Shown: positions 1-64,000 of the stretch, piece by piece | Position numbering within the stretch: the first letter of the stretch is position 1 | Layout of the letters: each line of letters begins with the position of its first letter | Source of the DNA: Balneola sp. | GTDB taxonomy: Bacteria; Bacteroidota; Rhodothermia; Balneolales; Balneolaceae | Length of the DNA: 64,000 nucleotides | Assembly: GCA_002694685.1 (NCBI GenBank) | Contig: NZMW01000012.1 | Span: 1 to 64,000, forward strand | Direction of reading: 5' to 3' | Notes under the pieces: generated by a model | The model's database searches: none | What the model was told of the DNA's origin: nothing | Seen by the model: the letters and a program-made list of their open reading frames with translations, nothing else | Translations under genes and position numbers: made by a program

Positions 1-1
1 T

Positions 2-106
2 AATTTGGAAGTAGAAGTACAAACATCTGCGTTAGATACATTGCAACTTATGCTGATGGATAACTGGAAAAGTCAGTTAAAGAGAGTTCAAGAGCAGTCG
101 GAATAA
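2..106 (+). CDS. C-terminal fragment of an unknown protein, cut by the window edge
   Basis: A reading frame enters from the left edge and runs 34 codons to a TAA stop at 104-106. It is followed directly by a good intrinsic terminator, which supports a real gene end. The fragment is hydrophilic and probably helical. It is too short to assign a family. Confidence 0.5.
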   Translation, partial: NLEVEVQTSALDTLQLMLMDNWKSQLKRVQEQSE

Positions 107-121
107 AGGTCTTTTAAAGAG

Positions 122-156
122 GCTAAGTAGGAAAATTACTGAGCTTAGCTTTTTTA
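122..156 (+). terminator. Intrinsic terminator
   Basis: The inverted arms GCTAAG (122-127) and CTTAGC (144-149) are followed by a run of T. It lies 16 bases after the stop of the partial gene to its left. Confidence 0.7.
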
Positions 157-240
157 TTAATGCAATAATCATTATATATCATCCTAATAGTTTGTAATAT
201 ATGTCACTTAAGTGTTAACATAATTTTCGGGTTTTACTAA

Positions 241-1227
241 ATGAAAAGAAGAGAAGTATTAGTCTCAAAACTGTTAGTCGACCAAGAAAACCCAAGGCTA
301 CCTGAAGTACAAGACTCCCAAAGAAATGCAATAAGGCTAATGGCATCATTGCAAGAGAAAAAGATTATTGTTCTTGCCGACCATATAATTAGTCATGGTA
401 TCAATTTATCTGATTTGCCAATTATTATTGAGGCAAAGGATGAAGCAGATCGTTATAGTGTATTAGATGGTAACAGGCGTTTAACCGCCCTTCGCGGACT
501 TGAAACACCAAATCTAGTAAAAGGAGCTATTAGTAATCGGAATTTCAAGAAATTAAAAGATCTATCGAAAAAATATCTAAAAGAACCTATTGAAACCATC
601 TGGACAGTCCAGGCTGATACTCGGGAAGAGGCTGATCCTTGGATAAAACTAAGGCATAGGGGTGAATCTGGTGGTGCCGGCCTTGTTGAGTGGGATGGAG
701 AGGCTGGTGCTCGATATGATAAACGAAGAGGTGAAGCTACGCCCCATTTAGACTTGCTAAATTTTGTGCTTGACAAAGGAAATTTGCGTGATAATATCAA
801 ATCCTCTATCAAATCTTCCTTCCCGATTACTACCTTAGAAAGACTTGTAAGAGATCCCGATATACGAACATTTACCGGTATTGATGTGAGAAAAGGAATC
901 GTCTACACTAGATTGCCTGATGATGAAGTTTTAAAACCCTGGGAAAAAATTATAACTGAATTGGCAAAAGGTACTACCACTGTTTCAGATGTTAAGGTAA
1001 AAGAAGATCGATTAAAATACATTGGAGATTTTGATAAGGGCCAACTTCCAGATCAATCTAAATCAGGATCAACACGTAAGTTAGGGCAGGACCCTGGAGA
1101 AGGGGAAGAAGAAACGAATGATAAAAAAAAGAAAAAGAACAAAAAGAAAACAAAACCCTCGTTATCGCGCGATTCTTTAATACCTAAAGAAACTTCTCTT
1201 CACATTTCCGAAAAAAAAAATCAATGA
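241..1227 (+). CDS. ParB/Srx-like N-terminal domain protein, probably the 5' part of a frameshifted gene
   Basis: The 328-residue product begins with a ParB-like fold; the motif LDGNRRLTAL at residues 75-84 matches the nucleotide-binding loop of ParB-like proteins. A lysine-rich linker (about 295-310) follows. The reading frame ends in TGA just after a run of ten A (1211-1220). The next reading frame (to 1603) is open through that same run in the +1 frame and continues like a C-terminal domain. Removing one A would fuse both into one protein of roughly 450 residues. Its neighbour is a Dam-type adenine methylase, so the unit may be a modification, anti-restriction or regulatory module of a mobile element. 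Trp is encoded only by TGG. Confidence 0.7.
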   Translation: MKRREVLVSKLLVDQENPRLPEVQDSQRNAIRLMASLQEKKIIVLADHIISHGINLSDLPIIIEAKDEADRYSVLDGNRRLTALRGLETPNLVKGAISNRNFKKLKDLSKKYLKEPIETIWTVQADTREEADPWIKLRHRGESGGAGLVEWDGEAGARYDKRRGEATPHLDLLNFVLDKGNLRDNIKSSIKSSFPITTLERLVRDPDIRTFTGIDVRKGIVYTRLPDDEVLKPWEKIITELAKGTTTVSDVKVKEDRLKYIGDFDKGQLPDQSKSGSTRKLGQDPGEGEEETNDKKKKKNKKKTKPSLSRDSLIPKETSLHISEKKNQ

Positions 1228-1285
1228 TGTATATCTAGAACTACAAAGTTTACACGTTGAACCTTTTAATAATGTAACTGGTGTC

Positions 1286-1603
1286 ATGATGAGGGTGTTC
1301 ATGGAATGGAGCATTGACCATTATATTAAGAGAAATGGATTAGAATCGAATCTTACTGACAAACAAAAAAGATCTATCCATAAACGAGTTTTATTTTTGG
1401 TTGATCATATCGATAAGGAAGGCTTAATGGATTCTGCTGATATAAAACCAATAAGAGTCGAAGCTAATAATGTAGATTCATTAATTTCATTTGATACCTT
1501 ACATAGTTATGTTCATTCTCATAATCATATTCCAAAGCCATCGGAATTATTAGCTACTTGGGATCGACTTGAGCCACTAATAATAACAATTTGGTCTGAG
1601 TAA
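1286..1603 (+). CDS. Probable C-terminal part of the preceding ParB-like gene
   Basis: This 105-residue reading frame starts at ATG 1286, but the frame is open back to the A10 tract at 1211-1220. The upstream, non-initiated part reads as a plausible continuation of the preceding protein. The region around residues 1-30 (RVFMEWSIDHYI) resembles the helical domain often found at the end of ParB-like or DUF262-type proteins, from memory of the family. It ends in TAA seven bases before the methylase start. Either it is a separate small protein, or one half of a gene split by an indel or joined by slippage; the second is favoured. Confidence 0.55.
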   Translation: MMRVFMEWSIDHYIKRNGLESNLTDKQKRSIHKRVLFLVDHIDKEGLMDSADIKPIRVEANNVDSLISFDTLHSYVHSHNHIPKPSELLATWDRLEPLIITIWSE

Positions 1604-1610
1604 TTAACTA

Positions 1611-2498
1611 ATGTCGATCTATTATTCTCCTCTTAGATACCCAGGTGGAAAATCAAGGTTAGCAGATTATGTTAAGTTAATCTTAAAAGATAATAACTTA
1701 TTAGGCTGCGATTATATTGAGCCCTATGCAGGTGGGGCAAGTGTAGCTCTCGAGTTATTGTTTGAAGAATTTGCTAGTCAAATTCATATAAATGATTTAA
1801 GCCTTCCCATCTATTCATTCTGGTATTCAGTACTAAATTACACGGAGGATTTATGTAGATTAATAATGGATACAGATATAACCATTGAAGTATGGAAAAC
1901 CCAGAAAATAATTCTAAAAAATGAACCGGATGATTTATTAAAATTAGGCTTTGCAACTTTCTTTTTAAATCGAACTAATAGATCAGGGATTCTTAAAGCT
2001 GGTGCCATAGGGGGGAAACACCAATCAGGTAAATGGAAATTAGATGCACGATTTAACAAAGAAAACTTGATTGATCGAATTCAAAAGATTGGACGCTTTA
2101 GAAGTAGAATAAGTCTTTACAATCAAGATGCTGAAATACTACTGTCTGGAATTGAAAAAATCTGTCCGGATTCTAAACTTTTTACCTACTTAGATCCACC
2201 TTATTATGTCAAAGGGCAAGGTCTTTACGATAACTTTTATGAGCATGAAGACCATAAATCAGTTGCAAAAACTGTAGATAAATTGAATTATCCATGGATC
2301 GTATCGTATGACTATCACCCTTCAATAAAAAAATTCTACAAAAAACATCCGTATATCATTTATAAACTAGGTTATAGTGTTCAAAAAAAATATAAAGGTT
2401 CAGAAATATTCTTTTTTTCTGATCAGTTAAATGTGCCAGACATAGAAACCCCACTTCATGTACCAGCTGATAGAATACTTAGTTTCCCAAATTCCTAA
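1611..2498 (+). CDS. Dam-type (D12 class) N6-adenine DNA methyltransferase
   Basis: The 295-residue protein has the D12-class signature order: the N-terminal SAM-binding motif PLRYPGGKSRL (residues 7-17), IEPYAGGASVAL (36-47), and the catalytic motif DPPYY near residue 194. Length is normal for Dam-like enzymes (about 270-300). It would methylate adenine in a short DNA target. No restriction endonuclease lies beside it, so it looks like an orphan methylase of a phage or mobile element that protects DNA or influences its regulation. It follows the ParB-like gene(s) by only seven bases, so co-transcription is likely. It uses TGG for Trp and ends in TAA. Confidence 0.9.
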   Translation: MSIYYSPLRYPGGKSRLADYVKLILKDNNLLGCDYIEPYAGGASVALELLFEEFASQIHINDLSLPIYSFWYSVLNYTEDLCRLIMDTDITIEVWKTQKIILKNEPDDLLKLGFATFFLNRTNRSGILKAGAIGGKHQSGKWKLDARFNKENLIDRIQKIGRFRSRISLYNQDAEILLSGIEKICPDSKLFTYLDPPYYVKGQGLYDNFYEHEDHKSVAKTVDKLNYPWIVSYDYHPSIKKFYKKHPYIIYKLGYSVQKKYKGSEIFFFSDQLNVPDIETPLHVPADRILSFPNS

Positions 2499-2500
2499 TG

Positions 2501-2660
2501 TTATTTATCTAAGTACCTTCCAACTTGCTTGCTAATATCCTTATTCAGCAAATCCGTGAACCGCTGAATGGTCTTAACACCTGAGCCTAGCCAGCGTTGT
2601 ACGGTATAAATGGAAACTGAGTAGTAGAACAACTCAATACGACATGAGTATGTGGTGATT
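2501..2660 (-). pseudogene. Remnant of a small HTH-like gene
   Basis: On the minus strand about 50 codons are open, ending in TAA at 2501-2503, with no good ATG start and an in-frame stop upstream. The translated stretch contains IYTVQRWLGSGVKTIQRF, which looks like a helix-turn-helix. It is probably the decayed 3' end of an element regulator. The rest of the 2499-2896 gap is AT-rich and holds nothing else recognisable. Confidence 0.35.
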
Positions 2661-2896
2661 TTTAGGTGTGTTAGAGATATAGTCCCTTATTACACAGTCT
2701 AAACAAATGAGAAATTGCTAAACAATGATATAAAATAACTGTAGAGGGAGAAGGGGAGCTACATAATGTTTCCTGCGTTTTGGAATTTACCAAATCAGGT
2801 TTAATGAAAAAATGTCTCCAATAATAGCCAGGCAGTCGAAAAGCGTCTTAGTATTAATATTGTAGCAGGATTTAAACTGTAATAAAAATAGTATAT

Positions 2897-3322
2897 ATGC
2901 TATCAGATCCCATAAAGAATATAGGGGTACCTGCAATACCCAAACCTTTACAATCCGATTGGGAGTATTACACATCGGGTATTTCAGTAGAGGAGGAAGG
3001 AGAGATAATCCAGTGGGTAAACGACCAATTTGATAAGGTTGCGAATCGTACAGAAAAAGTACAGCCATCAGGGTGGCTGGGAAGTAAATTTAAATGGGAA
3101 GAAACACCATTGATGCCTATATACAAAGAGTGTTCATCCTTAATGGAAGGGTTCTCTGAAGAAGAGATTCAACAGAAAGCTGGACAAATATTTGGTTTGT
3201 TTGTTTCGCTTACACTAGCAGATCTCAGGGAGGAGGAATGGATGTTTGTAAAAGGTGATCATTATAAAGCACATGGAGTTCCTATTAGAAGCAGGATATA
3301 TTTTCTAGGAGAAGACGAATAA
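2897..3322 (+). CDS. Hypothetical protein, 141 aa
   Basis: An intact reading frame of 141 residues starts at ATG and ends in TAA. The protein is acidic and soluble, with no signal peptide or membrane segment and no motif I recognise. It contains five Trp, all TGG. It sits between a decayed HTH fragment and a small basic protein in the accessory region left of recoded block A, pointing the opposite way to that block. Function unknown. Confidence 0.5.
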   Translation: MLSDPIKNIGVPAIPKPLQSDWEYYTSGISVEEEGEIIQWVNDQFDKVANRTEKVQPSGWLGSKFKWEETPLMPIYKECSSLMEGFSEEEIQQKAGQIFGLFVSLTLADLREEEWMFVKGDHYKAHGVPIRSRIYFLGEDE

Positions 3323-3410
3323 CAAGATATTAAGTCCATTCATGGATATTAAGTAGAGACTTTAATTCGTTTTCAATTGTAGAACAAATAACGTAATAAA
3401 GGAGGCTCAT

Positions 3411-3542
3411 ATGGGAATCAAACCCGGACCAAAAAGAAAAGCTAAGTCTACCGGTAAACCCGACAGGCGTCAGCGTGACAATAAAAAAACACCTGGAAAT
3501 ACACCCTCACTGAAGAAACATAAGCATAAAAAAGGTGATTGA
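3411..3542 (+). CDS. Small highly basic protein, 43 aa
   Basis: ATG at 3411 is preceded by a strong Shine-Dalgarno (AAAGGAGG, about six bases upstream). The peptide is dominated by Lys, Arg, Pro, Gly and Asn and ends in a His/Lys-rich tail, as in small nucleic-acid-binding proteins. It stops at TGA (3540-3542). If read with TGA as Trp, as in the convergent block next door, it would gain only six residues before TAA. A bidirectional terminator follows. Codon assignment at this TGA cannot be settled from the sequence. Confidence 0.5.
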   Translation: MGIKPGPKRKAKSTGKPDRRQRDNKKTPGNTPSLKKHKHKKGD

Positions 3543-3581
3543 TTGTTTCTGAGCAGGTAAGGTATTCCATAATAAAGAAAG

Positions 3582-3606
3582 TAAGCCCCCATCTTTGGGG
3601 ACTTAT
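3582..3606. terminator. Bidirectional terminator between convergent genes
   Basis: An imperfect hairpin with arms around TAAGCCCC and GGGGACTTA (one mismatch) is flanked by A-rich and T-rich sequence. It separates the small basic gene (+) from the end of recoded block A (-). Confidence 0.55.
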
Positions 3607-3609
3607 TTA

Positions 3610-4143
3610 TTATATATGCAGGAACTCGAGCATAAAGTCTTCAGCGTCATGAGCATAACATCAGCCCATTGATGTGTCACCATGAATCTTTAGCCCCTCT
3701 TTCAACCTTTCAGAAATTCGGTAGGAGTAAAGGTGAACTTTATTGATCATTACAATATCTCCAATGCCATCAATGTTAGCATTAGCGGCTATGATATTTC
3801 TCCTGGCTTTCCTTTTACTGTGAATGACACCATCCACGGCGTTACCGTTGAAATGAGCTTCATTTATTAAGTCTACACACCTGGTTAGATCTCATTTAGT
3901 AACTAGCGGTAGCCTGGATTGTAGATATTCGCCGTCATTGTATTCATCATGTTCTCTGTCAATTACTAGGTACCAACTAAAATAGGGGGACAAGGATATT
4001 TGTTGGCCCATAGGTCCTACAAGTTGAGGTGAGAGTGAGCAGAAAACTCCCAGATAGTCTGGGGTGTTTAATTCTCGATATTGATAAGGCCGCTGTAATC
4101 AACGGTTATTGGTTACTTTAAATTTTACGATGCTTATTTGCAT
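3610..4143 (-). CDS. TGA-recoded hypothetical protein (177 aa with TGA=Trp)
   Basis: In standard code this region is broken, but with TGA as Trp there is one open frame of 177 residues from ATG 4143 to TAA 3610. In-frame TGA codons lie at 4099-4101 (residue 15), 3892-3894 (84) and 3661-3663 (161), and one Trp is TGG. A good Shine-Dalgarno (AAAGGAGAA) precedes the ATG. Its start overlaps the stop of the upstream recoded gene (ATGCAAATAA junction), the tight packing expected of a real operon. I recognise no family. It is the last gene of the block, ending at a terminator. Its role is unknown. Confidence 0.8.
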
Positions 4144-4535
4144 GAGTTATTCTCCTTTAGTTTAGTGATTGTTTGTTTATTAAGTTCTTGTTGAATGTTT
4201 AAGGCAAGTTCGATGATGTTTTCTGGCCTGAGTTGAATACAGTTATGTTCGCCATTCAGGGTATTAATCAGTTTTCTTGTAAAGTCTCCAGAGAAATCAA
4301 TGTGGGTAAACTCCTCAGGTTCCCGCTTCCCGCTATCAATGGCTTTTTGTAGGATAGGCATGAATTCAATGGGGCGCTTTCAGCCTTTACGTTCTACAAT
4401 GCCCCGAATTACCGGGATTGTTGTGTTAAAATACTCAGCGGTTTTTTGGTGGCCTAAGATATATCAGATATCTCGTATGGTTTTCTCACCATGCTGGTTA
4501 ATAAGTCGAGTTGCTTTCGTGTTTTTGTATGTCAT
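4134..4535 (-). CDS. TGA-recoded HTH-like small protein (133 aa with TGA=Trp)
   Basis: Reading TGA as Trp at 4464-4466 (residue 24) and 4380-4382 (residue 52) gives 133 residues from ATG 4535 to TAA 4134. There is no TGG in the gene, so every Trp is TGA. The N-terminal half looks like a HTH (GHQKTAEYFNTTIPVIRGIV). The pattern KTAxxF, then VI, then W-x-RP, then Q-KA-x-SGK-x-x-P-x-(D/E)F also occurs in the recoded 117-residue protein at 37295-37648, so the two are homologues. It is likely a DNA-binding regulator or replication accessory. Its stop overlaps the start of the following gene. Confidence 0.85.
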
Positions 4536-4546
4536 AATGGTTGTGT

Positions 4547-5419
4547 TTAGATGTTATGTTGTTTGCAAATGTGAAAAAAGGTGCCAATACCTATAGGACC
4601 AGGCGTTAAGCATTTGGTATATTGATGGTCGGCATGGTTCTTATCATACTTATGATGGTGTTTAACCGCCCGATGAAAATAATCCCTTCCGGCCTCCCCG
4701 AACTCAGAAGCTATAGCAAAGCCTATGTCTCGGTAGGTTGGGTAATCTGGAGCCAAAGGAATGCTGTAGCGTTCAATCTGGCATAGTTTCTCTTCTACCT
4801 GCTTTCTGGTTTTACTTGCTGAAGAAGGAGGAGGTGACTTTTTGAAAACGATACGCGACTCAGGGAGCCGGTCATATACCTGAAACTCTTCCGCAATGTA
4901 CGCATCCGGGTCATAGGAGTAGGCCCGTTTATCATTTGGGTTTTTTCCTTTGGTAGTATCCAGTATAATTCCACAGTCTTGGAAATCTGCCTTCAGCTGC
5001 TCGAAGTGCTCTTTTTGCTTATCCGGCTGGGCAATATGAATAAGACCCCAAACGCCATTACCGGAAACAGATAGTCCGGAAAAAGCTACGTGGGGAATCT
5101 GTGCGACAAATTCCCTCACATCTGGCCAATCAGAAATAGAAGGGTTATGGTCGTCGTCGATATCGAACATAAGCCAACCTGTTTTACTTACAATATGCTC
5201 TTTGGCGTGCCCTCCTTGTAATACAGCCCCCGCACATAGCTGCGGTAGGAGCATCTTTTTCGAGTCATCACCAGAACGGCGGTATTCGGTGACCAGTTGC
5301 CCGAACTGCTCTCCCTTCTTGCATTCTTGAACCCAATCATACAGTGGTATTGATTGGGGTGGTTCTCAGTACTTAGGCAGGAAACTAACTTGGGTATTAA
5401 ATAATGGATGTATTTTCAT
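4547..5419 (-). CDS. TGA-recoded VirE/BT4734 N-terminal-like primase domain protein (290 aa)
   Basis: The frame runs from ATG 5419 to TAA 4547 with one in-frame TGA at 5366-5368 (residue 18, in PKYWEPP) and four TGG. Standard code would force a start at about residue 56 and lose the N-terminus. The motif LMFDIDDD (about residues 82-89) followed by FSGLSVSGNG is typical of the BT4734/VirE N-terminal domain, a primase-polymerase-type fold of Bacteroidota mobile elements; the DxD pair would bind metal. The C-terminal part (about 205-275) resembles a primase C-terminal module. The partner helicase gene lies just upstream, so the two would prime and unwind DNA together, a function that is fused in block B. 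Confidence 0.85.
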
Positions 5420-5643
5420 GATTTTTCAGTGTTGATTTATTTGTTAAAAAAAGGGGGGGGTAGTTGTAGGTTGTATGGAGTCAAACTATTCTATTATTAC
5501 TATATATTTTTTTTAGTAAAGTAGATACATAACTACCCACCCAAGGAGTAAAAACCTCCTTAAGGGTGTAATTGAGTATGATTTTGAGGGTGGGTAGTAC
5601 GCTCATAAAGTACCCACCCAACTCCCTTCATCTATCCCTTAAA
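5420..5643. promoter_or_regulatory. Structured intergenic region, possible replication origin or control site
   Basis: This gap in recoded block A holds CTACCCACCC (5533-5542) and its inverse GGGTGGGTAG (5588-5597). A hairpin is formed by GGGTGGGTA (5588-5596) and TACCCACCC (5611-5619), and a second by AAGGAG and CTCCTT (5544-5562). There is also an A7-G8 homopolymer at 5446-5460. It lies between helicase and primase genes, where satellites and plasmids often place an origin. That function is inference; it could also be a terminator or attenuator. Confidence 0.4.
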
Positions 5644-6903
5644 CTATTCATCTCGGTCCTGTTCGATGTCTATATCACTATAACTGGATTGAAGATTCTC
5701 ATGATAAGTAGGTCTACGAAGTAGATAATACTTTACGTTTTTAATCTTCACGTATTCAAAGCCAAACTTTGCCAATGCAAGCCCCAGCTTAATGGCCTCA
5801 CCCCGGGAATTACCTGGAAGACGGTCATCGTTAATTGCTTTTAAAATTTCGGTGGCCGTCTTCTTAATTACTCCTCCATGACCTTTTTTATAGGGTCGGA
5901 ATGTTTTCCATAGGAGCTCCTCTTCTGGTTTTATAATTTCAAAGGAGCTGTTACGCTCGTTAATTTGATCAATCTCTTTTTGATCGAAGTAATAGGTAAA
6001 CCCAGATTGATATAAGTCATAGGCTTGTTTCCAGACCTTATCCATATCAACATGGTGTTGATAATTCATGGAAACGACTTCGTGAATTAAAAACCGCCGG
6101 GAGCCTGTCGAGTCACTAAGGATCTGATCAATATTAACACTACCTACAAAGGAAGCACGACGTGTAAGGTTCTGAGGAAATTTGTCATATGGACGACGGA
6201 CGTTGATATCCGTTTTTGTAATAATCTCCTTTAACGCAGCTTCCTTGAACTTGGTCAGCGCTTCTAGCTCATCCAGGTTGATAATGAGGCATTCCGCCAA
6301 ATGTACTATGGTATCTTTATTCTTTGGGTCCAAGCTTCCCCCATAGTAATAGTCTTGCAATAGCTTTGGCATTAGGTTACCAAGGAATGTCGATTTTCCA
6401 CACCCCTGTTTACCTTTCAGGATTAGGACGGTATGATTAACAGTGCGCCGTTCTAATGCACAAGCGACCGTTGCTACCAGTCACTTTTTGAGGCATAGCT
6501 GCCAATAGTTTTGGTCGGTAGTGGAGACTTGATTTGCCAGTTCGGTAATGTAATCGCTGGCGTGATCATTAGAGGGGAGATCATCAAAGTAATTTTGGAA
6601 GGGATCAAATTCATTTACAAAGTCCGAATTAAGCAGACTTCTTAAATTAGCTTCTGTGGTTTTCCCGCCGTCCTTTTTATGTTTTTGATGAATGCTGTTG
6701 AAGCGCCGGTCATCAAGTTGGTGTCAGCCTCCATTCACCCTGATCTCGGTATATCCCTTGATAATGTTATACCGGAAATCATATAAATGGTTTAGGTAAG
6801 CTCTTAAGTCGTTAGGGTTAATGACTGTTTGTTTTTTGAGTAGATCTGAAGTTCCAAAATTAGATGGGTAGGAATCTCACGACCTGTTGTTTGTTTCTTT
6901 CAT
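5644..6903 (-). CDS. TGA-recoded VapE/VirE-type replication helicase (419 aa)
   Basis: With TGA as Trp the gene runs from ATG 6903 to TAG 5644. In-frame TGA codons lie at 6877-6879 (residue 9), 6724-6726 (60) and 6481-6483 (141); three further Trp are TGG. The P-loop GKQGCGKST lies at about residues 163-171, and a Walker B-like LIINLDELE and the sensor region TGSRRFLIHEV follow, as in VapE/VirE superfamily-3-like helicases of phages and satellites. Residue 141 (KK-W-LVATVAC) aligns with TGG-encoded Trp in QRWLIAMIAC of the block B homologue, and residue 60 (NGG-W, then DDRRF) aligns with TGG-encoded Trp in AEWKIIDRRAF. In standard code only the C-terminal half, lacking the P-loop, could be made. 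Confidence 0.93.
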
Positions 6904-6982
6904 AGTTTCGTAATTTTTGATTGTTATATTTAATACTATTCTTAAAAAAAGCAGAAGTCAAGCCTATTTTAGATTAATTTAG

Positions 6983-7016
6983 AAAAGCCCCCAATAGCGC
7001 GCTTACCAGGGGTTTT
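6983..7016 (-). terminator. Probable terminator on the minus strand
   Basis: On the minus strand, arms containing AAAACCCC and GGGGGCTTTT flank a GC-rich loop, followed by T-rich sequence. It sits just after the 7034-7423 gene and ahead of the recoded helicase gene. Confidence 0.5.
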
Positions 7017-7033
7017 CAGGTTAATATTTATGT

Positions 7034-7423
7034 TTAAGCCATCTTATCTTCTGAGCAGCAATATTCCTCTAATGCCGCAGTAAATCGCTTGTTTTCGAGT
7101 TCCTGCTCATTTCCGGTATATCTTCCATCCAAGTAGATGTGCTCAACTTTTTCATCTCGCTCTACAACCATGATGTGCTCAGATTTGAAATAAAGCTCCT
7201 CCTCATTATGGGATTCAAGATCTATAGACTGTACTTGATCAGGGTATTTTTCCTTTAAATCATTATGAAGCATTTCAATAATGTCGTAATGATATTCTGG
7301 ATTATCCTTGCCATGTGTGACAGTTATAGTCGCTAGGTGTTGATCTGCTATTTCGGGATCTTTATGGTGAGTGAATACTTTTGTTTGGGATTTATAAGTT
7401 ATTTTTTTTATGGATTTGTCCAT
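7034..7423 (-). CDS. Hypothetical acidic protein, 129 aa
   Basis: The ATG at 7423 is preferred because GGAGG lies directly upstream; a start nine codons earlier is possible. The product is soluble and acidic, rich in His and Glu, and contains no Trp at all, so it is silent about the genetic code. It ends in TAA. It lies upstream of recoded block A on the same strand and downstream of the 7520-8299 gene, so it may belong to the same transcription program, perhaps as an early gene. I recognise no domain. Confidence 0.55.
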   Translation of the reverse strand: MDKSIKKITYKSQTKVFTHHKDPEIADQHLATITVTHGKDNPEYHYDIIEMLHNDLKEKYPDQVQSIDLESHNEEELYFKSEHIMVVERDEKVEHIYLDGRYTGNEQELENKRFTAALEEYCCSEDKMA

Positions 7424-7519
7424 TTTCCTCCTTTTTAAAGAGATTTTCATTTTACTGTGAGGAGATGGTAAGGAAACTATAATGTGGGACTGGGATTTCA
7501 GTTAAAAAACTGTCCCAAA

Positions 7520-8299
7520 CTAAGTTTTTATATGATTCCAGTATTTTTTTACCGTAGAGTCAGTAACTGTATCTCGATACATTCTGCTAAATGCATATGC
7601 GATCTCAGAACACATACTACTTTGATTGTAGGTCCAGTATTTAGTGTTATTTATTTTATTTGTTTTTTGTTTAAACAAATAAGTCTTTGAACGTTTTGTA
7701 AGAGTATAATGCTTTGAGATTTTCTTGAGCTCAGTCTCAAAGTCAGTTATCGTATTTATTTCACCTTTCTCGATTGCGCGAATAAAATTTCCAAAATTTT
7801 TCCGTAATCGTTCTTTTTTACCAGCTAGTTTAATAACCACACTACCTTCAATCTTTTTTCGTAAAGTGGAACCAATATCTGCTATTTTAATATTTTGTAG
7901 TATTTCGTATACATCTTTTAGGCAAACAGCTTTGATTTCTACCTGCATATTTTCCTTGACATAGAATATATACCTTAATTTATCTGATTTTGTACTGTAT
8001 AATAACAGAAAATCAATGCGCTCATGATCATATAGTACATTCTTAAGGCAATAATTTGTAGGTATCAGGAATTCGATGACACTTTTTGCTGGGATTTTCC
8101 GTGAGTAATGAAAATTTCCATGCTCATCATAAATATTGATATTTTTTGAGAAGCTGTCGTAACCAGCTTTATTCTTATTAAATTTATAATATGGTGAGTT
8201 GATAATTTCGGTGGTATTGATACCTGAATACACATATTCCATTTGGGGAGAATAAAGTTCACCTTGTATACGACTGTGTTGCTTTAACTCAATGTTCAT
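7520..8299 (-). CDS. Hypothetical protein sharing an N-terminal domain with its divergent neighbour
   Basis: The 259-residue product starts at ATG 8299 and ends in TAG. Residues about 55-135 resemble the N-terminal part of the divergently transcribed 8602-9270 protein: both have H-G-(N/H)-F-x-(Y/F)-SRKI, then a hydrophobic stretch, LRYIFYV in one and LIYAFYM in the other, then a conserved (L/V)K-(D/G)-x-YE-like segment. The C-terminal part is basic and different. Trp codons are TGG. The divergent pair with a shared domain suggests two components responding to the same ligand or partner, such as regulators of element excision. Function not established. Confidence 0.6.
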   Translation of the reverse strand: MNIELKQHSRIQGELYSPQMEYVYSGINTTEIINSPYYKFNKNKAGYDSFSKNINIYDEHGNFHYSRKIPAKSVIEFLIPTNYCLKNVLYDHERIDFLLLYSTKSDKLRYIFYVKENMQVEIKAVCLKDVYEILQNIKIADIGSTLRKKIEGSVVIKLAGKKERLRKNFGNFIRAIEKGEINTITDFETELKKISKHYTLTKRSKTYLFKQKTNKINNTKYWTYNQSSMCSEIAYAFSRMYRDTVTDSTVKKYWNHIKT

Positions 8300-8601
8300 T
8301 ACAATTGCAATTTTATGGCTCGTTTTATAAAAAAAATAATCAAATTTGTCGGTAACAATATCAAATAAAATGTTAGCAAATGTGCAGAAAACCGGGAATA
8401 ATGATTTCCTAATTTAACATTCATTGAAATTAAATCCCGAAGAGATACATTTAGAAGATGGTTTTACCTGAGATGTCAGAAATTTGGGCATTACGGAACC
8501 GGGGATCTCGAAATCACTATTCGCAGCAATGAAGATCTCGAAAAATCAGAGTCGTTGATTTTGAGGAGTTATGAAGGCAGTTAACATATAAACTTCTAAA
8601 A
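8300..8601. other. Divergent intergenic region
   Basis: This 302-base AT-rich gap separates two divergent genes and must contain both promoters. I see no clear inverted-repeat operator, RNA gene or further convincing reading frame in it. Confidence 0.4.
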
Positions 8602-9270
8602 ATGATATATCAAGCAAAACATATAATTTCAATACGCGATCACGTAGATAGTGTGTTTCTTCTTCATATAAAATTCCCGGAAAAGGTTGATATAAATGTT
8701 GAGTTAGCTGAGAACAATAAATTGTGGGGCGAAAATCCATCAGGTTCCCAAATAGTTGATGAGAAAGAGCTATCAGGATTTTTTGACAGACATGGGCACT
8801 TTGTATTTAGTAGGAAAATTAAAGTGCCAACCGCAATATATATAGAATTAGAGAAGGGGTACGAATTTCAGGATCTGATTTTAGAAGACTCAGGAATGCT
8901 AAAAAATATATTTGTTTCTGATATGGGTAGATTGATCTATGCTTTTTATATGACTGGAAGCTCAGACATTGTTATTCAGGGCTGTAAGGTAAAAGGCACT
9001 TATATTGAAAGCCTAATTAGTACTTCTCCCACTGATCCTCGAATTAGACACATATTGTTTGAAAGAAGTAAATTTAAAAAAACAAAACCAGTTTATTCTC
9101 AAAATGATTTACTTACTGCTGATGAGATGGCTGAATATTTAAAAATGAGCAAAGGAACCTATCAGAATAAATTATCAAAAGGCGAGATAATTGATCCTGT
9201 GATAATAGGCGGTAGTAAGAGATGGAAGTATCAAGATTTAGTCGATTGGATAAACGAATTGAAGCCATAA
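8602..9270 (+). CDS. Excisionase-like HTH protein with an N-terminal domain shared with 7520-8299
   Basis: The 222-residue protein has two parts. The N-terminal part (to about residue 145) resembles that of the divergent neighbour. The C-terminal part (about 166-221) is a MerR/excisionase-type winged helix: LLTADEMAEYLKMSKGTYQNK, then RRWKY-like KRWKYQDLVDWI. Such DNA-binding domains occur in excisionases and DNA-binding regulators of integrative elements. It ends 110 bases before a tRNA/tmRNA-like sequence that may be an attachment site, a typical position for an excision or integration control gene. It uses TGG for Trp and ends in TAA. Confidence 0.65.
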   Translation: MIYQAKHIISIRDHVDSVFLLHIKFPEKVDINVELAENNKLWGENPSGSQIVDEKELSGFFDRHGHFVFSRKIKVPTAIYIELEKGYEFQDLILEDSGMLKNIFVSDMGRLIYAFYMTGSSDIVIQGCKVKGTYIESLISTSPTDPRIRHILFERSKFKKTKPVYSQNDLLTADEMAEYLKMSKGTYQNKLSKGEIIDPVIIGGSKRWKYQDLVDWINELKP

Positions 9271-9369
9271 AAACAAGACGAAAACAAGACGAATGCTATG
9301 AAAAAGTGTGAAAAAACATGAAAAACCGTGACTCAAAAAGTTTAAATAAGGCTTTTAGGACCATATAGC

Positions 9370-9402
9370 GAGGATGAATCGTGAATCCCCGCACCTCCAC
9401 AA
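9370..9402 (+). other. Possible attachment site: tRNA/tmRNA 3'-end-like sequence
   Basis: GTGAATCCCCGCACCTCCA (9381-9399) looks like the T-loop, T-stem and acceptor end of a tRNA or tmRNA. There is no complete RNA gene around it, and a terminator hairpin follows 14 bases later. This is the expected pattern when an element that integrates into an RNA gene leaves a partial 3' copy at its far end. The cognate full gene would lie left of the window. Confidence 0.45.
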
Positions 9403-9412
9403 TACTTATTTT

Positions 9413-9449
9413 AAGCCATCATATTCGAAAGAGTGTGATGGCTTTTTTT
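9413..9449 (+). terminator. Intrinsic terminator
   Basis: AAGCCATCA at 9413-9421 pairs with TGATGGCTT, followed by seven T. It could be the original terminator of the RNA gene whose 3' end is copied just upstream. Confidence 0.75.
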
Positions 9450-9480
9450 GTTTAAAAAAGGCTATTTAAGTTCAAAACCA

Positions 9481-9633
9481 GTCATTGCGAGGAGCCAGAA
9501 AATCAAAAGTAGGGTTGGGGGATAAGCCGACGCGGCAATCTCGCTGAAAAGGTATCTGAAGTAGTTTAAGGAGATCGCTTCGTCGAATAAAATGTAGAAA
9601 CCTAATTTAGCTTTTACTCCTCCTCGCGATGAC
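9481..9633. repeat. Extragenic palindromic repeat
   Basis: GTCATTGCGAGGAG at 9481-9494 is mirrored by CTCCTCGCGATGAC at 9620-9633, enclosing a GC-richer segment. This is the style of intergenic repeat families common in bacterial chromosomes. It marks return to chromosome-like sequence after the element. Confidence 0.65.
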
Positions 9634-9709
9634 TGCTTTTATAATTTGCCAGGTTTTCCATAATTAGAGAACTTGAAGCAATTCATTCATATCACATTAG
9701 AGAAAAACC

Positions 9710-10090
9710 ATGCGCAAAAACATATCCTCCGGGGCGGAGTGGGAAGATAAAGTTGGATACAGCCGGGCGGTAAAAGTTGGGAATCAGATTTTTGTATCAG
9801 GGACTACCGGGATTGATGAAAACGGGGAAGTAGTAGGGAAGGATGATATCTACCTTCAAACCAAACAATGCATCCTTAATATTGAAAAGGCACTGAAAAA
9901 GGCCGGTGCTTCGCTGGAGGATATGGTTCGGACACGAGCTTTTATTACGGATATCGATCGATGGGAAGAATTCGCAAAAGCTCATCAGGAGTTCTTCGGG
10001 GACATTAAACCGGCCGCTACGCTGGTGGAGGTTTCGAAGCTTATCCATCGGGAATTGTTGGTGGAAATTGAGGCGGAAGCTATTGTCTAG
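9710..10090 (+). CDS. RidA family (YjgF/YER057c/UK114) protein
   Basis: The 126-residue length is typical of RidA-family proteins. Visible features are IFVSGTTGIDENG (about residues 26-38), the helix RTRAFITDIDRWEEF (about 73-87), and the C-terminal strand LLVEIEAEAIV. Canonical RidA deaminates reactive enamine/imine intermediates from PLP enzymes and acts as a cytosolic trimer. The exact subgroup and activity of this copy cannot be told. It stands alone on the plus strand, with extragenic repeats on both sides. Confidence 0.85.
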   Translation: MRKNISSGAEWEDKVGYSRAVKVGNQIFVSGTTGIDENGEVVGKDDIYLQTKQCILNIEKALKKAGASLEDMVRTRAFITDIDRWEEFAKAHQEFFGDIKPAATLVEVSKLIHRELLVEIEAEAIV

Positions 10091-10510
10091 GGGTAAGGTG
10101 TTAGGTTTTAGTGGGGAGCTTAGTTATCGATCTGAGTGAAATTGAACATTTTGCTGGATATTACTTTTGAACGTTCTCTATTCTTGGGTTAACATTCATT
10201 GTCAGTTGATAACTATTTCAAGTCCTATACTCCGACCTCTCTTCCCGAGAATCGGGACTGCTTCTCAAGGAGAGACTTGTCTTAGCCTATTAAAAGGTTA
10301 AATGTCGAGTTAAAGAATAGACACCTTATCAAAGAGTCCTTCTCCTTGTTGAAGGAGAAGACAGAAGAGGTCGAAAGCTTGTTGAGCTCCTAAAGGAAAA
10401 ATATGTAATCACTCAGAATTACTAAGATGAGTTAACTAAATAGTGTCATCGAATTATCTAACTTCTACAAGGATGACTCTAAAACCACCAAAACCTAACA
10501 CCTTGCCCCT
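10089..10510. repeat. Pair of 26-base inverted repeats around a 370-base spacer
   Basis: The segment at 10089-10114 (AGGGGTAAGGTGTTAGG and on) is the inverse of 10485-10510 with about two mismatches. The spacer has no credible gene, but contains smaller palindromic motifs such as CTTCTCCTTGTTGAAGGAGAAG. It may be a non-autonomous MITE-like unit or an extragenic repeat; no target-site duplication was identified. Confidence 0.5.
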
Positions 10511-10515
10511 AACAC

Positions 10516-13158
10516 CTAAAACCTAATATTAATATTGAAAGAAGGCTGGATTCCTAAATCATAGACGTTGACTGCCTGGGAAGTAAGTCTCCGCTGGGAA
10601 ACAGGGGCCGAAGTGTCGATTACGAGATTAAGTTCCCGGTACCAGGTATTCTGCTGATCAAACAAATTGAAGATGGAGAAATTGAATTCCATTTCCATGC
10701 CCTCAAATTCAGTCTCATATTCCACACCGACATCAACACGCTGGTAGCTATCCAATCGCTGCTGTTCTTCAACCCCAAGGAAATAGAGTCGGTTTGGGGA
10801 GCCGGATGAAAGGGTAAGGTTCAGAAAAGTTTTCAGGTTAGGAATGATGCGGTATTCCAGGGAAGAATTAAAGCTATGGGTTCGGTCCCAATCCGCATAA
10901 AATGATTCGCCCTGAAGTAAATCAGGATTCTTGAAAGTGACCTCAGAGAGGGTGTAAGAGTTGGTTATTGATAGTTTTTCAAATTGGTGACGAAGCAGAA
11001 ACTCAAGTCCTTTTGCTATGCCATTATTGTTGTAGAACCAGGGTGGAGCATTAAAACTGTTGGTCAGCGTTTGGGCATTGAAGTCGAACAGGCGGGCATA
11101 TTCCAACGACTTATGATAGCCTTCAACCTGAAAAAGAGCATGATCAAAAAGCTTGAAATAGGTACCGGCTATAAAGTAATCGGACTGAGTGGGAGGCTGT
11201 TCATCAGAAGAAATAATCCAGACATCAGGACTACTGACGTTATAGAAAGAAAGCCGATGCGTAAACTGGTAATTCCGGCTATATCCCGCTGAAAAAGAAA
11301 CCTGTTGATCGCTCAAAAATCTAAGCTTTACCCGTGGTGAATAATACAGATAATCGCCGTTGGTGTAATAGTGAAGCCGGGAGCCCAGGTGGAGATCTAC
11401 AAGTGCGAGTTGGGTGTAATCAAGCTGTGCATAAAAATCGGTCAGGCCAGATTCAAAAGAAGTGAAGAATCCGGGACGGTCAAAAGACTGTTCAAAATAC
11501 TCTCCCAAAAAATATTGATAGGAAGCGCCGAAGGTCCATTGTGTTGTTGGCAACACCAGGTCAAAAGACTGATCCAGCTTCACCTCATTAAAAATACTTT
11601 CGTTTTGAAGGGGATAGGTAAACACTTCAATACGTCCGGCGTCAGGCTCGATACGGTTGTACACAAAGTCGTCTTTTCGAAACTCCGAATCATAAATACT
11701 GATGGCTGCCAGTGAACTGCTATAAAGGTTGTTTGAAAGAGGAGATTTGTAAGTAAGGCTGGTACTAACATTCCCCCAATTGTTGCGGGTCTGTTGCTCT
11801 TCACGACCAAATCGCTGTCCGGAATTATTAGGAGTGAACCGTCTTACAAGCCGCTCTGAATTTTGGGATACATCATCTGCGCCAAGATAGGCTCCGGCAA
11901 TTAAGCGACTCCCGTTTTCAAATTCGAAATATAATTTGGAATGTAAGTCATAGAAACTGGCATCGTACTCGCCGGGAAAAACCAATCGGGATTCCAGATT
12001 ACTGAGTCCATCGCCTGAGAGTTCACTGGGTCGGTCTATGTTCAGCCCAAAAGCAATGAGGTCGTCATTTTGAAACCAGTTCAGGGAGTTCATGTAGGAA
12101 GTCCGGCCGGAAAGCAGCCAGCTGCTTTTACCCGGAATAATTGGTCCTTGAAGCGTAGCATTGAAAGCCGTGTTACTGATGCCTGCTGACGAAGAAAAAC
12201 GGTTTAAAGATCCTGTTTTAGTTAGCATAGAAAGTGTTCCGCCAAGAGAAGACTGAAATTGGGCTGGCGTAACATCATAGAAGAAACCTGAGGTTTGCAG
12301 GGCATTGGGATTAAAACTATCGAGCAGGCCAAAAAGGTGACTTTGGTTATAAATGGTAATTCCATCGAGGAGAACGTGAGTGGCATCAGCTGAAGCTCCG
12401 CGAACATTGATACCGTTATTGAGTGCTGTTTTGTTAGATACAGATGGAAGGCTCTGCAAAGCCTTAATCGTGTTGTTTTCACCCAGTGGATTCAAAACTC
12501 CTGCATTCACAAAGTTTCGATAAATACTATCCGAGCCAGCCGGGTAGGTAAAACCGGTAATCACAATATCGCTGGTTTGGACATTTGTAGAGTTGAGTCG
12601 AATCGTCAAATCTTTGTAGGAATTTCCTTCCCGAGGATCTAGTTCAATGCCTCTGCTTTCATACCCCAAGTAAGAACAATTCAGGGTTAATGGCTTAGAG
12701 GGAAAGGAATTCCTGATGCTAAAAACCCCGGAGGCATTGGTAGCGACCCCACGTTTCTCCCCATTCTCTTCCCAGAAAACAGTAGCAAAAGGAAGTCGTT
12801 CTCCGGTTTCTGCATCCACTACCTGCCCGGAGATAGAAAGGGTTTGGCTGGATGCTTTTTCCCTTTTAAAAAGAACAATTTGTTTCCGTGTGGAGTCGGA
12901 TTCTACAGAAATGTTGTAGGGGAATAAGTTTTCAGTCAGGGAATCAATAAAAGTAGATTCTTGTGCAGAAAAGGAAAGTGAGATATCGGCAAGCTGGGAT
13001 TCGCGATATAAAAAGCGGTAGCCGGTTTCCTTTTCAAGAGTATTAATTACATCAAGTGCAGGGCTATTTTCAAAAGTAAATTGCGCAACTGTTGCTTCCG
13101 TTGAAAACAGAATGAAGAGTAGACAAAGCAATGATGTCAGCTTATTTATAAGCATCAT
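10516..13158 (-). CDS. TonB-dependent outer-membrane receptor with STN domain
   Basis: The 880-residue protein has a signal peptide (residues 1-25), a secretin/TonB short N-terminal (STN) region (about 27-105, FLYRESQLADISLSFS), a carboxypeptidase-regulatory-like beta domain (about 118-200, ISGQVVDAETGERLPFATV), a plug with NGINVRGASADATHVLLDGI, and a beta barrel ending in a terminal aromatic residue. STN-containing receptors signal to a FecR anti-sigma factor, and the FecR gene lies directly upstream with a four-base overlap. It would import a siderophore-, vitamin- or glycan-like ligand; the substrate is unknown. Confidence 0.93.
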   Translation of the reverse strand: MMLINKLTSLLCLLFILFSTEATVAQFTFENSPALDVINTLEKETGYRFLYRESQLADISLSFSAQESTFIDSLTENLFPYNISVESDSTRKQIVLFKREKASSQTLSISGQVVDAETGERLPFATVFWEENGEKRGVATNASGVFSIRNSFPSKPLTLNCSYLGYESRGIELDPREGNSYKDLTIRLNSTNVQTSDIVITGFTYPAGSDSIYRNFVNAGVLNPLGENNTIKALQSLPSVSNKTALNNGINVRGASADATHVLLDGITIYNQSHLFGLLDSFNPNALQTSGFFYDVTPAQFQSSLGGTLSMLTKTGSLNRFSSSAGISNTAFNATLQGPIIPGKSSWLLSGRTSYMNSLNWFQNDDLIAFGLNIDRPSELSGDGLSNLESRLVFPGEYDASFYDLHSKLYFEFENGSRLIAGAYLGADDVSQNSERLVRRFTPNNSGQRFGREEQQTRNNWGNVSTSLTYKSPLSNNLYSSSLAAISIYDSEFRKDDFVYNRIEPDAGRIEVFTYPLQNESIFNEVKLDQSFDLVLPTTQWTFGASYQYFLGEYFEQSFDRPGFFTSFESGLTDFYAQLDYTQLALVDLHLGSRLHYYTNGDYLYYSPRVKLRFLSDQQVSFSAGYSRNYQFTHRLSFYNVSSPDVWIISSDEQPPTQSDYFIAGTYFKLFDHALFQVEGYHKSLEYARLFDFNAQTLTNSFNAPPWFYNNNGIAKGLEFLLRHQFEKLSITNSYTLSEVTFKNPDLLQGESFYADWDRTHSFNSSLEYRIIPNLKTFLNLTLSSGSPNRLYFLGVEEQQRLDSYQRVDVGVEYETEFEGMEMEFNFSIFNLFDQQNTWYRELNLVIDTSAPVSQRRLTSQAVNVYDLGIQPSFNINIRF

Positions 13159-14117
13159 TCACCCGGGTTGAATACATAAGAATTTGGTCCTGTTTGTGTA
13201 AAAGTACCACCCAAAACAAGCTCAAGGTCACGAAGAACAGTAGAAAGGCTATCCAGTCCAATAGTTCCGCTTAGAAATTCTCCGGCAACTTCAGGTGCTG
13301 TTTGAATCTGAATATTGTAATGCTGCTCAAGTTCACTAAATACCTGTTCTACCGATTCATTTCTGAAAACCAGTTCATTATTCAGCCAGTCTGTGAATAC
13401 GTCTTCGTTTACTGATTGTATCTGTGGTGACTGTACATTTTCTGTGACGGAAGAAGACTCCCCGGGCTCGAGCTCAATGGCCTGATTAGAGGATAAAGCC
13501 GTGTAGCGAATACGTCCTTCCTGAAGGTAGACGGAGGAAGTACTTCCCCAGTCACTTAAAACAAATTTAGTCCCCAAAACCTGAACTTCAGCCATTACAG
13601 TTTGGACTGAGAATATCCGGTCAGGATTAGGTGTGACTTCAAAATATCCTTCGCCTTCCAGTTTATACATGGCAGAGGCATTCGTGTTATCAATTTCAAA
13701 AAGCTTTGAATAGGGACGAAGCGTGACGGTGGAGCCATCTTGTAGTTCAATAACTTCAGCAGAAGCAAAACTTTCACCGATCAGAACTGGTGATAAGTAA
13801 CTTTGATACATAAAGCTTCCGACCAACGCAATAATAAGCACAGCTGCGGCCATCAAATAGCGTTTTACTGCAGGAGACAACTGAAGGACTCGGGCTTTTT
13901 CAGCAGGGTTGTTCATTTCGCCAGAAATGGAGTCCCAAAGAGCTTCTGAGTTAATAGAAACTGTTTGCGAAGTGACTGTTTCTTTGTAGCTGAATAAATG
14001 GGGAAGGAGCGGGTCCTGAGTTTGGTCTAACTTGGAGAGGTCAGGCAGACTTTCACCAATAAGCCGGGCGAGCTCAGTATCGTTGTTAGCTGGTGATATG
14101 TTGTTGTTGTCGGCCAT
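13155..14117 (-). CDS. FecR-type anti-sigma factor
   Basis: The 320-residue protein has a cytoplasmic N-terminal part, one membrane segment (about residues 88-107, LMAAAVLIIALVG), a periplasmic FecR domain (about 118-220, with VIELQDGSTVTLRPYSKL and VQVLGTKFVL), and a C-terminal DUF4974/STN-like domain (about 250-315). It would transmit receptor occupancy to the ECF sigma factor encoded at 15529-16167. Gene order sigma, lipoprotein, FecR, receptor on the minus strand is typical apart from the inserted lipoprotein gene. Confidence 0.92.
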   Translation of the reverse strand: MADNNNISPANNDTELARLIGESLPDLSKLDQTQDPLLPHLFSYKETVTSQTVSINSEALWDSISGEMNNPAEKARVLQLSPAVKRYLMAAAVLIIALVGSFMYQSYLSPVLIGESFASAEVIELQDGSTVTLRPYSKLFEIDNTNASAMYKLEGEGYFEVTPNPDRIFSVQTVMAEVQVLGTKFVLSDWGSTSSVYLQEGRIRYTALSSNQAIELEPGESSSVTENVQSPQIQSVNEDVFTDWLNNELVFRNESVEQVFSELEQHYNIQIQTAPEVAGEFLSGTIGLDSLSTVLRDLELVLGGTFTQTGPNSYVFNPGE

Positions 14118-14198
14118 TTTTATTTATGAAGAAAGAAAGCCGGGAAGGTCGGTTCAGAACCTACCCGGTTATGTTTGAGTTATTGGGTTAGCTAAGTA

Positions 14199-15440
14199 TT
14201 AGTCGTCATCATCATCATCATCATCATCGTCGTCGTCATCATCATCATCTCCTTCCATCTCAAATTCGATTTCGTCAGCAATAAATTCAGAAGGGTTTTG
14301 AGGGTTTCGATATCCTTCAACTTCAGCTTTCACGGTGAAATTGTTTTCTAAAGCTCGGAGTACATCTTCCAGGGTTTCGAGGCCATCGTCGCCTTCAATT
14401 TCTGTACGGTCTGTAATCACTACTACAATGTCATTTCTTAGTGTTACGGTTTGATTGAGTGTGTCTACAGAAGCAACGGCTGACTCAAGTTCATCTTCAT
14501 CATCTGTAACAAATCCTGATCTCAGATTAACTTTGAATAATCGGTTGATGTTTTTGAAACGCAGCAAAGCTGTTCCGTCTCCTTCCATTTCGATAGTACC
14601 GCTTACGTTTTTCCCTGTTTCTTCGCCGTTATTGGTTCGGAAGATATTGAGGTCGTAAGTAAGGGTGCCGGTCACGCCCTGGGAAAGATTTCCATAGGCA
14701 GCTACGGTGTCTTTATTGATCACGATATCGAGGAAGTTGATTACGTTAACGAAGGAGCGCTCAAAAGTATCGCCATCACGGGTTACACCGCTGAAGGTTC
14801 CGTTTCCATAATGGTTTCCGTCGATAGTCAGGAAGGTAGAGGCGTCGCTTACACCGGTAATTGAGAAGGTGTCGGAGCGGCTGAATTCGGAATCTCTGAA
14901 TCGGCTCATTACCGAACCGGATTTAGAAGAAGTGAAATCAATATTCTCAATCCTTTCAGAATTGATGCGGGGAGCGGCAATAAAGTCTCCATCCATATTT
15001 GTGAAAATATAGGTAAGTACGGCCGACATGGTTTTCTCGAAGTTTTCGTTCATTACTTCCCGATCAAAACTGAGGGTATGAGTACCCGTTTGTGGGTCGT
15101 ATTCGTACTGATAGTTACGTTCCCCGCCACGGCCCGAATAGTCGTTTCTTCTGTGATCACCACGCCGGTCATCATCATCGTGCATTTTCTGGCGATCATC
15201 ATCTTCAAAACCAGATGAAGAAATGGTAGAGAGGGCATCATTAAGGCTGGAGAAAATACCGTCATTATCGTCAGAAAGAGAATTTCCGAGAATCTGACTT
15301 GCTGCCTCAATTTCTTCTGCTGATAGTTCCTGATTATTAATTTCGTCCGAAACATCGCCGAGGGTACAGGCCGAAAGTAAGCCGGCCACACAGGCTATCA
15401 AGAATAAAGATCCGTTTGTTCTGTTGATTAGTGATTTCAT
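14199..15440 (-). CDS. Lipoprotein with a poly-aspartate C-terminal tail
   Basis: The 413-residue protein begins with a lipoprotein signal (LLSAC, acylated Cys at residue 25). Most of the body is beta-rich and repetitive, resembling an outer-membrane-associated binding or scaffold lipoprotein. Residues from about 400 to the end are an almost pure run of Asp, encoded by a GAT/GAC repeat (about 14202-14250 on the plus strand). An acidic, Arg/His-rich patch lies near residues 80-110. The Asp tail could bind divalent cations such as calcium, which is inference. Being inside a sigma/FecR/receptor operon suggests that it assists the receptor. Confidence 0.7.
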   Translation of the reverse strand: MKSLINRTNGSLFLIACVAGLLSACTLGDVSDEINNQELSAEEIEAASQILGNSLSDDNDGIFSSLNDALSTISSSGFEDDDRQKMHDDDDRRGDHRRNDYSGRGGERNYQYEYDPQTGTHTLSFDREVMNENFEKTMSAVLTYIFTNMDGDFIAAPRINSERIENIDFTSSKSGSVMSRFRDSEFSRSDTFSITGVSDASTFLTIDGNHYGNGTFSGVTRDGDTFERSFVNVINFLDIVINKDTVAAYGNLSQGVTGTLTYDLNIFRTNNGEETGKNVSGTIEMEGDGTALLRFKNINRLFKVNLRSGFVTDDEDELESAVASVDTLNQTVTLRNDIVVVITDRTEIEGDDGLETLEDVLRALENNFTVKAEVEGYRNPQNPSEFIADEIEFEMEGDDDDDDDDDDDDDDDD

Positions 15441-15528
15441 AATGGTGTTGTGTTAATTATGTGTTCACTAGTATTACACATTAAGTGGGAAGTTCCCCTA
15501 ATGGAAAAGTGAAGTTTTTTAATTTCAT

Positions 15529-16167
15529 TTATAAATACTCCTCAGCGGCTTCTGAAAGGGATTTTCGAAGATCTTTGAGTGCAAGGCTCATGTGGTTCTC
15601 AATAGTCTTAGCTGATACTTCCATAAATTCTGCAGCTTCTTTGTAGGTGAATTCCTGAATGAAACATAAGCGGAATACCTGCTGCCTTTTTTCCGGCATC
15701 GAAGATATTGCTTGTTCAATCGTCCTGTTCAGCTCCCGCTGATGGATATCCTGATCTGGCTGGTTGGCAGAGTCGACTGACTGCAAATCGGGAATGCTTT
15801 TATTCTGGTCAAACTTCTCAGTATCCCTGAAGAGGTTTAGCATTCGGGTATAGGCAATCCGGAACAGATAAGCCCTCAAAGATTTATGCTCTTCAATACC
15901 GGATCGGTTTTCCCAAATGTAGATAAAAGCTTTCTGAATGAGGTCTTCGGCTGCTTGTTTTGCAACTCCTTTGCGGGTCAGAAATCGAAACAACTCTTCA
16001 TGATGCGTTTCAAAAAAAGTCTTGAATGCTTTTTGATCCCCTTTTTTTATTTTTAAATAAAGCTGGGTATCGTTAGACTCACCTTCAAGCGAAGCGCCTA
16101 AAAACAGCAAAAGTTGAATAATGGGAAAGTCCATAGTTTGGAGTTTGTTCAGGCGGAATTGTAACAA
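15529..16167 (-). CDS. ECF-type RNA polymerase sigma factor
   Basis: The 212-residue protein shows region 2 (about 45-115, FKTFFETHHEELFRFL and LRAYLFRIAYTRMLNLFRD) and region 4 (about 150-205, MPEKRQQVFRLCFIQEFTYKEAAEFM, then SAKTIENHMSLALKDLR). This is the FecI-like sigma-70 group used by Bacteroidota-type phyla with FecR and TonB receptors. The first 25 residues may not be translated: a start at about residue 11 is also possible. It is the first gene of the minus-strand operon down to 10516. Confidence 0.92.
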   Translation of the reverse strand: MLQFRLNKLQTMDFPIIQLLLFLGASLEGESNDTQLYLKIKKGDQKAFKTFFETHHEELFRFLTRKGVAKQAAEDLIQKAFIYIWENRSGIEEHKSLRAYLFRIAYTRMLNLFRDTEKFDQNKSIPDLQSVDSANQPDQDIHQRELNRTIEQAISSMPEKRQQVFRLCFIQEFTYKEAAEFMEVSAKTIENHMSLALKDLRKSLSEAAEEYL

Positions 16168-16191
16168 TATAAGACAGAATAAGAAATCTGT

Positions 16192-16998
16192 ATGAAGTCA
16201 TTTTTGTTGATAATAGTTTTTCTTTTAGGTCTGTTGATTCAGGACGAGGGCTCAGTAGAAATGTATCGGGTTGAGAAGGAGGATTATATTGAGCTGCATG
16301 CTAAAAACTCAAACCTCTTTCCGGTTACGGTAGAACTTAACCTGGAATTAGAGCACCTGAAGCCAAGCAGAAAGTTGCCGGTTATTGACTACCTGCCTGC
16401 AAATCAGAATAAAAAAATGCTTGATCTTACCTTTACGGATATTGAGAAAGGCTGGAATATGCGCAGCATGTATCGGTTTTATATGGGGAGTATTTTTGCG
16501 AAACATAAAGACTCTTTTGCCTATCAGTTGCCATTCCCGAAAGGAGAAACCTATAAAATAGATCAGGGCTTTGGCGGGGCATTTTCACATCAGGGTGATT
16601 TACGGCATTCGCTGGATTTTAACATGCCTACCGGAACTGAAATCTATGCAGCAAGAGGAGGCACCGTTGTGATGATGGAGGAAAAACACAATCAGGGCGG
16701 ACCATCGGAAGAAATGATGGAGTACGCCAATTTCATAACCATTTTGCATGATGACGGCACTTTTGCAGACTATACTCATCTTAAACACAGGGGCGTTCAG
16801 GTAAGCTTAGGACAGGAAGTCCGCATGGGGCAACTTATTGGCTACTCCGGCGCTACGGGGTATGCAACCGGTCCTCATCTACACTTTGTGGTGAAGAAAA
16901 CAAAAAGAGGCGGAGGCTTTTTATCCATCCCGGTTAAGTTTACCACCAAAGACGGTATCATGGAACTGCAAGAAGGTCAGAGTTATATCGGATATTAG
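16192..16998 (+). CDS. M23 family (LytM-like) metallopeptidase, secreted
   Basis: The 268-residue protein starts with a signal peptide (about 1-17). The C-terminal LytM domain (about 125-245) has the zinc ligands expected of M23: H and D in LRHSLDFNMPTGTEIYA and the HLHF motif in GPHLHFVV. It would cleave peptide crosslinks in peptidoglycan, or bind them, in the periplasm. It is transcribed away from the sigma operon, whose first gene starts only 24 bases from its ATG, so the promoters must overlap. Confidence 0.88.
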   Translation: MKSFLLIIVFLLGLLIQDEGSVEMYRVEKEDYIELHAKNSNLFPVTVELNLELEHLKPSRKLPVIDYLPANQNKKMLDLTFTDIEKGWNMRSMYRFYMGSIFAKHKDSFAYQLPFPKGETYKIDQGFGGAFSHQGDLRHSLDFNMPTGTEIYAARGGTVVMMEEKHNQGGPSEEMMEYANFITILHDDGTFADYTHLKHRGVQVSLGQEVRMGQLIGYSGATGYATGPHLHFVVKKTKRGGGFLSIPVKFTTKDGIMELQEGQSYIGY

Positions 16999-17000
16999 TA

Positions 17001-17105
17001 GATGTGAGATAATAGATGAAAGATTTGAGATTAAAGATTAAAGATGCTCTCTAATCTCAAGCGTTACCTCTTACATCTATAGTCTCACATCTCACATCTA
17101 ATAAT
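17001..17105. repeat. Palindromic intergenic repeat between convergent genes
   Basis: TAGATGTGAGAT near the left end is mirrored by ATCTCACATCTA near the right end. The sequence between is internally repetitive (AGATTAAAGATTAAAGATG). It may act as a bidirectional terminator or belong to an extragenic repeat family. Confidence 0.5.
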
Positions 17106-19943
17106 CTAATTCCCTTCTTTAAAGTCTTCATTCACCAAAATGGGCTTACCGAAACCTAACTGCTCCAGCCGATCCATTTGTGTTTTGGCATCACCAACTA
17201 CCAGCCAAATCATTCTATCGGGATTGGCATACGTTCGGGCAAGTTCCTGAATTCTTTCCTGCGTAATATTCTTGACGACTTCTTCTCTTTGTTTGATGTA
17301 ATCAGGAGACCATCCGTAAGAGCTGATATTTTCGAGTAAATTCAGTTTTGAACCTAAGGTCTCAAACCGACGGGCGTTACTTTTGAGCAAGAAACTCTTA
17401 GTGTTTTCAAGGTCTTCATTAGTGAATGTACTAGGATATTCTTCCAGGATTTCTTTAACCAAAGCCGCTGACTCATACGTCACGTTAGTTCTCACACCAC
17501 TGGATATGGTAAAGGATCCGGCAATATCAGAGCCTGAGAAACCGGAGCCGATTCCGTAGGTATAGCCTTTGCCTTCACGCAATTCTTGTGTAAATCGGGA
17601 TGCAAATCCACCACCACCAAGCTTGTAGTTCATAACCGTTGCAGGGTAGAAATCAGGATCGGTTTCCGGCATGGCAAGGTACCCGAATCGTAATACAGAT
17701 TGCTTGGCGTCAGGCACATCATAGAAATAGACTTGTGATTCGGAAGGCTGTTCAGGAGTCTCAAATTCAGGGATATTTACTTCAGTGGCTTCCCATCTTC
17801 CGCTGATGGCCTCTAAAGAAGCGACAACTTCACCCTGGTCAATAGCTCCCACTACATGCATATCAGCTACAGAAGGAGAGAGGTTATTTTCGTAGTACGC
17901 TTTTAAATCCTCAAGGGTGATGACTTCGATGCTGTTGGTAGTTCCTATTGTATTGAAGGAAAGAATGTGATCATCCCCATAAAGCAATTTGTTGTAGGTG
18001 TTAGAAGCGATGCTGTTAGGATTTGCGCTTTGCTGAGCTATTTGGCTTAGAATGCTTTGTTTGGCAAGTTCAAATTCACGTTCGTCCCATCGGGGCTCAA
18101 GCAGGATTTCTTCCACAAGCTTGATGGTTTTCTCATAATTTCTAGCCAAAGAGTTACCGCGAATGGTGATACTCTGTCTGCCCGAATTAACCCTTATAGA
18201 AGCTCCCAACTCATCGATGGCTTCTTCCAGCTCTTCCGGAGTTTTATTTGCGGTTCCTTTAGTTAAAAGTTCTGCAAGGAGATTAGAGACGCCGGTTTTG
18301 TCCGTGCTTTCAAGCATCAATCCACCTTTGATGGAGATCTCAAATTCAACCAGTGGCAACTCGTAGTTCTCGATTCCATAGATATCTAATCCATTGGCGA
18401 GTTCGGTCTCCCAAACCTGTGGGACTTTTAAATCGGGGCTTTCTCCATATGGAGGTTCTACCGAACGGTCAAAACTAGAAGGAGTTTTTTCGTAAGTGGT
18501 TTCTTCGGGAAGGGTAAATGATTCTCCTTCAGCATTTTGGACAATCTCTTCTTCCACCACATTCGCCATTTCAGAACCTTCAAGGGCAAGTTCTGCATCT
18601 CCCTGAGGCACGAAACTCGTGGCTACGAAGTTTTCGTCTTTGATATATTTCTCATACACCCGCATCACATCTTCTTTGGTAACTGCCAGCGTTTTCTGGA
18701 TGTCTTTGTTGATGTATCCCGGATCATCTGCAAAGATATTGTATTGAGCTAACTGAAAAGCTTTTCCAAGTACGCTGGAAAGTCCGTTATAAAAATTTGT
18801 CTCGATTCCTGCTTTGATGCGGTCTAAATCAGATTGAGTAAAACCTTCCTCTTCAAAACGTAAAAAAGCCTCATTTACAGCTCCGGCCACATCGTTAAGG
18901 TTGGTATTTGGATACGCTCTGGTGATGAAGGAAATTTCACCAGCCAGTTCAGAATTTCCATTTCGCATAAATACATTTGAGGTCAATTCCTGCTCCTCAA
19001 CCAATACTTTATACAGAGGTGCTTTTTTACCGTCAGCAAGCAGTTGGGTTAGAATGTCGAGGGCATACGAATCTTCATGATAAAGATCGACACCGGGCCA
19101 AACCATGCGGAGTTCAGGTAGTCGGGCAAAGTTATCTTCGTAGTACTTTTTCTTGGTAGTGGAAAGAGTAACCGGCATATCGGGAAGAGGTTCGATTTCT
19201 TCCCCACGAGGAATTTCATCAAAATATTTGTAGATCCATTCTTTGGCTTGCTCTGAGTCGAAGTCACCTGCAATAACCAAAGTAGCATTGTTCGGCACAT
19301 ACCAGCGGTTGTAGAAATCCTTCACGTCCTGAAGAGTTGCGTTCTGTAAATCTTCCAAAGAACCAATTACCTGCCAATTGTAAGGATGACCTTGAGGATA
19401 CATATTTTTGTCAACCACGTAACTGGCGTGACCATAAGGCTGATTATCAACACCTTGACGCTTCTCATTTTTAACCACCTGCTTTTCTTTGGCAAGAACT
19501 GCTTCAGTTACCGTATTGATGAAATAACCCAGTTTATCCGCTTCAGCCCAGATCATTTTTTCGAGAGCATCTTTGGGTACCGTCTGGAAGTAGTTAGTGC
19601 GATCACGGCTTGTAGAACCGTTTGCTCCGGAACCTCCAATTCGGCTGCTCATTTTATCCAATCCGCCTTTCCCGAGATTTTCTGATTCAAGGAATAAGAG
19701 GTGCTCAAATAGGTGAGCAAAACCTGTTCGGCCTTCAATCTCACGGGCAGAACCCACGTGAAATGTAAGTGCAACAGCGGTTACTGGGTCTGAATCATCT
19801 TTGTGAAAAATGACTTCGAGTCCATTATCAAGAGTGAATTTCTCGTAATCAACGGAAAATTCAGTTTCTTTTTGTGAACAAGATGTGAGGATGAATGAAG
19901 ACAATACGAATGCAGAAAGCAGATAGAAAAAGCGTGATTTCAT
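17106..19943 (-). CDS. M16 family (pitrilysin-like) zinc protease lipoprotein
   Basis: The 945-residue protein starts with a lipoprotein signal (LTSCS, Cys at residue 22). The N-terminal M16 domain carries the inverted zinc motif HLFEH (about residues 81-85) with the distal Glu in the following helix. A second M16 half (about 510-930) follows without an HxxEH site, as in tandem pitrilysin-type proteases. It would degrade peptides in the periplasm or at the cell surface. It stands alone on the minus strand and ends in TAA. Confidence 0.92.
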   Translation of the reverse strand: MKSRFFYLLSAFVLSSFILTSCSQKETEFSVDYEKFTLDNGLEVIFHKDDSDPVTAVALTFHVGSAREIEGRTGFAHLFEHLLFLESENLGKGGLDKMSSRIGGSGANGSTSRDRTNYFQTVPKDALEKMIWAEADKLGYFINTVTEAVLAKEKQVVKNEKRQGVDNQPYGHASYVVDKNMYPQGHPYNWQVIGSLEDLQNATLQDVKDFYNRWYVPNNATLVIAGDFDSEQAKEWIYKYFDEIPRGEEIEPLPDMPVTLSTTKKKYYEDNFARLPELRMVWPGVDLYHEDSYALDILTQLLADGKKAPLYKVLVEEQELTSNVFMRNGNSELAGEISFITRAYPNTNLNDVAGAVNEAFLRFEEEGFTQSDLDRIKAGIETNFYNGLSSVLGKAFQLAQYNIFADDPGYINKDIQKTLAVTKEDVMRVYEKYIKDENFVATSFVPQGDAELALEGSEMANVVEEEIVQNAEGESFTLPEETTYEKTPSSFDRSVEPPYGESPDLKVPQVWETELANGLDIYGIENYELPLVEFEISIKGGLMLESTDKTGVSNLLAELLTKGTANKTPEELEEAIDELGASIRVNSGRQSITIRGNSLARNYEKTIKLVEEILLEPRWDEREFELAKQSILSQIAQQSANPNSIASNTYNKLLYGDDHILSFNTIGTTNSIEVITLEDLKAYYENNLSPSVADMHVVGAIDQGEVVASLEAISGRWEATEVNIPEFETPEQPSESQVYFYDVPDAKQSVLRFGYLAMPETDPDFYPATVMNYKLGGGGFASRFTQELREGKGYTYGIGSGFSGSDIAGSFTISSGVRTNVTYESAALVKEILEEYPSTFTNEDLENTKSFLLKSNARRFETLGSKLNLLENISSYGWSPDYIKQREEVVKNITQERIQELARTYANPDRMIWLVVGDAKTQMDRLEQLGFGKPILVNEDFKEGN

Positions 19944-20139
19944 GGAGGTAGTTTTTAAAATGTTTGGAAAGGAATATAACCTCGGGGCAGGTACGGTTTT
20001 GTAAATATTCTTGTTTCGTGAGGTGAGTAGAAATTAATTTAAGACACAACAGCTTTGAATCAAGTGTATCTAATTATTCAATCTCATAAAGAGCTTTGGA
20101 GGGTTGTTTTGCCTGTCTGATAGATTTTGTTTCTAAAAA

Positions 20140-20252
20140 TACTTCAAGCTTAAAAACACATCCAGATCCTTGCCTTCGCAGGGATGACAATCCAAATATA
20201 GAATCTATACGAAGCCGATCATTATGTCATTCCCGCGCAGGCGGGAATCTGG
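20140..20252. repeat. Dispersed repeat, left copy beside the GIY-YIG gene
   Basis: It begins AGCTTAAAAACACATCC, includes CCTTCGCAGGGATGAC, and ends with the palindrome TCATTCCCGCG...GCGGGAATCTGG. A near-identical unit in the same orientation lies at 20625-20734. The 19944-20312 gap otherwise has no gene. Confidence 0.75.
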
Positions 20253-20312
20253 ATTTACTATAGGTTAAAAATATTATTGTAAGGAAGTCATTTCCAAAGC
20301 CTCTTACCCGTA

Positions 20313-20621
20313 ATGAAAACAGGATACGTTTACATATTGTCAAACAGCAAGAGAACCGTGCTGTACACCGGTGTGACCAGCGATTTAATCAATCGGGTCT
20401 ATCAACATAAACAGGGTGAAGGTTCTCAGTTTACTTCACAATTCCGTGTTTACTATCTCGTGTACTATGAGGAGCATCAAAATATGTATCAGGCCATAAC
20501 GAGGGAAAAACAAATTAAGAAGTGGAAAAGAGACTGGAAGTTAAACTTGATAAGAAAAAGTAATCCGGAGCTGAAAGATCTTTGGGATGATATTTTGCCT
20601 CCGGGTAGGTTTCATTTTTAA
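20313..20621 (+). CDS. GIY-YIG endonuclease-domain protein
   Basis: The 102-residue protein is a single GIY-YIG domain of the UPF0213/YhbQ-like size: YVYILSNS at residues 5-12, LYTGVTSDL with the conserved Gly and the Arg of the following RVYQH, and the C-terminal REKQIKKWKRDWK with the catalytic-type Glu. It is bracketed by two copies of a dispersed repeat, 60 bases upstream and 4 bases downstream. In many bacteria such small GIY-YIG genes lie next to extragenic repeats; whether it mobilises them is unproven. Confidence 0.88.
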   Translation: MKTGYVYILSNSKRTVLYTGVTSDLINRVYQHKQGEGSQFTSQFRVYYLVYYEEHQNMYQAITREKQIKKWKRDWKLNLIRKSNPELKDLWDDILPPGRFHF

Positions 20622-20624
20622 AAT

Positions 20625-20734
20625 TACTTTGAGCTTAAAAACACATCCAGACCCCTGCCTTCGCAGGGATGACTTAGTGGAGATCGAAATAAATAATAAC
20701 AACAGATGTCATTCCCGCGGAGGCGGGAATCTGG
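20625..20734. repeat. Dispersed repeat, right copy beside the GIY-YIG gene
   Basis: It has the same order of elements as the copy at 20140-20252 (AGCTTAAAAACACATCC, CCTTCGCAGGGATGAC, GTCATTCCCGCGG...GCGGGAATCTGG) in the same orientation, starting immediately after the GIY-YIG stop codon. Confidence 0.75.
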
Positions 20735-20801
20735 TTCTAACATAGAGCCTATAATGCCTTTACCCGCAGAGGAAAGAACTACCTTCTCAGCATACAAACA
20801 A

Positions 20802-23255
20802 TCACTCCCCGGGCACCAATTTCGTAGTGCGAATTTCAGCATCTTCAAATAAAGTAGAGTCCTGATAGAGCCATCGGTATTGACCGTTAAGCCACATCTC
20901 TGTTTGGTCGCCGTAGTAATCTGAAAGAGGATTGCCAGACTGCCCCGTTGGGAGAATACTTTTACTTCTGCTCATATCAGATAAATCTGAAATACGACGA
21001 ATGGATGGCCCAAGCACCATTTCAAACGCATTATTCCAGCGGTACTGTCCATTGTTTACACTCATTCCGTGGCTGGGGACTTTATAAGGGCCTTTGCTTA
21101 GAATATTTTCGACAATCATTTTCAGAGCATTGGGTGCATCAGGGGCGTTTGCAGCCCGGGAGAAAAGTGGAGGCTCGAAAGAGATGGTATGTAACTGCTC
21201 CCATCTCCATTCAAAAGGCTCACTTCCAAGCGAATCACTCAAAAAGAGAATAGCATCTTGCATGCTTTTAACCACCATATCTTCTTTAGTCTCAACAGAG
21301 TCGGTTATCACATTATCGAATAAAGTGCTTTCGGAATCGATGAGGGAAGTCAATGTCCGAACTGGAATATTCTCGTGGTGAATGAAATTTGAATACGCCA
21401 CATCACCAAAGTCATCTTGGAGGGTATTCTCAGAGAACTTTAGGAAGAATACATCAAAAATAGAAGCGGCCGTTGACTTAAGGTCATACTCATAGTTCCA
21501 GTTTTCCAGATATGATATGGGAAGCTCAAAATTATAGGCATCCTGATTTCTGATAATGCTTAGAATTTTTGGGGTCATTTTTGCCGCAAAAGCTGAATAA
21601 GAATCGTTCTGCAGCTCCTGAAATTCTTCAGTGCCAAGGGTAGGGTTAGCCGTTAGTATTTCTTCAATTCGTTCGATCCTTGATGGCGGCTCCAAGAATG
21701 TCGCGATGTAATACGGATAATTATCAGTGGTGATTTTATTATTCGCGTTTGCGATCCATCCATCATCAGGGTTAATCAGGCGAGGCATTTCTGTGTGGGG
21801 AATGAAACCCTGCCAGTCTTGTGACGGATCCCAGCCTCTTCTTAGGGTGATGGGGTCTCCGGTTCGGATAGGAAGCTTAGCCACTGAATACATTGCGATG
21901 TTTCCTTCCACATCACCATACATAAAATTCAGACCTGGCACACCGAAAGTAGGGAGAGCATCCTTGAAATCCTGAAAATTCTCAGCCCAGTTGATGTTAT
22001 ACAATGTTCTCATCTCGTTGGTCTGCTCAAATCCAGTCCACTGCATGGATATGAGTTTATCTTCTGTAAGCTCTGGAACAGGATAGATGTCAGAAATAAC
22101 CGGGCCGTGTTTGGTATAACGAATTTCGAAGGATTGATCATCAGCATCTTTCACTTTAATGATTTCCCTGATAGTAGTGAATTGCTCATAAGAAGCTGTT
22201 GAATCACTCAATGAGTCGGCCACATATCGGCCCCGATCCAAAGGATCTGCTTGCTCTAAAAAGAAGTCAGTATCGTCGCTCATAATGCTTGTGAAAGACC
22301 ACGCCATGTGATCATTTTGGCCAATAATGACGGCAGGAACACCTGCCAATGTAGCTCCGGATACATTCTTCCCATTAAGGCTTAAATGCACTTCGTACCA
22401 CTTGCCGGGCATATCAAGCCCGAGGTGAGGATCTCCTGCTAAAAGGGGATATCCTGATTCTGTTTTTGAACCATCTACAACCCAGGCGTTACTTCCTACA
22501 TGGGTTCCTTCCATTTCCATTAGCTCACGCTTCTTAATTTCTTGTTGTAGCATGGGCATCAACGCAGAGGAATATCCCAAGGATTCAGCATCATCAAGTG
22601 AGGTTGGAGCGGTGTCGGGAAATCGGAGCTGGAGATCATCAAATTGGGAGGGAGGCAAAACTTCTTTGAGATAGCCGTAGGTGATTTCACTCCACCAACC
22701 CATGTTCAGTTCCCATCCCATCAGTCGGCTTACGGCAAGTGAACGGGCGGGCGTCCATTTGATGGGCTCGATTTCAGCTAAAGAAAATTGCACCGGTAAC
22801 CGATTGGCATTGTTGGCAATATAGGCATTCACTCCGTTTGAGTAAGCTGCTAAAACCGTCCGTTCCTCCTGACCAAGAGTATCAATAAGCTGCTGAGCAA
22901 TTTTCCAGAAGCCAAGCGTGCGTTGGTATTTATCCAGATTGATAAGTTCAGGATCATCCCCAAAAAATTCAGCAAAACGACCTTCAGCTGCAATTTGGGT
23001 AAGAGTCATTTGCCACAGGCGATCTTGTGCATGCACATAACCCAATGCGTAATATAAATCCTGCTCATTAGAGGCATAAATATGGGGAACTCCGTATGTA
23101 TCCCAGTTAATATCGACATCTTCCGAAATTCCGTTTAAAGTGATGGTAGCCTCATAATCTGGCAGAGGTTTGTAGAAGGTCCAATAAAAGGCCAGGCCAG
23201 CGAAGCCAACGAACAAAATCACTAGAAAGAGAAGCAGCTTAAAAAAGGTATTCAT
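20802..23255 (-). CDS. Penicillin acylase family (Ntn hydrolase) protein
   Basis: The 817-residue precursor has an N-terminal membrane anchor or signal (about 5-27), an alpha chain, and the autoproteolysis site with the nucleophile Ser in HVGSNAWVVDGSKTESGYPL (about residues 251-270). The beta chain follows. Members cleave amide bonds of penicillins, acyl-homoserine lactones or other N-acyl compounds; the substrate here cannot be inferred. It acts in the periplasm. It is monocistronic and ends in TGA. Confidence 0.92.
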   Translation of the reverse strand: MNTFFKLLLFLVILFVGFAGLAFYWTFYKPLPDYEATITLNGISEDVDINWDTYGVPHIYASNEQDLYYALGYVHAQDRLWQMTLTQIAAEGRFAEFFGDDPELINLDKYQRTLGFWKIAQQLIDTLGQEERTVLAAYSNGVNAYIANNANRLPVQFSLAEIEPIKWTPARSLAVSRLMGWELNMGWWSEITYGYLKEVLPPSQFDDLQLRFPDTAPTSLDDAESLGYSSALMPMLQQEIKKRELMEMEGTHVGSNAWVVDGSKTESGYPLLAGDPHLGLDMPGKWYEVHLSLNGKNVSGATLAGVPAVIIGQNDHMAWSFTSIMSDDTDFFLEQADPLDRGRYVADSLSDSTASYEQFTTIREIIKVKDADDQSFEIRYTKHGPVISDIYPVPELTEDKLISMQWTGFEQTNEMRTLYNINWAENFQDFKDALPTFGVPGLNFMYGDVEGNIAMYSVAKLPIRTGDPITLRRGWDPSQDWQGFIPHTEMPRLINPDDGWIANANNKITTDNYPYYIATFLEPPSRIERIEEILTANPTLGTEEFQELQNDSYSAFAAKMTPKILSIIRNQDAYNFELPISYLENWNYEYDLKSTAASIFDVFFLKFSENTLQDDFGDVAYSNFIHHENIPVRTLTSLIDSESTLFDNVITDSVETKEDMVVKSMQDAILFLSDSLGSEPFEWRWEQLHTISFEPPLFSRAANAPDAPNALKMIVENILSKGPYKVPSHGMSVNNGQYRWNNAFEMVLGPSIRRISDLSDMSRSKSILPTGQSGNPLSDYYGDQTEMWLNGQYRWLYQDSTLFEDAEIRTTKLVPGE

Positions 23256-23384
23256 GCAGAATGAGTCGTTTTGTGTTAGAGATGGAAATTAAACAATCTG
23301 CAGGCCATATAAATTGCAAAATTTTGAATTGAATGATTTTAACTTCGCTATGTTTATGATGGTGAATTATAAGAAAAGAAAATT

Positions 23385-23864
23385 ATGGAACAGCACTCCG
23401 AAAGAGTTACACGAGAACAACTGATACATCAACTGGAAGGCGGACAAGCTTTTATTAAAGTTGAGGATTTGCTAAATGAAATTGAGTTTAAAGATTTGGG
23501 TGTCCGACCGGCTGGTTTGCCCTATTCATTTTATGAGCAGTTCTTTCACCTACGTGTAGCTCAGTTTGATATCCTTGATTTCTCCCGAAACTCCGAATAC
23601 GAGCCAAAGCAATGGCCGGAAGATTACTGGCCGGTAGAGCAGGCTCCTGAAAGTGAAGAGGAGTGGGAATCCCTGAAAAAGCAGTTTTTTGATGAACGTA
23701 ATGAGTTCATGAATTTCATTCTGGATCCGAAGAACAATTTGCAAGAAGAAATACCGCATGGAGATGGACAAACACTCTTTAGAGAAGCTTTATTGGTTCT
23801 GGAACATAACGCATACCACATTGGTCAGCTGGCTATTATCTTCAGATTGCTAAAGAATGAGTAA
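23385..23864 (+). CDS. DinB-like superfamily protein
   Basis: The 159-residue protein fits the four-helix DinB/YfiT-like fold: a His in the second helix (EQFFHLRVAQFDILDF, about 50-65) and the C-terminal HNAYHIGQLAIIFRLL (about 140-155) supply the usual metal-binding His residues. Members act as thiol transferases or metal-dependent enzymes; the reaction of this one is unknown. It lies 38 bases upstream of the truA gene on the same strand, so co-transcription is likely. Confidence 0.8.
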   Translation: MEQHSERVTREQLIHQLEGGQAFIKVEDLLNEIEFKDLGVRPAGLPYSFYEQFFHLRVAQFDILDFSRNSEYEPKQWPEDYWPVEQAPESEEEWESLKKQFFDERNEFMNFILDPKNNLQEEIPHGDGQTLFREALLVLEHNAYHIGQLAIIFRLLKNE

Positions 23865-23902
23865 TAGTTTTTTGCGAACAAGTATGATTTTTATATTGAT
23901 AA

Positions 23903-24637
23903 ATGATCCGATATAAACTTACCATTGAATTTGACGGTACCAATTTCTCCGGATGGCAAATTCAACCCACCGACAGAACTGTTGAAGAAGAACTTGAGAA
24001 GGCAATGTCCACGGTTCTTCAGTCTGAAATTGATTTAATAGGACAGGGTAGAACGGATGCCGGAGTACACGCTACCGGACAGGTTGCTCATGTCGATTTA
24101 CCTGAAGAAGTCGATGTTGGGGAATTGCTCCATAAAACCAATAAGCTGGTTGGAAAGGAAGTACAGATAACAAAAGCAGAAGCCATATCTGATGACTTTC
24201 ATGCCCGATTTGATGCTACCGGTCGTCAATATGAATATACCATCGTTACGAGGTGGATGCCGCTAAAAGAGCGCTACTCATGGCAGCTGAATCAACCCCT
24301 TGAGTATGATAAACTCGAAAGGTGTGCTGAATTGCTAAGTGGTGAATTTGATTTTGCAGGCTTTTCGAAATTCAACAAAGACAACTATACTACTCTTTGT
24401 GATATCCAGCTTTCCAGATTTAAAAAAGAAGGCGAGGTTATAAAATATCAGGTTCGGGCAAATCGCTTTTTACGAAATATGGTCCGTCGTTTAGCAGGCA
24501 CTATGGTGCGCGTAGCACAAGGAAAGATTACAATAGAAGAATTTAAGGAGGTGCTGCAAAACCCTGATTCAAAAATTCCTACCTTTACAGCTCCTGCTCA
24601 GGGATTAGTGCTTCAGAAAGTTTTCTATAAAAATTGA
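23903..24637 (+). CDS. truA: tRNA pseudouridine(38-40) synthase
   Basis: The 244-residue protein has the TruA signatures: FDGTNFSGWQIQP near the N-terminus, the catalytic Asp in GQGRTDAGVHATGQ (about residues 47-60), and the C-terminal NRFLRNMVRRLAGTMVRVAQG (about 187-207). It modifies uridines 38-40 in the anticodon stem of tRNAs in the cytosol. The gene stops at TGA; since TruA is essential-type core metabolism with a normal C-terminus, this shows that TGA is a stop codon in the resident genome. Confidence 0.97.
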   Translation: MIRYKLTIEFDGTNFSGWQIQPTDRTVEEELEKAMSTVLQSEIDLIGQGRTDAGVHATGQVAHVDLPEEVDVGELLHKTNKLVGKEVQITKAEAISDDFHARFDATGRQYEYTIVTRWMPLKERYSWQLNQPLEYDKLERCAELLSGEFDFAGFSKFNKDNYTTLCDIQLSRFKKEGEVIKYQVRANRFLRNMVRRLAGTMVRVAQGKITIEEFKEVLQNPDSKIPTFTAPAQGLVLQKVFYKN

Positions 24638-24682
24638 AGAAAAGTGTTGAAAGTAGGTTAACAATGTGTTTATATTTGTCGC

Positions 24683-24702
24683 CCCTTCAAGAAGGGTTTT
24701 TT
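24683..24702 (+). terminator. Terminator after truA
   Basis: CCCTTC and GAAGGG form a short stem followed by six T. A Bacteroidota-type -7 element (TATATTTG, 24671-24678) lies just before it, so the region may also contain promoter functions. Confidence 0.6.
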
Positions 24703-24733
24703 ATTTATTGATGTTAGCAAAAGCTACACACAT

Positions 24734-24808
24734 TCCTCGGTAGCTCAGTGGCAGAGCAGTTGACTGTTAATCAATTGGTCGTAGGTTCGAATCCTACCCG
24801 GGGAGCCA
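24734..24808 (+). tRNA. tRNA-Asn (anticodon GTT)
   Basis: The cloverleaf is complete: acceptor arms TCCTCGG and CCGGGGA, D-loop AGCTCAGTGGCAGAGC, anticodon loop CTGTTAA with GTT at 24766-24768, T-arm GTAGGTTCGAATCCTAC, and an encoded CCA. The 3' end of a serine recombinase gene on the opposite strand overlaps it, indicating that this tRNA is where the island at 24.8-45 kb attaches. Confidence 0.97.
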
Positions 24809-26433
24809 AGCGTTCCTTTCATGCGAACCCGACCTTTCGGGTTCGCTTTTTTTATGTCCAGCCAATCCATCTCAAGGGCCTTGTCGGCTATATATTGAAC
24901 TTCGATAGTTCCGTCATTTGTCTTCTGGTTAACTAGAGACTCAACATTTTTTACCAAAACTTTTGTTAAATCACGCTTGGTATCGACATCGTTGTAATCA
25001 TACAGGCTCACAAAACCTTTGAGCACTTTTTTGTATTCCGATGCTGAAATCGGACTTTGTTGTTTCAGGGTTTTTAATTGCTCGCTCAGGAATTCTATTT
25101 CATTTTCCTTTTCTTCAATTTCGAGCACTATTGATTCAAGCTGTGACTCATAGGTTTCTTTCAGGGAAGAGGCTGCGTTATCTGTGACAAGTTTAAGGGC
25201 ATTGACTTTATCTTTCTTTTTGGACTTCAGTAAGTCCTGAATTTGCTTAATCCTTTTCTCGATCTCTTTGATTCGATCTTCCCCTTCATACTTAATTCTC
25301 TTCTTCATTGCCTTGAGCAATTCCGGCTCTTCGAGTAGTACGACTAAGGTTTTATATACAAATTCATCAAGGGTATGGACCGGGAGGTCTTTTGGATTGT
25401 GGTCTTTGGTTTTACCCTCGTTATTTTTCTGGACACATTTGTAGTAATAGTATTTCTTGTCGTGTCGATTGGTTGTGCTGGAGACGGTCATCCCACTTTC
25501 ACAGAACCCACAAGTACAAAGGTCAGTTAGAACGGCAGGGGTATCACTTGTTATGTTAGATTTCGGTTCTGCAGCGTTTTGACTTATGATTGTCTGAACC
25601 TGATCAAAAACTTCCTGATCTACAATTTGCTCATGCTTCCCTTCATATACTTTCCCTTCAAACTCATACTTACCCAAGTAAGTGTGGTTCTTAAGAATGG
25701 TCAAAACCGATTTCTTATGAAACTTTCCTCCACCACGACTATTTCCCTTTAGAGTAATCCACTCTTTATTTCTGAACCCGTCCTTATTCAGTTTTCTCGC
25801 TACTTTACTTGCTGATTTCATTTTTAAATAGCGTTTGTAAATGTCTCCGACTATTCCAGCCTCATTTTCATTAACAACCAATTTCCGATCTTTTAGATCA
25901 TACCCTAATATTTGATAACCACCGGGCCATAAGCCGGCTTTAATTGTTTCAAGTCGTTTTTCACTTGTTCGTTCTGAAACCATATCCCTCTCAAATTCTG
26001 CAAATACCAGCAACATTCTTTGGAGTGCTTTTCCGGCTGGGGAAGTCGTATCAATATCTTGTGTAACTACAGCAAGACTTACATCATGTTCTTCAAGTGT
26101 TTCTAAAAAATTCAAAAAATCTTGAAGGCTCCGGGAAACCCGGTCAATCTTTGTAACGATGAGGAGATCAAATTTACCCTCAGAAGCATCTTTCATAAGT
26201 CTTGCTATACCGGGTCTCTTAAGATCTTTTCCAGACTTTGTGTCCTTATACACTTCATAGTCATTGATCTTTTTGCCCTCAATACCACCCATCGTATTTT
26301 TTTGGTCGATCCATGTTTTACATTGGCTTAGTTGACCATCCAAAGAACTGAAGTCGTTATCAGATTGCTCTACGGTTGAAACACGGATATAGACGGCGGC
26401 TTTGAGGGATTTCTTTTTATTCTTTTTGGGCAT
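24745..26433 (-). CDS. Large serine recombinase (site-specific integrase)
   Basis: The 562-residue protein has an N-terminal resolvase domain (about 10-155) with catalytic Ser in YIRVSTVEQ (residue 19), a recombinase domain (about 175-280), a zinc ribbon (CTCGFCESG and YYKC, about 310-335), and a long coiled coil (about 370-480). The last roughly 20 codons run antisense through tRNA-Asn and its terminator, giving the tail GSPGRIRTYDQLINSQLLCH seen when recombinase genes abut a tRNA target. It would integrate and excise the island by strand exchange at short att sites. It ends in TGA inside the tRNA gene. Confidence 0.93.
   Translation of the reverse strand: MPKKNKKKSLKAAVYIRVSTVEQSDNDFSSLDGQLSQCKTWIDQKNTMGGIEGKKINDYEVYKDTKSGKDLKRPGIARLMKDASEGKFDLLIVTKIDRVSRSLQDFLNFLETLEEHDVSLAVVTQDIDTTSPAGKALQRMLLVFAEFERDMVSERTSEKRLETIKAGLWPGGYQILGYDLKDRKLVVNENEAGIVGDIYKRYLKMKSASKVARKLNKDGFRNKEWITLKGNSRGGGKFHKKSVLTILKNHTYLGKYEFEGKVYEGKHEQIVDQEVFDQVQTIISQNAAEPKSNITSDTPAVLTDLCTCGFCESGMTVSSTTNRHDKKYYYYKCVQKNNEGKTKDHNPKDLPVHTLDEFVYKTLVVLLEEPELLKAMKKRIKYEGEDRIKEIEKRIKQIQDLLKSKKKDKVNALKLVTDNAASSLKETYESQLESIVLEIEEKENEIEFLSEQLKTLKQQSPISASEYKKVLKGFVSLYDYNDVDTKRDLTKVLVKNVESLVNQKTNDGTIEVQYIADKALEMDWLDIKKANPKGRVRMKGTLGSPGRIRTYDQLINSQLLCH
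24823..24853 (+). terminator. Terminator of tRNA-Asn
   Basis: GCGAACCCGA and TCGGGTTCGC form a perfect stem followed by seven T, 14 bases after the tRNA. It also lies within the 3' end of the recombinase gene on the other strand. Confidence 0.85.
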
Positions 26434-26562
26434 ATGAGCGAAATAAAATCAATTTTTCTTTCCTGCAATTAACAGAATTAATAGGACTAATTCACTTAGA
26501 TTCGCTTAGCAATCCTTACATGCTTTTCCTATAATCCATTGTTAATAAAATAAGATACACAG

Positions 26563-29295
26563 ATGGCATTAAGCTGGAATGAAATAAAGGATCGGGCACT
26601 GAAATTTTCCAAAGAATGGGAAGATGCTAAGAGTGAGCAATCGGATAAGCAAACCTTTTGGAATGACTTCTTTGATGTGTTTGGCATCAGCCGCAGGAGA
26701 GTAGCTACTTTCGAACAACAGGTGGAAAAGCTTGATAAAAATAAAGGTTTTATTGATTTATTCTGGCCCGGACAATTAGTGGCGGAACATAAATCTTTGG
26801 GGAAAAGTCTGGATAAAGCTTTTAAACAGGCCGTTGACTATACTTTTGGCTTAAGCGAACATGAAGTCCCCCGCTACATTATCACCTCTGATTTCCAGCA
26901 TTTTAAGTTTTATGATTTAGAAGAAGGCGATGAACAGGAATTTGAGCTCAAGGATTTCCATAAATACATCAAGCTGTTCGGGTTTATAGCAGGTTATCAA
27001 AAACGGGAGTTTAAAGAGCAGGACCCTGTAAACATTGAAGCTGCTGAACTCATGGGTAAGCTTCATGATGAGTTGCAAGAAAGTGGATACACCGGACATA
27101 ATCTTGAAATGTATTTGGTACGACTTCTTTTCTGTTTGTTTGCAGATGACACAGGAATTTTTGAACGTGACATATTTAAAGAATATATAGAGCTTAAAAC
27201 CAAAGAGGATGGCTCTGACCTTGGCAGTGCTCTCGCCCAGTTTTTCCAGGTACTGAATGAGCCGAAAGAAAGCCGGCTAAAAACTCTGGATGAACAGTTG
27301 AGGGCTTTTCCTTACGTAAATGGCAAATTGTTTGAAGAGGCCATTCCGATTGCTGCTTTTAATTCTGAAATGAGAAACATTATTCTGGAATGTAGTGGTC
27401 TTAACTGGGGAAAAATATCTCCGGCCATTTTTGGCTCATTGTTTCAGTCGGTTATGGACCCGGAACAGAGGAGAAACCTTGGAGCGCATTACACTTCTGA
27501 GAAAAATATCCAAAAGCTTATCAATCCCCTTTTCCTCGATGAACTGAAAGAAGAATTTGAGAAGGTAAAAGGAAACTCCAAAAAGCTTAAGGAGTTTCAT
27601 AAGAAACTAGCCGAGCTTACATTTTTAGATCCCGCTTGTGGATGTGGAAATTTTTTAGTGATTACTTACAGGGAGCTGCGCCTGCTGGAACTGGAAGTAT
27701 TAAAGGCATTATATAAGAACCAACAGGTTACAGCGATTGAGGCTATTGTAAATGTAGATGTGGACCAGTTTTATGGAATTGAATATGATGAATGGCCAGC
27801 CCGAATTGCCGAAGTAGCTTTATGGCTTATGGACCATCAAATGAACTTGGCTGTTTCTGAAGCTTTTGGTTTATACTATGCCCGACTTCCATTAAAAAAA
27901 TCTGCTACTATTGTATATGGAAATGCGTTGCGAATAAAGTGGGAAGATGTGATACCACAAGAGAAACTAAATTTTATTTTAGGTAATCCTCCATTTAGTG
28001 GTCACCATTACCAAAGTGAAGAACAAAAGGAGGATATGGATTTAGTTTTTAGAGGTAAGAAGGGTATAAAAGTTTTAGATTATGTCTCCTGTTGGTACAT
28101 GAAAACAGCACATTATTTAGAAGGTAAAAAGAATAAAAAAATTGTTGCAGCCTTTGTCTCTACAAATTCGATTGTACAAGGAGAACAAGTGGCATTGTTA
28201 TGGTCTGATCTTATTAAAAAGTATAATATAAAAATTCATTTTGCCCATCAGACTTTTAAATGGAGAAATGCAGCTAAAGGTGTAGCTGGAGTTCATGTGG
28301 TAATTGTTGGTTTTTCCAATTATGATGTCTCAACTAAAACTTTGTATGAATACAATGAGATTGATGGTGATCCTCTTTCCCGGAAAGTGAAAAACATAAA
28401 CCCTTATTTGATTGAAGGGCCGGACCTAATAATCTCTAATATGAGCAACCCAATTTGTGATGTACCAAGAATGATTTGGGGAAATAAACCAACGGATGGA
28501 GGTCATTTACTATTTTCCGATAAAAAAGAAAGAGATGAATTTTTACAGGTTGAACCCGCAGCTGAGCCATGGGTTCGCCCTTATATAAGTGGCCGTGACT
28601 TTCTTAATAATCATTATCGATATTGTCTGTGGTTGAAAGATATTAGTCCGTCTGAATTGAGAAAACTCCCACACGTATTAAAAAGAGTTAAAGCTGTAAA
28701 ACAAAGTCGGTTAAGTAGTAAAGCAGCCATTACAAGGAAAAAAGCGCAAACCCCAACACTTTTTGTCCAAATAGCTCAACCCGATACCAAGTATGTTGCA
28801 ATTCCTGAAGTTTCTTCAGAGAATAGAATTTATATACCTATGGCTTATATGCCCTCTAAGGTTATTGCAAGTAATAAAATTCAAATGGTTCCAAATGCAA
28901 GTTCATATGTGTTTGGAGTATTGACTTCTTTAATGCACATGGTATGGACAAAATCAGTTTGTGGGCGATTAGAATCACGAATTAGTTATTCAAACACTAT
29001 TGTCTACAATAATTTCCCCTGGCCTAGAGAACCCAGTACAAAAAATAAGAAGTTGGTAGAGAAGCGGGCACAAAAGGTAATAGACATTAGGGCGGAATTT
29101 AAAGACAGTAGTTTGGCAGATTTATACGACCCGTTAACTATGCCACCAAAATTGGTAAAAGCCCACCAAAAACTAGATAAAGCGGTAGATCTTTGCTACC
29201 GCCCACAACCCTTCACCACTGAAACCAATCGGATTGAGTTTCTCTTTGAACTGTATAAGGAATATACGGAGCCTTTATTGAATGGGAAGAAATAG
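26563..29295 (+). CDS. MmeI-like type IIG restriction-modification protein
   Basis: The 910-residue single polypeptide has the MmeI-family order. The N-terminal nuclease site D-x9-E-x-K is seen as D65, E75 and K77 (IDLFWPGQLVAEHK). A helical connector follows, then an N6-adenine methyltransferase with motif I FLDPACGCGNFL (about 354-365) and motif IV NPPFSG (about 475-480), then a target-recognition region (about 610-800) and a C-terminal domain. It would methylate one strand of an asymmetric target and cut at a distance. It starts the plus-strand defence run of the island, 130 bases from the recombinase start. Confidence 0.85.
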   Translation: MALSWNEIKDRALKFSKEWEDAKSEQSDKQTFWNDFFDVFGISRRRVATFEQQVEKLDKNKGFIDLFWPGQLVAEHKSLGKSLDKAFKQAVDYTFGLSEHEVPRYIITSDFQHFKFYDLEEGDEQEFELKDFHKYIKLFGFIAGYQKREFKEQDPVNIEAAELMGKLHDELQESGYTGHNLEMYLVRLLFCLFADDTGIFERDIFKEYIELKTKEDGSDLGSALAQFFQVLNEPKESRLKTLDEQLRAFPYVNGKLFEEAIPIAAFNSEMRNIILECSGLNWGKISPAIFGSLFQSVMDPEQRRNLGAHYTSEKNIQKLINPLFLDELKEEFEKVKGNSKKLKEFHKKLAELTFLDPACGCGNFLVITYRELRLLELEVLKALYKNQQVTAIEAIVNVDVDQFYGIEYDEWPARIAEVALWLMDHQMNLAVSEAFGLYYARLPLKKSATIVYGNALRIKWEDVIPQEKLNFILGNPPFSGHHYQSEEQKEDMDLVFRGKKGIKVLDYVSCWYMKTAHYLEGKKNKKIVAAFVSTNSIVQGEQVALLWSDLIKKYNIKIHFAHQTFKWRNAAKGVAGVHVVIVGFSNYDVSTKTLYEYNEIDGDPLSRKVKNINPYLIEGPDLIISNMSNPICDVPRMIWGNKPTDGGHLLFSDKKERDEFLQVEPAAEPWVRPYISGRDFLNNHYRYCLWLKDISPSELRKLPHVLKRVKAVKQSRLSSKAAITRKKAQTPTLFVQIAQPDTKYVAIPEVSSENRIYIPMAYMPSKVIASNKIQMVPNASSYVFGVLTSLMHMVWTKSVCGRLESRISYSNTIVYNNFPWPREPSTKNKKLVEKRAQKVIDIRAEFKDSSLADLYDPLTMPPKLVKAHQKLDKAVDLCYRPQPFTTETNRIEFLFELYKEYTEPLLNGKK

Positions 29296-29327
29296 TCTTA
29301 TAAATATCTTGAATAAATCGACCAATA

Positions 29328-31103
29328 ATGGAACAAGATAAATTCATTCAATTTTATATTAAAAATGCAAAACAAATTGGGTGGTTTCTTGGTGCTGGTG
29401 CATCTAGATCAGCTAATATGCCATCGGCTACCGATATAATTTGGGATTTGAAAAGGCAATATTATTGCCTCAAAGAAAAAAGAGATATCACAGATAATGA
29501 TTTAAGTAATAAAAGTGTGAAGGAGACTATACAAAATTACTTTAATTCTACAGGCGCTCCAGAATTATGGTCTGAGAATGAATACAGCTATTATTTTAAT
29601 TTGGTTCTTGGAAATGATAAGGAAATGCATCAAAGTTATCTGCAAGAAAAGTTGCATGAATCCAATATTTCACTCACTTCTGGCTCTAAAATACTTGCAT
29701 CTCTTATGGGACAGAATCTTGCAAGAATAGTTTATACAACTAATTTTGACCATGTTTTAGAAAATGCATTTTCATTCATAAATGAAAGAAGTCTACACGC
29801 TTTTAATTTAGAAGGTTCACATGCAGTTTTGAATGCATTAGTTAATGAAGAATATCCAATTTATGCCAAAATGCATGGCGACTTTAAATATACAAGTTTA
29901 AAAAACCTGCCTGACCAGTTAATAGAGAATGATCAAGAAATTGAGAAAAGCTTTATATCTGCATGTACTAGATTTGGCATGGTAGTATGTGGATATAGTG
30001 GACGAGATCAAAACGTGATGAACGCTTTTAATAAAGTTTTAGAAGAAACCAATCCTTTTCCAAAAGGAATTTATTGGACAAAACCAATTAATGGAAATTT
30101 GTTTTCAGGTGTTGAAACATTTTTAGAAAAAGCAAAAAAGAAAGGTGTCAATGCTCAAATAGTTGAAATTGAAACATTTGATTCGCTGTTGAGTCGAATT
30201 TGGAAGATTGTTGAAAATAAACCAAGTGAACATCACAGAAAAATACGTAAATCAATTTCTTCTAAACCAAATATTTCCAAATTTGATAATGGAAACTCCT
30301 ATCCATTGATTAGAACAAATTTATTTCCTATCAAATCACTTCCCAATCAAAGCGATTTGATTACTACGAATATAAAAATTTCAGTATCTGATTTTAGTCG
30401 CCGTTTAAGAGAAAAAAGCTCAGGAGCAATACTTACACATATAAACGAAAATGAGTTCTTAGCTTGGGGATCTAAGGAGGATTATTTTAAAATAATACCT
30501 GAGAAAGAAATAGCTTCCATAAAAAAAGAAAAGCTTGATAATTATTTAAATGATCTTTCAAAAAATTCACTTATAAAATCTTTTATTACAAGGGCTCTCA
30601 TTTATTCTTTATTAAACAATAAGCCTTTGGTATTAAAGCGTAGATTTGGAGATTACTATGCTGTAATTAGTAAAAAAAGCGATGGTTTTGAGGGAATAGA
30701 GTCAATACTTAGAAATTCCTTAAAGAGCTATAACTTTGAACAAAGAAAACACATACCTCCAAAACATATCGTTAAAAGAATCGCAAGAGGTATATTTTAT
30801 ATGGAATCAATTGAACTTTCACTGGAGTATTTTGATGAAATGTGTTGGTTGGCAATAAGACCTGATGTCTGGATTGAACCAAGTTCTAAGAGAAAAGACG
30901 TTACTGATTTTATTAGAAATATGAAGAAAAATAGATATAATAGCGTTCAAAATAGCTTGATTGATGCTTGGAAAAAAGTATTATTAGGTAATAACGATAC
31001 TGTCATTTTAAAATCATTTAATGATGAAGAGGAAATAAGCTGTAACCCTGAATTTGAAATTGTGACAACGACTGCCTATAGCAAAAGAATCAAAAATGCG
31101 TGA
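29328..31103 (+). CDS. SIR2-APAZ effector of a SPARSA defence system
   Basis: The 591-residue protein has an N-terminal SIR2 NADase domain: GAGAS at residues 22-26, TTNFDHVLE near 136-144, and KMHGDF near 187. The C-terminal half (about 300-591) is the size and position of the APAZ domain that pairs with short Argonautes. In characterised SPARSA systems (for example from Geobacter sulfurreducens) guide-directed recognition of invading DNA by the Argonaute activates SIR2 to deplete NAD and abort infection. The gene overlaps the Argonaute gene by eight bases. It ends in TGA, so this pair uses the standard code. Confidence 0.88.
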   Translation: MEQDKFIQFYIKNAKQIGWFLGAGASRSANMPSATDIIWDLKRQYYCLKEKRDITDNDLSNKSVKETIQNYFNSTGAPELWSENEYSYYFNLVLGNDKEMHQSYLQEKLHESNISLTSGSKILASLMGQNLARIVYTTNFDHVLENAFSFINERSLHAFNLEGSHAVLNALVNEEYPIYAKMHGDFKYTSLKNLPDQLIENDQEIEKSFISACTRFGMVVCGYSGRDQNVMNAFNKVLEETNPFPKGIYWTKPINGNLFSGVETFLEKAKKKGVNAQIVEIETFDSLLSRIWKIVENKPSEHHRKIRKSISSKPNISKFDNGNSYPLIRTNLFPIKSLPNQSDLITTNIKISVSDFSRRLREKSSGAILTHINENEFLAWGSKEDYFKIIPEKEIASIKKEKLDNYLNDLSKNSLIKSFITRALIYSLLNNKPLVLKRRFGDYYAVISKKSDGFEGIESILRNSLKSYNFEQRKHIPPKHIVKRIARGIFYMESIELSLEYFDEMCWLAIRPDVWIEPSSKRKDVTDFIRNMKKNRYNSVQNSLIDAWKKVLLGNNDTVILKSFNDEEEISCNPEFEIVTTTAYSKRIKNA

Positions 31104-32493
31104 ATTATCAACATTATCTGGCCACAAAAGAATTAATGAGCCTAGCTTAATATTTGCAAATAACAAGAGAGACATTCATCCTTTAAGAGGGTTATGTGAG
31201 CATGGACCATTTAGTAAATCGTTAAATTACCTGCAAGATATTCAGGTAGCGATTATTTCTCCTTTCAAAAGCAATTTTAAATTGATCAATTTAATTGGCG
31301 AGTTAAATAAATCCGCCAGTCCAAAAATTGCTCCTGATTACTATCCAGAATATCCTGGCTTTGAAAACTTATTTGAGACTAAACTTTTAACTCCTAAGTC
31401 AGACCTTACAATTGAATTACCACAGGAAGCTAATCAATTTGCTCAATCGGGTGATTACAAGACCATTACAAAATATTTATTACACGCAATATCAAAATTA
31501 GTAGCCCATAAATCTAGTATTAGTGTCGTATTTATATACTTGCCTTCCAGTTGGGAAAAATGCTTTACTGACGAGAACTTTGATCTTCATGATCAATTAA
31601 AAGCCAAAGCCGCACCTCTAGGTATTCCTATACAAATAATTAATGACAATTCAATTCAAACAAAATGTAGAGCAAATGTAATGTGGGGATTAAGTGTAGC
31701 CATTTATTCCAAAGCGGGAGGAGTTCCTTGGAAAGTCGAGGCCTTAAATGAAGACCATGCCTATATTGGTCTAAGCTATGCAATGAAAACCAGTAAAGAA
31801 GATGGCACTCAATACACTACATGTTGTAGTCAAGTATATGATCCCGAGGGTACTGGATTTGAATTCATAGCATTTGATACTCATGAGTTCACTCAAGATA
31901 GACAGAGAAACCCTTATCTTACTTACAATGAAATGCATGCGGTCATGTCTCAAAGTCTAAAAATTTACCAAGATAATCATGGTGGGAATATACCTAACAA
32001 AATAACAGTCCATAAAACTACACCTTTTACAGATCAGGAAATCGAAGGTTGTTATGATGCTTTTGGTCAAAATACTGAAGTTGAATTGTTACAAATAGTA
32101 AGACATCCTAAAATAAAAGGAGTGCGCTTTGACAATAAAAAGGCTGCAAATTATCCTTGTAAGCGAGGTAGTTATTTCCCAATAAGCAAAAATGAATGCT
32201 TGTTATGGATACAAGGTACTCTCGAAGGAATTACTAAAAGTGGAAAAGAGCTTTTTAAAGAAGGGGGACTAAAACCCATGCCTAAACCAGTTTTATTAAG
32301 AAGATTCTCAGGGGACGGAGGTTGGCATGAAACATGCTCAAGTATAGTAGGTTTGAGCAAAATGGATTGGAACAATAATACGATTTATAAATCAATGCCT
32401 GTTACTATTGTTTATTCAAAATTATTTGCATCTGTTGTTAAGAATGTTCCAGATATCAATAAAAGAATTTATGATTATAGATTTTTTATGTAA
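31096..32493 (+). CDS. Short prokaryotic Argonaute (MID-PIWI)
   Basis: The 465-residue length matches short pAgos, which lack N and PAZ domains. A MID-like region (about 150-215, with IPIQIINDNSIQTKCRANVMWGLSVAIYSKAGGVPW) leads into a PIWI fold (about 215-465) with VHKTTPF-like and (F/Y)-x-x-FDTHEF segments. A complete DEDX catalytic tetrad is not apparent, as expected of catalytically inactive short pAgos. It would load a small guide and recruit the SIR2-APAZ partner, to which it is translationally coupled. A terminator follows at 32551. Confidence 0.85.
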   Translation: MRELSTLSGHKRINEPSLIFANNKRDIHPLRGLCEHGPFSKSLNYLQDIQVAIISPFKSNFKLINLIGELNKSASPKIAPDYYPEYPGFENLFETKLLTPKSDLTIELPQEANQFAQSGDYKTITKYLLHAISKLVAHKSSISVVFIYLPSSWEKCFTDENFDLHDQLKAKAAPLGIPIQIINDNSIQTKCRANVMWGLSVAIYSKAGGVPWKVEALNEDHAYIGLSYAMKTSKEDGTQYTTCCSQVYDPEGTGFEFIAFDTHEFTQDRQRNPYLTYNEMHAVMSQSLKIYQDNHGGNIPNKITVHKTTPFTDQEIEGCYDAFGQNTEVELLQIVRHPKIKGVRFDNKKAANYPCKRGSYFPISKNECLLWIQGTLEGITKSGKELFKEGGLKPMPKPVLLRRFSGDGGWHETCSSIVGLSKMDWNNNTIYKSMPVTIVYSKLFASVVKNVPDINKRIYDYRFFM

Positions 32494-32550
32494 GCATATT
32501 ATTAGACTCCATAAAAAATGGACTGATTAAAATTACACTCCCAAAATTAA

Positions 32551-32583
32551 CCTAAAAAGAGAAGCATAAGCTTCCCTTTTAGG
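32551..32583. terminator. Bidirectional terminator
   Basis: CCTAAAAAGAGAAGC pairs with GCTTCCCTTTTAGG around an ATAA loop. It separates the plus-strand SPARSA genes from the minus-strand phage-like genes. Confidence 0.75.
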
Positions 32584-32584
32584 C

Positions 32585-33100
32585 TCAGGAAGCCCCATTC
32601 ATTTCCGCAGCATACTCCTCCGGCTCTTTATAATTCTCCCGCTCTACTACTCGGGTATAATCACCAGATGCTTTAAGGTCGTAGAAGACGACCTTGTTAT
32701 TTTTCTTCCGGGGAAGGATGGTTTCGATGTTGGCAAATGTTTTGCCGTGCTCCTCGGATTCGTTATGACTGATAAACAGCGTGGCATTCAGACCTATGAA
32801 GGCCTCCATGTCTACTCCGCTTTCCAACTCATCTCCAGAGAACTTAGAACCGCGCCATCTTTCGAGGTCCTTGCGAAGATTGGACTTCTCGTTGAGAGAC
32901 CACGTATATCGTTTGGTAACGATGAAGTGCTTTCCCTCGGAGTCGGTGTCCTCCAGTTCGAAGACGAGAGACAATTTGTGTTTTGGTCCCCAAGGAGTGT
33001 CCAGCTCGCCTAGATCTACCACATCCACAAGGAGGGCATCCAAAAGGCCGTCGGGCGCAAGGGGGTATTCGATTTTTTCTTCTTTTATAATTAGTGCCAT
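32585..33100 (-). CDS. Phage-type DNA-binding/recombination accessory protein (DUF669-like)
   Basis: The 171-residue protein is beta-rich and acidic at the end and resembles the small proteins that accompany YqaJ nucleases in phage recombination modules, perhaps a single-strand DNA-binding protein; this is from size, context and the pattern VFELEDTDSEGKHFIVTKRYTWSLNEKS-like region. Three Trp are TGG. It stops at TGA, but two codons later comes TAA, so under TGA=Trp it would only gain Trp-Ala. It lies 11 bases downstream of the nuclease gene. Confidence 0.6.
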   Translation of the reverse strand: MALIIKEEKIEYPLAPDGLLDALLVDVVDLGELDTPWGPKHKLSLVFELEDTDSEGKHFIVTKRYTWSLNEKSNLRKDLERWRGSKFSGDELESGVDMEAFIGLNATLFISHNESEEHGKTFANIETILPRKKNNKVVFYDLKASGDYTRVVERENYKEPEEYAAEMNGAS

Positions 33101-33111
33101 GATTATTGGGT

Positions 33112-34047
33112 TTAAGTGTTAATGGTAAAACGTCGGGTTGTGGTTTCCTTTAGAAACTCCTTGTAGAGCTGCGGGTGCTCTTTCTTGAAAGTTGTGGTAT
33201 TGAACCGGCGTTGGGTAGAGTTCTTCCAGCTTAAGAGCCTCCGGCCAGCTAATGTCATATGCTCCGCATTGCCCAGTTCTTCTTTGAGCAAATGCTCAAG
33301 GGATTCCTTATGGGTTTTATACTCATTCAGGCGGTCTCTTACTTTCTGGAGCTGCTGGAAGTAGGCATAGAGCTTAGGGTTGGCCTCTACGGTTTCTCCT
33401 TCTTTCGCGTCCGGGTAGAGTATGAGCAGATCTTCATCCGTCATTGCATCCGGTGGTACATCTGCAATCACATGATCTTCCCACCATTCAATCACCTTTT
33501 GGGTGTTGATGGCGATCAGCTCTTCGTTGCGTTCGATGTATATCGGGTCGTGAAAGTAGCCGGTGTCCCTTTCTAGAATCATTAAATATCCATAGGAGTA
33601 GCCTGTCAGCATGAGGTAATGCATCAGCTGAAAATGCCAGCTAATAGGGTACTCGTTAGGCTCATTGCGTAAACGGAACGAATTTGTAGTCTTGATTTCG
33701 AGCACACCTGGCCCCGGATGCTTGTCGGAGCTTACGATCTGCCGGTCGATATTACCCCTCAGAAATGGATATTCCGGATGCTCATAGGGCTCAGAAATGT
33801 TGCGGACTTTCAGCCCGGTTATTTCGGTGAATTTTTCCGCGCAGACGGGCTCTAGTATATGCCCCATCTCTGTGATGGGCGTGGAGCCTTGAGGCTCTCT
33901 ACGACCGGTTTTCAGCAGCCAGAGTTGAAAGGGTGTCTGGTAGGGAGACTTACCAAGTGCTGCTGCAACTTCGCTTCCGCCCAGGTATTCTTGTCGGGCA
34001 TCTACCCACTCTTGGGTGGGAATGTTATCTAATAGTTTCATAGACAT
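33112..34047 (-). CDS. YqaJ-like viral recombinase/exonuclease
   Basis: ATG 34047 is preferred (311 residues) because a longer frame would overlap the upstream terminator. The motif order fits YqaJ/lambda-exonuclease-type nucleases: GGSEVAAALGKSPYQTPFQLW (about 22-42), a Glu in EMGHILEPV, NIDR, then the catalytic LEIKTT (about 117-122) and a Gln in the following helix. It would resect double-strand ends to feed an annealase during phage or plasmid recombination. No annealase is recognised beside it apart from the small protein downstream. Confidence 0.85.
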   Translation of the reverse strand: MSMKLLDNIPTQEWVDARQEYLGGSEVAAALGKSPYQTPFQLWLLKTGRREPQGSTPITEMGHILEPVCAEKFTEITGLKVRNISEPYEHPEYPFLRGNIDRQIVSSDKHPGPGVLEIKTTNSFRLRNEPNEYPISWHFQLMHYLMLTGYSYGYLMILERDTGYFHDPIYIERNEELIAINTQKVIEWWEDHVIADVPPDAMTDEDLLILYPDAKEGETVEANPKLYAYFQQLQKVRDRLNEYKTHKESLEHLLKEELGNAEHMTLAGRRLLSWKNSTQRRFNTTTFKKEHPQLYKEFLKETTTRRFTINT

Positions 34048-34078
34048 AGTATTGGTTGTTTTAAGGGTTGGTAGTAAT

Positions 34079-34108
34079 AAAAAAGCCCACCGGTTATCCG
34101 GCAGGCTT
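34079..34108 (-). terminator. Terminator on the minus strand
   Basis: Read on the minus strand, AAGCCTGCCGG and CCGGTGGGCTT flank an ATAA loop and are followed by T6. It overlaps the end of the small gene at 34094. Confidence 0.7.
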
Positions 34109-34231
34109 GTGGTTTGATTCGTATTGTGGTGGAGGAGGCGGGTCATCCGGATCATCTCCCAAGAGCCAAAGCTTCAGGCCTTGCTTGATGGATTCGGTGA
34201 CGGCTTCTATGAGTTCTGTTTTCGTACTCAT
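34094..34231 (-). CDS. Small protein with a proline run, 45 aa
   Basis: ATG 34231 gives 45 residues: an amphipathic helix (TELIEAVTESIKQGLKLWLLG) followed by DDPDDPPPPPQ. It ends in TAA within a terminator stem. It is a plausible phage-type small gene between the DUF932-like and YqaJ genes, but no family is recognised; a longer start at 34288 is possible. Confidence 0.4.
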   Translation of the reverse strand: MSTKTELIEAVTESIKQGLKLWLLGDDPDDPPPPPQYESNHKPAG

Positions 34232-34291
34232 GGTGCCGGTCCTCGCATTATGATTACTATTATCTTTACGACGAGTTTTGATAGACACATA

Positions 34292-35035
34292 TTAGTTCAG
34301 ATATATATTTTTAGTGAGGGTATGAAGCTTATTATGGCGCTGGATGATCTGATGAACCGGTGAGCTTTTTAAAGCTTCGGTTACACAGTTGTATCCTGCC
34401 CATAAAGTGTCCTCTGTAAATTCCTGGTGAGAGGGTTTCCAGAGTTCTTTAAAAGCAGCTGTTGATTGTGTAGCTGAGAGCACACCTTCACCAGTAAGTC
34501 GACCTATGAACTCGTACTTCTGATCTTGGCTCATGGGACGGCTTTTCATGGCCTGCACGTCTTCCTGTATTTGGTGGAAGTTATGCTGGCTTTTATAGAC
34601 TGCCGTAACAATCTGATCATGGAGATCTTCATGCATGTCGTCCCCTTGGTGCTTCCGCATGACTTTGATATCGCCAGAAAAGACCAGGTTATCACACACC
34701 AAAACGGTGCTTCCGATAACTAGCCCGGCAGACATTGATTTGTCGTAACTATTACGCAGGCCGATAGCGACCTTAAGGTCTTCGTCAGCATTGGGATTGA
34801 TTTTGAGGTAGGTAATGACTCCGAACATCTTTTGCCCATCAGAGCTGAGGGCATAGCTGTCTCCATCAAACCGGTATCCTTTGAGAATATCAGAGGCTAC
34901 GGTATAGACATTAAGGGCAAAATCGTAATGATTAAGCGGAGTATAGGTGTTGGTTTTCTGTGGCTCTGGGATAGTTAAGAGCTGCTCGAGGGAACAGTGT
35001 TTGGAGCCGCATTGGGTGAGTAGTTGATTGGTCAT
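34292..35035 (-). CDS. DUF932/DUF945-like phage-plasmid protein
   Basis: ATG 35035 gives 247 residues. The core region (about 60-130, DGDSYALSSDGQKMFGVITYLKI and VAIGLRNSYDKSMSAGLVIGSTVLVCDNLVF) matches the DUF932 pattern found on plasmids, phages and ICEs. Its biochemical role is unknown; such genes sit in early or replication-linked modules. It lies between two minus-strand terminators, so it is probably transcribed separately. Trp is TGG and the stop TAA. Confidence 0.75.
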   Translation of the reverse strand: MTNQLLTQCGSKHCSLEQLLTIPEPQKTNTYTPLNHYDFALNVYTVASDILKGYRFDGDSYALSSDGQKMFGVITYLKINPNADEDLKVAIGLRNSYDKSMSAGLVIGSTVLVCDNLVFSGDIKVMRKHQGDDMHEDLHDQIVTAVYKSQHNFHQIQEDVQAMKSRPMSQDQKYEFIGRLTGEGVLSATQSTAAFKELWKPSHQEFTEDTLWAGYNCVTEALKSSPVHQIIQRHNKLHTLTKNIYLN

Positions 35036-35082
35036 TGGTCTTGGATTAAGAATTAGTGTTTTGTTAACACTATTCTTATACC

Positions 35083-35111
35083 AAAAAAGGCAGAGCATTT
35101 AGCTCTGCCTC
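35083..35111 (-). terminator. Terminator on the minus strand
   Basis: GGCAGAGC and GCTCTGCC form a perfect stem around ATTTA. On the minus strand it is followed by T6, 30 bases after the stop of the 35140-35448 gene. Confidence 0.85.
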
Positions 35112-35139
35112 CAAACGAATTAAATCATTTGTCATACAT

Positions 35140-35448
35140 TTACCCAACACCTTGTTCACGCTCAAGGAGTTCTAATATAGAACCCAGTTTGCATTTAAAG
35201 ATGATGAGATCATAGTATGGAACTTCTTCAATTTCTCCATTCGGCCAAACTGATTCATCATTTAGATATGTATCTATAGATTTCAGTAGTCTTTCCCCTA
35301 CCATCGGAAGTGAACTGTAATCAGAATTATAAAGCTGAAACCTATTATCATAGGTGTCAGCAAACAAATCTATATACAGTAGTAAATCCTGTATAGAGGG
35401 TAAACTTATGTGGCTTTCAGTTAGAATTGAAATGTTTTTTTGATTCAT
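35140..35448 (-). CDS. Hypothetical protein, 102 aa
   Basis: The reading frame starts at ATG 35448 and ends in TAA just before a strong terminator. The protein is acidic and probably helical, without signal peptide or membrane segment. One Trp is TGG. It looks like a small phage- or plasmid-borne gene of unknown function and could be co-transcribed with the gene at 35586-36227. Confidence 0.5.
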   Translation of the reverse strand: MNQKNISILTESHISLPSIQDLLLYIDLFADTYDNRFQLYNSDYSSLPMVGERLLKSIDTYLNDESVWPNGEIEEVPYYDLIIFKCKLGSILELLEREQGVG

Positions 35449-35585
35449 GTTATGTGATTTTTAGTTTGAAATTAATCAAACTTGCATTTGCAAGTTTGTA
35501 TCCTGCAATGCTAAAACACAATATGAATGCACAAGAATACCTATTTTAGGGTAAAGTTCATAGAGTACATTAGCTAATACCTTGG

Positions 35586-36227
35586 TTATTTTGATAGTTT
35601 ATTACATATGACCTTATTGGTTTCTTCGATATTCTCTGCCAGAATACCCAGCATTCTTCCAAATACATCAATTATAGTATCCATTTGAAGATCTCCATTA
35701 TATTTCTTGATCTGGTCCTTATTTAAACGTCGATTTCTTGTTTGCTCATAATTCTTGAACTCAATTTCTTTGAATAAAAAATGAGACTCCTTCGAACGTA
35801 AAAAATCAGATTTCTTAAAAACTATAATAGACTCTCCAAGATGCACTCTCATATTTCTTCTCACCCTATACAGATGACTTGCATTGAGTGGATCTTTGTA
35901 AAAAGGATCTTCTGATGTTTCTGAGGCAACAAATTCTTTTCCTAATGGAGTATGTTTAAAGTTAACATCCGGGTATTTCTGTTTAACTTCTATTCTTATA
36001 GCATCAATTGCACTTATATATGCAACAATATGAGCACTGCTGTACCAGTTCACAAATTTCAGGTTTTCTTTATCTGGACGAAATGATATTGCCCGCTTAG
36101 CGTGATAGACAGATTCACTAAAGTGATCTGCAACGATACTTAAATTTTTTTGGGCACTCTTAGATATTTCAAAGCTGTTGTCACTCCAAAATCCATTATG
36201 AACATTTTTATAGTGAGCTGGGGTCAT
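35586..36227 (-). CDS. Hypothetical protein, 213 aa
   Basis: The 213-residue protein is soluble and basic at its C-terminus, with no motif I recognise. Helical stretches with many charged residues dominate. Trp codons are TGG, stop TAA. It is divergent from the RadC-like gene at 36369. It belongs to the phage-like part of the island by position only. Confidence 0.5.
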   Translation of the reverse strand: MTPAHYKNVHNGFWSDNSFEISKSAQKNLSIVADHFSESVYHAKRAISFRPDKENLKFVNWYSSAHIVAYISAIDAIRIEVKQKYPDVNFKHTPLGKEFVASETSEDPFYKDPLNASHLYRVRRNMRVHLGESIIVFKKSDFLRSKESHFLFKEIEFKNYEQTRNRRLNKDQIKKYNGDLQMDTIIDVFGRMLGILAENIEETNKVICNKLSK

Positions 36228-36368
36228 TGAGATTGTATTACTATGAATGACGAAATATTATAGAAGCAGAATAAACATTCTATATTTTAGGATATAAATT
36301 AAGCAAATCTGGGTATAAGAACAGTGAAGGCCTTTAAAGGCTCATAAATCTTAACCAACCCTACCAAC

Positions 36369-36815
36369 ATGCAAGCAACCGTAGCAGAAGTATCTTTAAG
36401 ATACTCCTCCCAGAAGTCCTATGACGAGATGCCAACAATAACCTCACCAGAGGAAGCAGCCGAGTTTCTTCGTGGAATTTTCGACCCCGACACAATTGAA
36501 CTTAGAGAAGAGTTTTTTGTCGTACTTCTTAGCAATACCAAGCAAGTACTTGGCTATAGTAAGATCTCGATTGGGACGATGACCGGTACCTTAGTTCAAC
36601 CCATAACGGTTTTCCAAACAGCTATTCTTGGGAACGCCCACAGTATTTTGATCTCACATTCACACCCCTCAGGGTGCTTGAGGGCTTCAAATTCAGACAT
36701 CAATCTCAGTAAAAGGATTAGAGATGCTGGAAAATTTTTGGGGATTGACTTGGTGGATCACATTATCCTGACTAAAGAATCCTACACGTCCATGAAGGAG
36801 CTTGGACTGTTTTAA
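36369..36815 (+). CDS. RadC-like JAB/MPN domain protein
   Basis: The 148-residue protein is a bare JAB domain of the RadC type: EEFFVVLLSNTKQVLGYSKIS (about 46-66), the zinc-binding motif HSHPSGCLRAS (about 96-106) and a downstream Asp. RadC-like genes are common on ICEs, plasmids and phages, where they are annotated as DNA repair proteins with no proven mechanism. It is the only plus-strand gene in the phage-like segment and has its own terminator. Confidence 0.88.
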   Translation: MQATVAEVSLRYSSQKSYDEMPTITSPEEAAEFLRGIFDPDTIELREEFFVVLLSNTKQVLGYSKISIGTMTGTLVQPITVFQTAILGNAHSILISHSHPSGCLRASNSDINLSKRIRDAGKFLGIDLVDHIILTKESYTSMKELGLF

Positions 36816-36838
36816 AGAGGGCAGTGCGCTCTCTTTTT
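36815..36838 (+). terminator. Terminator of the radC-like gene
   Basis: AAGAGGGC and GCGCTCTCTT form a stem with one mismatch around AGT, followed by T5, directly after the stop codon. Confidence 0.65.
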
Positions 36839-37010
36839 AGCTCAAAATCCTATAAGGCAGATTTCAAAAAATTGGACAAAAAATATTCAGGGTTGGATTT
36901 GAGCCTGGTTTTTGAAAAACCCTGAAATTGAATTTAATTCGTGTTTGGAGTAGGTCTTTTGCCGGGGAGTGGGTTATGGAACCTTAATCCTAAAGAATCA
37001 GAATAATTAT

Positions 37011-37046
37011 TAAAAAGAAAGAGCCCTGATGTATTCAGAGCTCTTT
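37011..37046 (-). terminator. Terminator of recoded block B
   Basis: On the minus strand AAAGAGCTCTGA and TCAGGGCTCTTT pair with one mismatch and are followed by a T-rich run. It lies 10 bases after the TAA of the last recoded gene, supporting that stop as the true end. Confidence 0.75.
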
Positions 37047-37056
37047 AGCCACGAAT

Positions 37057-37305
37057 TTAATTAGAAATGTGCTTTCAGTAATACTCTCAGGTAGTCATCA
37101 CCTGCACATAATGCCGGTCTTCGAAATGCCCGTCTTGATACATGATCTGAAACAAGCTGCTCAGACTATCTACTTGTGGAAATTCTGCCAGCCACTCTGC
37201 TATTTCACGATTGTAGGTTCATTTAGCATCCGGATTATTCTTAATCCAGAGTAAAAATTCGCTTTCGTTTCTTGTCATTTTCTTTGCTTTATTATTAGAG
37301 CTCAT
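37057..37305 (-). CDS. TGA-recoded small protein (82 aa with TGA=Trp)
   Basis: ATG 37305 to TAA 37057 is one open frame if TGA is Trp: codons at 37219-37221 (residue 29), 37087-37089 (73) and 37075-37077 (77); two more Trp are TGG. In standard code the product would be a 28-residue stub. An internal Met at residue 10 is an alternative start. The protein is helical, with WTYNREIAEWLAEFP (about 29-43) resembling a HTH-type DNA-binding segment. Its start overlaps the stop of the upstream recoded gene, and a GAGGAA ribosome site precedes it. Function unknown, probably element control. Confidence 0.85.
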
Positions 37306-37648
37306 TATATGATTCCTCTTTCTTGTTATTAGTTTCTAGGGCAGCACCGGGTTCGGTGTCATTCCCTGCGTTATTGTTATTTGTAAAGCTTAGTGTTTTG
37401 AAGTCATCAGGGCTTAATTTTCCTGATGACACAGCTTTTTGAATGTTGGGGGCTTTTTCAGCCGGCCGTATTCATTCAAACTTTGTAGCCATATAGTGAA
37501 TTACCCACGGTGACACGCCAAAATGCGAGGCTGTCTTTCGTATTCCGTGTTCATATCAGAATTCAAACACCTGCTGTTTTCCATGAACTTCTATAAGTTT
37601 GTTCATCCATCCGCGTGGCCCGGTATGTATGTCATTAATTTTAATCAT
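37295..37648 (-). CDS. TGA-recoded HTH-like protein (117 aa with TGA=Trp)
   Basis: With TGA as Trp at 37556-37558 (residue 31) and 37472-37474 (residue 59) the gene is open from ATG 37648 to TAA 37295. Two further Trp are TGG. AGGAGA lies seven bases upstream of the ATG. Residues about 36-58 (IRKTASHFGVSPWVIHYMATK) look like a helix-turn-helix. The segment W-IRPAEKAPNIQKAVSSGK-x-x-PDDF corresponds to W-KRPIEF...LQKAIDSGKxxPEEF in the recoded protein at 4134-4535, so both blocks carry this family. The C-terminal 35 residues are Asn/Glu-rich and disordered-looking. Confidence 0.88.
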
Positions 37649-37667
37649 TTATTTCTCCTGTATTTTA

Positions 37668-37764
37668 GGTGGGAGGTAAGTCAAATTCAGCCCAAACTTT
37701 GCAAAAATTCTTTTCTAAAAAGTCTTTTTGGGTTTTTTTAGTCTAAAATGGACTACCTCCAACC
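37668..37764. promoter_or_regulatory. Inverted repeat downstream of the recoded primase-helicase
   Basis: GGTGGGAGGTAAGTC (37668-37682) is mirrored by GACTACCTCCAACC (37751-37764) with small mismatches. In block A a similar GGGTGGGTA palindrome occupies the same place, just 3' of the helicase gene. A replication origin, regulator site or attenuator are possible. Confidence 0.4.
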
Positions 37765-37771
37765 TGATTGG

Positions 37772-39817
37772 TTAGTTATTATTTAAAAGCTGCATTCTAT
37801 GACTATTTGCTTCTTTTTTTGCAATGTTATAGACCTTTATGTTTTGTGGATTTTTGTAGGTGAACCCATGCCTCTGAAGCAGTTTACCCAGATACGATAC
37901 CGAGGATGCTTTTGGCAGTAACTTCCGTTCCATCATGTGATTCATCAACTCCGTGGATGTCCATTGTAGCAACGAATGCTTGGGTGTAGTATCATCAGCT
38001 GGCCCGAAGTTTCGAAGCAGGATTTCTTCCAGAGCGGTCACTTGTCTGAACCTATTATTGTGAAGGTTTATGCGGTCAATATCTGCCCCATCAAACCAGT
38101 ACTTTTCTCCAGCCTTGTATAATCCATACGCCTCGGCCATGACTTGATCCATATCGATTTCGTTTTGATAATCAATATGTGTGACTTCATGGATAAGGAA
38201 TCTTCGGGACCCGGTTGTGTCGGTAAGAATTTGGGGATCGTTGACGGATCCGGTAAAGCTGGCCCGGCGAACAAGGGATTCTGGATCACGGCGGTACGCT
38301 TTACGCACCTTTATTTTCCCTTTTGTAATCACCTCTTTTAGTGCGCTTTCTTTCCCTTTATTCAGGGAGGCTAATTCGTCCAGATTTATGATCAAACACT
38401 CACTTAAGTACACCATCGTGTCTTTATTAGATGGATCCAGTTCACCTGGATAGGTATACTCTTTTAAAGGTTCGGGAAGAAGATTCGAATTTCAGGTACT
38501 CTTACCCATTCCTTGTTTACCTTCAAATACAAGTACACTATGGTTGCTTATTTTTTCTTCTATCCCACAAGCAATCATGGCTATCAGCCACCGTTGAAAC
38601 GTCCATTCCCAATAGGCTTTATCCGTTGTTTGCACGGTATCCATGAGTTTTTGTAGCTCTTTCGTGCCGGTTACAGAAGGCAGGCTAGTAAAGTACTCCT
38701 TGAAGGGATCAAAGGTAGGGCAGAAGTCGGAATCCAGTATTACATGAAGAAACTGTTCTCCGCAACTCCCCTTAGAATTCTTAATATGCCTTAGAATACT
38801 TGCAAAGGCTCGCCGGTCGATTATTTTCCACTCGGCTTTACCTCGCTTGTGGTACTCTTTTCGTCCTAATACTACGTTATAGCGGAAGTCGTAGTGATAC
38901 CCCAGAAAAGATTCGGTTTCATTTTTACCGCGTATAAACCGCCCTTCGAGTGCTTTTTCAATGGTCATCTGCCCATACGTAGCTCCATCTAATCGATGTG
39001 ATGTATCTCACTTCGCTCGGAATAGTTTACCTGACCGGAATATGCGGTCTATCTGCTCCTCATTAAATCCGGCGTAGTAGGATATGAAATGCACCAGCTT
39101 CAGGTCAGCCCGCGACTGATCGCCTTCATAGCTGGAGGTATCCCCATAAACGTATAATCGCCGGAACTCCGGGCCATGCTGGTCGTCTTCCAGTAATTTG
39201 GTTATGACCCACTGATCGTTATCGGTTAGTACTACTGCGCCCTTAATTCCCGAAAGGGTAGTGGTCGCCGTAGAACCTCCCAATTGCTGATAAAAGCTCC
39301 AGAATCCATCAGAAAGGTCCTTGACTGGTTTAGCCTCCCCGTATAACGCCTCGCCGGTAATGGTTAAGTAGCGGCCATTGTCATACACTTCTACTCCTTT
39401 GGCTCCGGCGATGTCATTGCGTCGGTTTTTAATGCCTTCAGCAATAGCACCCTTGGCGATAATACGAATGCCCTTCCCGGATGGAGATATTTCCCCGTAA
39501 GAGTCGATTTCTTGTATCAGGGCCTCGATGTCTTTGGACAACTCGCCGTCACCAGAAATACAATAATCGAAATCAAAGCCTACGATTCCGTCATCACCCG
39601 ATAGTACATACCCAATACCGGAATACGTGGATGATTGTTTTTCGTAATGGGCTTTAACTGCCTGGAAAGAGGTTCAGGTTGCAGAGTCGCTAACCTTGGC
39701 AGGAGAGCCGTTTATTTGGAAAGGAATTTTGGTGGGTTTCCCGCCACGTTCGGCGAGCTTTCAGAGTACCCACTGGTCTCTGTCTTGTAGTGTCGTTGGA
39801 ATATGTACTCATTTCAT
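37772..39817 (-). CDS. TGA-recoded primase-helicase fusion (681 aa)
   Basis: With TGA as Trp the gene is open from ATG 39817 (AGGAGA upstream) to TAA 37772. TGA codons lie at 39809-39811 (residue 3), 39761-39763 (19), 39674-39676 (48), 39008-39010 (270) and 38492-38494 (442); nine more Trp are TGG. The N-terminal half is a primase-polymerase-type domain: WVLWKLAERGGKPTKIPF (16-33), metal-binding GFDFDY, SPSGKGIRII and VEVYDNGRYLTITGE. The C-terminal half is a VapE-type helicase with P-loop GKQGMGKST (about 433-441) and LIINLDEL. A Trp at residue 442, right after the P-loop, is Phe in the block A homologue. In standard code it would shatter into four or more pieces, initiating codon 1 and stopping at codon 3. 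Confidence 0.95.
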
Positions 39818-39839
39818 TTGAGTGTTCTCCTATATTGAA

Positions 39840-39900
39840 TTTTAGATTTCATTTAAGGGCGTTTACACGTCCGCTTAAATTCTAAACTATTACGTGGGGA
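39840..39900. promoter_or_regulatory. Long imperfect palindrome upstream of recoded block B
   Basis: ATTTAAGGGCG and CGTCCGCTTAAAT-like arms flank a TTTACA core about 30-60 bases upstream of the primase-helicase start. It may be an operator or origin. I considered a tRNA-like fold but there is no T-loop or acceptor pattern. Confidence 0.35.
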
Positions 39901-40055
39901 AAATCAAGTGAATTTTAAAATAAATGTAAATTACTTTGAAAACTTCAAAAATGCATAATTCGTAAAAAAGGTGTCAGTATGATTTTAATGACGTATTTTT
40001 ACTGATTTTTATGTAGAGGTAATAAGGATTCATAACTTCAAAACATTGCATATTT

Positions 40056-42305
40056 TTATTCCAGAAAACTCTTTGGAACCAGGTAGCAACTAGTATTTCC
40101 CTTTTCAGGCAAATAAAGATCTTTACGTTCAATATTGAAATAGTCGGCCAATAAACGATTAAAAATCTGCTTTCCCGAAGATGACTTACTTAAGCTACTC
40201 ATGAATTTCTTGATTTTCGCGTCTTCCAATACATGTTCAGCTTCATAGACAAGGTGACGGGGTTCATTCGCGGTCTTCACAGGTTCTGTAGAACTAAAGT
40301 AAGAGTGAAGCATAGCGAATAATTTTTTCTCCCTTTCATCTTGGAAGGCAGCCTGTTGATTCCAGCATATATCTAAGCCTTTAAGGAGGGAGGTTTTTAT
40401 GGTTTCATCATCCAGGAATTCTGCAAAGGCCAGGAGAGGTCTGGATAGTTCTAATTGTCTGTTATTCAAGCTTGATTTCGAAACGGGAAGGGTAATATTT
40501 TCAAAAGAACTAAGAGACAGATTAAAAATTTGTTCTGCGTTATGTATTCCTATTGCGTAACAAGAAACTTCAAAGAGCTGCATAGAGGACAATATTTGTT
40601 GGTCAAATTCTAAAAATTGATCTTTATCAATATGATCGGGCTTTTTGAAGGTCTGTAATGGGATGGTTCGCGACTTCAATGTTTCCAGCTCTATATTTCC
40701 GGTTCCACCAAAAATTTTCGGGCAGTATGTAGAGTAGGTTGTACTTTTAGTGCCCGCCCGCTTAGTTACCGAGCCCCTATAATTGTAACCGCCGTTGAGG
40801 AACTTTGATAACTCGTCGTGTGATTTACGTGATGATGAGTAGTCTTCAAATTCATCTACACATAACGTACTTCCATGTACGTGGGCTTGTTCGATAAGGG
40901 TAGATGGCGTTGCTTTTGTTAAAAAGAACCCGTTAAAAGCGAGCTTAGAGACGATATCTAATACGGTGGTTTTTCCGGTGCCTTTTTCCCCTGCTAAGTG
41001 AATGTATGGGTAGGCATTAAATATACGGTAGAAATAGGAGCAAATGATCCAGGTAGTTAGAATATCATAGTATGCGTCTTTCCTGAAGTAGATAAACTGC
41101 TTCAAAAAAGATCGTATCTGCGTATATAACACGGGGGGAGATAGGTAATCATTATTACGAATTTTTTCCAGATACGTATTGGAAAGGGGAGATTCAATAA
41201 CCTGAACATGATTGGGAGTCATTCCTTCCATGTTCTCTACATGATCTCTTGGAAACAAGCGAGAGGGGTTAGTAAATAGGATGTCATTAGATTCGGTGGA
41301 GTAGATCATGGACATATTTTTAAAGTCCTGAGCCGGGTGAAAATACATGGTGAAATCTTCAGAAATCCCATCGTTATACACGCTTTGGGAGGGTATATCG
41401 CTGGCATACACACGCATCGAATATTCATCGAGTACGTTGCCAATATCGGATGGGGTATTCTCATGTACCCAGTCTGGCAGGCTCTTATTTTTAAGGGCAT
41501 TTCGGAGATTTATTTTATAGAGCTCACCCCCGTTATTAAGCATGGTAACCACAAATGGATACATGGAGAACGCATAGTTTTTTCCGTAACTACCTAAACA
41601 CAGATAAATCTTTTTGTCGGCTAATAATTTAGGGTAGTCATAATGCTTTAACTCAGATTCAGAGGGCATGCTAATAGCTGTTATATCCCGACTATTTAGG
41701 TAATCTGCGATAAGCGGATTGTCTACTACTAGCACCTGCTCTGTTTTCTCGCTAAAAAGCCTTTTATCCAACCTGAACACACCTCTGCTGTCCCAACTAC
41801 TACGTTCTCCCGAAATAGCATAGTCTTTTAAAGCAACAGAGTGGCCGGCTGGAGATAGGCAATGATATCTAAGGATATTGAGATGAGGCAGCCATTCAAC
41901 TCGTATGGAATTAAACGTGTAGTCAAAAGAAAACGAGTGGAGATGATCTTTTAATTCGGAGGTAGTGGAAGGCTTTGAAAGGACATCAAGCTTAGCAGCC
42001 CCGTATAGGTTTGATTCAAAGGAAAAAGCCTGCTGAGCACCAAAATCAGTGTCTATGTTGTACATCAACGTATAAAGCTGACTAAATTCACCCTTCTTCT
42101 TTTTGGGTCCAAACTGTACACTTAAATCACTTTCAACCTGTATAGGCACGAGTTTCCCGTTCCAAGTAGGAACTTCAAATGTTAGAGGAAAGTTTTCATC
42201 CTGAAACTCGGTAATTGAAAATTGTGGTACGTTCAATTCAAGAGCCAGTATTTTATGCTGTTTGAATCTGGAACTGTCTAAATTTAATGTGTCTGCCTTC
42301 TTCAT
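40056..42305 (-). CDS. Large P-loop ATPase/helicase-like protein, 749 aa
   Basis: The 749-residue protein has a C-terminal ATPase core with Walker A GEKGTGKTT (about 437-445), Walker B-like TLCVDEFED, and a later FGGTGNIELETLKSRTIPL segment like the sensor and arginine-finger part of DUF927/primase-helicase-type proteins. The N-terminal 380 residues are unassigned. All Trp are TGG and the stop is TAA. Its ATG overlaps the stop of the upstream AAA+ gene as ATGA, so the two are translationally coupled. It could be a DNA-remodelling component of a replication or defence module. Confidence 0.7.
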   Translation of the reverse strand: MKKADTLNLDSSRFKQHKILALELNVPQFSITEFQDENFPLTFEVPTWNGKLVPIQVESDLSVQFGPKKKKGEFSQLYTLMYNIDTDFGAQQAFSFESNLYGAAKLDVLSKPSTTSELKDHLHSFSFDYTFNSIRVEWLPHLNILRYHCLSPAGHSVALKDYAISGERSSWDSRGVFRLDKRLFSEKTEQVLVVDNPLIADYLNSRDITAISMPSESELKHYDYPKLLADKKIYLCLGSYGKNYAFSMYPFVVTMLNNGGELYKINLRNALKNKSLPDWVHENTPSDIGNVLDEYSMRVYASDIPSQSVYNDGISEDFTMYFHPAQDFKNMSMIYSTESNDILFTNPSRLFPRDHVENMEGMTPNHVQVIESPLSNTYLEKIRNNDYLSPPVLYTQIRSFLKQFIYFRKDAYYDILTTWIICSYFYRIFNAYPYIHLAGEKGTGKTTVLDIVSKLAFNGFFLTKATPSTLIEQAHVHGSTLCVDEFEDYSSSRKSHDELSKFLNGGYNYRGSVTKRAGTKSTTYSTYCPKIFGGTGNIELETLKSRTIPLQTFKKPDHIDKDQFLEFDQQILSSMQLFEVSCYAIGIHNAEQIFNLSLSSFENITLPVSKSSLNNRQLELSRPLLAFAEFLDDETIKTSLLKGLDICWNQQAAFQDEREKKLFAMLHSYFSSTEPVKTANEPRHLVYEAEHVLEDAKIKKFMSSLSKSSSGKQIFNRLLADYFNIERKDLYLPEKGNTSCYLVPKSFLE

Positions 42306-44461
42306 TGCGCTATAATAGTTTTAAAAAGATTAAGGTCAGCTTTGTCACCGGTGTTAGTATGAAGGACTAATTGACGTGTTGCCATATTAAAAATTCGCGC
42401 AATATCAGTTTGAGCTAACGCCTTTTTACTGGCGGTTGCTGAACTCCTATCGTGGATTAATTCAGTAAGGCTCTCAATATCTTTTGCTTTAAGGGTATGA
42501 GGGATCTCTTCAAGCTTCTTTTCTACAATAAGCTTTATTTGATCTAAGTCAGGGGGAGCGACTTCAAATTGTTGGGTTAATCTGCCTGGACGAAGTAGGG
42601 CCGGGTCAACGGCATCACGTCGGTTGGTAGCACCAATCACTATTACGTTATCGTTATTGCTTCCACTGTCGATCTCATTTAAGAGTGCGTATAGACTATT
42701 GTTCTCAATTGAATGGGAGGTTTGGTCTCTACTAGTAGCTATACTATCAATCTCATCAAAGAATAAAAGTATTGGCCGGAAAAGACGGGCTTGTTCAAAC
42801 AAAGACCTAATATTTGCCCCCGATTCTCCAGAGTATTTCGAGACCAGTTCATTACTGTTTATTACCTTAAACAGTACCCCAAGTTCATTTGCTATTGCAT
42901 TAGCTATGCTGGTTTTTCCGGTTCCAGGGGGGCCATAAAGCAGAAAGCCTTGATCGGGATTATAATTCAAGTCTTTTCGAAAGGTGTCTGGGTTAAGTAA
43001 AAATGAAATTTCTTGACAAATGGCATCAATAACGCCTTCTGAGCCAGGTAAATCGGATTTTTTTAGGGTAGGTTTTTTGATATCCATTTCAGTGTGGCAT
43101 AAAGGAAGGATCGTTTCTTTTGCTTGCCTGATATGAGCCTTTTCTAGGATTACCGAGGTCTTTAGGTCAAGAGCTTTTATTCGGGCAAAGCTATGTGCTT
43201 TTTTGACAAGTGTATTGAGGTCACCACCGACATAACCAGCGCATTCGTAAGCTATTTCGTTAACAAAGGCATCTGTAATACCACGTAGTTCAACACCGGT
43301 TTCTTGGATCTTCTGCCTTAAAATTTGAGCTCGACCTGTTTTATCTGGTGGATATACGGGAATTTTTGTATCAAACCGACCTGATCTGATTACGGCGGAG
43401 TCTAAGTCAGAAATATAATTAGTTGCAGCAATGACAAGAACATGAGATGGGATATTTTTTGGATCCAGAAGTTGTAGCAGATTATTTATTTCTTCTCTGT
43501 CATGTTTATCAGATCGTTCAGATCTTTTTCCTGCGTAGGAGTCAAATTCATCCAAAAAGATAAGGGCTCCATTTTTTTCCTTGGCAGCTTTATTGAAGGC
43601 GATAGTGAGATTTTTTGAAAACTGATGAATATAGGGAGATGCCAATTCACCAATCATTACAGGGCTAAATTTAATCTTAAGATCTTTCGCAACGGCATGA
43701 GCAAGTTCTGTTTTACCAGTTCCAGGTGGGCCATAAAGAAGTACTCCTCCGGTATGGATAGGATTTGTATTCTGTCCATTTAATTGCTGTATAAAAGGGA
43801 AGATCACCTCTTTTTTAAGCCGGTCTATTACCTCATCGATACCTTTTAGTTTGTGTAAGTTGCTAAAAGAAACCTTCGCAATTTGCTGCTTACTATTGGC
43901 AGATGAGCCACTTTCTAGCGGGTCACCATTTTCTTCAACATGATCATTCATTTGAGATACCGTTATGCTTTTTCCGTCAGTATCACCTTTGTCCAAAGAT
44001 CGATCAATAATTGTGTCGCTGGTGGCAATGGCAATCTTGTTGCCCTTGCCAATGGTTGTAATCTGATAAATATGGTCGTCTTTAAATCGAATGTATTTAT
44101 TCGAGAAAAGCACGGACTTATCTTCAATGACACTCTGTATTGGAGGTATGTGCTTCGTTACTTCTTCTCTTACCCGAGCAATGGTAATCGATCGTGCAAA
44201 TTCAGGTTCAATTACAGTACAGATAGCATGATCAGAGGTAATGATATAAAGGGATTTCCACTCGGAAGGAAGAACGAGTTTAGAGCTTCCATGAAAGCTG
44301 GCGGGTACTGGAATCAGCCGATCAGAGAGTACCGTATTATCTGGAAATTCAAGTTGTAAGATTTTTCCATATTCTGATCCGAGATACTTAATAAGTCTTG
44401 GAGGAGAACCAATGCCATCGATGTCTGGATCGAAATCTACTTGTAATCGTATGTTTTGCAT
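42302..44461 (-). CDS. Tandem AAA+ ATPase (Cdc48/VCP-like architecture), 719 aa
   Basis: The 719-residue protein has an N-terminal beta-rich region (1-190) and two AAA+ modules. D1 has Walker A GPPGTGKTE (about 244-252), Walker B ALIFLDEFDS and IRSGRFD. D2 has Walker A GPPGTGKTS (about 508-516), Walker B LLFFDEIDS and LLRPGRL. This is the order of Cdc48/p97-type unfoldases, unusual on a bacterial mobile island. It would unfold or remodel protein complexes. It stops at TGA within an ATGA overlap with the next gene, so this operon follows the standard code although recoded block B starts only 240 bases beyond the downstream gene. Confidence 0.82.
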   Translation of the reverse strand: MQNIRLQVDFDPDIDGIGSPPRLIKYLGSEYGKILQLEFPDNTVLSDRLIPVPASFHGSSKLVLPSEWKSLYIITSDHAICTVIEPEFARSITIARVREEVTKHIPPIQSVIEDKSVLFSNKYIRFKDDHIYQITTIGKGNKIAIATSDTIIDRSLDKGDTDGKSITVSQMNDHVEENGDPLESGSSANSKQQIAKVSFSNLHKLKGIDEVIDRLKKEVIFPFIQQLNGQNTNPIHTGGVLLYGPPGTGKTELAHAVAKDLKIKFSPVMIGELASPYIHQFSKNLTIAFNKAAKEKNGALIFLDEFDSYAGKRSERSDKHDREEINNLLQLLDPKNIPSHVLVIAATNYISDLDSAVIRSGRFDTKIPVYPPDKTGRAQILRQKIQETGVELRGITDAFVNEIAYECAGYVGGDLNTLVKKAHSFARIKALDLKTSVILEKAHIRQAKETILPLCHTEMDIKKPTLKKSDLPGSEGVIDAICQEISFLLNPDTFRKDLNYNPDQGFLLYGPPGTGKTSIANAIANELGVLFKVINSNELVSKYSGESGANIRSLFEQARLFRPILLFFDEIDSIATSRDQTSHSIENNSLYALLNEIDSGSNNDNVIVIGATNRRDAVDPALLRPGRLTQQFEVAPPDLDQIKLIVEKKLEEIPHTLKAKDIESLTELIHDRSSATASKKALAQTDIARIFNMATRQLVLHTNTGDKADLNLFKTIIAQ

Positions 44462-44544
44462 ATAACTAGAAAAAGTTTTTGAGCAGAGTAAAGAATCTTA
44501 ACCTATTTTAAAATTGAATTTTTCACCTCTATCATTTCAGGTAT

Positions 44545-45156
44545 ATGTCAAAGCCAAAAAACCCGGAAGATTTATATGGACTAGATTTTTCAGTTGTATC
44601 GGATTTAATAGAGGAGCTGGATCATTCAAGATTTCCAGATCTGTCCGGCTTTTCAACGGAAGATGATCCAAAGAATGCTGCTGAAGATGAAACTGATGAT
44701 TCAATTATCAAATTGCATATATATCGTTTTCTCATCGTTCAGGCCCAAAAAAATAGATTAGGTAGAAATGAACTCATAAAAGAAGGCAAGAGATATTTAA
44801 AATCACTTGATGTCGAAGATTTGCGGACCCATAAGAGAGTTCATTATTTGGATTTAATAGATCGAATATTGGATGAAAGAAATGACTTGATGGTTAAAGC
44901 AGATTGGGAAACATTTAAAAAAATACTAACCAGGCAATCAAAATATCTCGAAGTGTACTCTTCTGATGCTATGACAGTAGGACGTATAAAGACTATGATT
45001 GAGAAGATAGAGTATGAAATTTTTCATGCATCGGATGAGAAAGAGCGAGTAATGAAAGTATTTGTAGACGAGTTCATGAATAGTTTTTATCGATTTTTAT
45101 CTGATGAAGAATCTCTCGACCATGCAGTTCAAATAATTATGAACTCAAAAGCTTAG
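44545..45156 (+). CDS. Hypothetical protein divergent from the AAA+ operon, 203 aa
   Basis: The 203-residue protein is charged and mostly helical, with no membrane segment and no motif I know. It is acidic at its N-terminus. It is divergent from the AAA+ gene, 83 bases apart, so both probably share a control region. By position it could be a regulator or adaptor of the ATPase pair. Trp is TGG, stop TAG. Confidence 0.5.
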   Translation: MSKPKNPEDLYGLDFSVVSDLIEELDHSRFPDLSGFSTEDDPKNAAEDETDDSIIKLHIYRFLIVQAQKNRLGRNELIKEGKRYLKSLDVEDLRTHKRVHYLDLIDRILDERNDLMVKADWETFKKILTRQSKYLEVYSSDAMTVGRIKTMIEKIEYEIFHASDEKERVMKVFVDEFMNSFYRFLSDEESLDHAVQIIMNSKA

Positions 45157-45295
45157 TGACAAAAGCCCGTCTCATGCCAAATTTTAGGGGAATAGCAGCT
45201 TTTTTTACTTTTACTGAGTCCATAATCTTCTGCATTTCTTTGCCTAATGTTTTCAAGATATCATCATTGTATTAGGGCTTTGGAGAGCCTCCTCA

Positions 45296-45538
45296 ATGCT
45301 GACTTCATCCGTGCATCTGGAACCTCATCTTGGTCGCAAAGGATATTTTGTGCTTTTCGGCTTGAGCTTTGCAGCAAGTATTTTTCTTGAATGGGTTGCC
45401 ATTTTTCTTAACCTGTGGGAATATACTTCTGCGATGCCTGTGCTAAATATTTTTTCTTATGAGGTTGGCTTATCGCCGATTGTTCAAATTACGGTTCTTC
45501 CCGCTCTGAGCATTTACCTTGCTTCAAAGCAAAGCTAA
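45296..45538 (+). pseudogene. Fragment of a membrane protein gene
   Basis: About 80 residues with two hydrophobic segments (FVLFGLSFAASIFLEWVAIF and PIVQITVLPALSIYLA) are open. The initial ten residues do not look like a natural N-terminus, and the size is small for such a membrane protein, so it is probably the surviving 3' part of a longer gene. It marks the likely right edge of the island. Confidence 0.45.
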
Positions 45539-45704
45539 AATTTCACGTGTATAAAACAATAAACAAGCTTCTAAAACTTATGGGCAATAACTACCTAAGG
45601 TTCAGTTTTTAAGTTTAACTGCAAAATTTGATATCTTTAAAACATAATTATGTAAGATGTTTTGTAGCTGATAGTCTATTATTAGTATTCACAAAATTTT
45701 AGCT

Positions 45705-46169
45705 TTGCTTAAAAAAATCCACAAAACAAAGATTTATAAAATCTCAGCCCGACTTCTGCTGATCATATTTGCTATGCATGTGTTAAGTGTGCATAGTCTG
45801 GCAGAGTCATTGGTGTATTGTTTTGAAGATAATGGCGATGTAAATGTTGAATCAAAGGCAGAGCTTGGACTATTCTTCAATAGTGAGGCTGAAGTTCACG
45901 AAAATGATGGTCATGATCACGAACAAGAAACCATATTTCACCAAGATGGTGATCACCACAGAGATGTTCCTATTTCGTTACTCTGTGCCAAAGAAGACAA
46001 GCTGAATCGCTTTGACCAACAAAAGACAGTTGCTGATCTTAAACGAGCTGTTTTTCAAAAAAGTGAGATCACTCCGGCCTCCCGTTCCCTTCAGCAAACT
46101 ATTTTCTTACCGCCGGTTATAGAAAATTCTATCACCACCAATCTACAGACCGTAGTACTTCTGAATTAG
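45705..46169 (+). CDS. Secreted His-rich protein upstream of the Czc-like operon
   Basis: The frame begins at TTG 45705 (an ATG at about 45774 is an alternative). It has a signal peptide-like N-terminus (about 15-33, ARLLLIIFAMHVLSVHSLAE) and an acidic, His-rich middle (HENDGHDHEQETIFHQDGDHHRD, about 64-88; two close runs). Such small periplasmic proteins precede metal-efflux RND operons in Bacteroidota-type phyla and may bind or sense metal. It is followed by the TolC-like gene 118 bases later. The 60308-60739 protein may play the same role for the second pump. Confidence 0.65.
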   Translation: MLKKIHKTKIYKISARLLLIIFAMHVLSVHSLAESLVYCFEDNGDVNVESKAELGLFFNSEAEVHENDGHDHEQETIFHQDGDHHRDVPISLLCAKEDKLNRFDQQKTVADLKRAVFQKSEITPASRSLQQTIFLPPVIENSITTNLQTVVLLN

Positions 46170-46287
46170 GCCATACAGCCCCTCCTATACCTAATTCACA
46201 TTGAGAATGCCCTTCATACTTCACAGGATCATAGTATCCCGTGCGCATTTCTCATCAATCTACAACAGCTAAAAGGCTGAATACTAC

Positions 46288-47658
46288 ATGTCAAAATTTA
46301 TCAAAACGATGCTGCTCATCGGCACGCTCGTGCTTGCTGCCGGTTGCGCCAGCGAACGAACGGTACTTCAAACACCATCTGAAAGCACGCTTATAGAACA
46401 TGAATCCGAGGACTATTCTTCTCAGATTCTAAACAGAAATTTAAACTCTTCGGCCAATTCGATTACTATTGGCGACACGCTGAGCTATCGAACGGCACTG
46501 GCTAAAACGCTCCTCGAAAACCCCGGTCTGCAAAGTTATGCCTGGCAAGTTCGGGTTAAGGAAGCCGAGCGCATTCAAGCTGCTTTGTTGCCCAATCCGG
46601 AACTGGAAGCCGAAATGGAAAACTTTGGAGGAACCGGCCCTTTTGAAGGCTATGATTCCAGGGAAACCACAATAAGGCTCAGCCAAAAAGTTCTCTTAGG
46701 GGCTGATCGGATGAAACGGAAACGACTGGCCGGTTTAAGCACTGAGCTCGCCGGGTGGGATTACGAAACCCAGCGTTTAAATACGCTCACCGGACTCACA
46801 CAAGCTTATACGTCCGCTTTGGAAGCCCAACTGCAATGGGAACAACAAAAAGAGTTATTAGATGTTGCCCGACAATTTTATGAAAGCGTGTCGGCGCAAG
46901 TCGAAGCCGGGAAAGTTTCAAAACTGGAGCAGACCAAAGCCCAAGTGGAACTCTCTCGTGCACGCATAGATCTGGAAAACAGGCGCAATTCGATGCAATC
47001 CGCTTTTACCACACTGGCCTCATTTTGGGGAAGTGATCAGGTATCATTCTCAGTATTGTCAGGAGAGTTAGGGATGCCGGATTCTATTCCAGACTACCAA
47101 TACGTGGCCGAATTTATAGAGCAAAACCCGGATGTAGCTCGCTGGACTACCGAGATTCAGCAACGGGAAGCTTCCCTTTCGTATGAGCGATCCAAAGCCA
47201 TTCCTGATATAAAAATCAGCGGCGGGTATCGCTGGATGGAAGATCTTGGAGCTGAAGCTGCTTTGGTTGGTGTTTCTATCCCTCTTCCATTTTTTGATCG
47301 CAACCAAGGGAATGTAAAGGCGGCTCGTTATGAGCTCAACCTTGCGGAAACGGTGCGGGAGTCTGCCAGGATTGAGGTGCAAAAAGCCCTTCAAAATAGC
47401 TATAACAAGTTACAAGCTGCTTTATATGAGGCCGAACAACTTCAAGCTGAAGTCTTGCCCGGAGCCCAAACGGCTTATAAAGCTGCCCAAGCCGGCTACC
47501 GGCAGGGCAAGTTTGATTTTCTGGAAGTACTGGATGCCCAGCGAACTTTATTTACCAGCCGGACCCGCTACGTACAAGCGCTGGCTGAACTGAACCGTGC
47601 CATCGCACAAGTTGAGCGACTAATCGGCACGCCTTTGAATGAAATTTCTACCAACTAA
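46288..47658 (+). CDS. czcC: CzcC-like outer-membrane efflux factor (TolC family)
   Basis: The 456-residue protein has a lipoprotein signal (LAAGC, Cys at about 19) and two TolC-type repeats rich in long coiled-coil helices (about 70-260 and 270-450). It would be the outer-membrane exit duct of the tripartite pump whose other genes follow immediately: the membrane-fusion gene begins 20 bases before its stop. The length matches CzcC-type factors. Metal selectivity cannot be read from it. Confidence 0.88.
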   Translation: MSKFIKTMLLIGTLVLAAGCASERTVLQTPSESTLIEHESEDYSSQILNRNLNSSANSITIGDTLSYRTALAKTLLENPGLQSYAWQVRVKEAERIQAALLPNPELEAEMENFGGTGPFEGYDSRETTIRLSQKVLLGADRMKRKRLAGLSTELAGWDYETQRLNTLTGLTQAYTSALEAQLQWEQQKELLDVARQFYESVSAQVEAGKVSKLEQTKAQVELSRARIDLENRRNSMQSAFTTLASFWGSDQVSFSVLSGELGMPDSIPDYQYVAEFIEQNPDVARWTTEIQQREASLSYERSKAIPDIKISGGYRWMEDLGAEAALVGVSIPLPFFDRNQGNVKAARYELNLAETVRESARIEVQKALQNSYNKLQAALYEAEQLQAEVLPGAQTAYKAAQAGYRQGKFDFLEVLDAQRTLFTSRTRYVQALAELNRAIAQVERLIGTPLNEISTN

Positions 47659-48952
47659 TTATTTGAACCCCATGAAACAGAGACTAAAAACAATGAAGAT
47701 CATTAACGTATTACTTCCGGTGTGGATGTTGCTTTTGAGTGGAGTCGTTATAAGCGGCTGTAGTTCTCAAAATGAATCCACTCCTCAAACAGAAAACCAT
47801 GCCACTGCTGATGAACACGGTAGTGAAGAAACACAACATACAGAGGAAGAAGGTGAACATTCGGAGGAAGAGAGTGAAGGACCCGGTGAAGTTCACCTTT
47901 CTGAAGAGCAAATGGCTTCCCTCAATATAAATGTAGATACCCTGAAAGCCGGAAGTGCAAGCTCCGTAATTCAACGGCCTGCCAGTGTGATGTACGATAT
48001 GGATCGCATTGCAAAAGTGGGTCCGCGTATTGAGGCCAAAGTGGTTAAAGTGCTTAAAGATTTGGGGGATTACGTGGAAGAAGGCGAGCCCATTGCACAA
48101 ATGAGCAGCGTTGGACTTGGCAAGATCAAAGCCAATTACATTCGTCTCAGAGCGGCCATGAAGAAGGAGGAAGCCCACTTTAAGCGTGAGCAAAATTTGT
48201 ATGAACAGGATATCTCCAGTCAGGCTGAGCTGTTGCAGGCCGAATTGGAATATGAACAAGCGAAAGCAGAGCTTGATGCCGCCTCTGAAGCGTTGCGTTT
48301 ATACGGATTATCCCATAATGATATCCAAAATATTAAGGCCGGAAGTGAGATTCCGCTTTCTTATTTCTACCTGAGCAGTCCCTTGAGTGGTACCATTCAG
48401 GAGCGAGACCTTTCTCCCGGACAGACTATCAGCCCCAGTGAAACGCCGGTTCATGTAGCCGACTTGTCTAAGGTTTGGGTGATGATAGACGGATATGAGC
48501 AAGATATTCGCTATCTGGAAACCGGACAGGGTGTTGAGCTTTCCATACGAAGCACTCCTGGAACCACCTTTGAGGGAACGACCGACTGGATCTCGTACGA
48601 GCTGGAAAAAGAAACCCGAACCATGCCCGTACGTGCGCTTTTTGATAATCCTGAGGGACAGCTCCGTGCCGGTATGTTTGGTACCGCTCGCATCTACACC
48701 AATTCAAAGGAAACCGCTGCGCTCATTCCGGTGGGTGCTGTTCAGCAAATCGAAGGCACCGACCGTGTTTTTGTGCCTGGTGAAGAGCCCGGAAGTTTTC
48801 GTCCGGTAGCCGTAACCCTTGGAAATGAACGAGATGGTTTCGTGGAAGTGCTTTCCGGTTTAACACCTGGACAAGCAGCCGTAGTTTCCGGGGCTTTTGA
48901 CCTGAAATCAGCTCTTACCGCCGCAACCCGGAGTGCAGATCATGGCCACTAA
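47639..48952 (+). CDS. czcB: CzcB-like RND periplasmic adaptor
   Basis: The first ATG gives 437 residues, but a start at 47672 or 47693 fits a lipoprotein signal better (VVISGC). A His/Glu-rich stretch (about 55-85, ADEHGSEETQHTEEEGEHSEE; in two parts) may bind metal. Then come the biotinyl-lipoyl-like half motifs (VGPRIEAKVVKVLKDLGDYVEEG and SSPLSGTIQERDLSPGQTI), a coiled-coil hairpin and a beta-barrel domain, as in CzcB/CusB-type adaptors. It would bridge pump and outer-membrane duct and deliver metal. Confidence 0.9.
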   Translation: MKFLPTNYLNPMKQRLKTMKIINVLLPVWMLLLSGVVISGCSSQNESTPQTENHATADEHGSEETQHTEEEGEHSEEESEGPGEVHLSEEQMASLNINVDTLKAGSASSVIQRPASVMYDMDRIAKVGPRIEAKVVKVLKDLGDYVEEGEPIAQMSSVGLGKIKANYIRLRAAMKKEEAHFKREQNLYEQDISSQAELLQAELEYEQAKAELDAASEALRLYGLSHNDIQNIKAGSEIPLSYFYLSSPLSGTIQERDLSPGQTISPSETPVHVADLSKVWVMIDGYEQDIRYLETGQGVELSIRSTPGTTFEGTTDWISYELEKETRTMPVRALFDNPEGQLRAGMFGTARIYTNSKETAALIPVGAVQQIEGTDRVFVPGEEPGSFRPVAVTLGNERDGFVEVLSGLTPGQAAVVSGAFDLKSALTAATRSADHGH

Positions 48953-48995
48953 TGCAGATCAGATCAACAAAATTATCACCCTGAATATTTGACCT

Positions 48996-51900
48996 ATGCT
49001 TGAACAAATAATTGATAAAGTATTAAAGAACCGGCTAACCATCTTTATTTTGGTAGCCGCGGTAGCGCTCTATGGCTACTTTTCCTTTCGGGATGTACCC
49101 ATAGATTCCTTTCCCGACGTTTCACCCACACTCGTGCAGGTGTTTACTTCCAGTCCGGGACTTTCTCCGGTAGATGTGGAAACCCAGATCAGTTACCCCA
49201 TCGAGATCTCCATGTATGGATTGCCGAAGCTGGACCGGGTGCAAAGCACCTCCATTTTCGGGCTTTCCAGAGTGAATATTTATTTTGAGGAAGGAACCGA
49301 TATTTACTTTGCCCGGCGATTAGTCAACGAACGACTGTCGCAGGCCAAAAACGAGATACCGGACGGACTTGGTGAACCCCAACTTGGCCCTATCACCACC
49401 GGCCTTGGAACGGTGTTGATGTATGAGGTCAAGAATAAAGAAGGCTACGACCACTCCCTGATGGATATCCGTACCGCTCAGGATTGGATCGTAAAACCGC
49501 AGCTGCGAACAGTACCTGGCGTAACCGGCGTGCTGTCAATTGGCGGGGATGTTAGACAGTTCCAGGTCAAAGCTGATATGAACGCGCTGGTTTCCCGCGG
49601 TCTTACCCTTGAAGATCTCGAAGGCGCACTCAATAAAAATAATCGTACAGTTGGAGCCTCTTTTCTGGAACGCGGAGGAGAAGAATACCTGGTGCGCGGT
49701 TATGGCTGGATTCAACCCGATTCTGCCGGGATCAACGACATCAGGAATGTGATTGTATCTAACGAAAACGGCACTCCGGTGTATGTGAAAGATGTAGCTG
49801 AAGTGGCATTTGGCTCGGAAATCAAGCGAGGAACACTGGTTGCCAACGGGGAAGAATCGGTGGGCGGTTTTGTGTTGAAACTCATCGGAACCAACACACA
49901 GGACTTGCTGGCCGAAATGGATAATAAAGTGGATGCCATTAATAGCGCCCTCCCCGAAGGGATGATCATGGAAACCTTTTATTCTCAAGGTGAACTCGTA
50001 GAAAAAGCCGTGGGTACAGTTACCAATGCCCTCTACATCGGAGCCATTCTGGTGCTCATCGTGCTGTACTTTTTTATGGGAGATATCCGATCCACGTTGA
50101 TCATTATTTCCACGGTTCCCATCGCCTTTTTGATTGCTTTCATAGGGATGAAATGGCTGGGTATATCGGCCAACCTAATGAGTCTTGGTGGACTGGCAAT
50201 AAGCATCGGGATGATTGGTGACAGCGCCACGGTAATTGTGGAAAACACGTACAGGCTGCTTGAGGAGCGAAAAGAAGGAAATGTGTCCCTAACACGGATT
50301 GTGAGTGAAGCCGCGCGTGAAGTCATTCGACCGGTCTTTTTCGCTACCAGCATTATCATCATTGTATTTCTGCCACTCTTCTCGCTTGAAGGTGTGGAAG
50401 GAAAGATGTTCAAACCGCTGGCTTATACCATTACCTTTGCGCTGTTCGGAGCCATCTTTTTAGCGCTGACGTACATTCCTATTATCTCCAGCTTCATCCT
50501 TCCCGAAAAAGGCATGGACAAGGAACCCTGGTTGGTACGTACGCTCAAAAAATGGAGTGAACCGTTGATCGAGAAGACCTCCAAATATCCTAAAATGGTA
50601 TTTGGTGCCGCTCTTGTTCTCTTTGCCGGAAGCATGGCCATCTTTCCGTTTTTAGGAACCGAGTTTCAGCCCACTTTACGAGAAGGTACCTACGCCGTTC
50701 GTTCGGTATTACCACCGGGGGCCAATCTTCCAACCACTACCGAATACTCCAAGCGGCTTCAGGAATCGATGCTAACCTTTCCTGAAGTAGAAAGCGTCTA
50801 TTCGCGTGTTGGTCGTGCTGAAGTTGGTGGAGATCCTGAGCCGGTGAACGTGGTCTTCAACGTGGTGAATTTGAAACCGTTGGACGCATGGGAATGGGGA
50901 CGTGATTACGAAGAACTTCAGACCGCGATGGCAGAAAAACTATCCGAGGATCTACCCGGCGTTTCTTCCAATTTCTCCCAACCTATTCAGCTTCGTACTG
51001 ATGAGCTGCTAAGCGGCGTTCGGGCCCAAGTGGTTGTGAGTTTATATGGCGATGACCTGGATGTGCTGGCTGAAAAAGCAGGTGAAATCCAGGCCATTGC
51101 TGAAGGTGTGGAAGGAGCTGTAGATGTCCGCGCCCAGCAACAAGGCGGCAAACCGCAAATCCTGGTTCGTCCGGATCGTGAGCAGTTGGCCCGGCTGGGA
51201 ATTAGCATGGATGACTTCCTTAACACCGTAGAAACCGGGATCGGTGGATCGGTATCCGGGCAAGTCTTCGAAGGCATCCGACGCTTCGATATCTTTGTTC
51301 GCCTACAGGAATCTCAGCGAACCCACATTGACCAGGTTCGCGATCTACCCATCCGTACGGCTAAAGGAGCATTGGTTCCGCTGTCACAAATAGCCGATGT
51401 GGAAGTCTTTACCGGACCAAAGCAGATCTCCCGAAATAAAGCCAGTCGCCGAACCTATGTACAGCTTAACGTGAGAGGACGAGACATGGGAAGCGTAGTC
51501 AGTGAAATTCAGCAAAAGGTGGCTGAGCAGGTCGAACTACCGGCAGGATATTTCACCGAATACGGCGGACAGTTTGAAAATCAACAGCGGGCGATGGCGC
51601 GGTTGTATGTAGTGGTTCCCATTACGCTGGGACTCATTTTTTTCATGCTGTTTTCCACCTTCAGTAGCTGGAAATACGCTGTGCTCATCTTCCTGAATAT
51701 ACCCTTTGCCACTATCGGTGGTATTGTAGCGCTTTGGGTGTCCGGTCTCTACTTGTCCGTGCCGGCAGCCGTGGGTTTTATCGCCATCTTTGGTATCGCG
51801 GTACTCAATGGCGTGGTGCTGGTTTCCTACATCAACCAACTTCGGGAGGAAGGACTTGAAACCCACAAGGCCGTTGTTAAAGCGGCGTTATTACGTCTTC

Positions 51901-52100
51901 GCCCTGTACTCATGACGGCCTTGACCACCGGTCTCGGACTGATTCCGTTGCTACTGGCAAACGATATCGGCTCGAATGTGCAACGTCCTCTGGCAGCCGT
52001 GGTAGTTGGTGGTCTGGTAACATCGACTCTGCTTACACTGGTGGTATTACCCACTATCTACAAGTGGTTCGCTGAACCAGTAGAACACGTTGAACTGTAA
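48996..52100 (+). CDS. czcA: CzcA/CusA-like heavy-metal efflux RND pump
   Basis: The 1034-residue protein has 12 membrane segments and two large periplasmic loops in the HME-RND order (VPIDSFPDVSPTLVQVFT, then SGLSRV-like FGLSRVNIYFEEGTDIYFAR). The TM4 region reads SIGMIGDSATVIVENTYRL: the proton-relay Asp of the D408 type is present, while the Asp at the 402-type position is Ser, as in part of the CzcA family. It exports divalent or monovalent metal ions by proton antiport. It is third in the operon. Confidence 0.93.
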   Translation: MLEQIIDKVLKNRLTIFILVAAVALYGYFSFRDVPIDSFPDVSPTLVQVFTSSPGLSPVDVETQISYPIEISMYGLPKLDRVQSTSIFGLSRVNIYFEEGTDIYFARRLVNERLSQAKNEIPDGLGEPQLGPITTGLGTVLMYEVKNKEGYDHSLMDIRTAQDWIVKPQLRTVPGVTGVLSIGGDVRQFQVKADMNALVSRGLTLEDLEGALNKNNRTVGASFLERGGEEYLVRGYGWIQPDSAGINDIRNVIVSNENGTPVYVKDVAEVAFGSEIKRGTLVANGEESVGGFVLKLIGTNTQDLLAEMDNKVDAINSALPEGMIMETFYSQGELVEKAVGTVTNALYIGAILVLIVLYFFMGDIRSTLIIISTVPIAFLIAFIGMKWLGISANLMSLGGLAISIGMIGDSATVIVENTYRLLEERKEGNVSLTRIVSEAAREVIRPVFFATSIIIIVFLPLFSLEGVEGKMFKPLAYTITFALFGAIFLALTYIPIISSFILPEKGMDKEPWLVRTLKKWSEPLIEKTSKYPKMVFGAALVLFAGSMAIFPFLGTEFQPTLREGTYAVRSVLPPGANLPTTTEYSKRLQESMLTFPEVESVYSRVGRAEVGGDPEPVNVVFNVVNLKPLDAWEWGRDYEELQTAMAEKLSEDLPGVSSNFSQPIQLRTDELLSGVRAQVVVSLYGDDLDVLAEKAGEIQAIAEGVEGAVDVRAQQQGGKPQILVRPDREQLARLGISMDDFLNTVETGIGGSVSGQVFEGIRRFDIFVRLQESQRTHIDQVRDLPIRTAKGALVPLSQIADVEVFTGPKQISRNKASRRTYVQLNVRGRDMGSVVSEIQQKVAEQVELPAGYFTEYGGQFENQQRAMARLYVVVPITLGLIFFMLFSTFSSWKYAVLIFLNIPFATIGGIVALWVSGLYLSVPAAVGFIAIFGIAVLNGVVLVSYINQLREEGLETHKAVVKAALLRLRPVLMTALTTGLGLIPLLLANDIGSNVQRPLAAVVVGGLVTSTLLTLVVLPTIYKWFAEPVEHVEL

Positions 52101-52165
52101 TTATAAATAGATACAAACCTTCAAGGTATTTGAAACCTTGGAGGTTTCATTAAAACCAACTTACT

Positions 52166-52486
52166 ATGAAAGAGATTAAAGCATTTATTCGTACCAACAT
52201 GATTGATTACGTCATTGATGGCCTTGAAGCCTTACCAGAACCGCCTGGTATAACCTTATCGGATGTGCGGGGATGGGGGCACGTTAAAGCCGAAGATAAA
52301 GCACGGCTCACCAACCGTATAAAACTGGAAACCGTTGTTCCCGATGAACGGGTTGCTGAAATTATTGATACGATCATCCAAAAAGGAAAAACGGGCAATT
52401 CGGGTGATGGCAAAATATTTATATCCGAAGTAGATAAAGCTATAAGAATTCGAACTGGGGAAATCGACGATGAAGTGATTCGATAG
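52166..52486 (+). CDS. PII-like (GlnB-family) regulator
   Basis: The 106-residue protein fits the PII fold: KEIKAFIRTNMIDYVIDGLEAL at the start, the T-loop region with VRGWGHVK (about 33-40), and the C-terminal IIDTIIQKGKTGNSGDGKIFISEVDKAIRIRTGE (two adjacent motifs) that forms the nucleotide-binding B-loop. PII-like proteins next to metal-efflux RND genes are a known arrangement and may modulate transport or sense metal or nucleotide. It follows the pump gene by 65 bases on the same strand. Confidence 0.87.
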   Translation: MKEIKAFIRTNMIDYVIDGLEALPEPPGITLSDVRGWGHVKAEDKARLTNRIKLETVVPDERVAEIIDTIIQKGKTGNSGDGKIFISEVDKAIRIRTGEIDDEVIR

Positions 52487-52639
52487 GCTAAGATTACATC
52501 ACTTTATACCCCAAGATTGCTGCCATTTGACCGTGGCAGTAGTCATCTGAAATTATATTCGTGATAACAATGAACTGCGATTTGAAATGCACCGCTTAAT
52601 TGTTGTTACAACAGCAACTTTTTAAACATAACTTTGACC

Positions 52640-53206
52640 ATGGAAGAACAAATTTTTCGTATAAAAAATATGGTGTGTGAACATTGCGGAGAAGTACTGG
52701 AGAGTAAATTAAACGAAGCTGGTTTTGTAATAGAATCAATGAGGTTGGGTGCTATAAAGCTCCAAGAACCGGTGAACCGGCAACAGTTTATCAAACTAAC
52801 AAATATTGTTCATCAAAATGGATTTGAAATTATAAGTGATAAAAGCAGTCAGTTGGTGGAACAAATCAAACATCTGATTCTTGAGATCATTTATGGCCGG
52901 AATAAACTGGAGGGTAATCTGTCGGAGTATATAGTGGAGAACATTCACAAAGACTATCAACATCTTAGCAGACTGTTTTCCAGTGTAGAGGGAAAATCTA
53001 TAGAACGATACTTTATTTTACAGAAGATTGAGCGATCTAAAGAATTGATTGTTTATGGAGAGCAAAATTTAAGTGAGATTGCTTTCGAGCTTGGTTATAG
53101 CAGTCAACAGCACTTCTCTCGTCAATTCAAAAAGGAAACAGGACTATCACCATCTCACTTCAAAGAAATTAAAGAACAAAAAAGAACTTCCATTGATCGC
53201 TTGTAA
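52640..53206 (+). CDS. HMA-AraC fusion regulator
   Basis: Start at ATG 52640 (a second ATG six bases upstream, at 52634, is also possible) gives 188 residues. An HMA-like domain with the MVCEHCGEVL metal motif (about 10-19, C-x2-C) is fused to a C-terminal AraC-type double HTH (about 85-180, LSEIAFELGYSSQQHFSRQFKKETGLSPSHF in two consecutive motifs). The HMA domain is presumed to sense Cu or another soft metal and control the pump and ATPase genes that surround it. This fusion is known in Bacteroidota. The position between the two transport operons fits local regulation. Confidence 0.85.
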   Translation: MEEQIFRIKNMVCEHCGEVLESKLNEAGFVIESMRLGAIKLQEPVNRQQFIKLTNIVHQNGFEIISDKSSQLVEQIKHLILEIIYGRNKLEGNLSEYIVENIHKDYQHLSRLFSSVEGKSIERYFILQKIERSKELIVYGEQNLSEIAFELGYSSQQHFSRQFKKETGLSPSHFKEIKEQKRTSIDRL

Positions 53207-53328
53207 CATAAAATTGCATATAGATATCATACATCTGCAAGATTTTATTGGCGGAAATAGATAGTATATGGGTTGAATATTGGTATAAGAAAATATCATT
53301 ACTGATTAAAAAGGGAGCAATAAATTCT

Positions 53329-53766
53329 ATGGAAATAATGAAAATCGAACTTGGAAAATTATTGAAAAGTGTTTCTGACTCAAGAGATTTTTGCATTGAC
53401 CGGCTGTTAGGCAGCCTAAAAAAACGGGAAGGAATTTTAAACATAAAAAAAAGTGAATCAGTTACAGATAAGCCTCAACTCACCATTTCTTTTGATCCAG
53501 AAATTATTAGTGAACATCAGGTAAAAAGGATGGTCCAGGAAACTGCCAATTCGCTCGATCAAACCTTTGGCCACTTTCAAATTAGATTAAAAGAATTCAC
53601 AGATTCCGAAAAACTTAAGGCTGCTACTTCTGTTCTGAAAAATATGAAAGGAGTTATGAATGTTTTGATCGTACCAACCGGCAGCCTGATTGTTGAATTC
53701 AATAAATATATTACCCAAGAGTCTATTCTAAATGAGATAATTAAGAACTTAAATGTACTAAGCTAA
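53329..53766 (+). CDS. Free-standing relative of the ATPase N-terminal metal domains
   Basis: ATG 53329 with AAGGGAG upstream gives 145 residues. The sequence aligns along its length with the first 145 residues of the P-type ATPase at 55773: DFCIDRLLGSLKKREGI against DQCVSRLTGTLEGREGI, then LTISFDPEIIS against LCIHFDPDFIT, and FGHFQIRL against FGHLLVEV. These are two HMA-like folds in which the canonical C-x2-C is not conserved. It may be a soluble partner or metal carrier for the ATPase. A TTG start farther upstream is unlikely. Confidence 0.7.
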   Translation: MEIMKIELGKLLKSVSDSRDFCIDRLLGSLKKREGILNIKKSESVTDKPQLTISFDPEIISEHQVKRMVQETANSLDQTFGHFQIRLKEFTDSEKLKAATSVLKNMKGVMNVLIVPTGSLIVEFNKYITQESILNEIIKNLNVLS

Positions 53767-53809
53767 ATTTAATGAGTGGGTACTTTTGTGAACAAAAGGC
53801 ACAATTATC

Positions 53810-54463
53810 ATGGACTATGAAATACTTTCAAAAAAACAAATAAAAGAAATCTACAGTGATTGGGCGGACCGATACGATCTTTCACTTTGGTTGTTCAACC
53901 TGATTGGTTTTCAGTATCAGTTTTACAGAAGAGAAGCTATTAAAGGATTATCGCTAAAACTGGGAGATACTGTTATTGACTTGGGATGTGGTACAGGACT
54001 AAATTTTTCCATACTCCAGCGAATGGTTGGATACAAAGGCACGATCATTGGAGTTGACTTATCGGAATCGATGTTAGATAAAGCACAGAAACGGGTAAGA
54101 CGACACGGTTGGAAAAATGTGCAACTGGTTGAGTCAGATATGGCTGATTTTGCTATTCCAGAACATACGGATGCTGTGCTTTCTACTGCTGCATTAACTA
54201 TGTCGCCAAAATATGATCAAATCATACAGTACGTTGCTAATGAATTAAAACCGGGCAAACGGATGTCTATTTTTGAATTCAAAAAACCGGAAAAGTGGCC
54301 TGAATGGTTAGTAGATGTCACTCTTTCATTACTGAAAACCTATGGAGTACGAAAGGCTCACACGAAAAGAACTCCATGGAAATCTATGGAACAGCATTTT
54401 CAGCAATCAGAAATGAAGGAGTATTACTTCGGAGCTGTTTATGTTTGTTCCGGAACAGCTTGA
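53810..54463 (+). CDS. Class I SAM-dependent methyltransferase (UbiE-like)
   Basis: The 217-residue protein has motif I DLGCGTGLNFSIL (about 58-70), motif II near GVDLSESMLDKA, and motif post-I/III ESDMADFAIP. The fold is that of ubiquinone/menaquinone-type or small-molecule methyltransferases. The metal cluster around it suggests a substrate such as arsenite or another metalloid is possible but there is no conserved Cys set of ArsM. It ends in TGA and is convergent with the rhomboid gene, with only 18 bases between the two stops. Confidence 0.82.
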   Translation: MDYEILSKKQIKEIYSDWADRYDLSLWLFNLIGFQYQFYRREAIKGLSLKLGDTVIDLGCGTGLNFSILQRMVGYKGTIIGVDLSESMLDKAQKRVRRHGWKNVQLVESDMADFAIPEHTDAVLSTAALTMSPKYDQIIQYVANELKPGKRMSIFEFKKPEKWPEWLVDVTLSLLKTYGVRKAHTKRTPWKSMEQHFQQSEMKEYYFGAVYVCSGTA

Positions 54464-54481
54464 ATATAAAAGCTTTATCTA

Positions 54482-55102
54482 TTACCCTGGCCTCTTTAGT
54501 CCCCAAAATTTAATTAAGGCGTACCCAAATAGCATTCCACCCAGATGTGCAAAATTGGCTACTCCGGCCTGTGTGCCAAATACTCCGTTCATTAGCTCAA
54601 TGCCTCCAAATATGGCTACAAAATATTTGGCTTTAATGGGTATAGGAGGAATAAGAAGAACGATATAACGATTTGGAAACATCATGCCAAAGGCAAGCAA
54701 AATTCCATAAACCGCCCCCGATGCGCCAACAGTAGGAACGTTGGCATTTACAAATATCAATTGAATAATTGCAGCCCCAATTCCTGTTATAAAATAATAG
54801 ATAGTAAATCGCTTAGAACCCCAATAGTTTTCAATAGCTTGACCAAACATCCATAGTGCAAAGAGATTGAAAAAGATGTGTGCAAACCCAGCGTGCAGGA
54901 AGAGATAGCTCATCGGCTGCCATATTTCAAACTTTCCGGATTCGAGAGGCCAAAGTGCCCCCAATTGGTATAGAAAGTTACCTAAACCCGGAATATTCAA
55001 CCCTATGAAAACCAACGCGTTTATGATAAGTAAGTTTTTAACCGCGGTTGGGAATACAGAAAATTGTGAGTTTGGTTGATATTGATCGTTTTGATAATTC
55101 AA
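54482..55102 (-). CDS. Rhomboid family intramembrane serine protease
   Basis: The 206-residue protein has six membrane segments. The catalytic Ser lies in GASGAVYGILLAF (about 127-139), and the catalytic His in FAHLGGMLFGYALI (about 187-200); HAGFAHIFFNLFALW (about 70-84) is the conserved loop and TM2. It would cleave transmembrane substrates. It is the only minus-strand gene in the metal cluster and may not be functionally tied to it. Confidence 0.9.
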   Translation of the reverse strand: MNYQNDQYQPNSQFSVFPTAVKNLLIINALVFIGLNIPGLGNFLYQLGALWPLESGKFEIWQPMSYLFLHAGFAHIFFNLFALWMFGQAIENYWGSKRFTIYYFITGIGAAIIQLIFVNANVPTVGASGAVYGILLAFGMMFPNRYIVLLIPPIPIKAKYFVAIFGGIELMNGVFGTQAGVANFAHLGGMLFGYALIKFWGLKRPG

Positions 55103-55291
55103 AGTTGAAGTCTTTACTGTTAACTTTTTCTTGTAAACCTTAAACCTGTGGTAGTCTCTTTAAGTTTCGTGAAGTCAGCTTAACAGCAAAATCCTGCACA
55201 AGTACCACATAAATCTGCAAGACTCAACAGAGGTAGTATTGTACATTATGGTAAATAATTAACAACGGTACAGGAATGATCGAAAACTATT

Positions 55292-55660
55292 ATGATAGAA
55301 GTTAGTGAACTTAGTGATTCGTCTGTTTTGGTTTTGAATATTTCAGGAAAATTGACAATGCAGGATCTTGATGAACTTATTCCCATGCTAAAAAATCATA
55401 TTTCTCAATCTGACGATCCTCATCTTTATATTAGTATGCAGGGCTTTAAAGGGTGGGAAAGTGTAGCCGCTGCCTGGAAAGATTTAAATCTTGATGCGGA
55501 CTACATTGGGTATTTCGACCGAATTGCTATTGTTGGTGAAAAGAAATGGCAGGAATGGGGAACACAATTGATCGATGCAATAAGCAAAGAAGAACTTAAA
55601 TACTTTTATACAGAAGAAGCCTACAAGGGATGGAAGTGGATTAACAATACACACGAATAA
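55292..55660 (+). CDS. STAS/SpoIIAA-like protein
   Basis: The 122-residue protein matches the SpoIIAA-like/DUF3478 group: a beta-strand start with VLNISGKLTMQDLDELIPML (about 13-32), YISMQGFKGWESVAAAWKDL (about 49-68), and IAIVGEKKWQEW (about 81-92). Members often lie near stress or transport genes; the biochemical role is unknown. It lies upstream of the P-type ATPase with 112 bases between. Confidence 0.75.
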   Translation: MIEVSELSDSSVLVLNISGKLTMQDLDELIPMLKNHISQSDDPHLYISMQGFKGWESVAAAWKDLNLDADYIGYFDRIAIVGEKKWQEWGTQLIDAISKEELKYFYTEEAYKGWKWINNTHE

Positions 55661-55772
55661 AGTACCTATGCAAAATTATGTGAATAGTACATAAGAATGC
55701 ACCGTTACAGCTATTCACAAGCTGGATTAGGTTGAATCCTGGTTCAGCTTTTTCAACTCAAATTAGGACATT

Positions 55773-58367
55773 ATGGAAAAACTTAAACTTGATTTACCTG
55801 TTTTATTGCCTGAAATACCTGATTTAAAAGATCAATGTGTGTCCCGGTTAACCGGAACCTTAGAGGGGCGGGAAGGTATTTTTCGGGTGCATGTCAAAAG
55901 CGAAGAAAATCCGCCCCAGCTTTGCATTCATTTTGATCCTGATTTCATTACACTGCATCGAATAAAAAGTATTGCCGAACAGACCGGGGCTCAACTGCAC
56001 GATAAATTCGGCCACTTGTTGGTTGAAGTAGTTGGAAACAGACATGCCCGTCATGCCCGAAGCATTACCCGTATGCTCAATGAATTGGAGGGTGTAGTTG
56101 ATGCCTTTGCCGGGTCCAGCGGATGGATTCGAATGGAATTCGACAAAAGCAAGACTACAATTAAAGATTTGATAATTTCTCTTCAAGATATGGGGCTCAG
56201 CATTAAGCCCGCATCAATCAAACACCGAAATGAAGAGGTTGAAACTCTTCTTAAGAAGGAATCTAAGTCACGGGATAGAAGCTATGAAATGAATAATGAT
56301 ATAGAAAAACCACCTGCCAAAAATGAAGAGAATCATGAGGAAAGTGAGGCTAAACATGAAGATGATAGCCATGAGCATGATCACGATTCGGATTATGAAG
56401 ACGAAGAATCGCACGATCATACCCACGATCACGGTGGCATCTTTGGCGAAAAAACCGAGCTGATCTTCTCGCTGATATGCGGTGGCTTGCTTGGCATAGG
56501 ATTCGGCCTCTCCTATGTGAGCACGGTGCCCGGCTGGGTATCGCTTGCACTATATGTGAGCTCCTACTTCTTTGGTGGATTCTACCTGGTGCAGGAAGCT
56601 TACACCGAAGTAAAAGCCGGAAATTTCGAGATTGATTTCCTGATGCTGGTTGCCGCGATTGGAGCTGCAATCCTTGGGGAGTGGGCTGAGGGGGCGCTTC
56701 TGCTTTTCTTGTTCAGCCTTGGACATTCCCTGGAACACTATGCTATGGGTCGGGCACGAGATGCCATCAAAGGGCTTGCTGACCTTGCGCCAAAAACCGC
56801 TCTGCGAAAAAAAGATGGAACCACCGAAGAGGTACCTGTTGAGGAGTTGCAGGTCAGGGATGTTATTGTTATCAAACCGAACAGCAAAATTTCCGCCGAC
56901 GGGGTAGTTATCAATGGCGAAAGCAGTGTCAACCAGGCACCCATCACCGGCGAAAGCGTGCCCGTGGACAAGATGGAATATGACGATCCTGAATCCATCG
57001 ATGAAGACGCAGATTCTATTGACGATAAGCACCGCGTGTTTGCCGGCACCATTAACGGCAACGGCAGCCTGGAGGTGAAGGTGACTAAACTGTCCAAAGA
57101 TTCCACGCTCTCTCGGCTTATCAAACTTGTGAATGAGGCTGAAGCTCAGAAATCGCCCACCCAGCAGTTCACCGATAAATTTGAAAAATATTTTGTGCCC
57201 ACTGTATTAACACTGGCGATATTGTTGAACTTTGCTTTTTTAATCATTGATGAACCGTTCTCCGCCAGCTTCTACCGGGCGATGGCTGTACTTGTTGCCG
57301 CCAGTCCCTGTGCGTTGGCTATTTCTACACCAAGTGCGGTGCTCAGTGGTGTAGGCCGGGCAGCCCGCGGCGGGGTGCTCATCAAAGGAGGCCGTCCGCT
57401 GGAGAACCTGGGCAACCTCAAAGCACTGGCTTTTGACAAGACCGGCACCCTCACCGAAGGCGAGCCCAAACTGACCGATGTAATCACCTTTGAAGGCGTC
57501 GAAGAGCGGGAGCTGCTGCAAACGGCTGTAGCGGTTGAAGGTTTGAGCGACCATCCGCTGGCTGCTGCCGTAGTACGTGATGGAAAAGAGAAGTTAGGGG
57601 AAACTGATTTTCCCGAAGCCGAAGATCTTGAATCCATTACAGGGCGGGGAGTAAAAGCAACGATTAAAGATACAACAGTGTATATCGGGAATGCGGAGCT
57701 ATTTGAAGAGGCCGATGGCATTAAACTCTCAGAAGACCTTAGACGAAGGGTAGAAGAATTGGAAGGAGAAGGTAAAACGACCATGATTGTTCGTCATGGT
57801 GATCGATATCTTGGTATGCTGGGACTCATGGATACCCCACGAGAGGATGCCAAGGAGGTTATTCAAAAACTGCGGGACATGGGCTTGACACACCTGATCA
57901 TGCTTACGGGCGACAATCAGCGGGTGGCCGATGCTGTTGCTAAAGAGATCGGTATCGACGACCCAAAAGGTAATTTACTGCCTGAAGACAAGGTGGAAGC
58001 TGTCAAAAAGCTTCGTGAAGAGGAAGGCGACGTAGCGATGGTAGGCGATGGCGTCAACGATGCTCCGGCCATGGCCAACAGCACAGTGGGCATTGCTATG
58101 GGAGCAGCCGGATCAGATGTGGCCCTTGAAACAGCCGATGTAGCTTTAATGGCCGACAAGATTTCCGTTCTTCCGTTTGCTATCGGACTGAGCCGCAAAA
58201 CCAAATCGATCATCAAGCAGAACCTGTGGATCAGCCTGGGTATGGTGGCTCTGCTTGTGCCAGCTACGATTTTTGGCCTGAGCATGGGTTGGGCAGTCAT
58301 CGGCCACGAAGGGTCAACAGTAGTTGTGGTATTTAATGCGTTGAGGTTGTTAGCTTACAAATCCTAA
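55773..58367 (+). CDS. P1B-type (P1B-4-like) heavy-metal ATPase with His-rich linker
   Basis: The 864-residue protein has two N-terminal HMA-like folds (1-145), a linker rich in His, Asp and Glu (about 180-220), then membrane helices. TM motif SPCALAIS (about 509-516) replaces CPC, the phosphorylation site is DKTGTLTEGEP (about 554-564), the hinge is MVGDGVNDAPAM, and the last helix carries IGHEGSTVVVVFNALRLL. SPC with HEG(S/G)T marks the P1B-4 group, which exports Co, Fe(II), Zn or Cd. It drives metal from cytoplasm to periplasm, where the RND pumps could take it up. Confidence 0.92.
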   Translation: MEKLKLDLPVLLPEIPDLKDQCVSRLTGTLEGREGIFRVHVKSEENPPQLCIHFDPDFITLHRIKSIAEQTGAQLHDKFGHLLVEVVGNRHARHARSITRMLNELEGVVDAFAGSSGWIRMEFDKSKTTIKDLIISLQDMGLSIKPASIKHRNEEVETLLKKESKSRDRSYEMNNDIEKPPAKNEENHEESEAKHEDDSHEHDHDSDYEDEESHDHTHDHGGIFGEKTELIFSLICGGLLGIGFGLSYVSTVPGWVSLALYVSSYFFGGFYLVQEAYTEVKAGNFEIDFLMLVAAIGAAILGEWAEGALLLFLFSLGHSLEHYAMGRARDAIKGLADLAPKTALRKKDGTTEEVPVEELQVRDVIVIKPNSKISADGVVINGESSVNQAPITGESVPVDKMEYDDPESIDEDADSIDDKHRVFAGTINGNGSLEVKVTKLSKDSTLSRLIKLVNEAEAQKSPTQQFTDKFEKYFVPTVLTLAILLNFAFLIIDEPFSASFYRAMAVLVAASPCALAISTPSAVLSGVGRAARGGVLIKGGRPLENLGNLKALAFDKTGTLTEGEPKLTDVITFEGVEERELLQTAVAVEGLSDHPLAAAVVRDGKEKLGETDFPEAEDLESITGRGVKATIKDTTVYIGNAELFEEADGIKLSEDLRRRVEELEGEGKTTMIVRHGDRYLGMLGLMDTPREDAKEVIQKLRDMGLTHLIMLTGDNQRVADAVAKEIGIDDPKGNLLPEDKVEAVKKLREEEGDVAMVGDGVNDAPAMANSTVGIAMGAAGSDVALETADVALMADKISVLPFAIGLSRKTKSIIKQNLWISLGMVALLVPATIFGLSMGWAVIGHEGSTVVVVFNALRLLAYKS

Positions 58368-58397
58368 CCTATTCAAAGATAAATTAGCTCGGCCAAT

Positions 58398-59612
58398 ATG
58401 TTGCACACTATAACTAAAGCAGTAAGCTTTTTCCTGATACTATTTATTGCAGCAACTTCTTCTGTAGACGCCGGGCAACCTAAACTTTCGCCGGAAGCTC
58501 AGGTCAGTCTCCTTACGACTTCTTCCGGTGCTGAATTGTACACTTTGTTTGGCCATACTGCCTTGCGCATTTACGACCCGGAAGCAGGTGTAGATCGCGC
58601 ATATAATTATGGTACTTTTGATTTCAACGCTCCAGGGTTTTATTGGAAATTTGCCCTCGGCGATCTGCGATATTTTCTTTCGGTGAACAAGTTTGAGAAT
58701 GCAAAAAAAGCATATTTGAATGACGGCCGCATTATTACTGAACAGCGATTAAATCTAACAGAGAATCAAACCAAACGCTTGTATGATTTTTTGGAGAATA
58801 ACGCCCGGCCCGAAAATCGATATTATTCCTATGAGTTCTTCTATGATAACTGTACCACCCGGATCTATGAGGCTGTCAAGGCAGTAGCTGGGGATTCAAT
58901 CCATTTTCAAGAGCCGCAAAATTCGGCAAAGAATAGTTTTCGGCAGTTTATTAATCCCTACGTGAAATCCGTTTCCTGGGTAAAATTTGGGATTAACTTG
59001 CTGTTGGGTACTCCCGCCGACCGCAACCCACCCGAGTCGGAAACGCTGTTCTTACCCGACCTGTTAAAAGAGGGATTTTCACACGCTCGGATACAGCAAG
59101 CTGATACAAGTCTTGCCTTGGTTTCAGAGCAGAGATTTTATGCTCCTCAGAAACGGTCTGTCATTAGTCCTGCGAGAGTAAGCCCCACTTTAAGCTTTTG
59201 GTTTTTGCTGATTACAAGCCTGCTTGCCGGGTTTTTCTATAGAACTAATCACACATTCTGGTTTTGGTTCGACCGTCTGTTATTCGGGATAATTGGGTTG
59301 ATTGGAGTGTTGATCATTTTTTTGTGGTTTTTTTCTTCGTATCCCTCAACCAAATGGAATTGGAATATAGTGTGGTCTGCCCCGGCTTTGTCGGCCTTTA
59401 TATTTTCTTTTATGGGCAGAAAACGACTTTCAGAAAATTATAAAGTGTTTTTGGTACTATATGCAGCTATTCTTCTGCTCTTTCTCCTAAGCTGGTCATT
59501 TATTCCTCAACAGATCCCCTCTGCAATTTTGCCTCTTCTTTTTTTGTTGGGATTTCGGAGTATTAAAAAGCAATCCGAATCAGTAAATCAGGAAATGGTC
59601 AATGTGTTATAG
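58398..59612 (+). CDS. DUF4105 (Lnb N-terminal-like) membrane protein
   Basis: The 404-residue protein has a signal peptide (about 1-26), a periplasmic DUF4105 domain (about 30-270) with SGAELYTLFGHTALRI (about 41-56) and FFYDNCTTRIYEAV (about 152-165) carrying the usual His and Cys, and five or six C-terminal membrane segments (about 270-395). DUF4105 has a papain/lipase-like fold in part; activity is unknown. It lies 30 bases after the ATPase, on the same strand. Confidence 0.85.
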   Translation: MLHTITKAVSFFLILFIAATSSVDAGQPKLSPEAQVSLLTTSSGAELYTLFGHTALRIYDPEAGVDRAYNYGTFDFNAPGFYWKFALGDLRYFLSVNKFENAKKAYLNDGRIITEQRLNLTENQTKRLYDFLENNARPENRYYSYEFFYDNCTTRIYEAVKAVAGDSIHFQEPQNSAKNSFRQFINPYVKSVSWVKFGINLLLGTPADRNPPESETLFLPDLLKEGFSHARIQQADTSLALVSEQRFYAPQKRSVISPARVSPTLSFWFLLITSLLAGFFYRTNHTFWFWFDRLLFGIIGLIGVLIIFLWFFSSYPSTKWNWNIVWSAPALSAFIFSFMGRKRLSENYKVFLVLYAAILLLFLLSWSFIPQQIPSAILPLLFLLGFRSIKKQSESVNQEMVNVL

Positions 59613-59816
59613 CTTGCCAATCTTTCACTTATTTAGAATTTTGGAAACGAAAGATAACTGCCCCGAACCCATATATTTATATCAAAATTACCAAATATGA
59701 GTTTCAAAGATTTTAGTGGTAGTTTATCATAGAATTGATATGATTTATACCGGCGATTCGCCCTTTGTATAAATATTACTTGTACACATTAATCAACGAA
59801 TATTATTTCAATAAAG

Positions 59817-60230
59817 ATGACTATTCATGAAAAAAGATTGCAGAGCAGAGATATACAACCGACCGCTATGCGCATGCGGATTCTTCTTTTCATGGCTGAA
59901 ACAAAGTCGGTAATAAGCCTATCAGATCTTGAAGAAAAGTTTACCCATGCAGATCGAACAACGCTTTATCGTACCTTAAAAACATTCTTAGAACATGGTT
60001 TGGTGCATCAAATAAACGATGCAAGTGGGATAACTAAATATGCCCTTTGTTCTGAAAACTGTACCTGTTCGTACCCGGATGATGTGCACGTTCATTTTTA
60101 TTGTTTATCCTGTGAACAAACATTTTGTTTTCCACATCTTGGCATTCCTAACTACGATCTGCCCGAAAATTTTACTCCATCCAACGGCAATTTTGTGATA
60201 ACCGGGAGTTGTCCTTCCTGTTCTTCCTGA
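59817..60230 (+). CDS. Fur-family metal-dependent repressor (Zur-like)
   Basis: The 137-residue protein has the Fur winged helix (about 15-80, TAMRMRILLFMAETKSVISLSDLEEKF, then RTTLYRTLKTFLEHGLV) and a C-terminal metal domain with HVHFYCLSCEQTFCFP (about 98-113) and GSCPSCSS, the two Cys pairs typical of structural Zn sites. It would repress metal transport genes, most likely the adjacent pump. It ends in TGA, again showing normal TGA stops. A palindromic control site was not resolved. Confidence 0.88.
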   Translation: MTIHEKRLQSRDIQPTAMRMRILLFMAETKSVISLSDLEEKFTHADRTTLYRTLKTFLEHGLVHQINDASGITKYALCSENCTCSYPDDVHVHFYCLSCEQTFCFPHLGIPNYDLPENFTPSNGNFVITGSCPSCSS

Positions 60231-60307
60231 TCTTTGCAATTGAGTTGCATTACAAATAATCCTTATTATCTGCATTCTACTTAATCACAATATTTCCCCT
60301 TAAAGAA

Positions 60308-60739
60308 TTGTATTTTTTCAGAGCATATATACGTAATCTGAATGTTGCGACAATCGCATCTTTTCTTTTTTCATGGGCAGGGTTTTTCTTTTTTCTACCC
60401 TTAAGTGTTTCTGTATTAGCAAGTACTCATGATGTTTCCTCTACCTACAACTTAGATAAAGGCTGTTTTGAAATTGTATTACAACATTCAGAAGAGACTA
60501 ATTCAGGGTACAAAACAGTTGAAAAAAAGCACCATCAATTTCAAAATCAGTGCTGCTATGATGATGCACTGTTAAGAAATGAGTGCCCGGACTGTAAGTT
60601 TATGTTTCCAATCATTCCTTATTTGTTTGGGAACTATGGTGAACCTGTTTTTCAAATTACGTTACCTGTATATCTAAAAGACAACTTATCCCCTCCAATA
60701 ACTCTTAAAGTTATTAAAGTCACACAACTTCTGATTTAA
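60308..60739 (+). CDS. Hypothetical secreted protein upstream of the second RND pump
   Basis: The frame starts at TTG 60308; an ATG start within the hydrophobic N-terminus is not seen nearby. Residues about 12-40 form a long membrane or signal segment. The mature part has a CC pair and a C-x2-C (NQCCYDD, NECPDC), suggesting a metal-binding or disulfide-bonded periplasmic protein. By position it parallels the 45705-46169 protein in front of the first pump. No family recognised. Confidence 0.55.
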   Translation: MYFFRAYIRNLNVATIASFLFSWAGFFFFLPLSVSVLASTHDVSSTYNLDKGCFEIVLQHSEETNSGYKTVEKKHHQFQNQCCYDDALLRNECPDCKFMFPIIPYLFGNYGEPVFQITLPVYLKDNLSPPITLKVIKVTQLLI

Positions 60740-60889
60740 TACCTGCCTTTCTCTATTTAGCAGAAACAAATTCTGCCCCATCCATTTTTTTCAACGAGCT
60801 GTTTAACCTCTGGTCATTCTGTGGTTTCAGCCAAAGTATTTGAAAAAGATCGGCATCAAAGACTAATCTATATTCACACAGCTGTAAAC

Positions 60890-63800
60890 ATGATCAACAA
60901 AATTATTGCCTTTTCGATTAAGAACAAGTTTATCATCGGCTTGTTTATCCTGTCTCTAATAGGAGTAGGATTATATTCTATGATGACCATTAATCTAGGT
61001 TCGGTTCCTGATATTACAAATAATCAGGTACAGGTGATTACGGTATCGGAAAATCTATCTACCGAAGACATTGAACAATTTGTAACCTATCCCGTGGAGC
61101 TTGCCATGGGTAACCTGCCAGGAGTAACTGAAATCCGTTCGGTATCCCGATTCGGGTTATCCGTGGTTACCATCGTTTTCGAAGATGATATGGGTACCTA
61201 TTTACCCCGGCAACTGGTACAGGAAAAACTCAGTGAACTGGGCGAAACGATCCCCGAGAATTTTGGAAGTCCATCCATGGGGCCCATTTCAAGTGGATTA
61301 GGCCAAATTTACGAGTACTCCATTCAGGTGGACCCTGCATATGAAGATCAATATACGCCTGATGAATTGCGCACAATACAAGATTGGATTATTAAGCGCC
61401 AAATGGTGCTCCTGGAAGGGGTTATAGAGGTCAACTCCTTCGGTGGAGGCATCAAACAATATGAAGTAGCCATAAGTCCTGATAAACTAAATGCAATGGG
61501 AGTTAGTATTTCAGAAGTATATGAGGCAATGTCCAGGAATAATGTAAATACCGGCGGGGCCTATATCGAGAAAAACAAGATGGCTAATTTTATTCGTGGC
61601 GAAGGATTGATACGCAGCCTTGAAGATATAGAAAACATTGTAGTCAAGAACGAAAACGGACTACCCATCCTAATCAGAGATGTAGCAGAAGAGGTTACCT
61701 TTGGAACTCAAATTCGTTATGGAGCTTTTACTCAGGATGGTGAGGAAGCAGTAGGTGGCATTATTATGATGCTGAAAGGCTCAAACCCGAATGCAACCAT
61801 TCAAAACGTTCAGGATAGAATTGCTGAAATTCAAAAGTCACTGCCTGAAGGTTTAAAGATTGAGCCTTTCCTTGATCGAAGTGCTCTTATTGAACGAACC
61901 ACCAGTACAGTTACCACAAACCTGGTGGAAGGTGCATTGATTGTAGTTTTCGTTTTGGTAATACTCTTAGGAAGTTTACGCGGAGGGTTAATAACCGCCT
62001 CACTTATTCCGCTTTCCCTTCTTTTTGCTTTTATAATGATGAAGGCCACCGGGGTGTGGGCCAATCTAATGAGCCTTGGAGCCATCGACTTCGGTATTAT
62101 TGTTGATGGAGCCGTAATTATAGTGGAAGGCACGGTTCATGAAATTGAAAAAAGGGTGAAATCCGGAAAACGTGCTTTTAGTAAAACACAGATGAATGAA
62201 ATTGCCTACAAGGCAAGCAGCACCATGATGAATGCTGCCTTCTTTGGACAGTTGATCATCCTTATTGTATTTGCCCCTATCCTGTTTCTGGAAGGAGTAG
62301 AAGGTAAGATGTTCCGTCCTATGGCATTCACCTTTGGGTTTGCTGTATTAGGTGCTATTATTTTATGTCTTACCTATGTACCAATGGTCTCGGCACTGTT
62401 TATGAAACCCTCACAAAATAGAAAGGGATGGTTTGCCCGGTTCGAGCGAGGCCTCGATCGGGTCAGCAACAAACTTATATCCTTTATTCAGAAGGGCTAC
62501 GATCCGGTTATCCAATGGTCGTTAAAGCGAAAACCTGTTGTGATTGTAGCTGCCATACTGCTTTTTGGCGGTGCGATGTTCACCTTTTCGAGAATGGGAG
62601 GTGAATTTATTCCACAACTGGATGAGGGAGATATTGCCATGCAAGCCCTATTCCGTCCGGGCAGTGGATTATCAGAGGCGATCGATCAATCCAAGAAAAT
62701 TGAGACGACACTGCTGGAAGAATTTCCAGAGATAGAAACAGTAACAGCTCGAATTGGGGTAGCTGATATTCCCACTGATCCTATGCCCATGGACATTGCC
62801 GACATGTACATCATTCTGGACAAGAATAAAGAAAACTGGATCTCTGCCGAATCTAAAGAGGAGCTGATAGAAAAAATAAAGAGTAAACTCGATCAGACCA
62901 TGATAGGTGTGAATTTCGTTTTTACCCAGCCGGTAGAGCTTAGGTTTAACGAACTTTTGGAAGGTGTACGAGAAGATATCGCCGTAAAGCTATACGGAGA
63001 CGACATAGATGTATTGGCGGAGAAAGTTCAGGAAATGGCTCAAATTATTCAAACTATTCCAGGGGTGGGTGATGTGAGTCCCGAACGTACGGCTGGACTA
63101 CCTCAAATGACCGTTAGGTATGACCGGCAAAAAGTGGCTCAATATGGACTGGATATCACGAAGCTCAATCAATACGTAAGTTCAGCTTTTGCCGGAGGTG
63201 TTGCTGGAGTTGTATTCGAAGGCGAAAGACGATTTGATCTTGTGATCCGCTTTGATGAAGCTCATCGTACTGGCATTGAGGATATTCGCAATCTGTATGT
63301 AGATCTGGAAAACGGTGCACAGGTGCCGGTTAAAGAAGTGGCGGATATCAGTTATCAGCCGGGGCCTATGCAGATCTCGCGAGATAACACCTTTCGCAGG
63401 AGCTATGTTGGTGTGAATACACGCGGGCGGGATGTGGAATCGGTGGTTTTGGATATTCAAGAAAAACTGGAGGCCGAATTGAATCTGCCGCCGGGTTATT
63501 ACATTACTTATGGGGGTGAATTTGAGAATCTGCAACGGGCCAAGAACCGATTGGCTATTGTAGTGCCTATAGCCCTGTTTCTTATCTTTGTGCTGCTGTA
63601 CTTCGCACTAAAATCGTTCTCACAGTCGGTAATGATCTATCTGGCTATTCCCCTGGCTTCTATTGGAGGTGTCTTCTTCCTGGCTTTACGTGGAATGGAC
63701 TTCAGTATTTCTGCCGGAGTTGGTTTCATTGTATTGTTCGGAGTGGCTGTGCTAAACGGCCTTGTGCTCGTCAGCCGGTTTAATTCATTAAAAATCGAAG

Positions 63801-64000
63801 GTGTTATGGATTTACAAGAACGAATTTTGACAGGTACCAAAGAGCGACTTCGCCCCATTTTATTGACCGCTACGGCGGCTATTATGGGTTTTCTTCCGAT
63901 GGCGTTTTCAACAACAGCCGGTGCTGAAGTACAGCGGCCGCTGGCCACTGTTGTAATCGGCGGGTTGATTAGCGCCACGCTGCTTACGTTGGTCGTGCTG
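60890..64000 (+). CDS. Second CzcA/CusA-like HME-RND pump, truncated by the window edge
   Basis: The frame opens at ATG 60890 and is open for at least 1037 codons to the right edge. It begins MINKIIAFSIKNKFIIGLF and has PDITNNQVQVIT, FGLSVVTIVFEDDMGTYLPRQLVQ and, in TM4, DFGIIVDGAVIIVEGTVHEIE with both canonical HME Asp residues. This differs from the first pump, so selectivity probably differs. No adaptor or outer-membrane factor gene precedes it; they may lie beyond the edge. The upstream 60740-60889 gap shows nothing else. Confidence 0.93.
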   Translation, partial: MINKIIAFSIKNKFIIGLFILSLIGVGLYSMMTINLGSVPDITNNQVQVITVSENLSTEDIEQFVTYPVELAMGNLPGVTEIRSVSRFGLSVVTIVFEDDMGTYLPRQLVQEKLSELGETIPENFGSPSMGPISSGLGQIYEYSIQVDPAYEDQYTPDELRTIQDWIIKRQMVLLEGVIEVNSFGGGIKQYEVAISPDKLNAMGVSISEVYEAMSRNNVNTGGAYIEKNKMANFIRGEGLIRSLEDIENIVVKNENGLPILIRDVAEEVTFGTQIRYGAFTQDGEEAVGGIIMMLKGSNPNATIQNVQDRIAEIQKSLPEGLKIEPFLDRSALIERTTSTVTTNLVEGALIVVFVLVILLGSLRGGLITASLIPLSLLFAFIMMKATGVWANLMSLGAIDFGIIVDGAVIIVEGTVHEIEKRVKSGKRAFSKTQMNEIAYKASSTMMNAAFFGQLIILIVFAPILFLEGVEGKMFRPMAFTFGFAVLGAIILCLTYVPMVSALFMKPSQNRKGWFARFERGLDRVSNKLISFIQKGYDPVIQWSLKRKPVVIVAAILLFGGAMFTFSRMGGEFIPQLDEGDIAMQALFRPGSGLSEAIDQSKKIETTLLEEFPEIETVTARIGVADIPTDPMPMDIADMYIILDKNKENWISAESKEELIEKIKSKLDQTMIGVNFVFTQPVELRFNELLEGVREDIAVKLYGDDIDVLAEKVQEMAQIIQTIPGVGDVSPERTAGLPQMTVRYDRQKVAQYGLDITKLNQYVSSAFAGGVAGVVFEGERRFDLVIRFDEAHRTGIEDIRNLYVDLENGAQVPVKEVADISYQPGPMQISRDNTFRRSYVGVNTRGRDVESVVLDIQEKLEAELNLPPGYYITYGGEFENLQRAKNRLAIVVPIALFLIFVLLYFALKSFSQSVMIYLAIPLASIGGVFFLALRGMDFSISAGVGFIVLFGVAVLNGLVLVSRFNSLKIEGVMDLQERILTGTKERLRPILLTATAAIMGFLPMAFSTTAGAEVQRPLATVVIGGLISATLLTLVVL

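Follow-up and report, generated by a model that had tools for sequence, protein, structure and literature searches.

A replication operon with in-frame UGA codons, very probably read as tryptophan, in otherwise standard-coded genomic islands of Balneolales

Certain genomic islands of Balneolales carry a replication operon in which the reading frames stay open only when UGA stands for tryptophan (Trp), and which is surrounded by genes using the standard genetic code. The operon described here lies in the first 64 kb (hereafter, the window, i.e., the whole stretch of DNA analysed) of a contig of 181,729 bases (C12) from the Balneola genome G000, which has 3.95 Mb in 17 contigs and is 99.7% complete. 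We are highly confident that UGA is decoded as Trp when the operon works, and consider it probable that this decoding is conditional and supplied in trans; whether the supplier is a phage tRNA appears evenly balanced. The reading towards which we lean slightly is that of a satellite-like island, with an operon whose translation would await the arrival of a UGA-reading Trp-tRNA, most likely one that is phage-borne.

The operon, here called Block B, occupies positions 37057-39817 on the reverse strand and comprises three genes, each of which has an open frame only with UGA read, i.e., in table-4 translation. The first (37772-39817, reverse strand, ending in TAA) encodes a fused primase-helicase of 681 amino acids, made up of an NrS-1-type Prim-Pol with an HBD domain and a VapE-like helicase; five of its Trp codons are TGA (codons 3, 19, 48, 270 and 442) and nine are TGG. 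The second (37295-37648, reverse strand) encodes a helix-turn-helix-like (HTH-like) protein of 117 amino acids, with TGA at codons 31 and 59 and TGG at codons 14 and 48. The third (37057-37305, reverse strand) encodes a protein of 82 amino acids, with TGA at codons 29, 73 and 77 and two further Trp codons that are TGG. Thus, 10 of the 23 Trp codons of Block B are TGA. A first-pass annotation of this DNA had reported three genes open only with TGA as Trp, containing five, two and three TGA codons, with TGA as the third codon of the primase-helicase; the table-4 reading and our recount agree with it on every one of these points. The same annotation had given each gene a Shine-Dalgarno sequence, the last two genes an overlap, and the operon a terminator after its final TAA. 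By eye, AGGAG-like ribosome sites precede each ATG; the HTH-like and 82-residue genes overlap by 11 bases; and a terminator-like hairpin of 12 pairs with a T-rich tail (37046-37018, reverse strand) lies past the last TAA, on the 3′ side of the operon. The terminator scan returned six terminator-like sites, compared with 3.4 expected, so that this hairpin is to be taken as a consensus match only.

When the full 681-residue product was compared with protein families, it matched the VapE-like (2.4e-38) and NrS-1 HBD (5.5e-17) families of Pfam and primase/helicase families of PHROG over both halves. Its closest solved relatives include the NrS-1 phage primase (PDB 7rr3) and, for the helicase half, a VapE-like staphylococcal protein (7pds), which we take to be a SaPI protein. 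Since the full product matches these families, and since its relatives in other genomes are open only under the same reading, the reading of Block B is not due to chance; homology searching, which the first-pass annotation had proposed as a check, thus bears out its view of an independent TGA=Trp operon, with homology across the UGAs and relatives read in the same way. For the HTH-like and 82-residue products, neither Pfam nor PHROG gave a family match; their genes are supported by relatives in other islands, those of the 82-residue protein being restricted to the sister islands of G008, G397 and UBA2664. An AlphaFold model of the HTH-like protein has a mean pLDDT of 68.4, with a helical core (residues 11-60) at block pLDDT values of 84-90 that is predicted to hold a helix-turn-helix-like pair. 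A fold search with this model against the PDB gave no significant match, and the HTH profile matched no solved structure.

The island that holds Block B has a large serine recombinase (24745-26433, reverse strand), the 3′ end of which overlaps a tRNA-Asn gene (24734-24808). A large serine recombinase overlaps tRNA-Asn likewise in G018, and the islands of G008 and G004 have tyrosine integrases instead. Next to the recombinase is defence cargo on the forward strand (26563-32493): an MmeI-type IIG restriction-modification enzyme, a SIR2-type Argonaute partner and a class I (short) Argonaute, the SIR2-APAZ partner and the short pAgo being matched by PADLOC at 1.6e-165 and 1.9e-181, respectively. 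Then follow, on the reverse strand (32585-35098), standard-coded genes for a 171-residue protein, a YqaJ-type exonuclease (33112-34155) and a DUF932 protein (34292-35098), and a standard-coded RadC-like gene on the forward strand (36369-36815). Beyond Block B are two further standard-coded genes on the reverse strand that serve as island markers. One encodes a 749-residue protein (40056-42305), with no TGA and with weak primase/helicase-like PHROG matches; the other encodes a double AAA ATPase (42302-44461) and has TGA as its stop codon. In PADLOC, this ATPase strongly matches those of the IetA type; it adjoins the 749-residue gene wherever that was seen, and could be part of a defence pair. 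As in elements of the PICI type, integrase and replication module occur together in an integrated island. No phage structural genes were found among the island proteins scanned (a subset of the open reading frames). A search for a second copy of the tRNA end, which would have marked the right boundary of the island, gave none. The tRNA-Asn gene looks like a hotspot for islands, as the G005 sequence past its tRNA-Asn matches contig C12 at 89.5-91.6 kb and part of the start of tRNA-Asn is repeated about 100 bases upstream in G018 (L007:3684-3883). In G061 a reverse transcriptase gene (L009:13489-14577) lies a few kb from the UGA-coded operon.

A second UGA-coded replication operon, Block A, is present in the same window (3610-6903, reverse strand), with primase and helicase encoded by separate genes. 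All of its genes lie on the reverse strand and encode a helicase (5644-6903, three TGA codons), a BT4734/PriCT-2 primase (4547-5419, one TGA), an HTH protein (4134-4535, two TGA) and a protein of 177 residues (3610-4143, three TGA). A close relative of Block A is found in G005, with 68-79% identity. By our own count, there are 11 UGA-coded loci in 10 Balneolales genomes: two in G000 and one each in G018, G061, G008, G005, G397, G043, G004, G444 and G449, the last being on the same contig as UBA2664 and counted with it as one locus. The host spread is given as three families (f1 and f3 of the genome set, with G449 in f1). A search with the primase-helicase found matches in 5 of 96 related genomes, all with between one and five TGA codons. 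Across 394 genomes of the phylum, the HTH profile matched in 10: six in Balneolaceae, at seven places with two or three TGA each, and four outside it, where the matches were weak, had no TGA and in one case had TAA. Scanning named genomes brought up four loci; TGA was present in three of them and absent from the fourth, which is in a Flavobacteriaceae record. Five relatives from viral contigs do not have the UGA habit; a single TGA was seen in V74, near the end of the frame.

The UGA habit is not tied to one replicase. The replicases of G043, G004 and G444 are a different protein of about 830 residues, with four, five and one TGA codons, respectively, and are unrelated to the primase-helicase by tblastn. 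Thus, two unrelated replicase types with in-frame UGAs occupy the same position beside the HTH gene. The standard-coded 749-residue marker, chosen without regard to TGA, allowed a blind test: it was found in 7 of 124 Balneolales genomes, six of these genomes were already known to hold UGA-coded loci, and in the seventh, G444, the replicase likewise contains a UGA. This replicase has exactly one TGA, at codon 51, its nine remaining Trp codons being TGG; the codon for the same Trp is likewise TGA in G004 and G043, and because the part upstream of the TGA is homologous too, a mistaken start codon does not account for it. The gene pair of YqaJ and the 171-residue protein was also tried as an island marker and was rejected as such. 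It occurs at 22 places in 19 of 124 genomes, and of the 14 further stretches one (G449) holds a UGA-coded operon. The other 13 show no operon relative with TGA, an absence that is weak for four of them, which were seen at only 6-12 kb. Two of these further loci are in G000 itself (C2:6301-26300 and C3:70301-90300; L309 and L310). Both are standard-coded, and no UGA-coded operon was found within the stretches seen; one has a phage-type integrase and one a replicase-like protein with DUF5906. YqaJ/171-residue loci that lack a UGA-coded operon, including the two in G000, indicate that the UGA habit belongs to the operon, and not to the host or to the markers.

That UGA stands for Trp is indicated, first, by the residues found at the sites concerned. 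In the profile match to the NrS-1 primase, W48 and W270 are opposite Trp, and by eye W19 is too. An alignment of the helicase family, comprising eight island proteins and five relatives without the UGA habit, has 17 columns with an island UGA; one of these (206) sits in an N-terminal extension of the G005 protein that is probably not coding. At 10 of the 17 columns another island has TGG, and at 7 of the 17 Trp occurs in one or more of the five relatives, with varied residues in the others. The first-pass annotation had held that other residues at its ten sites in close relatives would speak against its reading. Among the islands this was not seen, another island having TGG at 10 of the 17 columns; in distant relatives some columns do have other residues, which is as expected of variable sites.

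The second indication is the way in which the two codons exchange. Over seven operon families, homologous Trp codon pairs were identical (TGA/TGA or TGG/TGG) in 160 cases and mixed in 119; control pairs for Lys, Glu and Gln were identical in 808 cases and mixed in 603, the odds ratio between the two sets being 1.00 (pairs in either set are not independent). Judged by these pairs, TGA and TGG interchange as synonyms in the operons, in keeping with the claim of the first-pass annotation that the code had been fully adopted and that Block B was not a case of sporadic readthrough. The 29 operon genes contain 88 TGA and 98 TGG codons.

The third indication is purifying selection. For six gene pairs (Block A compared with G005, and G004 with G043; these are other loci of the type, Block B having no partner that is close enough), pN/pS was 0.18-0.31 over the whole gene and 0.18-0.30 past the first UGA. 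Selection downstream of the UGA opposes the notion that the native products are short peptides, an outcome that the first-pass annotation had named as one that would refute it. It also bears on two other explanations. One is that the UGAs arose by pseudogene decay, G-to-A hypermutation or assembly error, given that TGG becomes TGA by one transition; we consider this very improbable, as 28 operon genes are free of internal TAA and TAG codons, and the pattern recurs at 11 loci in 10 assemblies with purifying selection downstream. (The coordinates of three of the 28 genes, i.e., the HTH genes of G018 and UBA2664 and the G043 replicase, begin at a non-start codon, seemingly without effect on the Trp counts.) The other is that the hosts acquired the operon from code-4 phages and now carry it as a functionless relic. 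Such replicases are indeed common in phages, 704 phage records matching replicases of this kind, but purifying selection, the conserved layout of the operon and the sharing of the habit by two unrelated replicases make a relic improbable, as does the fact that the phage relatives examined do not have the UGA habit.

Patterns in the positions of the UGAs within the genes were also considered. A fixed UGA at two Trp sites of the HTH family was rejected, as in G043 and G004 these two codons are TGG and a different pair of Trp codons is TGA. Site-by-site conservation of UGA was set aside as a general rule, since over all families TGA and TGG exchange as freely as other two-fold codons; when the Block A pair is taken by itself, agreement is seen at 13 of 15 Trp codons, compared with 65 of 106 controls (P = 0.08). 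The presence of at least one TGA in every operon gene is unsurprising by itself (P = 0.39). Of 28 genes, 24 have TGA as their first Trp codon, compared with 16.6 expected (P = 0.0007); with near copies dropped, this becomes 14 of 18 (P = 0.013) and, with G444 added, 15 of 19 (P = 0.004). The ratio of TGA to TGG is 33 to 15 in the first 60 codons and 31 to 67 later. The same 5′ preference for A-ending codons is seen for Lys (18 of 19, with 12.1 expected) and Glu (17 of 19, with 12.0 expected) and is lacking for Gln; for these three amino acids together, A-ending and other codons number 155 and 78 in the first 60 codons and 671 and 517 later. The N-terminal excess of TGA is thus, at least in part, a reflection of a wider tendency to use A-ending codons near the 5′ end, and an N-terminal UGA lock is possible, as the effect is larger for Trp than for the controls.

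Outside the operons, UGA behaves as a stop codon. Aligned copies of 13 neighbouring island genes, 45 in all, contain 194 TGG codons and no in-frame TGA; compared with the 88 TGA and 98 TGG of the operon genes, this gives a Fisher probability of 4e-34, which is overstated since the genes are related. In the stretches fetched, TGA is the stop codon of 68 of the 293 long open reading frames outside the operons. The gene for RF2 (prfB) is present in G000, and the replicase-like gene at one of the two YqaJ/171-residue loci of G000 is standard-coded; this gene, together with the loci in G000 that lack a UGA-coded operon, shows that the host does not impose the code.

What, then, could read UGA? Of the 40 tRNA matches in G000, 39 have an anticodon assigned by ARAGORN, none of which is UCA, and the sole Trp-tRNA has the anticodon CCA. 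It could be argued that the island or the host encodes a UGA-reading tRNA that has escaped recognition and is switched on at induction, making the island self-sufficient like a recoded prophage. Suppressor tRNAs can indeed be too divergent to detect, as described for zeta crAss-like phages (PMC12386605), so that a strongly divergent UCA tRNA could have escaped the searches; moreover, the weakest of the 40 matches in G000 has no ARAGORN call and no anticodon assigned, and a loose UCA pattern matched in 76 of 92 genomes of the family. However, at none of 30 such loci that were checked did ARAGORN call a tRNA, and no UCA tRNA was found by ARAGORN at any of the 11 loci, within the stretches analysed, or by Rfam in the islands. 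Our own cloverleaf scan, which recovers the known Asn and Trp tRNAs, gave three weak hits in the island stretches (G444 excluded), compared with three in the reversed sequence. Strict UCA-tRNA patterns matched in none of eight island genomes and, among 128 Balneolales genomes including all 10 with islands, matched once, at a site that is not a tRNA. We therefore regard a tRNA of the island's or host's own as unlikely.

An equally unlikely explanation is that the CCA Trp-tRNA of the host itself reads UGA under some state, such as RF2 shortage, stress or tRNA modification, with no need for a foreign tRNA. The host does have such a tRNA, and in E. coli UGA is read by a CCA Trp-tRNA whose anticodon stem has 4 bp (PMC13092985). 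In contrast, the anticodon stem of the host tRNA-Trp is, by eye, 5 bp in length; five UGAs per gene demand high efficiency at each of them; and RF2 is present, nearby frames often end in TGA, and no in-frame TGA interrupts the neighbouring genes. With no UCA tRNA found in island or host and with standard-coded neighbours, conditional recoding of one operon, rather than an element-wide code, describes the situation best.

Conditional decoding supplied from outside follows from these observations in the following way. With five in-frame UGAs in one gene, leaky reading cannot make the product. The free exchange of TGA and TGG implies that UGA is read well when the operon is used, and the absence of TGA from every neighbour implies that UGA is mostly not read; the simplest way to reconcile the two is a switch that needs a UGA-reading Trp-tRNA. 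Neither island nor host yielded such a tRNA, so an external source is to be expected. Conditional decoding, a phage as supplier and the status of the island as a satellite are all inferences. In the resting cell, with RF2 present and the CCA Trp-tRNA the only one found, UGA would be a stop, so that only two codons of the first gene would be translated. A UGA-reading Trp-tRNA would then enter, the likeliest source being a phage that infects the cell or resides in it, whereupon the primase-helicase, HTH-like and 82-residue proteins would be made in full and the island would replicate. The difference in code would act as a translational AND-gate tying replication of the island to another element; for a satellite, such a tie to a tRNA-bearing phage would make sense. 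More tentatively, and with somewhat less than even confidence, such islands may be satellites that use the genetic code as a sensor, being silent in the lysogenic state and answering only to phages that shift the code. They would then be code-gated parasites of recoded phages, with defence cargo to act against the helper.

Phage contigs with Trp-like UCA tRNAs do exist: ARAGORN called UCA tRNAs in 10 viral contigs among 80 of 102 stretches and, in a second search, in 6 of 31. No UCA-tRNA viral contig was tied to Balneolales, nor was a helper phage of Balneolales found. One phage contig with a Trp-like UCA tRNA (IMGVR_UViG_3300021254_000224; L239) has several long frames that are open only with TGA read, its TGA coding being judged from these open frames; a nearby RNA-ligase-like frame has no TGA. 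In another (IMGVR_UViG_3300019487_000022; L234), the genes look standard-coded. Searching the viral contigs with YqaJ as bait gave no relative, and with the 749-residue marker gave one distant relative (L271). The terminase family PF03237 is present in 5 of 92 genomes of the family, in no case with an internal stop, and was not found in G000.

Should a helper be shown, this would be a new kind of satellite control. A regulatory role for recoding becomes directly testable in these islands, in which recoding has been kept in a single operon of otherwise standard-coded elements across at least two unrelated replicases. Since standard annotation fragments UGA-coded replicases, such elements may be overlooked. 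In the titles and opening lines of abstracts that the literature searches returned, mostly outside subscription journals, we found no description of a UGA-coded island or satellite or of recoding in Balneola. New with respect to known recoding is that it affects the replication operon of islands in which no suppressor tRNA was found, across unrelated replicases.

Of the known systems, the nearest in coding are the phages and prophages of genetic code 4, in which TGA is Trp; recoded prophages occur in standard-code hosts (PMC10746230 and PMC12386605). Recoding has been proposed to time gene expression in phages (PMC10746230), and the reason for it has been called an open question (PMC11210395). 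Like the island, these elements use TGA as Trp in a standard-code host with only some genes affected. They differ, as described, in bringing a suppressor tRNA, none being found in the island, and in having late structural or lysis genes recoded, whereas in the island it is the replication operon (PMC10746230, PMC12386605). Furthermore, unlike in recoded phages, none of the island proteins that were scanned is structural. The island is also similar to PICIs and SaPIs, in being integrated and in having a recombinase, a primase/helicase module and defence cargo, and its helicase half matches 7pds. Control in PICIs is transcriptional; for the island, no packaging gene among the proteins scanned and no helper phage came to light. 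Finally, the replicase resembles the primase-polymerase of NrS-1, with matches to both the Prim-Pol and HBD domains, and the island replicase has UGA codons at sites, such as W48 and W270, where NrS-1 has Trp.
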